A stretch of DNA of 24,987 nt, taken from positions 1 through 24,987 of IMG/VR virus record IMGVR_UViG_3300046028_000687; one strand, written 5' to 3'. Origin of the DNA: a virus. Under the pieces are notes generated by a model. That model was not told the DNA's origin. It did not search any database and was given only the letters and a program-made list of their open reading frames with translations. Positions 1 through 24,987 of this stretch are shown piece after piece. The translations under genes and the position numbers were made by a program. Each line of letters begins with the position of its first letter. Position 1 is the stretch's first letter.

Positions 1-295
1 TTACATTGTTGATAGCTGTTACTATTACCGTAGCAGTACCTTGAGTAGAACCTGCCGCTGTAATAGCGTCTGTTGTTCCAAAGTCAAAATAACTAGCAGA
101 AATGACGTTAGCACCAGTAATATTACCACCAGTACCGGTGCCTAAAGTCAATGTACCTGTACTTGCATTAAACGCAAACTTAGTTGTAGTTGCCTTAGGT
201 GTTTGATTAGAACCAGTAGCACCAACCATGACAGGATACAATGCAGTAGTTGATGTATCTTGTGTAGCATTAATCGCTGTACTCGGTCCTGCTTG
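1..295 (-). other. leader-like module near the end of the visible collagen-like protein
   Basis: After the last Gly-X-Y block the frame reads [20 protein letters not shown], then [20 protein letters not shown] and [15 protein letters not shown]. The FxF-x-STGTL...NVISASY pattern repeats the N-terminal module at 8880-9325. The protein continues beyond the window. Confidence 0.6.
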
Positions 296-3200
296 ACCAG
301 AAACACCAGTAGTACCACTGAAACCTGACCAACCTGATCTTCCACTTACACCAGTAGTTCCTGAGAAGCCACTGACACCAGTAGTACCTGATGTGCCTGA
401 TATACCACTAGTTCCCGAGAAGCCACTGACACCAGTAGTACCAGAAACACCTGTCGTACCACTCCAACCAGATGTACCACTGATACCTGTAGTACCTGAC
501 CATCCCGATGTGCCACTAACACCAGTAGTACCACTAATACCAGTAGTACCACTCCATCCAGACACACCTGTTGTACCTGACGTGCCACTCCAGCCCGATG
601 TACCTGATATACCTGACCAACCACTTACACCACTTGTTCCTGATGTACCTGATGTGCCACTAACGCCTGTTGTGCCACTAGCACCTGACCAACCACTTAC
701 ACCACTTGTTCCTGATGTACCTGATGTGCCACTAACACCAGTAGTACCTGATGCACCTGACCAACCACTTACACCACTTGTTCCTGATGTACCTGATGTG
801 CCACTAACACCAGTAGTACCTGATGCACCTGACCAACCCGATGTGCCACTATCACCAACTCTACTGTAGTTAACAACTAAAGCATCATTGTTTGCAGGAG
901 CACTACCTGACAAGTATGCTACGGTTAATGTATAGTATGTTGTGTTATTGGTTATAGCAGTAACGTTAAATGCGGATTGTACAGCACTTGCATTGCTATT
1001 GTTTGTAATCAACAACTGAGCCTCGATTACGCTAGTACTCACCATCTGAGCTATCCAATTACCAAAACTTGTACCGTTAACGTCATTTACGTTAATGAAG
1101 ATAGAAGTAACGGATGCAATTGCCGCATTGTTGAAGCGTAGCGATCCATTAGAACTTACACCTGCAGTTACAGTTGAGTCAAAGTAGTAACGAACACCAG
1201 CTTTGTTACCTTGTGGGCCTGAGAATCCTGAAATACCTGTAGTACCAGAGACACCAGTCGTACCACTCCAACCTGATATACCACTAATACCAGTAGTACC
1301 ACTATATCCACTAATACCAGTAGTTCCTGAGAAGCCACTGACACCCGTAGTACCTGATGTGCCTGATATACCACTAATACCGGTTGTACCTGATGCTCCT
1401 GACCAGCCTGAAGTACCACTGATACCAGTAGTACCACTCCAACCAGAGACACCTGATGTTCCGCTTATACCACTCCATCCTGATGTACCACTTATACCAC
1501 TCCATCCTGATGTACCACTTACACCAGTAGTGCCACTCCAGCCACTTACACCCGTAGTACCTGATGTGCCTGAAACACCTGTAGTTCCTGACCAACCTGA
1601 TGTACCACTAGCACCACTCCAACCACTGACACCTGATGTACCACTCCAACCACTTACACCTGAACCACTGAAACCTGATCTACCACTGAATCCTGATGTG
1701 CCACTAAATCCTGAAGTACCTGATATACCTGACCAACCAGATACACCGCTCCATCCTGAAGTGCCACTGACACCTGAAGTACCTGAAGTACCTGACCATC
1801 CGCTAACACCTGTTGTACCTGACCAACCTGAAGTACCTGATATACCACTAGTACCTGACCAACCTGAAGTACCTGATATACCACTAGTACCTGACCAACC
1901 ACTAACACCTGTTGTGCCTGACGAACCCGATGTGCCGCTGATACCTGAAGTACCTGATATACCTGACCAACCAGATACACCGCTCCATCCTGAAACTCCG
2001 CTTGTACCTGAAGTACCTGACCATCCGCTAACACCTGTTGTGCCTGATGCTCCGCTTATACCGGTTGTGCCTGATATACCTGAAGTACCTGAGAATCCAC
2101 TAATACCGGTTGTACCCGATATACCTGATATACCTGACCAGCCTGATATACCTGATATTCCGCTAGTACCTGAGAATCCACTTACACCTGATGTACCTGA
2201 TATACCACTAGTACCTGATTCACCACTAATACCGGTTGTACCCGATATACCTGAAGTACCTGACCAGCCTGATCTACCTGATGTTCCACTTATACCACTT
2301 GCTCCACTAGCACCGCTAACACCTTGTACAAGTGCAAGAATGATTTCTAATCCATTTGTGAATCCAGTGGTACCAGTTCCACCTGAACTCAAGAATGTTA
2401 CAGGTAAAGTCCAATAATTGCCTACATCTGTTGTAGTTCCTGTTATCTCCCAACGTTGGAAGTTTGCACTATTAGACTTATCTTGTAATGTAATTGCTTC
2501 AGTCTGTGTTAACAATGCTAGATAGATATCAATATCAATACCATCGTTTGTTAACTTACTTACATTAAGTTGAGTAGCACTTGTCTGTGTTGCATTATTC
2601 CATAAGATATCGCCACTGCCTGGATCACCTGAAGTTGCAGAAGTATCAGCAAAATATTCAAAGATAGTTGAAGAAATACCAGGAATACCTGATGTTCCTG
2701 ATATACCACTAGTGCCTGAGAATCCACTAATACCAGTAGTGCCTGACGTACCACTGAATCCTGATACACCGGTAGTTCCTGAGAAGCCACTGAATCCTGA
2801 TCTACCTGAAGTTCCTGATCTACCACTTGTACCAGTGAATCCCGATGTACCACTGATACCTGAAGTACCACTGAATCCACTGACACCTGAAGTTCCTGAT
2901 ATACCACTAGTACCTGAGATACCACTAGTACCTGACCAACCACTAACACCTGTTGTTCCACTAATACCTGACCAGCCACTTATACCTGTTGTTCCCGATG
3001 TACCGGATGTTCCACTTTGGCCAGACCAGCCACTTACACCTGTAGTGCCAGACCAACCCGATGTACCACTAGTACCTGAAGTACCAGAGATGCCAGAGAT
3101 GCCACTCCATCCAGATACACCACTGATACCAGTAGTACCTGAATATCCACTAACGCCTGTTGTACCACTTGCACCACTAGTACCACTAAATCCTGAAGTG

Positions 3201-6200
3201 CCTGAAGTTCCACTTGTTCCTGAAAAACCACTTGTACCTGAAATACCCAATGTGCCACTATATCCAGATACACCAGATACGCCTGATGCGCCTGACCAAC
3301 CACTAACACCCGTTGTACCACTAGTACCACTCCAACCCGATGTACCACTGATACCCGTTGTACCTGACCAACCTGATATACCACTTGTTCCTGATACGCC
3401 TGACCAACCACTGACACCTGATGTACCTGATGTACCAGAGATACCTGACCAACCACTTGTTCCAGAGTAACCGCTAACACCAGTAATGCCGGATGTGCCG
3501 CTTTGGCCGCTCCAACCCGATGTACCTGATGTACCAGAGATACCTGACCAGCCACTGACACCCGTTGTGCCTGATGTACCAGAGATACCAGTAGTACCTG
3601 AGAACCCTGATGCACCTGAAGTACCACTATATCCACTGACACCTGTTGTGCCTGATGCGCCTGACCAGCCACTGACACCCGTTGTGCCTGTCGTACCACT
3701 GGCACCTGACCAACCACTTGTTCCTGAAACACCTGTAGTACCTGAAGCACCTGACCAACCACTGACACCCGTTGTGCCTGATGCGCCTGACCAGCCACTA
3801 ACACCTGAACCACTGAAACCACTTACGCCTGATGCACCTGATGTGCCACTATATCCAGATACACCTGTAGTGCCTGAAATACCTGAAGTACCAGACCAAC
3901 CACTAGTTCCGCTGATACCTGACGTGCCGGATACACCGGTTGTGCCTGACCAGCCACTAACACCCGTTGTACCACTAGTACCACTGATACCTGATGTACC
4001 GCTTACACCTGAGTAACCACTGATACCTGATGTACCGCTTACCCCCGAATCACCTTTAGGACCGATTGCGCCATCTAAGTTAATATACCAAGAGCTATAT
4101 GTTCCTGATCCTACAATACTCGTAATATTTACTGATAGAGCACCGGTACCGCTATTATAAGAAATAATAGGACCGTTCATCTCATTTGTAAGTGTATACG
4201 CAACAATAATGTCTTGGCCTATTGTGTATGCTAACCCTGTACCTACTGTTAAGTTTAATGTACCTAATGCAATAGTTAATGTATCTGAGCTTGTTGTAGC
4301 ATATTTGTCACCAATTTGACCACTAAAACCTGATAGACCTGATGTACCACTAATACCAGATATACCGCTGATACCTGACCATCCGCTGATACCTGATGTA
4401 CCGCTAGCACCAGTGATACCCGAGTACCCTGATGTACCTGATGTACCTGAGATACCTGACCAACCACTGACACCTGTATAACCTGATGTTCCGCTGACGC
4501 CTGAGATACCTGTTGTACCACTATATCCCGATGTACCTGATGTTCCTGATGTACCTGATGTACCGCTAAATCCTGAAATGCCTGATGTACCACTGAAACC
4601 TGATGTACCGCTAAATCCTGAAATGCCTGATGTACCACTGAAACCTGATGTGCCGCTAAATCCAGACTCGCCACTAAAGCCGCTGATACCAGATGTGCCA
4701 CTAAAACCTGAAATGCCTGATGTGCCACTGATACCAGATGTACCACTAATACCTGATGTTCCTGATGTGCCACTATATCCCGATACACCTGTCGTACCAC
4801 TGGCACCTGACCAACCACTTACGCCTGATTCACCTGATGTTCCGCTGATACCTGATGTACCACTCTCACCTGATGTTCCACTATATCCAGATTCACCTGA
4901 TGTTCCACTATATCCAGATTCACCTGATGTTCCACTAAATCCAGATTCACCTGACCATCCTGATGTACCACTGAATCCTGATGTGCCTGATGTACCACTG
5001 AATCCTGATGTACCTGATGCACCTGACCATCCACTTGTTCCACTAAATCCAGATTCACCTGATGTGCCTGATTCACCTGACCATCCACTTGTTCCACTGA
5101 CACCAGATGTACCTGATGCACCTGACCAACCACTTACACCTGTAGTGCCACTAGCACCAGTAAATCCCGATACTCCTGAAGCACCACTGAAGCCACTTAC
5201 TCCAGATTCACCTGATGTTCCACTAACGCCAGATGTACCACTGATACCAGACCAACCTGATGTTCCACTAACGCCAGATGTACCACTGATACCAGTAGTA
5301 CCACTCCATCCACTAACGCCAGATATACCAGATGTACCTGATTCTCCTGATGTCCCTGACTCACCGCTGAAACCACTTATACCTGATTCACCTGAGAAGC
5401 CACTGATACCTGACTCACCACTAAATCCACTTATACCTGAACCACTAAATCCACTTATACCTGAACCACTAAATCCACTTACACCTGATGGGCCTTGTAA
5501 CGGACCTATGTTAGACCAAGTGTCATCACCGTTACTTACGGCGCCGTCTCCTGCACTATAACCACCACCTGAATTTTCAACAATGTATAATGTACCTGCA
5601 GGTTCACCATTTGGTAAATATGTGTAATCAATCACGCTACCTGCAATATTAATAGATTCACCTGAGTAACCTGATATACCAGAAGTACCTGATTCACCAC
5701 TAAAACCACTTATACCTGACTCACCACTGAAACCACTTATACCTGAATCACCGCTGAATCCACTTACTCCTGAATCACCACTGAATCCAGATATACCTGA
5801 AGTACCTGAGTCACCGCTATAACCACTAATACCTGAAGTGCCTGATTCACCACTAATACCTGTATAACCGGAAACACCTGAAATACCTGTCGTACCCGAG
5901 ATACCTGAGGTGCCTGATGTGCCTGATGTGCCACTGAAACCACTTACGCCTGAACCACTATAACCTGAGATACCTGTCGTACCCGAGATACCTGATGTAC
6001 CAGTAAAGCCACTAATACCTGATGTGCCTGATACACCAGTAAAGCCACTTACACCTGATGTGCCGCTTACGCCAGACTCGCCACTCCATCCGGATGTTCC
6101 ACTGATACCTGATTGACCAGAAATGCCAGACTCACCACTCCAACCCGATGTACCGCTTGCACCTGATGTACCAGAGATACCAGAAGTACCTGAAATACCT

Positions 6201-9200
6201 GACCATCCTGAAATACCTGTAGTACCTGAATAGCCCGATGTGCCACTTACACCAGAGACACCCGTTGCACCACTCCAACCAGATACACCAGAAATACCAG
6301 TAGTACCTGATTCCCCACTATAACCTGACTCGCCACTATAACCTGACTTGCCACTATAACCTGAATCACCGCTATAACCTGAGATACCAGTAAAACCACT
6401 TATACCCGTATAACCTGAGATACCAGTAAAACCACTGATACCTGTATAACCTGAGATACCTGAGATACCTGATGTACCACTAATACCCGATGCACCCGAG
6501 ATACCTTCTACTAGAGCAAGAATCAATGGTATATCATTTGCAAAGCCTGTTGTACCTGTACCACCGGACGCTTGTAATGTTATAGTTAATGTCCAATATC
6601 CACTACCTTTGATCGGAGTACCGTCGATGAGCCAACGTTGAAAGTTAGCACTGTTTGATTTATCTTGTAGTGTAATAGTTTCAGTATCATCTAGTGTTGA
6701 CAGATACAAATCAATATCGATTCCGTTACTCGTTACATTGTTTACATTAATTTGATTGGCACTTGTCTGAGTAATATTGTCCCATAACAGTTTACCACTG
6801 CCTGGATTACCTGTCAAGTCAGTAGCATTAGCTGTATACTCAAAGATAGAAGATGATACACCGGCTATACCACTGGCGCCACTGAAACCACTTACTCCTG
6901 ATGCACCTGAGATACCGCTAATACCTGAAGCTCCACTGAAACCACTAATACCTGTGTAGCCACTAATACCGGTAGTTCCTGATTCTCCTGATGCTCCGCT
7001 GATACCGCTAGTACCTGAAGCTCCACTGAAACCACTAACACCTGAACCACTAAAACCACTAGTACCAGATTCACCAGATATACCAGACCAACCGCTTACA
7101 CCGGTAGTTCCTGAATATCCAGAAACACCTGAGATACCTGATGTTCCACTGATACCTGAGATACCACTAGTACCGGATTCACCACTATATCCACTTACAC
7201 CGGATGTGCCTGATTCGCCACTCCACCCACTTGTACCACTGTATCCTGATGTACCACTGATACCCGAGATACCTGACCAACCACTGACACCTGTAGTACC
7301 TGAGGTACCGCTGATACCGCTAGTACCAGATTCTCCTGATGTGCCTGATGATCCGGATTCACCTGAAATACCTGAATCTCCACTGAAACCACTGATACCA
7401 GATGTGCCACTCCATCCAGATGTGCCACTAATACCAGTAGTGCCTGACCATCCCGATGTACCTGAGTACCCTGATGTACCACTAATACCACTAGTACCGG
7501 ATTCTCCGGATGCGCCACTAGTACCTGATTCTCCTGATGTGCCTGAAGCTCCGCTGAAACCACTAATACCTGATGTACCACTAATACCTGATGTACCACT
7601 GATACCACTAGTACCTGACCATCCAGATGTACCTGATTCACCGGATGATCCGGATTCACCACTATAACCTGAGATACCTAATGCACCACTAGTACCTGAT
7701 GTGCCACTAATACCTGATGTTCCTGAGGCACCTGACCATCCAGAAACACCTGATCCAGAATATCCTGATATACCTGAACCACTAAATCCACTTACACCTG
7801 ATGGACCTTGTAACTGACCAATATTAGTCCAAGTATTATCACCATTACTTACTGCACCATCACCTGCACTATAACCACCACCTGAATTTTCAACAATGTA
7901 TAATGTACCTGCAGGTTCACCATTTGGTAAATATGTGTAATCAATCACGCTACCTGCAATGTTGATGCCTCGGCCCGATTGACCTGATATACCAGAGAAA
8001 CCTGATGTGCCAGTAAATCCAGAAATACCAGAGCCAGACATACCACTATATCCAGAGACACCTTGTATACCGCTAGTACCTGACTCACCTGAGAAGCCAC
8101 TGACACCTGTTGTACCACTAAATCCTGAGATACCAATAGTACCACTAAATCCTGAGTCACCGCTATAACCACTAATACCTGAAGTGCCTGATTCACCACT
8201 AGTACCAGATGAACCTGATGCACCTGACCAACCACTTACACCAGACGTACCTGATAAACCACTAGTACCTGAGGCTCCCGATGTACCTGAGGCTCCCGAT
8301 GTACCTGAGATACCAGTAGTACCACTCCAACCTGATGTGCCACTATAACCTGATGTACCTGAAATTCCTGTTGTACCTGATATACCTGATGCGCCTGACC
8401 ATCCACTTATACCTGATGTACCGCTAGCGCCTGAATAACCACTGATACCTGATGTGCCACTAGCGCCTGTATAACCTGATGTGCCAGTAAAACCACTGAC
8501 ACCGGTTGTGCCGGAATAACCACTGATACCTGATGTGCCTGACCAGCCTGATATACCTGAACCACTAAATCCTGAGATACCAGTTGTTCCGCTTAAACCC
8601 TTTTGACCAGAAGCGCCTGTATAACCTGATATACCTGAACCACTAAAACCACTAAGACCTGTATAACCTGATTTACCTGATATACCACTAAGACCTGTTG
8701 TTCCACTAAATCCTGATCTACCTGAGAAGCCACTGACACCAGTGAATCCACTAAATCCTGAAATACCTTGCTGACCGCTAGTGCCAGACCAACCTGATTT
8801 GCCACTAGCTCCTGATGTACCACTAGTGCCTGAAGTTCCTGATATGCCAACAATACCTGTAATATTACTACCATCACCATATAGATAACTTGCTGATACT
8901 ATATTAGCAGTTACGTTACTTTCAGCAACAAGATAATCTATATTCAATGTACCTGATGTTTTGTCAAAAGTAAATGCAGAATTACCACCAAAAATACCTG
9001 CGTCATTAAACTGTACTTGTGTATTTGATCCTCCCGGTACTCCACTACCTCCACCGTTACCGGTTTGTGCGGTCCAGCTTAAGTTGCCGGAGCCATCAGT
9101 TTGCAAAACGTATCCGTTTTCGCCACCAAGTATCGATACGTTACCAACGTCACCCAAGGCAATATTGCCGGATATGTTGAGTGTGTTTGCTGATACACTA

Positions 9201-9325
9201 TTAGCAACTACGTTGCCACTAGGTACCATAACGTTAGTAACAACGTTACCATTAGCGTCAATTACGGTGTTTGCGGGTATGCCTGTACTAAAGCCACCCA
9301 GAGAGTTAAACGGTTCAGCTGCCAT
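1..9325 (-). CDS. giant modular collagen-like (Gly-X-Y) fibre protein, 3' end outside window
   Basis: One frame stays open from the ATG at 9325-9323 to the window edge, at least 3108 codons. I translated every non-repeat segment and spot-checked the repeats; the phase never changes. The N-terminal ~150 residues are a typical phage fibre/structural leader (motifs TQVQFNDAG and [10 protein letters not shown]). Seven Gly-X-Y blocks follow, about 2280 residues in total, separated by six globular insertions and ending in a further leader-like module. Position X is often W, F, Y, I, V, L, T or A; position Y is almost always Ser or Thr; Pro is rare. Likely role: a virion fibre or surface filament, by analogy with collagen-like phage fibres. 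An AGGA ribosome site lies about 7 nt before the ATG, and a late-promoter motif lies at 9356-9363. The tail or head attachment point is unknown. Gene identity as a structural fibre is well supported; receptor binding is inference. Confidence 0.88.
611..826 (-). repeat. 72-nt tandem repeat (3 copies) in a Gly-X-Y block
   Basis: Units start at 611, 683 and 755, each 72 nt (24 residues, eight Gly-X-Y triplets). The second and third are identical. The first differs near its end, and a partial fourth starts at 827. The unit length is a multiple of 9, so the triplet register is kept. Confidence 0.85.
865..1195 (-). other. globular insertion module E
   Basis: About 110 residues, containing [40 protein letters not shown] and [18 protein letters not shown]. 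It resembles module C in outline (a beta-rich domain ending in a YYTL/YWTL strand) and may be a distant relative. It lies between two Gly-X-Y blocks. Confidence 0.6.
2320..2690 (-). repeat. globular insertion module C, copy 2
   Basis: Contains [67 protein letters not shown] and [10 protein letters not shown]. It is diverged at amino-acid level from the copy at 6505-6868 but clearly homologous. This pair is therefore older than the module B pair, whose core is identical at DNA level. Confidence 0.75.
4045..4320 (-). other. globular insertion module D ([12 protein letters not shown] type)
   Basis: About 90 residues containing [47 protein letters not shown] and [14 protein letters not shown], then [10 protein letters not shown] leading back to Gly-X-Y. 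This module recurs in phage fibre and tail proteins of aquatic and other phages (recalled, not searched). It occurs once here. Confidence 0.7.
4563..4652 (-). repeat. 45-nt tandem repeat (2 copies) in a Gly-X-Y block
   Basis: Units at 4563-4607 and 4608-4652 differ at one base. A third unit begins and diverges after about 11 nt. Again the period (15 residues) preserves the Gly-X-Y register. Confidence 0.8.
5485..5670 (-). repeat. globular insertion module B, copy 2
   Basis: Near-duplicate of the module at 7797-7972. The only differences are at the edges (for example [14 protein letters not shown] here against [14 protein letters not shown] there). It interrupts the Gly-X-Y shaft between two repeat blocks. 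Confidence 0.75.
5550..5647 (-). repeat. 98-nt exact direct repeat, copy 2
   Basis: Identical to 7863-7960 at every base I compared, 2313 nt away in the same orientation and the same reading frame. Confidence 0.85.
6505..6868 (-). repeat. globular insertion module C, copy 1 ([14 protein letters not shown] type)
   Basis: About 120 residues with [67 protein letters not shown] and [10 protein letters not shown]. It is related to the module at 2320-2690 along its whole length, so it is a mobile or duplicated fibre domain. Each copy is followed directly by a Gly-X-Y block. Confidence 0.75.
7797..7972 (-). repeat. globular insertion module B, copy 1 ([10 protein letters not shown] type)
   Basis: About 58 residues without Gly-X-Y periodicity, containing [39 protein letters not shown] and GPSGVSG at its end. 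The second copy is at 5485-5670. The two share a perfect 98-nt stretch. Many phage fibres carry such small beta-rich modules; the function is unknown. Confidence 0.75.
7863..7960 (-). repeat. 98-nt exact direct repeat, copy 1
   Basis: Base-for-base identical to 5550-5647 by eye, inside the two module B copies. The flanking bases differ on both sides. Perfect identity including silent positions indicates recent duplication or gene conversion. Confidence 0.85.
8880..9325 (-). other. N-terminal leader module of the collagen-like protein
   Basis: Residues 1-149. It contains TQVQFNDAG near residue 100 and the sequence [14 protein letters not shown], followed by [22 protein letters not shown]. This arrangement is common at the start of phage fibre and structural proteins, where it precedes a repetitive shaft. 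A related module returns at 1-295. It probably anchors or trimerises the shaft (inference). Confidence 0.7.
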
Positions 9326-9355
9326 TGTTTTATCCTAAAATATGTCTCAATAATA

Positions 9356-9363
9356 TATTTATC
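9356..9363 (-). promoter_or_regulatory. late-promoter-like GATAAATA before the collagen-like gene
   Basis: On the minus strand this reads GATAAATA, one mismatch from the T4 late promoter TATAAATA. It lies 30 nt before the ATG, which leaves room for a short leader with the AGGA ribosome site. Confidence 0.55.
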
Positions 9364-9412
9364 TTGGGCAGTTAAATAAACTTTAGAAATAAGTAACCCT
9401 GGATATCTTTTT

Positions 9413-9778
9413 ATGCTAACAAGACAACCTCATCGCCCATTCTGTGAAAACTGTAAAGTATCACTAGCAAAAACTAATGGATTAAGCAAGCATGGCTTTA
9501 CTAAGTGGCACAAATACTGTTCATCGTGTGCAAAAGCAATTTATGATTCAAAGTATGGGCATAGATTGAATAAGAAACAAAAGTGTGATAAGTGTAGCTT
9601 TGTTCCGCAGGATAAGTGTCAACTTGATATTGTTTACAAAGATAGTAACAAGAAAAATAAAGACAAGTCTAACATACGTACATTATGTGCTAATTGTAAT
9701 AGGTTGTTTCAAAAGAAACTACGAGAGCAGAAAAAGACTCTGTTAGATATAACAGTAGATGCAGATGTTATTTTATGA
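9413..9778 (+). CDS. HNH-like zinc-ribbon protein, catalytic His apparently lost
   Basis: 121 residues and basic. Three CxxC pairs (C11/C14, C36/C39, C58/C61) precede the segment CQLDIVYKDSNKKNKDKSNI, which is followed by LCANCNRL (C92/C95). This matches the small phage HNH proteins that usually read C-Q-L-D-x-D-H-x-D-G-N...N-L-x-T-L-C-A-N-C-H. Here the D-H pair at about 74-75 is V-Y and the final His is Asn. The fold and zinc site look preserved, but nuclease activity is doubtful. The gene stands alone on the plus strand between two minus-strand genes, and its 3' end overlaps the desaturase by 11 nt. No strong ribosome site is visible; a TTAAATAA lies about 35 nt upstream. It could be a DNA-binding remnant or a homing-type cargo gene. 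Confidence 0.7.
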   Translation: MLTRQPHRPFCENCKVSLAKTNGLSKHGFTKWHKYCSSCAKAIYDSKYGHRLNKKQKCDKCSFVPQDKCQLDIVYKDSNKKNKDKSNIRTLCANCNRLFQKKLREQKKTLLDITVDADVIL

Positions 9779-10469
9779 TTGCTAACTTTAGAAACGCTAG
9801 CATTCTCAAATACATGTAACCAATGTCAAATTCAAATTTTGTACGACTCAACTTTGCACTAGCGGGATTTAAGTGATGGTTGTTATGTAATTCTTCTCCA
9901 CCAATGACTATACCCCAAGGACTAATGTTTCTACTGTTATCTTTAGTTTCCCCATTACGATAACCTAAGTAATGACCTACTCCATTTATAACACCTGCTG
10001 CCCAAAATGGTATCCAAATCATTTGAACTAACCATATAACGACACCTATCATACCAAACAACAAAACATCTATCACTAACATTAACACAACTCCTAAGTA
10101 ATTATAAGGAGTATAGATTTTTCTCTCTATCCAATCGTCTGGTGTTCCTCTGCCAAAGTTAACAATCATCTTAGCGTTCTTACCTGCAAGGTAGTAGTAA
10201 TAAACTCCCCGTAGTAATATGTTCCATATACCGTATACAACAGGACTATGCGGATCACCTTCTTTGTCTGTAGTACTGTGATGTTTTCTATGTATAGCAA
10301 CCCACTGTTTAGTAATCATACCGGTTGTTAACCAGAGCCAAAAACGCATAAAGTGTTCTAGTATTGGATGAAACGTGATTCCTTTGTGTGCTTGGCCACG
10401 ATGTAAGAATAGAGTAACACATACTATAGTGATGTGTGTAACTATTAAAGTGTATAATATTGCGTTCAT
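9768..10469 (-). CDS. membrane fatty-acid (acyl-CoA type) desaturase
   Basis: 233 residues from the ATG at 10469. It carries the three histidine boxes of the membrane di-iron desaturases: HRGQAH (23-28), HRKHH (60-64) and HNNHH near the C-terminus in GGEELHNNHH, plus the conserved GHYLGYRNGETKDNSRN. Hydrophobic segments lie at about 4-22, 38-56 and 130-165. Enzymes of this family insert a cis double bond in acyl chains, typically at delta-9, using O2 and an electron donor; none is encoded nearby. As a phage gene it is an auxiliary metabolic gene that may change host membrane fluidity (inference). The longer frame to 10556 starts with TTG and would run through a terminator, so I reject it. CATAAATA lies only 4 nt before the ATG. 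Confidence 0.85.
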   Translation of the reverse strand: MNAILYTLIVTHITIVCVTLFLHRGQAHKGITFHPILEHFMRFWLWLTTGMITKQWVAIHRKHHSTTDKEGDPHSPVVYGIWNILLRGVYYYYLAGKNAKMIVNFGRGTPDDWIERKIYTPYNYLGVVLMLVIDVLLFGMIGVVIWLVQMIWIPFWAAGVINGVGHYLGYRNGETKDNSRNISPWGIVIGGEELHNNHHLNPASAKLSRTKFEFDIGYMYLRMLAFLKLAIIK

Positions 10470-10473
10470 TAGA

Positions 10474-10481
10474 TATTTATG
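10474..10481 (-). promoter_or_regulatory. late-promoter-like CATAAATA just before the desaturase
   Basis: Minus strand reads CATAAATA, ending 4 nt before the ATG and just after the terminator of the capsid unit. If it is used as a -10-type late element, transcription would begin at or next to the start codon (leaderless mRNA). The position between a terminator and a gene supports use, but the spacing is unusual. Confidence 0.45.
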
Positions 10482-10486
10482 CCCAA

Positions 10487-10512
10487 TAAAAAAGAGCACC
10501 GAAGTGCTCTTT
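10487..10512 (-). terminator. rho-independent terminator after gp23
   Basis: Nine-base perfect stem (10491-10499 with 10504-10512) closing a TTCG tetraloop on the minus strand, the very stable C(UUCG)G type, followed by a T-tract. It lies 57 nt past the gp23 stop and ends the capsid transcription unit before the desaturase. Confidence 0.85.
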
Positions 10513-10527
10513 GATTCCTTCCCGTAA

Positions 10528-10545
10528 CACAGACCGTAGTCTGTG
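10528..10545 (-). other. stable hairpin between gp23 and its terminator
   Basis: Seven-base perfect stem (10528-10534 with 10539-10545) and a four-base loop, with no T-tract. It lies in the 3' untranslated part of the gp23 message and could protect the very abundant capsid mRNA from 3' exonucleases (inference). Confidence 0.6.
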
Positions 10546-10568
10546 CTCTCGAACAAGAAGATTTCGAC

Positions 10569-11771
10569 TTATTGGAATGTCAAGTTCTGAACAGCGATTT
10601 CACCAACGTAGTCAGCCGCGTTACCGAAGCTGGATGCAGTGTTAGTCAATTCGATGTAACCATAACGTGTCATGAATGATACGACTGGTTCGAATGTTGA
10701 CGGATCTAGAACAACACCAGAACTCATCAATGGAATGTATGGGCAATAGAATGCTGCCGCATCAGTCTCAGATGAACCCTTGTATCCAACTAGAACAGGT
10801 GTAGTATCAGGAGCATAAGAGTCAACAAAAACTCTCATAGCGCCGTTCAATGTACCAACAAACTTAGTGTTTGTAGGTGCTTCGAATGTACCTTCTGTTG
10901 TACGTGCAAACGCAGAAGTAGTTGCAGATTGCAATACTGTCAATGCGGCAGAAGAAACAACAGCCCAGTTACCTGCGCCACGACGTGTACGTTGGGCGAT
11001 CAAGTTAGCAACACGGTTGATAAGAACAGCTAAGGCAGCGTGTTCGTCACCAACGTAAGTAGCTGTACCAGATACAGTAGCTTGGTTGTATGTATACTCT
11101 GTACTTGCTAGAGTACGTAGAGATAACAAGATTTCTTGGTCAATTTCAGCAGTAATTTCTTGTGCTAGAGCAGCCATGATTTCTGCTTCAACGTCAATAC
11201 CATGTTGAGACTGTGCATCTTGCGCAGCTTCAAATGTCCAACGTGCTTGCAACTTACGTGACTTAGCTTCAACAGCTTGTCTCAAGATTTGAACGCTGAT
11301 CTGACGACCGCCGTTACCTTCTAGAGCCGCAGTGTCGTTAGCTGTGTAGTAGCTAGTTGTATCACCAGCAGAACCACTTGGCTGACGTGAATAAGCCTGT
11401 GCAATCTTGAATGGACTCAATGCTTCTTCACCAGCTGATACGCTAGTTTGTGCCGCACTGTTGTCTGTCAAGCTGTTAGCATAACGTACACGTAGAGTGT
11501 GAATTTGACCAACTGGGCCAGTCATAGGCTGAACACCTACTAGCTCGTTAGCGATAACTGTAGGCATAACACGACGGATAACCGGTAAAATAACACGGTT
11601 AAGAGTTGCAATGTTACCTGCAGTTGTAGTACCGGCAGAAGATTCAGCTAGTAACTGTTTTTTGGTGTTTTCTAAGATAACACCCATTGTTGAGCGGCGT
11701 GTGCCCTTTAAGCCTTCTAACAGGGCCTCTTTGGTTTCGCCCCAACGGCTTTCTAATAGAACTTTTGACAT
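10569..11771 (-). CDS. gp23: major capsid protein gp23
   Basis: 400 residues. The middle segment RQAVEAKSRKLQARWTFEAA, then QDAQSQHGIDVEAEI and LAQEITAEIDQEIL, is the signature of T4 gp23-type capsid proteins; TRYGYIEL near the C-terminus also fits. It forms the hexamers of the head shell. The N-terminal ~45 residues look like a cleavable delta region, and LLAE-SSAG near residues 40-47 fits the gp21 protease rule (L/I-x-E then a small residue). It is shorter than T4 gp23 (521 residues), so shell-surface insertions are likely reduced. A good AGGAGA ribosome site lies upstream and the gene is last in the 68-21-22-23 unit, followed by two hairpins. Position directly after gp22 is as in T4. Confidence 0.95.
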   Translation of the reverse strand: MSKVLLESRWGETKEALLEGLKGTRRSTMGVILENTKKQLLAESSAGTTTAGNIATLNRVILPVIRRVMPTVIANELVGVQPMTGPVGQIHTLRVRYANSLTDNSAAQTSVSAGEEALSPFKIAQAYSRQPSGSAGDTTSYYTANDTAALEGNGGRQISVQILRQAVEAKSRKLQARWTFEAAQDAQSQHGIDVEAEIMAALAQEITAEIDQEILLSLRTLASTEYTYNQATVSGTATYVGDEHAALAVLINRVANLIAQRTRRGAGNWAVVSSAALTVLQSATTSAFARTTEGTFEAPTNTKFVGTLNGAMRVFVDSYAPDTTPVLVGYKGSSETDAAAFYCPYIPLMSSGVVLDPSTFEPVVSFMTRYGYIELTNTASSFGNAADYVGEIAVQNLTFQ

Positions 11772-11799
11772 TTTAATATTCTCCTATAGATGTCGTTTT

Positions 11800-12903
11800 T
11801 TATAGCCCTGCCAGACGCTTGATATCGATAACGTTATCACGTTGTTCCATATCAACTTCTTTGATTTGTTTGGCAGTTTTATCACCGGTTGCTTCTACAA
11901 TAACTGATTCTGATAGAGTAGCTTTCGCTTTCTTTTCAGTGCCAGTATTAAGAACTGCCGGTAAATACTTATCGAAAGTAGCTTTCAACTTAGTTGTTTG
12001 CACACTTTCTAGTAAAGTTTTCATCGTAGAAGCTTTTTCTTCGTTAAGTGAACTTAGCAATTCAGCCATAGTCTTTTCACGTAGATTACTTTCTTTGATG
12101 ATTCGAACTTCACGTTCTTTTGATTCAACTAATTGCTTGGCACTAGATAAAATCTGTGCCGATTCTGCAAGTTGTTGTTCTTTTTCTTGTAGTTTAGCTA
12201 CTAGCTTGCGAGTTTCTGCTTTCTCATTTAAATGAGTAACAGAGAATTCGCCGGCGAAAGCTTCAAACAGTTTGCGACCAAAAGTGTTTTCACGTGCAAT
12301 CTGAATGTCTTCCTTAAGCTGAGATAGTTCGCCCTGAAGATGAGTGGTAACTGCTGTACTAAGTCTCTTTGCACTTTCAGAAACAAAACGTTTCTTCAAT
12401 GCTTCGAGTTGTTGACGACCCTCTGAAACCAATTTAACTTTAGCTTCAACCACTGCTTGTTTGTCTTGAGTGAATTCTTTAATTTCACGGGCAAGAGCAT
12501 GAACAACGAATTGTTCTAACTTGGTTTGACTTTCTTTCATTGATTTGCGATCACTACGTAATTCTTTAATTTCTTCGGCTAATTTAGTAACCATAAAATC
12601 ATTGAATTTAACTGCGTTTTCACGTAGTTTTTGTTGTGCTCGTACACGGTCTTCATTCATAGCCTGTCTCTCAATTTGAAATTCTGAAATTTCAGATTGT
12701 AGGCTGTCAGTCATCATCTTATCTAGGGCTTCAACCATCACGCTTCTGTCGTGTTCGTAACGGCGTGCGAACTCCTCACGTAATTCAGCACGAACTTGCT
12801 CACGAGCCTCAACTAACTTTGATTCCCATGCTTCATTTAACTGAGCACCAACTTCATCATTAATTAGACCGCTTTCAAGTAATGGTTTGATAGCATCAAA
12901 CAT
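11800..12903 (-). CDS. gp22: prohead core scaffolding protein gp22
   Basis: 367 residues and highly charged, predicted almost entirely alpha-helical and coiled-coil (long runs of E, K, R, Q and A from about residue 20 to 300). It begins MFDAIKPLLESGLINDEV, the typical N-terminus of gp22 proteins in T4-like phages. It builds the internal core on which gp23 assembles and is then degraded by gp21. It is longer than T4 gp22 (269 residues). It lies between gp21 and gp23 in T4 order, 12 nt after gp21 and 28 nt before gp23. The ribosome site is AAGGGG. Identification rests on position, composition and the N-terminal motif. Confidence 0.88.
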   Translation of the reverse strand: MFDAIKPLLESGLINDEVGAQLNEAWESKLVEAREQVRAELREEFARRYEHDRSVMVEALDKMMTDSLQSEISEFQIERQAMNEDRVRAQQKLRENAVKFNDFMVTKLAEEIKELRSDRKSMKESQTKLEQFVVHALAREIKEFTQDKQAVVEAKVKLVSEGRQQLEALKKRFVSESAKRLSTAVTTHLQGELSQLKEDIQIARENTFGRKLFEAFAGEFSVTHLNEKAETRKLVAKLQEKEQQLAESAQILSSAKQLVESKEREVRIIKESNLREKTMAELLSSLNEEKASTMKTLLESVQTTKLKATFDKYLPAVLNTGTEKKAKATLSESVIVEATGDKTAKQIKEVDMEQRDNVIDIKRLAGL

Positions 12904-12915
12904 GCTTATTCCCCT

Positions 12916-13551
12916 TTATTTGATTTTCAAGTCTTTGATAAGGCGCATTACTTCCTCTTTCAAAAACTTTTCTACTTTTTTGTCACCCTGTGCATCTTTT
13001 GCGATATCCAACAATTTATGACCATGACGCATATTCATCATACCTTCATATATTGCTTTAGGATAAGCATTAGGAGCGCTTGGTTGAGCGACAATATCGA
13101 CAGTGACTATTTCAAAGTCACTGACACGGCCGTCCATATCGTTAACGTTTCCGCTACCTCTACTAGACACGCCAAGTTTGACACCACTCTGCAACATGGT
13201 AGTTACTAACTGACCCATTGGAGTTGGTAATATCTTTAGTTTTCCAAAACCGTTTGCACCATCCATCCACATGCTTGTAATCATGTGTGATACACGGTCT
13301 AAGTTGATCTTTAAGTCGTCAGGATGATCCACTTCACCTAGAACTGAATAACCTGTTTTGATTTGTTCATTTAGAGTATTAACGGCAGATTCAATTTCAG
13401 AAACGGGGTAAACACGCTCATTAGCGTTTTTAACCCCACCCTGAATGAAGATCCCTTTCATGTAGAGATTCTTCTTGTCGCCGTCACCTTCACTTTCGAC
13501 CACCATACCGGCTCTGTCGAATGTTAGATGCTCCTTGAGATACAAAGCCAT
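12916..13551 (-). CDS. gp21: prohead core protein protease gp21
   Basis: 211 residues, almost the same as T4 gp21 (212). The motifs GEVDHP (His at 76) and GVSSRGSG (Ser at 129/130) give the expected His and Ser of the T4 prohead serine protease (S78-type fold), and NANERVYP is also typical. It is carried into the prohead, cleaves scaffold and capsid proteins after L/I-x-E, and destroys itself. It starts 12 nt after the gp67/68-like gene, and gp22 follows with a similar gap, so the head genes are read as one unit. Very sure. Confidence 0.95.
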   Translation of the reverse strand: MALYLKEHLTFDRAGMVVESEGDGDKKNLYMKGIFIQGGVKNANERVYPVSEIESAVNTLNEQIKTGYSVLGEVDHPDDLKINLDRVSHMITSMWMDGANGFGKLKILPTPMGQLVTTMLQSGVKLGVSSRGSGNVNDMDGRVSDFEIVTVDIVAQPSAPNAYPKAIYEGMMNMRHGHKLLDIAKDAQGDKKVEKFLKEEVMRLIKDLKIK

Positions 13552-13563
13552 TGCTCTCAGACC

Positions 13564-14454
13564 TTACTTAACGATTCTTCTTGTAGTCTTGCGAGACTCA
13601 GCTACTGGGCTCTTGATAGCGCCGGCTGCGTCTTTAGTGACTGGCTTAGGTGTTGACTCACCTTTTTCGTTGAAATTACCTGCGCCTGGAGAATTTTTAA
13701 ATGATCCTGCACCTTTAACAGATGTTTCACCTTTAGCATATGCATTGCTAGGAGCCTTTGGGCTTGATGGTACAGCTTCTGATTGACCAGAGAACTTAAC
13801 TGGTCTGCTATCCATACCAGCTTGTCCACTGTTTTGTAGACTTGGGCTCTTTGTTTGAGCACCATTGTCGCCCATTTGACCGTACTTGTTATATGTTGAT
13901 CCACCAACTTGCTTTAGTTGAACAGCTTCCATAACTGATTCTTCTAAATCATCTTCTTCATCGATTTCTTCGGCTTCCATCATGTCATCATCGCCCATGT
14001 CGTCAGCACCCATGTCGTCAGCACCCATGTCGTCCATGTCGTCACCGCCCATGTCATCATCGCCGCCGCCCATGATTTGTTCAAACTCTGCCATTAATTG
14101 GTCTAGCTTGTCTTCGATACGAATTACAGCATCTTCAACTTCTTCACCACCTTCGTCACCCATGTCGTCAGCATCGATGTCAACTATTTCATCATCGCCT
14201 TCGCCGTCATCAGCATCGAATTCCATTTCTTCATCGTCTTCAGTCATGCCGCCGGCTTCTTCAGCATTGATTTCATCCATCAAGTCACCAACTTGACCGA
14301 CCATGCCGCCTTCGCCCATCATCTCTTCATCCATGATAGACTCATAAATCTCACGTGATTTTTCTACCACGATTTCGTGAAATAATTCACGTGCTTGTTC
14401 TTCGTTCTCATTGATAATCATATCAATAAGTTGTTCAAATTTTTTGTTGTCCAT
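13564..14454 (-). CDS. acidic prohead core protein, gp67/gp68-like
   Basis: 296 residues. The N-terminal 45 residues (NENEEQARELFHEIVVEKSR, then EIYESIM) match the helical start of T4-like prohead core proteins found between portal and protease. Residues 50-175 are extremely acidic, with repeated DDMGADDMG-type runs; the last ~110 residues are Ser/Gly/Pro/Lys-rich and end basic (RKTTRRIVK). The acidic part may bind the positively charged scaffold or act as a spacer (inference). Its place between portal and gp21 equals T4 genes 67/68, and one long protein here may replace both. The ribosome site AGGAGA is strong, and the late motif ACTAAATA starts the unit 36 nt upstream. Confidence 0.82.
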   Translation of the reverse strand: MDNKKFEQLIDMIINENEEQARELFHEIVVEKSREIYESIMDEEMMGEGGMVGQVGDLMDEINAEEAGGMTEDDEEMEFDADDGEGDDEIVDIDADDMGDEGGEEVEDAVIRIEDKLDQLMAEFEQIMGGGDDDMGGDDMDDMGADDMGADDMGDDDMMEAEEIDEEDDLEESVMEAVQLKQVGGSTYNKYGQMGDNGAQTKSPSLQNSGQAGMDSRPVKFSGQSEAVPSSPKAPSNAYAKGETSVKGAGSFKNSPGAGNFNEKGESTPKPVTKDAAGAIKSPVAESRKTTRRIVK

Positions 14455-14490
14455 TGTTTGTCTCCTGAAATAGAATGGCTTTGTAATAAT

Positions 14491-14498
14491 TATTTAGT
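14491..14498 (-). promoter_or_regulatory. late-promoter-like ACTAAATA before the head-gene unit
   Basis: Minus-strand ACTAAATA lies between a hairpin terminator (14508-14537) and the gp67/68-like ATG. This is the expected place for a late promoter driving 68-21-22-23. Confidence 0.5.
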
Positions 14499-14507
14499 GG
14501 GTATCAT

Positions 14508-14537
14508 AAAAAAGAGCACAATAAGTGCTCATTTTTT
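14508..14537 (-). terminator. bidirectional-type terminator between the 76-residue gene and gp67/68
   Basis: Six-base stem (14514-14519 with 14525-14530), 5-nt loop, with an A-tract on one side and a T-tract on the other, so it can work on either strand. Since minus-strand genes lie on both sides, it most likely ends the portal-side transcript. Confidence 0.75.
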
Positions 14538-14563
14538 GCGTTTTTATCTCAGATATACTAAAT

Positions 14564-14794
14564 TTAGACAGATGGTCCACCTTCAGCATCAGGCTTAGGA
14601 CCGTATTGATCAAAAACTTTTTTCAAGTGTTGCTTCTTTTCGTAGTTACGAACATCTAACATTTTCCTCAATTTGCGAATTTGTTTCAATGTTAGTTTAG
14701 TTTTTCTTGACTGCTTCCATATAGGCTTACTGTTATCTTGATTTACATCTTGATAACCTGCTACAGGTGGGTCGAACATTTCCATTAATTTCAT
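14564..14794 (-). CDS. small conserved-type protein between portal and prohead core
   Basis: 76 residues and basic in the middle (KLTLKQIRKLRKMLDVRNYE, then KKQHLKKV), ending in a short acidic and Gly/Pro tail. I recall similar small proteins at this position in T4-like aquatic phages, without a known function. T4 itself has the small core protein gp67 here (80 residues), so a positional equivalent is possible, but I see no sequence proof. It starts 16 nt after gp20 and is followed by a terminator. GATAAATA lies only 5 nt before the ATG and no ribosome site is visible, the same arrangement as at the desaturase. Confidence 0.7.
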   Translation of the reverse strand: MKLMEMFDPPVAGYQDVNQDNSKPIWKQSRKTKLTLKQIRKLRKMLDVRNYEKKQHLKKVFDQYGPKPDAEGGPSV

Positions 14795-14799
14795 AATAG

Positions 14800-14807
14800 T
14801 ATTTATC
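14800..14807 (-). promoter_or_regulatory. late-promoter-like GATAAATA in the gp20/76-residue gene gap
   Basis: Minus-strand GATAAATA sits in the 16-nt gap between the gp20 stop and the next ATG, ending 5 nt before that ATG. Confidence 0.4.
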
Positions 14808-14810
14808 TAA

Positions 14811-16592
14811 TTAAGCTGGTGGGCCGGCTGGTGGCATTGCACCTGGTGATGACTGTACTGGTCCTGCTATATCAGGGGACATTCCTTCTTCCCCTTCAGG
14901 TGATTCAGGTTCAGCCATTTCTTCTCCAGTTTGTTCATCAGTTTCAACATCACCTACACTAACACCTATATTTCTCAAATCTTGTCCTGCAGGTTCTTCG
15001 TCTTCTGTCTTGTTATTTTCTTCACGCCATAATTCTTGGTTCTTAGTTATTTCTTCTTCAGTCAATCCTAAGAATCGCTCTAATGCAAATCGTTTAGATA
15101 TGTAGGGAAACGCTTCCATACTAGCAAATGTTCCAACACGTGCATTATCTAATTCACTTTGACGATATGCCGCAAAGTTTTGTGGAGGATTAAACTTTAG
15201 TTGAAACAATCCACTATCAATGTTTAGTCCTCTCCAACGTAAGAATAATTTGAATTCTTCATCAAGCTTCAACGCAATGTAATTTTGCAAACGTTCGCAA
15301 TATTGATTGAAACGAAACTCTTGAATCATAGCAGTACCAACACGACCATCACTCAATGGTGTTGTATTATCGTCTGGTCCTGTAGGAAGATAACTACTTG
15401 GCACTCGCAAGCCACGAGCTAACCTATTGTTGAAGTAACGCAAGTCATCAATCTCACCCAAGTTTTGTCCACCAGGTAATACTTCAACACTTGATCCTCT
15501 TCCGTCAGCAGTGACAGGGAAGAAGTAATCTTCATTCATTGATAATGGATTGTAAGTAGCATCCACTACACTAGAACCACCATATGGTGATGGGATTCTA
15601 CGCTGGTGAATCTCGTTTTTAATACGCTCGACAAATGCCATAGCCATATGACTTGGCATATTACCAACGTCAATTTTAAACATTCTGCGTTCAGGAGCAC
15701 GTTGAACACGATAGATAAGAACAGCGTCTTCTAGTAATTCTTTTTGCTTATAAACTTTAAAAATGTTTTCTAATATTGACTGACCGAAGGGCCAGAAACG
15801 ATCCAGACCCTCCGTCAAACTTAGATGGACTACATGTTTAGCATCTATGGCTGACTCGCTCTGGCCCAAAGTGAATCGACTTCCGGTAGTATTATATGGC
15901 ATTGCAGGAACAGTGTATCCACCGCCTGAGCCTCCTCCACCTGTACCACCCATACCTGTTGCAGGGTTTGCCGCAAAGTCAGTGTTTGTTTTTTGTGCTA
16001 CTGTTAAGTTTTGTAAATTAATGTTTATGTCTTTAATAACATATTGTTCAGGCTTTTTACCTTCACTTTCATTGACAATGACTTTAATAACTTTAAGCAT
16101 GTCAACCCAATATAATTTAAAGTTCTCTGGGTCACGAACAAAAACTTGATCTCCAAATTTGATTGTGTTGCGAAATATCTTAAACAATCTAACATCAAAC
16201 TCGTTTAGTTTGCACCACTGTTGTAGTTGTGTTTTTAATAATTCTACTTCATGTGGAGTAGGATCATCTTTAAATTCAAAAGCAAAAGGAGTTTTATTTT
16301 GCTCATTTTTCATTGTACTGAATTCAGATATAATATCTAAACATGCATTAATTTCAGCGTCAACATCCATCATTTCGTATTGATTGTATCGTTCAATCCT
16401 GTTTGGGTGTCCTGAATAAACTTCAGGAAGTCTACTCATGTAATTACGATAACCCCAGTCAACGTTATTTGCTCCGCCGGTAGAACTGCCGTTTTGTCCA
16501 GGGCTCCCATTCCATGCCCCTTGATTACTATTACCGCCGGAGATTGGGCTAGAAACGCCGCTTTTGTTTAAAAATTTCTTTTTGTATGTCAT
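14811..16592 (-). CDS. gp20: portal vertex protein gp20
   Basis: 593 residues from the ATG at 16592. The segments YRNYMSRLPEV, RIERYNQYEMMDVDAEINA, CLDIISEFSTM and the C-terminal part with ARGLRVPSSYLPTGPDDN are characteristic of T4-type portal proteins. Twelve copies form the ring through which DNA is packaged and ejected, and on which the prohead starts. Residues 8-45 are a Gly/Ser/Asn-rich, probably disordered extension, and the last ~60 residues are acidic and Pro-rich. T4 gp20 is 524 residues. An upstream extension to 16625 would use TTG and overlap a promoter-like motif, so I start at MTYKKKF. The gene lies 29 nt after the tape-measure-like gene. Confidence 0.95.
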   Translation of the reverse strand: MTYKKKFLNKSGVSSPISGGNSNQGAWNGSPGQNGSSTGGANNVDWGYRNYMSRLPEVYSGHPNRIERYNQYEMMDVDAEINACLDIISEFSTMKNEQNKTPFAFEFKDDPTPHEVELLKTQLQQWCKLNEFDVRLFKIFRNTIKFGDQVFVRDPENFKLYWVDMLKVIKVIVNESEGKKPEQYVIKDININLQNLTVAQKTNTDFAANPATGMGGTGGGGSGGGYTVPAMPYNTTGSRFTLGQSESAIDAKHVVHLSLTEGLDRFWPFGQSILENIFKVYKQKELLEDAVLIYRVQRAPERRMFKIDVGNMPSHMAMAFVERIKNEIHQRRIPSPYGGSSVVDATYNPLSMNEDYFFPVTADGRGSSVEVLPGGQNLGEIDDLRYFNNRLARGLRVPSSYLPTGPDDNTTPLSDGRVGTAMIQEFRFNQYCERLQNYIALKLDEEFKLFLRWRGLNIDSGLFQLKFNPPQNFAAYRQSELDNARVGTFASMEAFPYISKRFALERFLGLTEEEITKNQELWREENNKTEDEEPAGQDLRNIGVSVGDVETDEQTGEEMAEPESPEGEEGMSPDIAGPVQSSPGAMPPAGPPA

Positions 16593-16612
16593 AACTTTAT
16601 GTGGGTATATAC

Positions 16613-16620
16613 TATTTAGT
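16613..16620 (-). promoter_or_regulatory. late-promoter-like ACTAAATA before gp20
   Basis: Minus-strand ACTAAATA fills the 29-nt gap between the upstream gene's stop and the gp20 ATG, 20 nt before the start codon. Confidence 0.5.
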
Positions 16621-16621
16621 A

Positions 16622-19600
16622 TCAAACTTGTGAATACTGTAATATCTTACCTTGTATATCATTACTTTCACTCATTTTGTTTACCAATTCAGTCATTGAT
16701 TTAGCGACTTCAGCCATAACACTGTCATCTGCTCCTTCTACTATCGGTGCAGCCGCATTTTGAGCTAAGTCTTTTCCAAGTTGTTGAACAACAGTCTTGA
16801 ATTCTTCTTGCAATTGCTTGATAGCATCAGTAAGAGATGTTTTATCCATATCCATAATCTCTTTCAATCTATCACCTAATATATTGCCAGCATCTGGGCC
16901 AAATTGTTCTGTTCCCACTTTAGCCGGGCCCATGTCGTAATTGGTTGCCATTCCCGAATGTAATATCTTCTTCCAAGCTTCAGTGTCAGTGATTGTCTGA
17001 GTTTTTTCGTCATATGCCCCAATCTTACTTGCCATTCCTTGAACAGCTTTCAAGTCAGTAGACATAGGACCTGCATTGTATCCAGTATATTCATTCATGC
17101 CAGCGAACGTCGGACCCATTTCTTCTGAGAACAACTTTACTGATTTCTTAGCTATCGCAGTAGTATCTATTGCAGGAATTTCATTAGTATCTCCACCAGT
17201 AGTTACATTCCCCGCCATCTTACTAAAAGATGCAAGTTCTTTCTTAGCTAAACTTTCAATCTTATCAGTAGGTATTACTGTCTCATTGCCATGCAATTCA
17301 ACAATGTATCCTGTTTCTGGACCCTCAAATACTCCGCCTTTTTGTGCTTTTGGTATGTCCGACTTTTTAGTATCGGCAGATGCGACCATTGTACCACCTG
17401 ATGATGGTTGAATTCCTTGAATATCTTTAGAGCCTGCATATGCAGTAACCTTATTCATGACTTCACCGGCTAAATAACTGCCCTTCTTGCGAACATCTCC
17501 ACCTGCAATCTGACTAGTAGCTAATACATTTGCATCTTGTTGGGACATATTCTTTTCATCTATGCCCATAGCCTTAGCCATTCTAGCCTTGCCTTTTTCC
17601 ATATACCAGGCTACAACTTCAGCCGCAACCTTAGGATCATTAACTAAGTCAGGATCTTTAACTAGTCTATCATCACCAAACACTGCCTGTGATGCTTGTG
17701 CATAGTTGCTCTTACCGGTAAGTTGAATGTATCCACGACCTCTATATTTCCATCCATCACCGGGGTCAAGATTACCCATGCTACGACCAATCTTAGTATC
17801 CTTGCCGTACATGAACTCGCCCATGCCTTCTTCACTAGACTTGATTTTGTTTAATTCCTCATCAGTCTTTCCGGCTGCTCTTGATCCAAATATGCTACGA
17901 ATACGTTCATTACTTGTCTTGCTGTAATTAAGATTTTCATTGACGACCTTGCCACCGGATTCTTTCATGACGTTGCCCAACACAGCATTAAGATATTTTT
18001 CATCTCCCATGCCACGCTTCATCAATGCGGCTTTAACGTCACCTAGATTCTGTTTAACATCTTGGTCTTTAGCTGGCTTTACTCCAGTACCACCACCCAT
18101 ACCTGCTAGAGGAGGTGCTGATGGAGGCTTCATACCCAAGCCACTATCTGCGGGTTTTTCTGCCGGTTTTCCACCTCCACCACTACTGCCAAAAATTCCG
18201 CCTAAGCCTTCAGGTGGTTTTATTCCTGTACCACTACCTGTTTCCTGTGTTACTACTTTGATGTTGCTTGCAAATTTAGACAAGTCAAATCCAACTGACC
18301 TGAATACATCTTTGAGTTTATCATTCGCACCTTTAAGTCCGTCAACTTGATCCTCTGATGCTTCAAGCTTTTCTTCTTCTAATTTGTTTAGCTTGAGGAT
18401 AGAAGTAGATAACTTGTCAAAACTAGCATCTGTATCACGCATGGTTTTCTTTAACTCTGCTAGTGCTTCAATTTCTTCTTCTAATTCTTCATCACGCTCC
18501 GCGGAGTTATCACTCAATCCGGCAGTTTTCATACCAGTGCCCAACGGGGTAATCATTTCTTTACCATGTAGCTCTACCGGATATCCTGACTTAGGTCCGT
18601 CGAATATACCACCAATTGAGGCTTTGGGTGCATTTGCCTTTGCTTTCTCATTTGCAATTGCTCTATCCATTTGTTGTAGGATATTTTTGTACGCAAGTTC
18701 GCTTTGTGCGCTTTTTGAAACTGGGCCCTTTTTCTCAAATATTTCTCGTGTTTCTTCTAGTTCTTTTACTTTTCTTTGTATAGCATCATTACTTGTATCT
18801 TTTGGTGCTTCTGGTGCTTTTGCTACTACAGTCGGTTGATCCGGTGCTTTTGCTACTGCTGTCTGGGGCACCGCTTTTACTTCCTGTACAGGTCTATCTA
18901 TCTTAGCTGCGCCAACTTTTTCTGCACGTTCTGCAAATTCTTCTTTTGCTTTCATGTCAGCAATCATTCGTGCTACATTTTCAGCTCCCTGTACTCTTTG
19001 TGCTGATGCGTCTTTAGGAAGATTCTTTTTGCGTGATTCCAATTCTTTATCAAATAATTCTTTCTTTCTTTCAAGATATTCTTTGTATAATTTTTCATCT
19101 TTCTTTGCAAGTTCCATCTCACTAAATGTAAATGATTTAGTTTCGGATTTGGTTACTGATTTAGTAGCTACATTTCCTGTAGATTCCGGTGTTCCTAGTT
19201 TTGTCATTGGTGTCATTGCACCTAATGCTTTCATTAGATTTGAATCTTCTACTTTGACAATGGATACTTTAACTACATCACTTCCTGCTTTGGTATCTTT
19301 AGCAAGATTATCGTCTTTCTTAGCTTCTGCTTTCTTAGAAGCTTCGTCAACTTTCTTGTCAGCATCACTAGTCATCTTAGCGATGCCGCCACCAGCAACT
19401 TCACCAATAGCTTTACCTGCTTTACTACCCAGCCAACCGCCTAATGCGGCTCCAATGATACCACCTACTGCTGTACCTAATACAGGAACAACAGAACCAA
19501 TTGCGGCACCTGCGGCTGCACCTTTTAGTGCGCCGGCTGTACCACCAATTGCTGTTCCTGCACCACCGCCAACTGCTTCGCCCTTTTCAACTCTAGCTTC

Positions 19601-21625
19601 TTCTTTTGTTATCGTACCTTCTTTAAGGTCTTTATCAGCTTTCTTTATACCTTGATATGCATCTATTACACCTGAACCAACTGACATTGCAGTACCGATC
19701 AATGGTGCTGCCTTTGACAATCCTGCTAATGGTCCTGCTAATTTAGATAGCGCTGATGCGGCTGTTGTTGCGGCTGTTGCGGCAGATCCTGCACCTCCTA
19801 CTGCACTAGTTGCACCTACTGCACCCTGTGCTGCTGTTGCGCCTGCTTTCCAACCTGATAGTGATCCGGCAGCTGGGCCGGCACGACCAGGCAAACCTTT
19901 GTTCATTAAGTCACCAATGCCACCTACTGCGGAGCCTACTCCCATCTTACCTAACTTATACGCGGCTATTCCTGCCGCGGCTGCTAAGGCTGTACTAGCG
20001 GCGCTGGCTGCAAATGTTGACTTAGTAAATGGATTCAGTGCTCCCAATAAATCGTCTTTTAGACCACGTAATGCACGTTCCAATGATAGTACAGTGTTCT
20101 CTGTATCTTTTGCACCATCACGCATTGGTTTGCCAGCAGCATCTAAAATCTCGCCTTGTTCTTTTCGTCTTCTTATCTGTTCTTCTGTGGCTTTATCTTC
20201 TGCCGCTATACGTTTTTTACCTTCTTCTGTCTGAGACTCCATGAATCTAGCGGCATTTTTTCTTGCCTGGTTATCAACACCCATAGATTCTTGAATCTGC
20301 TTCGAGGCGTCGCCGTATGCATACATACTTTCGCCCATCTTTTTGTTAACATTGGTAGTAGATTTAGCAATTTCTCCTTGATAATCACGTAATGCGCTCT
20401 GTCCTTTGTTTAGTTTTTCTGCAACACCTTCAATATTTCTACCTGCCGTCAAGAAATGAGCATTTGCTTGGGTGTAAACTGGTGCACTGTCTCTAGAAAT
20501 ACTCTGTAGCAACGCAGTAGAATCTCTTGCACTTTCGTTAGACTGAGACCACATAGCCATTTCTTGTTTAGATTTGATGACTTGATCTATTTGTGCCGCT
20601 CTCTCTTTTAATTCTTTTTGTCGTATTGGATCAGTTTCTTTTGCCGCCCGTGATTCCAACTCAGAACGTTCCATAGATTTAGTGTGTATGTATGCGTTAA
20701 AGTTTTCTTGAGCCATTGCAGCATCAAGTGCCGATTGACTCTCTTTTATCGACATACCAGTTAATTCTTTGAGCTTGACTAACTGATCTACATATTCCAA
20801 TGATGCTTTTTGTAATTCTTTGGGACTTTTTGACAAAGCCATACCAGCATTAGAGCTTTGTTTAACATACATCGCCTGAGCTTCAGTTAATTGCTCTTGA
20901 CTAATTCCTAAACGATTGTAAGATTGTATGTTCTTTTCACCAACTGCGGTCATCTTGCCAAACAGCTTAGTACCTTCAGCAGAATTAACACCTAATGCGT
21001 TAATATCTTTGCCGACAATTTTTACAGAATTGACAAATTTATCTAAGTTATCTACTGTGTATCCTGAGGCGCGACCAAGTTGTCTGACTTGCTCAGTCGT
21101 CATGTTAGTAGTACCGCCCATTTCACTCAAGCTATCAAAAGCTTTGAGCATCTTCTGAGTTTGGTCGAGTAACATAGGGGCCATAACACTAAAACCCTTA
21201 ATTACACCTCCAATTGTATTACCTAAAACACCAAAGTGTTTTCCAACAGACATTGCAACATCACCTACGCCGCCGATTGTACTACCCCACTTAGTCAGGT
21301 CTGCTGATGTATTTGATAGTGTACTAGATAGATTGAATAGTCCTTTAGTGGCTGAGGCGCCTGCTTCTTTGAGTGCTTTAGTTGCGGCCGCTGCCTCTCG
21401 TTCCCCAGCAATTCTAGCTTTTTCAGCTTCGGATAGGTTGTTTAGATTATCATTTAATTTATCAAACGCATTTCCAGTACGCTTTACGTTTTGGTCAAGC
21501 ATCCATTGCTCACGCTGTTCTGTAGTCATTGTTTTTACAAAAACACCGGCTAAGGAGTTAACAGCATCCGTTTGTATGCGTAGCTGTTCTAAGATTTCTT
21601 GACTGGTTTGATTATTTTCATCCAT
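16622..21625 (-). CDS. tape-measure-like tail protein with embedded GH19 lysozyme/chitinase-like domain
   Basis: 1667 residues from the ATG at 21625; the TTG extension to 21637 is rejected. Residues 1-520 are mainly helical and coiled-coil. About 530-750 is rich in Ala and Gly with hydrophobic glycine-zipper stretches (TAIGGTAGALKGAAAGAAIG), as in tape-measure proteins that enter the inner membrane. Near 1005-1025 and 1430-1455 are two copies of a GxFxGPxxGYxVELHGxE motif, typical of tape measures. About 1190-1395 is a GH19-like domain: MKESGG with the likely catalytic Glu, NENLNYS with a possible second Glu, FGSR, and GDGWKYRGRGYIQLTG. It probably sets tail length and locally cuts peptidoglycan during DNA entry, a job done by gp5 in T4. 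T4's own tape measure gp29 is only about 590 residues. An ACTAAATA motif lies 25 nt upstream. Confidence 0.82.
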   Translation of the reverse strand: MDENNQTSQEILEQLRIQTDAVNSLAGVFVKTMTTEQREQWMLDQNVKRTGNAFDKLNDNLNNLSEAEKARIAGEREAAAATKALKEAGASATKGLFNLSSTLSNTSADLTKWGSTIGGVGDVAMSVGKHFGVLGNTIGGVIKGFSVMAPMLLDQTQKMLKAFDSLSEMGGTTNMTTEQVRQLGRASGYTVDNLDKFVNSVKIVGKDINALGVNSAEGTKLFGKMTAVGEKNIQSYNRLGISQEQLTEAQAMYVKQSSNAGMALSKSPKELQKASLEYVDQLVKLKELTGMSIKESQSALDAAMAQENFNAYIHTKSMERSELESRAAKETDPIRQKELKERAAQIDQVIKSKQEMAMWSQSNESARDSTALLQSISRDSAPVYTQANAHFLTAGRNIEGVAEKLNKGQSALRDYQGEIAKSTTNVNKKMGESMYAYGDASKQIQESMGVDNQARKNAARFMESQTEEGKKRIAAEDKATEEQIRRRKEQGEILDAAGKPMRDGAKDTENTVLSLERALRGLKDDLLGALNPFTKSTFAASAASTALAAAAGIAAYKLGKMGVGSAVGGIGDLMNKGLPGRAGPAAGSLSGWKAGATAAQGAVGATSAVGGAGSAATAATTAASALSKLAGPLAGLSKAAPLIGTAMSVGSGVIDAYQGIKKADKDLKEGTITKEEARVEKGEAVGGGAGTAIGGTAGALKGAAAGAAIGSVVPVLGTAVGGIIGAALGGWLGSKAGKAIGEVAGGGIAKMTSDADKKVDEASKKAEAKKDDNLAKDTKAGSDVVKVSIVKVEDSNLMKALGAMTPMTKLGTPESTGNVATKSVTKSETKSFTFSEMELAKKDEKLYKEYLERKKELFDKELESRKKNLPKDASAQRVQGAENVARMIADMKAKEEFAERAEKVGAAKIDRPVQEVKAVPQTAVAKAPDQPTVVAKAPEAPKDTSNDAIQRKVKELEETREIFEKKGPVSKSAQSELAYKNILQQMDRAIANEKAKANAPKASIGGIFDGPKSGYPVELHGKEMITPLGTGMKTAGLSDNSAERDEELEEEIEALAELKKTMRDTDASFDKLSTSILKLNKLEEEKLEASEDQVDGLKGANDKLKDVFRSVGFDLSKFASNIKVVTQETGSGTGIKPPEGLGGIFGSSGGGGKPAEKPADSGLGMKPPSAPPLAGMGGGTGVKPAKDQDVKQNLGDVKAALMKRGMGDEKYLNAVLGNVMKESGGKVVNENLNYSKTSNERIRSIFGSRAAGKTDEELNKIKSSEEGMGEFMYGKDTKIGRSMGNLDPGDGWKYRGRGYIQLTGKSNYAQASQAVFGDDRLVKDPDLVNDPKVAAEVVAWYMEKGKARMAKAMGIDEKNMSQQDANVLATSQIAGGDVRKKGSYLAGEVMNKVTAYAGSKDIQGIQPSSGGTMVASADTKKSDIPKAQKGGVFEGPETGYIVELHGNETVIPTDKIESLAKKELASFSKMAGNVTTGGDTNEIPAIDTTAIAKKSVKLFSEEMGPTFAGMNEYTGYNAGPMSTDLKAVQGMASKIGAYDEKTQTITDTEAWKKILHSGMATNYDMGPAKVGTEQFGPDAGNILGDRLKEIMDMDKTSLTDAIKQLQEEFKTVVQQLGKDLAQNAAAPIVEGADDSVMAEVAKSMTELVNKMSESNDIQGKILQYSQV

Positions 21626-21636
21626 GTATTTTACCA

Positions 21637-21644
21637 AATAAATA
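21637..21644 (+). promoter_or_regulatory. late-promoter-like AATAAATA for gp26-gp51
   Basis: Plus-strand AATAAATA lies 53 nt before the gp26 ATG in the divergent gap. It overlaps the leader region of the opposite gene, giving face-to-face promoters. Confidence 0.4.
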
Positions 21645-21650
21645 TACTTG

Positions 21651-21658
21651 TATTTAGT
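21651..21658 (-). promoter_or_regulatory. late-promoter-like ACTAAATA for the tape-measure-like gene
   Basis: Minus-strand ACTAAATA, 25 nt before the ATG at 21625. It is identical to the motifs before gp20 and gp67/68. Confidence 0.5.
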
Positions 21659-21676
21659 ATTGGGTAACGACCCAAT
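21659..21676 (+). other. hairpin in the gp26 leader
   Basis: Seven-base perfect stem (21659-21665 with 21670-21676) and a four-base loop, followed by a short T-run. It falls in the 5' leader of a transcript starting at the plus-strand motif. It could insulate the two divergent promoters or shape the leader. AAGGA, the gp26 ribosome site, follows it. Confidence 0.5.
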
Positions 21677-21697
21677 TTTAACTTAAAAGGAACAAAA

Positions 21698-22528
21698 ATG
21701 GCATTAGATAACAACCCGCTGAAACAGTATTTCCGTCGTCCATCAGTATATGTAAAATTACCTAGCGGTGGTAAATATTATCCGCAGGGAGTAATAGACA
21801 TGCCCGAAAACGGCGAGATCCCAATCTTCCCTATGACAGCTATAGATGAGATTACTACAAAAACACCTGACGCACTGTACAACGGTACAGCTATGGCAGA
21901 ATTAATGAAAAGCTGTGTACCAAACATCAAAGACCCATGGGCAATCAATAGTATGGACTTAGATGCTATCCTAATTGGCATTCGTGCTGCTGGTGGCGGA
22001 AATGATATGGAGATCGAATCCGAATGCCCTGCATGTAAGGACATTGGAAAATATGGTATAAACCTCATCAACCTGTTGAGTCAGATGAGACCTGGAAATT
22101 ATGACACTGAACTAGAAACCAATGATCTAAAGATCAAATTTAGACCATTGTCATATAAAGAAATGAACGAGGCCAGTATTGGTCAAATTGAAATTCAACG
22201 TGTGTTTATCATGCTAGAAAACGAACCTGATGAAGAAGTTCGTAAAACACGTGGCCAAGAAGCACTAAAGAGAATAACTCAATTAACAATCAAGTTGTTA
22301 ACTGGTGCTATCGAATACATTAATACTCCTTCTGCCCGAGTAGATAACAAAGAATTCATCTTAGATTTCTTGAATAACTGTGATAAAAATATGTATGTTA
22401 CATTGCGTGATTACAATGCAAATTTAAAATCACAAACGGAAATCAAACCATTACGAATTAAATGTGTACACTGTACTAATGAGTACGAACAACCATTTAC
22501 ATTGAATACATCAGATTTTTTCGCCTAA
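21698..22528 (+). CDS. gp26: baseplate hub assembly protein gp26
   Basis: 276 residues. LPSGGKYYPQG at the start and IPIFPMTAIDEITTKTPDAL mark the gp26 family of T4-like phages. Two CxxC pairs (C110/C113 and C256/C259) could bind zinc together. In T4, gp26 is needed to assemble the central baseplate hub. It is longer than T4 gp26 (208 residues). The start is the first ATG, with AAGGA 8-9 nt upstream. Its last codons contain a T TTT TTC slippery site; gp51 follows in the -1 frame, so a share of ribosomes may make a 351-residue gp26-gp51 fusion. Transcribed divergently from the tape-measure gene. Confidence 0.88.
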   Translation: MALDNNPLKQYFRRPSVYVKLPSGGKYYPQGVIDMPENGEIPIFPMTAIDEITTKTPDALYNGTAMAELMKSCVPNIKDPWAINSMDLDAILIGIRAAGGGNDMEIESECPACKDIGKYGINLINLLSQMRPGNYDTELETNDLKIKFRPLSYKEMNEASIGQIEIQRVFIMLENEPDEEVRKTRGQEALKRITQLTIKLLTGAIEYINTPSARVDNKEFILDFLNNCDKNMYVTLRDYNANLKSQTEIKPLRIKCVHCTNEYEQPFTLNTSDFFA

Positions 22529-22564
22529 CGCTTCTCCGCCTTGACTCCGAAGGCATACAGAAGC
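22516..22564 (+). promoter_or_regulatory. candidate programmed -1 ribosomal frameshift signal
   Basis: The heptamer T TTT TTC (22516-22522) is in the zero frame of gp26, three codons before its stop. After a 7-nt spacer comes a two-part stem-loop: six pairs (22530-22535 with 22559-22564) around a small internal loop, then five pairs (22538-22542 with 22550-22554) and a 7-nt loop. Slippery heptamer, spacer and structure all match the standard form of -1 frameshift sites. Confidence 0.75.
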
Positions 22565-22752
22565 TACTGGATGGTTATGAAAAAGCCGTCTCAGAGATAA
22601 AGAAAAGTGCCATGTCCATGGCATGGTATATGAGGGGAGGTGCGACATATGAAGATGTTCTGAATATGTCCACTTCCGAACGTGAGCAATTAAAAGAACT
22701 AATAGACGGTAACCTAGAAGTAACTAAGAAGTCTGGACTCCCGTTCTTCTGA
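22522..22752 (+). CDS. gp51: gp51-like baseplate hub assembly catalyst, reached by -1 frameshift
   Basis: 76 residues after the shift, beginning RLTLLRLDSEGIQKLLDGYE and containing MAWYMRGGATYEDVLNMS and the C-terminus TTKKSGLPFF-like VTKKSGLPFF, as in gp51 of T4-like phages. In T4, gp51 acts catalytically in hub assembly and is not part of the finished baseplate. The frame is open back to a TGA at 22480-22482 but holds no ATG, GTG or TTG until 22612, which is inside the conserved part. The natural way to express it is therefore by frameshifting from gp26. A 46-residue product from 22612 is the alternative but would lose the first helix. It ends at TGA 22750-22752. Confidence 0.82.
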   Translation, partial: RLTLLRLDSEGIQKLLDGYEKAVSEIKKSAMSMAWYMRGGATYEDVLNMSTSEREQLKELIDGNLEVTKKSGLPFF

Positions 22753-22766
22753 TGGTATCTCTCTAA

Positions 22767-22822
22767 AAGCCGTAACTATTCATTTAGTCAATTATCGGCT
22801 TATTCTTTTTATCTTTTTTCTC
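22767..22822 (+). terminator. weak possible terminator after gp51
   Basis: Six-base stem (22767-22772 with 22796-22801) with a 23-nt loop, followed by a T-rich tract to 22822. The large loop makes it a poor terminator, but the position 14 nt after the gp51 stop is right. Confidence 0.35.
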
Positions 22823-22828
22823 TTATAG

Positions 22829-23278
22829 AGATGTCCTTCGGACATCTAAGAACTTCGCTACGCTCGTCCTTATACTGTTTCACATTAATTAGTGTTCTTT
22901 CTATCATGGATAACATAACATTAGTACTTGCACTTGAAGCCATGGTAGTGCTAAAAAGCACCACCATTGGTAAAGAGTTTACTTGCCCGTCATCCATTGT
23001 TATCTATTCCCCGTAGTGTCAGCTATTTCTGCTACATCTACGCTACCGGTTGCTCTGTAAAGTTTATGGGACTGTAGTTAGGTCTATCAATGATCTTTCA
23101 ATTGACGCCTTCGCAACGCACATTCTATAACGCAAAGATAAAGTTGTTATAGACTTGTTGAAGGTTCGCTTTGTCGATTGCCTTCTCGGTATATCCAGAA
23201 AAATTAATTTCTGCTACTCCAGAATCTGACGGCACAGCACAATCTGTACAATCTCAAGGAGAGTCGAGGAACCCCGAC
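22829..23278 (+). ncRNA. candidate structured noncoding RNA region
   Basis: The 553-nt gap between gp51 and the nuclease gene has no convincing reading frame but many helices: 22829-22847 (8 pairs, triloop); 22906-22914 with 22999-23007 (9 pairs, one G-U), enclosing a hairpin at 22940-22970; 23013-23041 (three short stems with one-base bulges); a nested stem 23099-23180 made of 8+8+8 pairs; 23196-23213 (6 pairs); and 23263-23278. I recognise no known RNA family (no tRNA T-arm, no tmRNA or RNase P core). Strand is uncertain; plus is favoured because T-rich stretches flank it at 22802-22822 and 23301-23316. Confidence 0.45.
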
Positions 23279-23305
23279 CAAACTAGTTTAAAGACTAAAG
23301 TGTTT

Positions 23306-23884
23306 TTATTTTAAGGTAGAGAGTATATCTTTGGTTTTAAGATTTTCGATTGTTGACTTGGTGTCTGTTGTGCCTGCGCCTGATGCGTATGTTTTAAATA
23401 AATCTTTGTTGTACTTCCAAAAATGATCGAATTCAATCATGATCCAATCATTATACTTGTCTGAAGTATAGTATATAAATTGATCTGTAATCCATGTTAA
23501 TGCTGACGGAACGCATACAAATTTACCCTTGCGGTTAAATTTCATAAACAATATGTTTACATCGCCCGGCTCAGCAACTGCCATGAGTTGATCTAGCCAA
23601 CTATTTAGTTGCTTACACTCTCCTGTAAGTACTAAGTGAAAGGGGAAATCAGCGTAAGATTTGCATTCTGCATTAAACTTAACGAAGCTTTGTCCAGGTA
23701 CAATGTCACCCTTAAAAGAACGAATTTGTCCCTCATGCAAGAACTCTGTTCGTGACTGATTCTTACCGCCCACATAGGCTCCTGAGCCCGGAGCACGAAT
23801 AAACGACTCTCCGTATAGTTTGCTTAGATACTGAGCAACCTCACGCTCGAAACTGGAACCTTTTTGTTTTTGTGGACTTGGCAT
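23306..23884 (-). CDS. PD-(D/E)xK superfamily nuclease (resolvase-like)
   Basis: 192 residues. The start KGSSFEREVAQYL supplies the first-helix Glu, GAYVGG follows, and GD at 59-60 plus ECK at 73-75 give the D...ExK metal-binding core of the PD-(D/E)xK fold. This layout is common in small aquatic-phage proteins annotated as Holliday-junction resolvase or restriction-endonuclease-like. It lies just downstream of gp46 on the same strand (35-nt gap), which fits a role in DNA recombination, repair or host DNA breakdown. Substrate specificity cannot be read from sequence. Its ATG is the first available; the ribosome site is weak. Confidence 0.75.
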   Translation of the reverse strand: MPSPQKQKGSSFEREVAQYLSKLYGESFIRAPGSGAYVGGKNQSRTEFLHEGQIRSFKGDIVPGQSFVKFNAECKSYADFPFHLVLTGECKQLNSWLDQLMAVAEPGDVNILFMKFNRKGKFVCVPSALTWITDQFIYYTSDKYNDWIMIEFDHFWKYNKDLFKTYASGAGTTDTKSTIENLKTKDILSTLK

Positions 23885-23919
23885 ATTATTACTTATGTAC
23901 TTTACAAGACAGTGAAAAA

Positions 23920-24987
23920 TTATTCTATGTCTACTGCTGTACTATAGCTAGTAAAGCCGTTTTCTTTAATTACCTTGAGAACGTTTGGCACACGACCTGC
24001 TAGTTCTTCGCGGTGACTAATTAACCAAATAGATTTCTGTCGTCTGCGACTCATATCTTTCAAAATTGCTAAACTGTTTTCAACACCCATTGTGTCAAGT
24101 CCACTATCAATCAATTCGTCAATGAACAATGTGTTTATAGGTCCGTACAAACTTTCATACACATCACGGAATGCAAAACTCAAGCCTAAGATTAAACGGT
24201 TACGTTCACCTCGACTTAAGTTATCAAAATCAAGATCACGACCCAGTTCAGTTATTTCAACTTGCAAATCGTTTTTAAATACAACTTGATGTGGCAATCC
24301 AATCTTGTCAAGATAATGCGTTAGTCTTGTGTTTAGATAACTCAAGTTTTGGTCAATGATTTTCTTGCGAACAAATGAATCTTTGCTAGTCAACAAGTCA
24401 AGCAAGAACTTTTGATGTTCCATTGCTTTTGTCAAATCATTTATACCGTCAAACTTTATTTCTTGTAAAGCCTTGCTTTCCATATCAACCACTTGTTCTT
24501 GATACGGATCAGCTTCCTGCGCTTTGATCTCAATTTGTGATAGTAACGATGATACCTTTGCTCTGTGCTCAACTGCTTGGGTTTCGGTATCGTAATAAGT
24601 AGATGGCCTTTTGCCAAGATTGACGCTAGGCGTATCAAGAAGTTGTTCACTAAAGGGGTTATTTTCATGCTCTTTTTCTTCTATCTGTTTTTTGATGTTA
24701 TCAATTTCAGTAGATTGCCGAACTGCCTCAGCTTCAGTTTTATAGTGCGGTGTAGGTTTATTTCCTACAACTATAGGATTAGCAACAAGTTCATCTAATT
24801 GAAACTTCAAATCATCTAAATGACTTTTACTTGTGTTCCATAATTCAATCTTGCTATTCAACACGCTTGTATGTTGGTCGTCATGAAAATCTTGGCCACA
24901 CGCATAGCATTTGTGTTCTTTAAGAGTTTCGATTTCTTGTGTTAACTTGTCGTAATTTTTACCTTCTTTAGTAATGTCCTTACGCTC
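23920..24987 (-). CDS. gp46: recombination endonuclease subunit gp46 (SbcC/Rad50-like), 5' truncated by window
   Basis: 355 residues visible; the N-terminal ATPase half with Walker A lies outside. The frame is open to the window edge; a GTG at 24864 is internal, not the start. CYACG (24895-24909) is the zinc hook CxxC at the tip of the coiled coil. Then come the second coiled-coil arm, the ABC signature LSRGERNRL, Walker B (TLFIDEL), the D-loop SGLD and the H-loop ISHR. With gp47 it forms the Mre11-Rad50-type complex that resects DNA ends for recombination-dependent replication and host DNA degradation. The arm holds two ~38-residue repeats (PTPHYKTEAEAV...NNPFSEQ and PSTYYDTETQAV...ADPYQEQ). 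Confidence 0.9.
   Translation of the reverse strand, partial: ERKDITKEGKNYDKLTQEIETLKEHKCYACGQDFHDDQHTSVLNSKIELWNTSKSHLDDLKFQLDELVANPIVVGNKPTPHYKTEAEAVRQSTEIDNIKKQIEEKEHENNPFSEQLLDTPSVNLGKRPSTYYDTETQAVEHRAKVSSLLSQIEIKAQEADPYQEQVVDMESKALQEIKFDGINDLTKAMEHQKFLLDLLTSKDSFVRKKIIDQNLSYLNTRLTHYLDKIGLPHQVVFKNDLQVEITELGRDLDFDNLSRGERNRLILGLSFAFRDVYESLYGPINTLFIDELIDSGLDTMGVENSLAILKDMSRRRQKSIWLISHREELAGRVPNVLKVIKENGFTSYSTAVDIE

Follow-up and report, generated by a model that had tools for sequence, protein, structure and literature searches.

The window, the whole 24,987-nucleotide stretch analysed here, most likely comes from a freshwater-type jumbo phage and encodes a very long fibre of nearly Pro-free Gly-X-Ser/Thr repeats. 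Directly behind complete copies of this gene in related phages lies a conserved sugar-transferring cassette, which suggests that the phages themselves sugar-coat their collagen-like fibres. Our best reading, to which we give about an even chance, is an extended trimeric collagen-like shaft that is O-glycosylated by phage enzymes at the Ser/Thr residues of the Y position.

On the minus strand, the fibre gene occupies 2..9325 and reads through 3,108 stop-free codons from its ATG at 9325. Its 3′ end is cut by the window edge, and the frame is still open at base 1. The size of over 9.3 kb given in the earlier note holds for the ORF, but the reading frame is incomplete here, as comparison with the complete copies in contigs L002 and L003 places about 76 codons outside the window. 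Runs of at least five consecutive triplets comprise 766 Gly-X-Y triplets (2,298 residues), close to the roughly 2,280 residues noted earlier, although the shaft is discontinuous, being broken by six folded inserts (four types: NC1 and NC2, present twice each, and NC3 and NC4, once each) and by nine irregular G-S-G register shifts. The longest uninterrupted run has 126 triplets and occurs twice. Counted in runs of at least eight triplets (n = 759), the Y position is Ser in 652 and Thr in 84 triplets (736/759, 97%), and the X position is Thr (242), Ile (135), Val (87), Trp (72), Phe (62), Ala (43), Tyr (38), Glu (34), or Pro (3). Aromatic residues (Trp, Phe, or Tyr) account for 172 of the 759 X positions (23%), and Pro for 0.4% of X and a single Y. 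These counts bear out the earlier description of a long, Pro-poor fibre with Ser/Thr at nearly every Y and frequent aromatic residues at X. The part of the ORF within the window contains 24 Pro and no Cys in total. The Pfam Collagen model (PF01391) matches residues 276–442 with 85.3 bits (curated cut-off, 27.2), and the fibre lacks the high Pro content at X and/or Y of classical Pro/Hyp-stabilised collagen. Long Pro-rich ORFs on the plus strand (e.g., 1203–2417) were rejected as frame artefacts of the Gly-X-Y repeat. The gene is neither unique nor the exceptionally large investment that had been supposed: it is one of many Gly-X-(Ser/Thr) stretches in a pattern scan of IMG/VR, where other contigs hold 940–952 such triplets.

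The N-terminal non-collagen domain (residues 1–166; 8828..9325, minus strand, as for all the following parts) probably attaches the fibre to the virion, and relatives whose shafts differ retain it at the corresponding place behind gp23. Seven Gly-X-Ser/Thr shaft blocks and the six inserts follow. Block 1 (residues 157–453; 7967..8857) leads to NC1a (7748..7984), which is also present in cyanophage S-CAM7, and block 2 (residues 526–824; 6854..7750) leads to NC2a (6491..6883), which is common to phages P19250A and HTVC010P. Block 3 (residues 941–1224; 5654..6505) and NC1b (5435..5674) precede block 4 (residues 1297–1674; 4304..5437), which consists of 126 unbroken triplets. NC3 (4058..4333) is a predicted beta domain with a pLDDT of ~70–90, and block 5 (residues 1752–2218; 2672..4072) contains the second 126-triplet run. 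NC2b (2306..2701), block 6 (residues 2335–2708; 1202..2323), NC4 (842..1228), and block 7 (residues 2824–3015; 281..856) complete the shaft, and the window ends within the start of the C-terminal non-collagen domain (2..313).

A scan of IMG/VR with insert NC2 as the query gave 15 loci. Contig L002, which is 98% identical to the window over aligned stretches, carries the full fibre gene (1320–10574; 3,084 residues), and the more distant relative L003 (megablast pieces of 76–90%) carries an entire gene of ~3,050 residues. Both fibres terminate in a small C-terminal domain. The L002 fibre is about 100 residues shorter than that of the window, indicating that the repeat number differs among close relatives. 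Between the window fibre and that of L003, Gly differs at 0.1%, X at 59%, and Y at 15% of positions, and 92 of the 104 changes at Y are exchanges between Ser and Thr; the alignment of the repeats may be off by entire triplets, so that the comparison of the three position classes is robust and the per-site counts are less so. The Ser codons at Y belong to both families (TCN, 392; AGY, 265), two disjoint sets with no single silent step between them. Together with the constraint on Y, this indicates that Ser/Thr at Y is maintained by selection and does not reflect recent copying of one DNA unit. An origin of the repeat by chance or as a DNA-level artefact was rejected on the same grounds.

The window also encodes gp23, gp20, gp21, and a T4-type baseplate protein, which identify a T4-like myovirus. 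The best gp23 matches among isolates are mostly jumbo phages (284–469 kb), and gp23 proteins 94% and 80% identical to that of the window are encoded on contigs of 303 and 374 kb, respectively, so that the window most probably derives from a jumbo phage genome.

The cassette lies beyond the edge of the window and is conserved in relatives. In L002, it begins 52 bp after the fibre stop, and the contig covers GT252, GT678, and the start of GT325 (10623–14152). The whole set (GT252, GT678, GT325, MT163, p150, and p148) is present in contig L005 (3528–8689). The first gene encodes a 252-residue GT2 enzyme (GT252) and the second a 678-residue GT2-methyltransferase-FkbM protein (GT678). GT325 comes next, followed in L005 by a 163-residue methyltransferase (MT163), p150, p148, and ribonucleotide reductase. 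The GT2 model (PF00535; curated cut-off, 23.3 bits) matches GT252, GT678, and GT325 with 53.7, 55.5, and 25.0 bits, respectively, and FkbM and other methyltransferase domains also occur in the cassette. The catalytic DDD motif (DxD-type, metal-binding), which was checked in GT325 only, is invariant over 25 GT325 sequences. The C-terminal part of GT325 bears a GxGDH motif, and p150 scores 21.8 bits against the GT9 model (PF01075), just below the cut-off of 22.0, with a weak alignment to WaaC (E = 0.08). From these sequence features, we infer that the C-terminal part of GT325 and p150 may be two halves of a GT9-like (heptosyltransferase-like) enzyme.

A GT-A fold is predicted for GT325 (model pLDDT, 91.6), and polypeptide O-GalNAc-transferases (GT27; Z up to 18.6 over ~250 residues) are among the best structural matches of the model, tied with RmlT, SpsA, and AvpGT. 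The predicted fold is thus compatible with a polypeptide acceptor and also with other roles of GT-A enzymes. A GT325 profile found no match among PDB sequences. Relatives of GT325 occur in at least 596 stretches in IMG/VR and in only 4 stretches among 84,980 prokaryote species genomes, all of them in metagenome-assembled genomes.

The association between the cassette and the fibre was examined in both directions. For the forward count, IMG/VR was scanned, ignoring the cassette, with a DNA pattern that requires 25 Gly-X-(Ser/Thr) triplets in a row, and at least 120 stretches were found. The fibres among the matches listed fall into three classes: aromatic X with Ser at Y, Ser/Thr at X (GTSGTSG), and Pro/Ala at X with Thr at Y. 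After removal of near-copies, at least 2 kb of downstream DNA was required and the cassette was sought within 6 kb. Among the matches listed, 13 of 18 aromatic-X fibres had it behind them, against 1 of the 33 Gly-X-Y fibres of other composition (Fisher p = 2e-7, with the class boundary of 15% aromatic X chosen after viewing the data). When 3 kb was required, the corresponding numbers among the matches listed were 8/12 and 1/30 (p = 3e-5). The sole non-aromatic fibre with the cassette among them (L112) is Pro-poor, with Ser at Y and 9% aromatic residues at X, and five of the 18 aromatic-X fibres listed have no cassette inside 6 kb. The Pro-free GTSGTSG fibres among the matches listed are without this cassette, though they would be expected to need stabilising as much. 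GT2 searches of whole contigs pointed in the same direction as the forward count.

In the reverse direction, a FastTree tree of 76 GT325 sequences has an aromatic Gly-X-Ser fibre in 47 of 52 decidable rows, a proportion biased upward because some rows were fetched via the fibre. Their distribution across the tree is the sounder evidence: fibre-bearing rows lie on all deep branches, including the two deepest, and the five rows without a fibre are scattered at the tips. Close relatives of the window phage serve as a natural control. Many contigs with a gp23 79–97% identical to that of the window retain both the HNH gene and the N-terminal fibre domain at the same site and carry other shafts, and a GT2 gene above the cut-off is found in one of 35 such relatives, far from gp23. 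Contigs that have the Gly-X-Ser shaft (L240, L235, and L236/L237; gp23 95–98%) have the cassette. In L261 and L262 (contigs of 200 kb and 16 kb; gp23 94–95%), the cassette follows gp23 without a Gly-X-Ser fibre. Within this clade, every fibre seen was accompanied by the cassette, but the cassette also occurred where the fibre was lacking. An exclusive pairing was therefore rejected, and the claim that the cassette is dedicated to this fibre alone is weakened.

The cassette might instead modify the host surface (O-antigen or LPS core) and prevent superinfection or re-adsorption, leaving the fibre unmodified, with both genes residing in one host-recognition island. Phage glycosyltransferases close to fibres are usually interpreted as host-surface modifiers (PMC7029224, PMC10202952), as are those in the host-recognition regions of pelagimyophages, which are read as acting on the host O-antigen (O-chain) (PMC7029224). 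GT9 enzymes act on LPS, and the retention of the cassette without the fibre in L261/L262 also fits this possibility. However, the cassette tracks one composition class of shaft and not fibres at large, GT2 genes are nearly lacking in close relatives with other shafts, and the fibre–cassette partnership is found in phages as different as a 38.7-kb siphovirus and jumbo T4-like phages. We consider this explanation somewhat unlikely.

Shared hosts, or joint transfer of the fibre and its neighbours as a module, could also produce the pairing between genes that are biochemically unlinked. The constant N-terminal domain, behind which shafts swap at one locus, and the occurrence of NC1/NC2 inserts in P19250A and cyanophage S-CAM7 would agree with such transfer. 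Yet the pairing holds across enzymes that are only 43–60% identical and across different phage types, and losses of the fibre appear only at scattered tips of the GT325 tree, which makes this explanation quite improbable.

The earlier note had proposed two forms for the shaft, a polyglycine-II bundle and an extended helix. In host-guest peptide work, aromatic residues and Thr at the X position and Ser at the Y position count among the poorer choices for an unmodified triple helix, making an added stabiliser plausible. The polyglycine-II bundle of phage S16 gp38 (PDB 6F45), likewise a Gly-rich phage tail-fibre protein, has short helices connected by turns, and snow-flea antifreeze protein is small, disulfide-bonded, and compact. 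Such a bundle would agree with Gly at every third residue, a small polar Y, and aromatic X residues pointing outward, but it requires many short helices joined by turns and was rejected as very unlikely for a Cys-free fibre of more than 3,000 residues in which runs of up to 126 triplets (612 in contig L104) are unbroken by periodic turns. The single-chain prediction suggested earlier as a check (AlphaFold2 on a repeat block) gave no compact fold (pLDDT ~25–30), although such a model is weak evidence. A Foldseek search with a model of the repeat plus NC3 gave no convincing match (best E, 0.0095). The extended helix better fits the long turnless runs, and its length of ~650–657 nm (2,298 residues × 0.286 nm) is arithmetic only.

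In the extended-helix reading with phage-encoded glycosylation, the shaft would be a probably homotrimeric, collagen-like helix nearly without Pro, with folded domains capping it at the N and C termini and the small folded inserts interrupting it. This fibre class, with aromatic or aliphatic X and Ser at Y, appears to be co-inherited with the glycosylation cassette, usually directly downstream, which would supply GT2 enzymes, an apparent GT2/GT9-half fusion, a separate GT9-like half, and methyltransferases. These enzymes would most likely O-glycosylate the regularly spaced Ser/Thr residues along the shaft before assembly, yielding a stiff, soluble, sugar-coated shaft that keeps a receptor-binding tip far from the particle. 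The suggestion in the earlier note that these Ser/Thr residues could carry sugars thus receives strong, though indirect, support from the cassette, which lay outside the sequence available to it. A sugar on Ser/Thr at Y is plausibly the simplest candidate for the stabiliser, and packing of the aromatic X residues against the sugars is speculation. A more elaborate version, which we regard as rather doubtful, is a dedicated collagen-glycosylation system of aquatic phages, in which a phage-specific enzyme set (the fusion, the separate GT9 half, and the methyltransferases) would decorate hundreds of Ser/Thr in each chain with capped or methylated sugars. Aromatic X residues would pack on these sugars, and the glycans would replace Pro/Hyp in stabilising a triple helix that extends for hundreds of nanometres.

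Known prokaryotic and phage collagen-like proteins (PF01391; Scl, BclA, and EPcl) share the Gly-X-Y repeat, the folded caps, and the Pfam match with the window fibre. In contrast to its 0.4% Pro and 23% aromatic residues at X and its Ser at Y, their X positions are 19–31% Pro on average, and Y is often Thr (PMC8968730). BclA is glycosylated, and its sugar has been proposed to act in hydration (PMC8968730); the O-glycan-bearing Gly-Pro-Thr triplets typical of BclA are not a feature of the window fibre, given its three Pro residues at X. In mimivirus, as in this phage group, one virus encodes Pro-poor collagen-like proteins together with a modifier; in mimivirus this is L230, an enzyme that glycosylates viral collagens by glucosylating hydroxylysine (PMC9614988), and here the cassette is the candidate. 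The likely sites here are Ser/Thr, the enzymes come from other families, and no lysyl hydroxylase was seen here. Mycobacteriophage virions carry glycans (Freeman et al. 2023, cited in PMC12619734), at the C-termini of capsid and tail-tube proteins and not on a collagen-like fibre. The jumbo phage XacN1 has also been observed to contain glycoproteins (PMC5852040). Glycosylation of phage virions is seldom documented. In the open-access literature, we found no report that connects a glycosyltransferase cassette with Pro-free collagen fibres of phages. The stability of a collagen helix free of Pro/Hyp is an open structural question. If the link is true, widespread aquatic phages supply a natural, genetically compact Pro-free collagen with its own modifying enzymes, and some glycosyltransferases in phage host-recognition regions now assigned to host-surface modification acquire an alternative reading.

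The idea of fibre glycosylation can now be tested in an isolate, Methylophilaceae phage P19250A (KX815270), which has the only GT325 homologue found among 50,697 phage records (58% identity). The phage is described in the literature as a siphovirus infecting freshwater LD28 (PMC8163748). Its gene 0023 encodes a 1,201-residue Gly-X-Ser fibre, compared with ~3,180 residues for the complete fibre of the window phage, and the two fibres share aromatic X residues and NC1- and NC2-type inserts. The P19250A fibre gene is followed by a methyltransferase gene and homologues of GT325 and the GT9-like p150, and unlike in relatives of the window phage, no GT252 or FkbM gene lies directly downstream. Gene 0023 is annotated as a 'tail length tape-measure protein'.

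The fibre and the cassette of glycosyltransferase and methyltransferase genes occur together on contig L322. Binning placed this contig in a genome of the archaeon Nitrosotalea, but it is probably a misbinned phage contig. Close relatives of the window phage (L261 and L262) retain the whole glycosyltransferase cassette after gp23, and the Gly-X-Ser fibre is absent from both. The GTSGTSG fibres, found at L104 and other loci, form a separate proline-free class, the longest of which runs to 612 unbroken triplets; the cassette was not found with this class at any locus whose sequence covers the downstream DNA.

In the Methylophilaceae phage P19250A (L241), gene 0023 of KX815270 (3753-7358) is annotated as a 'tail length tape-measure protein'. 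Contrary to this annotation, it is a collagen-like fibre. In cyanophage S-CAM7, a gene annotated as glycosyltransferase family 25 (L243, 1451-2188) has a tail-fibre gene directly downstream. Glycosyltransferase family 25 is the family of the animal collagen galactosyltransferases.

Directly upstream of the fibre gene in the window and antisense to it lies a small HNH-endonuclease-like gene (9413-9778, plus strand). Its position beside the fibre is retained in many relatives that carry different shafts, and the gene could promote the exchange of fibre modules. A fatty-acid desaturase gene (PF00487; 9768-10556, minus strand) is located between gp23 and the fibre; among the relatives, some have this gene and others lack it. 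The window also encodes, on the minus strand (16622-21637), a 1,671-residue protein with weak tape-measure matches and a chitinase/endolysin-like domain near residues 1192-1357.

Follow-up and report, generated by a model that had tools for sequence, protein, structure and literature searches.

How is the reading frame that continues beyond gp26 in this phage genome translated? The window analysed here, a stretch of 24,987 nucleotides (positions 1 to 24,987 of IMG/VR virus record IMGVR_UViG_3300046028_000687), carries a relative of the bacteriophage T4 gene 26, and the frame that follows it is offset by −1 and overlaps its 3′ end. An earlier note on this DNA had suggested that ribosomes enter this frame by slipping on a run of T residues. 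The evidence set out below makes it very probable that a tail-assembly chaperone is produced in two forms, short and long, by a programmed −1 frameshift at T TTT TTC, in the manner of G and GT of phage lambda. The features on which this reading draws are the following.

16622..21637, − strand: divergent from gp26; encodes a large tail protein that has a GH19-type lysin domain and is a candidate for the tape measure (ORF, profiles).

21698..22528, + strand: gp26, predicted short chaperone form (TAC-N), 276 aa, PF12322 / phrog_150 (ORF, profiles, structure model, BFVD).

22516..22522, + strand: slippery heptamer T TTT TTC, in frame with gp26 (sequence, relatives, synonymous invariance).

22522..22752, + strand: predicted TAC-C, the C-terminal domain read in the −1 frame; its 76 aa begin with the R that follows FF and end at the stop codon 22750–22752.

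22523..22529, + strand: 7-nt spacer between the heptamer and the stem-loop.

22526..22528, + strand: gp26 stop codon TAA, three codons past the start of the heptamer's TTT codon.

22530..22564, + strand: putative stimulatory stem-loop, with an outer helix of 6 bp (22530–22535/22559–22564) and an inner helix of 5 bp (22538–22542/22550–22554).

The gp26 gene starts with ATG at 21698 and ends with the codons GAT TTT TTC GCC TAA. The layout described in the earlier note is borne out: T TTT TTC stands in frame at 22516–22522, three codons before the gp26 stop; the downstream frame is −1 and has no ATG, GTG or TTG before the ATG at 22612; and the two-part stem-loop begins exactly 7 nt beyond the heptamer. 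The −1 frame is open from 22483, following a stop at 22480–22482. The gp26 gene thus carries, in its zero frame, the slippery heptamer that programmed −1 frameshifting calls for, and a slip there is predicted to give a product reading ...SDFF-RLTLL..., with 275 + 76 = 351 residues. We also considered a separate gp51 gene in the window, and rejected it because its first available start, at 22612, loses the conserved beginning of the domain.

Aligning the junctions of related phages, as the earlier note had proposed, shows that the slippery heptamer is conserved far beyond the clade of the window. Among IMG/VR relatives, of which we took the best 80 of 97 confirmed (33–100% protein identity to the window), an in-frame T TTT TTC stands near the gp26 stop in all 78 that are readable, its TTT codon lying 9 to 18 nt upstream of the stop; the remaining two (L024 and L050) end before the gp26 stop and were left out. 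The same heptamer is present in 80/80 cyanophage-type loci (the best 80 of at least 591, comprising 35 representatives under 95% identity), in 4/4 phiAS5-type loci, in 2/2 readable loci from the PA5oct query and in 3/3 RaK2-type loci. These sets include phiAS5 itself (L171) and RaK2 itself (L188), and leave out one locus from the PA5oct query that has no stop (L177). An in-frame heptamer with six T residues is found in 20 of the 22 named phage records read, the exceptions being T4 and Pseudomonas phage Cygsa01; its carriers include RaK2, Atu_ph07, PA5oct, Sf-FS3, IC12 and phiAS5, and RL38J1 has the variant T TTT TTG. Thirteen further jumbo phages carry it, XacN1 and RAS14 as T TTT TTT and 11 as T TTT TTC. 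In jumbo phages the distance from heptamer to stop is variable, reaching 39 nt, which indicates that the heptamer itself is conserved and not its distance to the stop.

Heptamers of the form X XXY YYZ are not rare in these genes. In the genes of 49 representatives (under 95% protein identity) we counted 62 others in frame, six of them with six T residues, so the weight of the argument rests on invariance at one place rather than on presence. We set aside a chance estimate of ~2e-34 for the 49 representatives, because it treats kin sequences as independent and so overstates the case. More telling is the behaviour of the codons themselves in the first 32 representatives (down to L054), the window's nearer clade, which were used for the alignment and for the analyses of stem pairing and synonymous conservation. 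GAT, TTT and TTC are each identical in 32/32 sequences. For excess synonymous conservation they occupy ranks 1–3 of 88 well-conserved codon columns and are the only ones of these without synonymous change, with an observed fraction of identical codons of 1.00 against an expected 0.66–0.68; the next column has an observed value of 0.77. Elsewhere in the 49 representative genes phenylalanine is encoded 339 times by TTT and 138 times by TTC, and the nine other Phe-Phe pairs use four codon combinations. This pattern indicates selection on the nucleotides of the heptamer, beyond the constraint that a Phe-Phe protein sequence imposes.

The frame entered by the predicted slip bears the marks of a coding sequence. 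We computed pN/pS between the gp26 stop and the window's first ATG for 13 close relatives, which were not thinned at 95%; it is 0.37 in the −1 frame, against 1.34 and 1.31 in the two others. For about 66 codons past the gp26 stop the −1 frame is open in 49/49 representatives, and each other frame in 0/49. It is open in all readable relatives of the best 80 of 97, and in one of them (L060) runs off the available sequence. A tblastn search places the −1 frame next to gp26 in 29 phage records, with E values from 1e-8 to 6e-2. The matches are strong in Atu_ph07 and Phosso (1e-8 to 9e-8) and weak in the RaK2 and 121Q groups (3e-4 to 6e-2); a Pfam/PHROG search of the frame gave no family above noise (best E 0.015). 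Judged by its substitutions and its openness, the −1 frame evolves as protein-coding sequence that directly continues gp26, even 5′ of the window's first start.

A coding frame of this kind might instead be translated as a separate protein, through translational coupling or reinitiation near the gp26 stop. Relatives offer some grounds for this. In the interval from −10 to +47 around the gp26 stop, 22/49 window-clade representatives have at least one ATG, GTG or TTG in the −1 frame, and in 10 of the 49 this is an ATG overlapping the stop. All 80 cyanophage-type loci (the best 80 of at least 591) have a −1-frame ATG at +5 of the stop, and in the annotation of Sf-FS3 gp26 is followed by a gene of its own for a 'baseplate hub assembly catalyst'. 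Against this, 27/49 representatives have no ATG, GTG or TTG in the same interval. The missing start to which the earlier note pointed holds for the window and is not general among its relatives. Reinitiation has no need of synonymous invariance in the heptamer codons, and in T4 the domain is fused. Starts near the gp26 stop in some relatives mean that reinitiation could there supplement the fusion with a free C-terminal domain; in the window, with no start before 22612, it could not yield the conserved domain, the first part of which would be dropped. As the explanation of this locus we consider reinitiation improbable.

Two further observations concern such starts in other phages, and the second also speaks for reinitiation. 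In the cyanophage-type loci (L091–L170) the +5 ATG, which occurs besides the heptamer, may give a third product, a free C-terminal domain, or may be a mere conserved methionine. In Cygsa01 (L089, around 3309) a gp26 relative is found with no heptamer and with a TAATG overlap before a small gene, and this lineage seems to use translational coupling in place of frameshifting. The combination that would speak against a frameshift, namely an independent start without a heptamer, is found in two more distant phages, Cygsa01 and T4, the latter with two genes; we read both as lineages with a changed strategy.

We examined the RNA downstream of the heptamer for a stimulatory structure. The segment 22523–22590 folds at −19.7 kcal/mol (z −2.45), and 3/200 shuffled sequences are at least as stable. 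Over the 32-sequence alignment, standard pairs occupy 92.7% of the cells of the outer helix and 69.4% of those of the inner helix, and the outer stem shows compensatory changes from G-C to A-U in three sequences and from C-G to U-A in four. None of 500 shuffles reaches the number of paired cells, and 2/500 reach the 25 cells that carry changes on both sides; sliding the partners by 1–3 columns lowers the paired cells from 82.1% to at most 62.5%. Two other counts on the alignment lie at shuffle level, namely pairs altered in both partners (4; 306/500) and further pair types (15; 424/500). From this 32-sequence alignment RNAalifold gave no consensus fold, and Rfam at gathering thresholds gave no match within the window. 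More divergent relatives have a different fold downstream of the heptamer. The outer stem is likely to be functional in the window's clade, and structure other than the outer stem is uncertain.

The T run raises a second alternative, in which transcriptional slippage on six T residues shifts some of the mRNAs to the −1 frame. In its favour, all readable gp26 genes of window type and cyanophage type have such a run near their end (best-80 lists). However, six T residues are short for polymerase slippage, and the run is exactly six long in 159/159 loci counted (the window, 78 relatives and 80 cyanophage-type loci, the latter two from the best-80 lists). It also keeps the X XXY YYZ phase, and in the window's clade it is followed by a stem-loop at a spacing typical of ribosomal frameshift stimulators, which usually stand some 5–9 nt beyond the site. 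Transcriptional slippage appears still less likely than reinitiation. A third reading takes the −1 frame for an ORF that arose by chance or has decayed, and gp26 for the sole product; the lack of a Pfam or PHROG match above noise might be cited for it. It merits practically no credence and was rejected on the pN/pS of 0.37 and the frame openness in 49/49 representatives, with the tblastn matches in 29 phage records also standing against it. Programmed ribosomal frameshifting thus remains the best explanation for the expression of the −1 frame.

The predicted products are related to two T4 proteins. Window gp26 matches PF12322 with 49.9 bits (cut-off 24.5; E 4.3e-13) and phrog_150 with E 6.2e-15, which places the short form in the gp26/gp51 family, as would be expected for a T4-like chaperone. 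T4 gp26 and gp51 both belong to PF12322 (E 8.8e-64 and 3.9e-52) and both to phrog_150. Their genes lie on opposite strands, and gp51, at 249 aa, has an extra C-terminal stretch. The gp26 core alone matches T4 gp51 with E 9.9e-8. When the frames of 17 cyanophage-type representatives are joined at the heptamer, the alignment of the resulting profile to T4-type gp51 spans 234 columns and takes in the C-terminus (E 1.1e-12); the cyanophage C-terminal domain alone aligns with E 1.3e-8. The window-type fusion in turn matches the cyanophage fusion with E 8.6e-8, and the window-type C-terminal domain alone matches the cyanophage domain with E 0.0038. Direct comparison of the window type with T4 gp51 is weaker (E 2.4e-4 for the fusion, 0.0036 for the C-terminal domain alone), and a profile of pooled C-terminal domains matches the gp51 C-terminus at 0.00035. 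It is thus by way of the cyanophage fusions that the C-terminal domain is found to be homologous to the C-terminus of gp51.

These relations change the name to be given to the −1 frame. The earlier note had labelled it gp51, which is wrong for T4, where gp51 consists of a gp26-like core plus such a C-terminal domain. The family and profile matches argue instead that the short form corresponds to T4 gp26 and the frameshifted long form to T4 gp51. The proposal of a short and long pair of the G/GT kind fits these family relations and, as far as the accessible text of the two papers goes, independent literature (PMC10274946, PMC12846349).

T4 gp26 ends with Phe-Phe encoded as TTC TTT, which is not slippery. 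In 11 T4-type loci (L082 and L178–L187) eight gp26 ends could be read, L180 being cut off and none being recognised in L183 and L185. Seven of the eight have Phe-Phe at the homologous place, encoded as GAR TTC TTT, and one (L184) has Leu-Phe. The GAR TTC TTT in L082, L178, L179, L181, L182, L186 and L187 may be the relic of a slippery site since lost.

The structure model of gp26 (21698–22525) has a pLDDT of 89.5; with E 1.7e-23 it matches a 'Baseplate hub assembly protein, bacteriophage T4-like' in BFVD. The model of the C-terminal domain is helical (pLDDT 87.5). Against the PDB the gp26 model gave nothing at E <= 0.001, and VIA-align returned rows that are mostly helical pairs, the best of them a helical pair with Z 8.8 over 55 residues. 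A fold search with the C-terminal domain gave common helical arrangements among 55 chains (best Z 5.7), and profile searches of solved-structure sequences with two alignments gave no plausible relative (best E 0.034 and 0.25); none of these searches matched a chaperone of solved structure. Besides gp26-family proteins, the gp26 model matches, in BFVD, long uncharacterized jumbo-phage proteins of Erwinia Special G, phiEaH2, Ralstonia RSF1, RP12 and phiRSL1 (E 2e-8 to 4e-4), which are candidate chaperones.

Divergent from gp26, on the − strand, lies the gene for a large protein (16622–21637). It matches phrog_181 endolysin (E 5.6e-29), phrog_1047 tail lysin (E 1.5e-13) and PF00182 (E 1.7e-6), and has a weak match to phrog_167 tape measure (E 3.5e-8). 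The earlier note had taken it for the tape-measure gene, in the position expected beside a chaperone pair. That expectation does not hold, since the usual place of chaperone genes is directly 5′ of the tape-measure gene, on the same strand. A large divergent neighbour of gp26, of ~700–1075 aa, is found in 12/16 named jumbo relatives (RaK2, PA5oct, XaC1, BF, XbC2, Phosso, 121Q, Munch, CBB, GAP32, SCTP-2 and Hallingskeid). XacN1 and RAS14 have a divergent neighbour of ~260 aa, Atu_ph07 has a small divergent ORF and Vibrio 2.275 a neighbour on the same strand; in phiAS5, RL38J1, IC12 and Sf-FS3 the chaperone stands among same-strand genes, several of which are tail genes. When four syntenic large neighbours (PA5oct, RaK2, BF and Phosso) were scanned for tape-measure families, BF's alone matched. 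Given the weak profile match in the window, the match in BF alone and the varied contexts, the divergent neighbour is tentatively read as the tape-measure protein. A search for the T4 late-promoter motif, allowing one mismatch, was uninformative (26 matches against 37.8 expected by chance).

Elsewhere in the window, a single open frame of at least 3108 aa occupies 2–9325 on the − strand and runs off the window end. Most of it is made up of SGxSG-type (collagen-like) repeats, between which lie non-repeat modules, and it perhaps encodes a giant fibre or decoration protein. A 262-aa ORF on the − strand (9768–10556) has HxxxxH and HxxHH motifs, which we take to resemble those of fatty-acid desaturases, and an adjoining 400-aa ORF may encode the major capsid protein.

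We propose the following mechanism. In this T4-like, jumbo-type phage, gp26 would serve as the short tail-assembly chaperone (TAC-N). A minority of ribosomes would slip back one base at 22516–22522, probably aided by the stem-loop at 22530–22564, and would read 76 more codons to yield the 351-residue long form (TAC-NC). On the model of lambda, many short forms would coat the tape-measure protein and a few long forms would recruit tail-tube subunits; polymerisation of the tube would then start, and both forms would leave before the virion is complete.

The relation to T4 suggests a history for the pair, on which our confidence is evenly divided. The two-gene set of T4 may have arisen by duplication of a frameshifting gene like that of the window. 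One copy would have hard-fused the C-terminal domain, giving gene 51, and the other would have lost its slipperiness, giving gene 26 with a fossil Phe-Phe (GAR TTC TTT). The jumbo clade would have kept the frameshift, its gene standing head-to-head with that of a large tail protein which is presumably the tape measure. The ratio of short to long form would then be set by the heptamer and stem-loop alone, and the dose relative to the tape measure by the divergent promoter region.

Vladimirov, Gautam and Davidson are said to have named genes 26 and 51 in 2022 and to have kept frameshifting for several groups of T4-like phages. The T4-like TAC-N/TAC-NC of that study (Virology 566:9-15), as described in its title and in texts that cite it, likewise comprises a short and a long chaperone form; the window differs in belonging to a jumbo and environmental clade, with the gene divergent from that of a large tail protein. 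In the accessible text of the PRFect paper (PMC10274946), some T4-like phages carry a short gene together with a long, fused one, and that of the Adele paper (PMC12846349) describes poly-T −1 frameshift signals as known in TAC-N genes of T4-like phages. Among the papers listed by our literature search, none treats the junction of the window's clade. Within the portions of these sources that were accessible, the principle is already in print, and what is new here is a strongly supported further example in a jumbo-phage clade.

Among the closest known systems, T4 resembles the window in its proteins: gp26 and gp51 are both in PF12322 like window gp26, and the C-terminal domain of gp51 is homologous to the −1-frame domain of the cyanophages. 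It differs from the window in having two genes on opposite strands and in the non-slippery TTC TTT at the Phe-Phe of gp26. According to the accessible parts of a review of T4 (PMC3004832), gp51 does not occur in the finished particle; the evidence given there on gp26 is conflicting, since it is tabled as a hub assembly chaperone yet genetic studies are cited for its presence in the hub. At the TAC locus of phage Adele (Vandenendeviridae, Andersonviridae), a −1 frameshift is likewise proposed, on an invariant poly-T GTTTTT near the 3′ end of TAC-N; as described in the available text (PMC12846349), that locus belongs to other phage families, lies upstream of the tape-measure gene and has a different motif.

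In most phages that we read, a small 'hypothetical protein' or 'hub assembly catalyst' annotated after gp26 would be the C-terminal part of a fused protein, a rule that may be of use in annotation. The slippery site of lambda is G GGA AAG; it differs from that of the window, as does the gene order. In lambda, gpG and gpGT bind the tape-measure protein and the T part binds the tail-tube protein, as given in the accessible text of PMC5009743. The locus in the window supports the newer view that T4-like phages share their chaperone strategy with other long-tailed phages.
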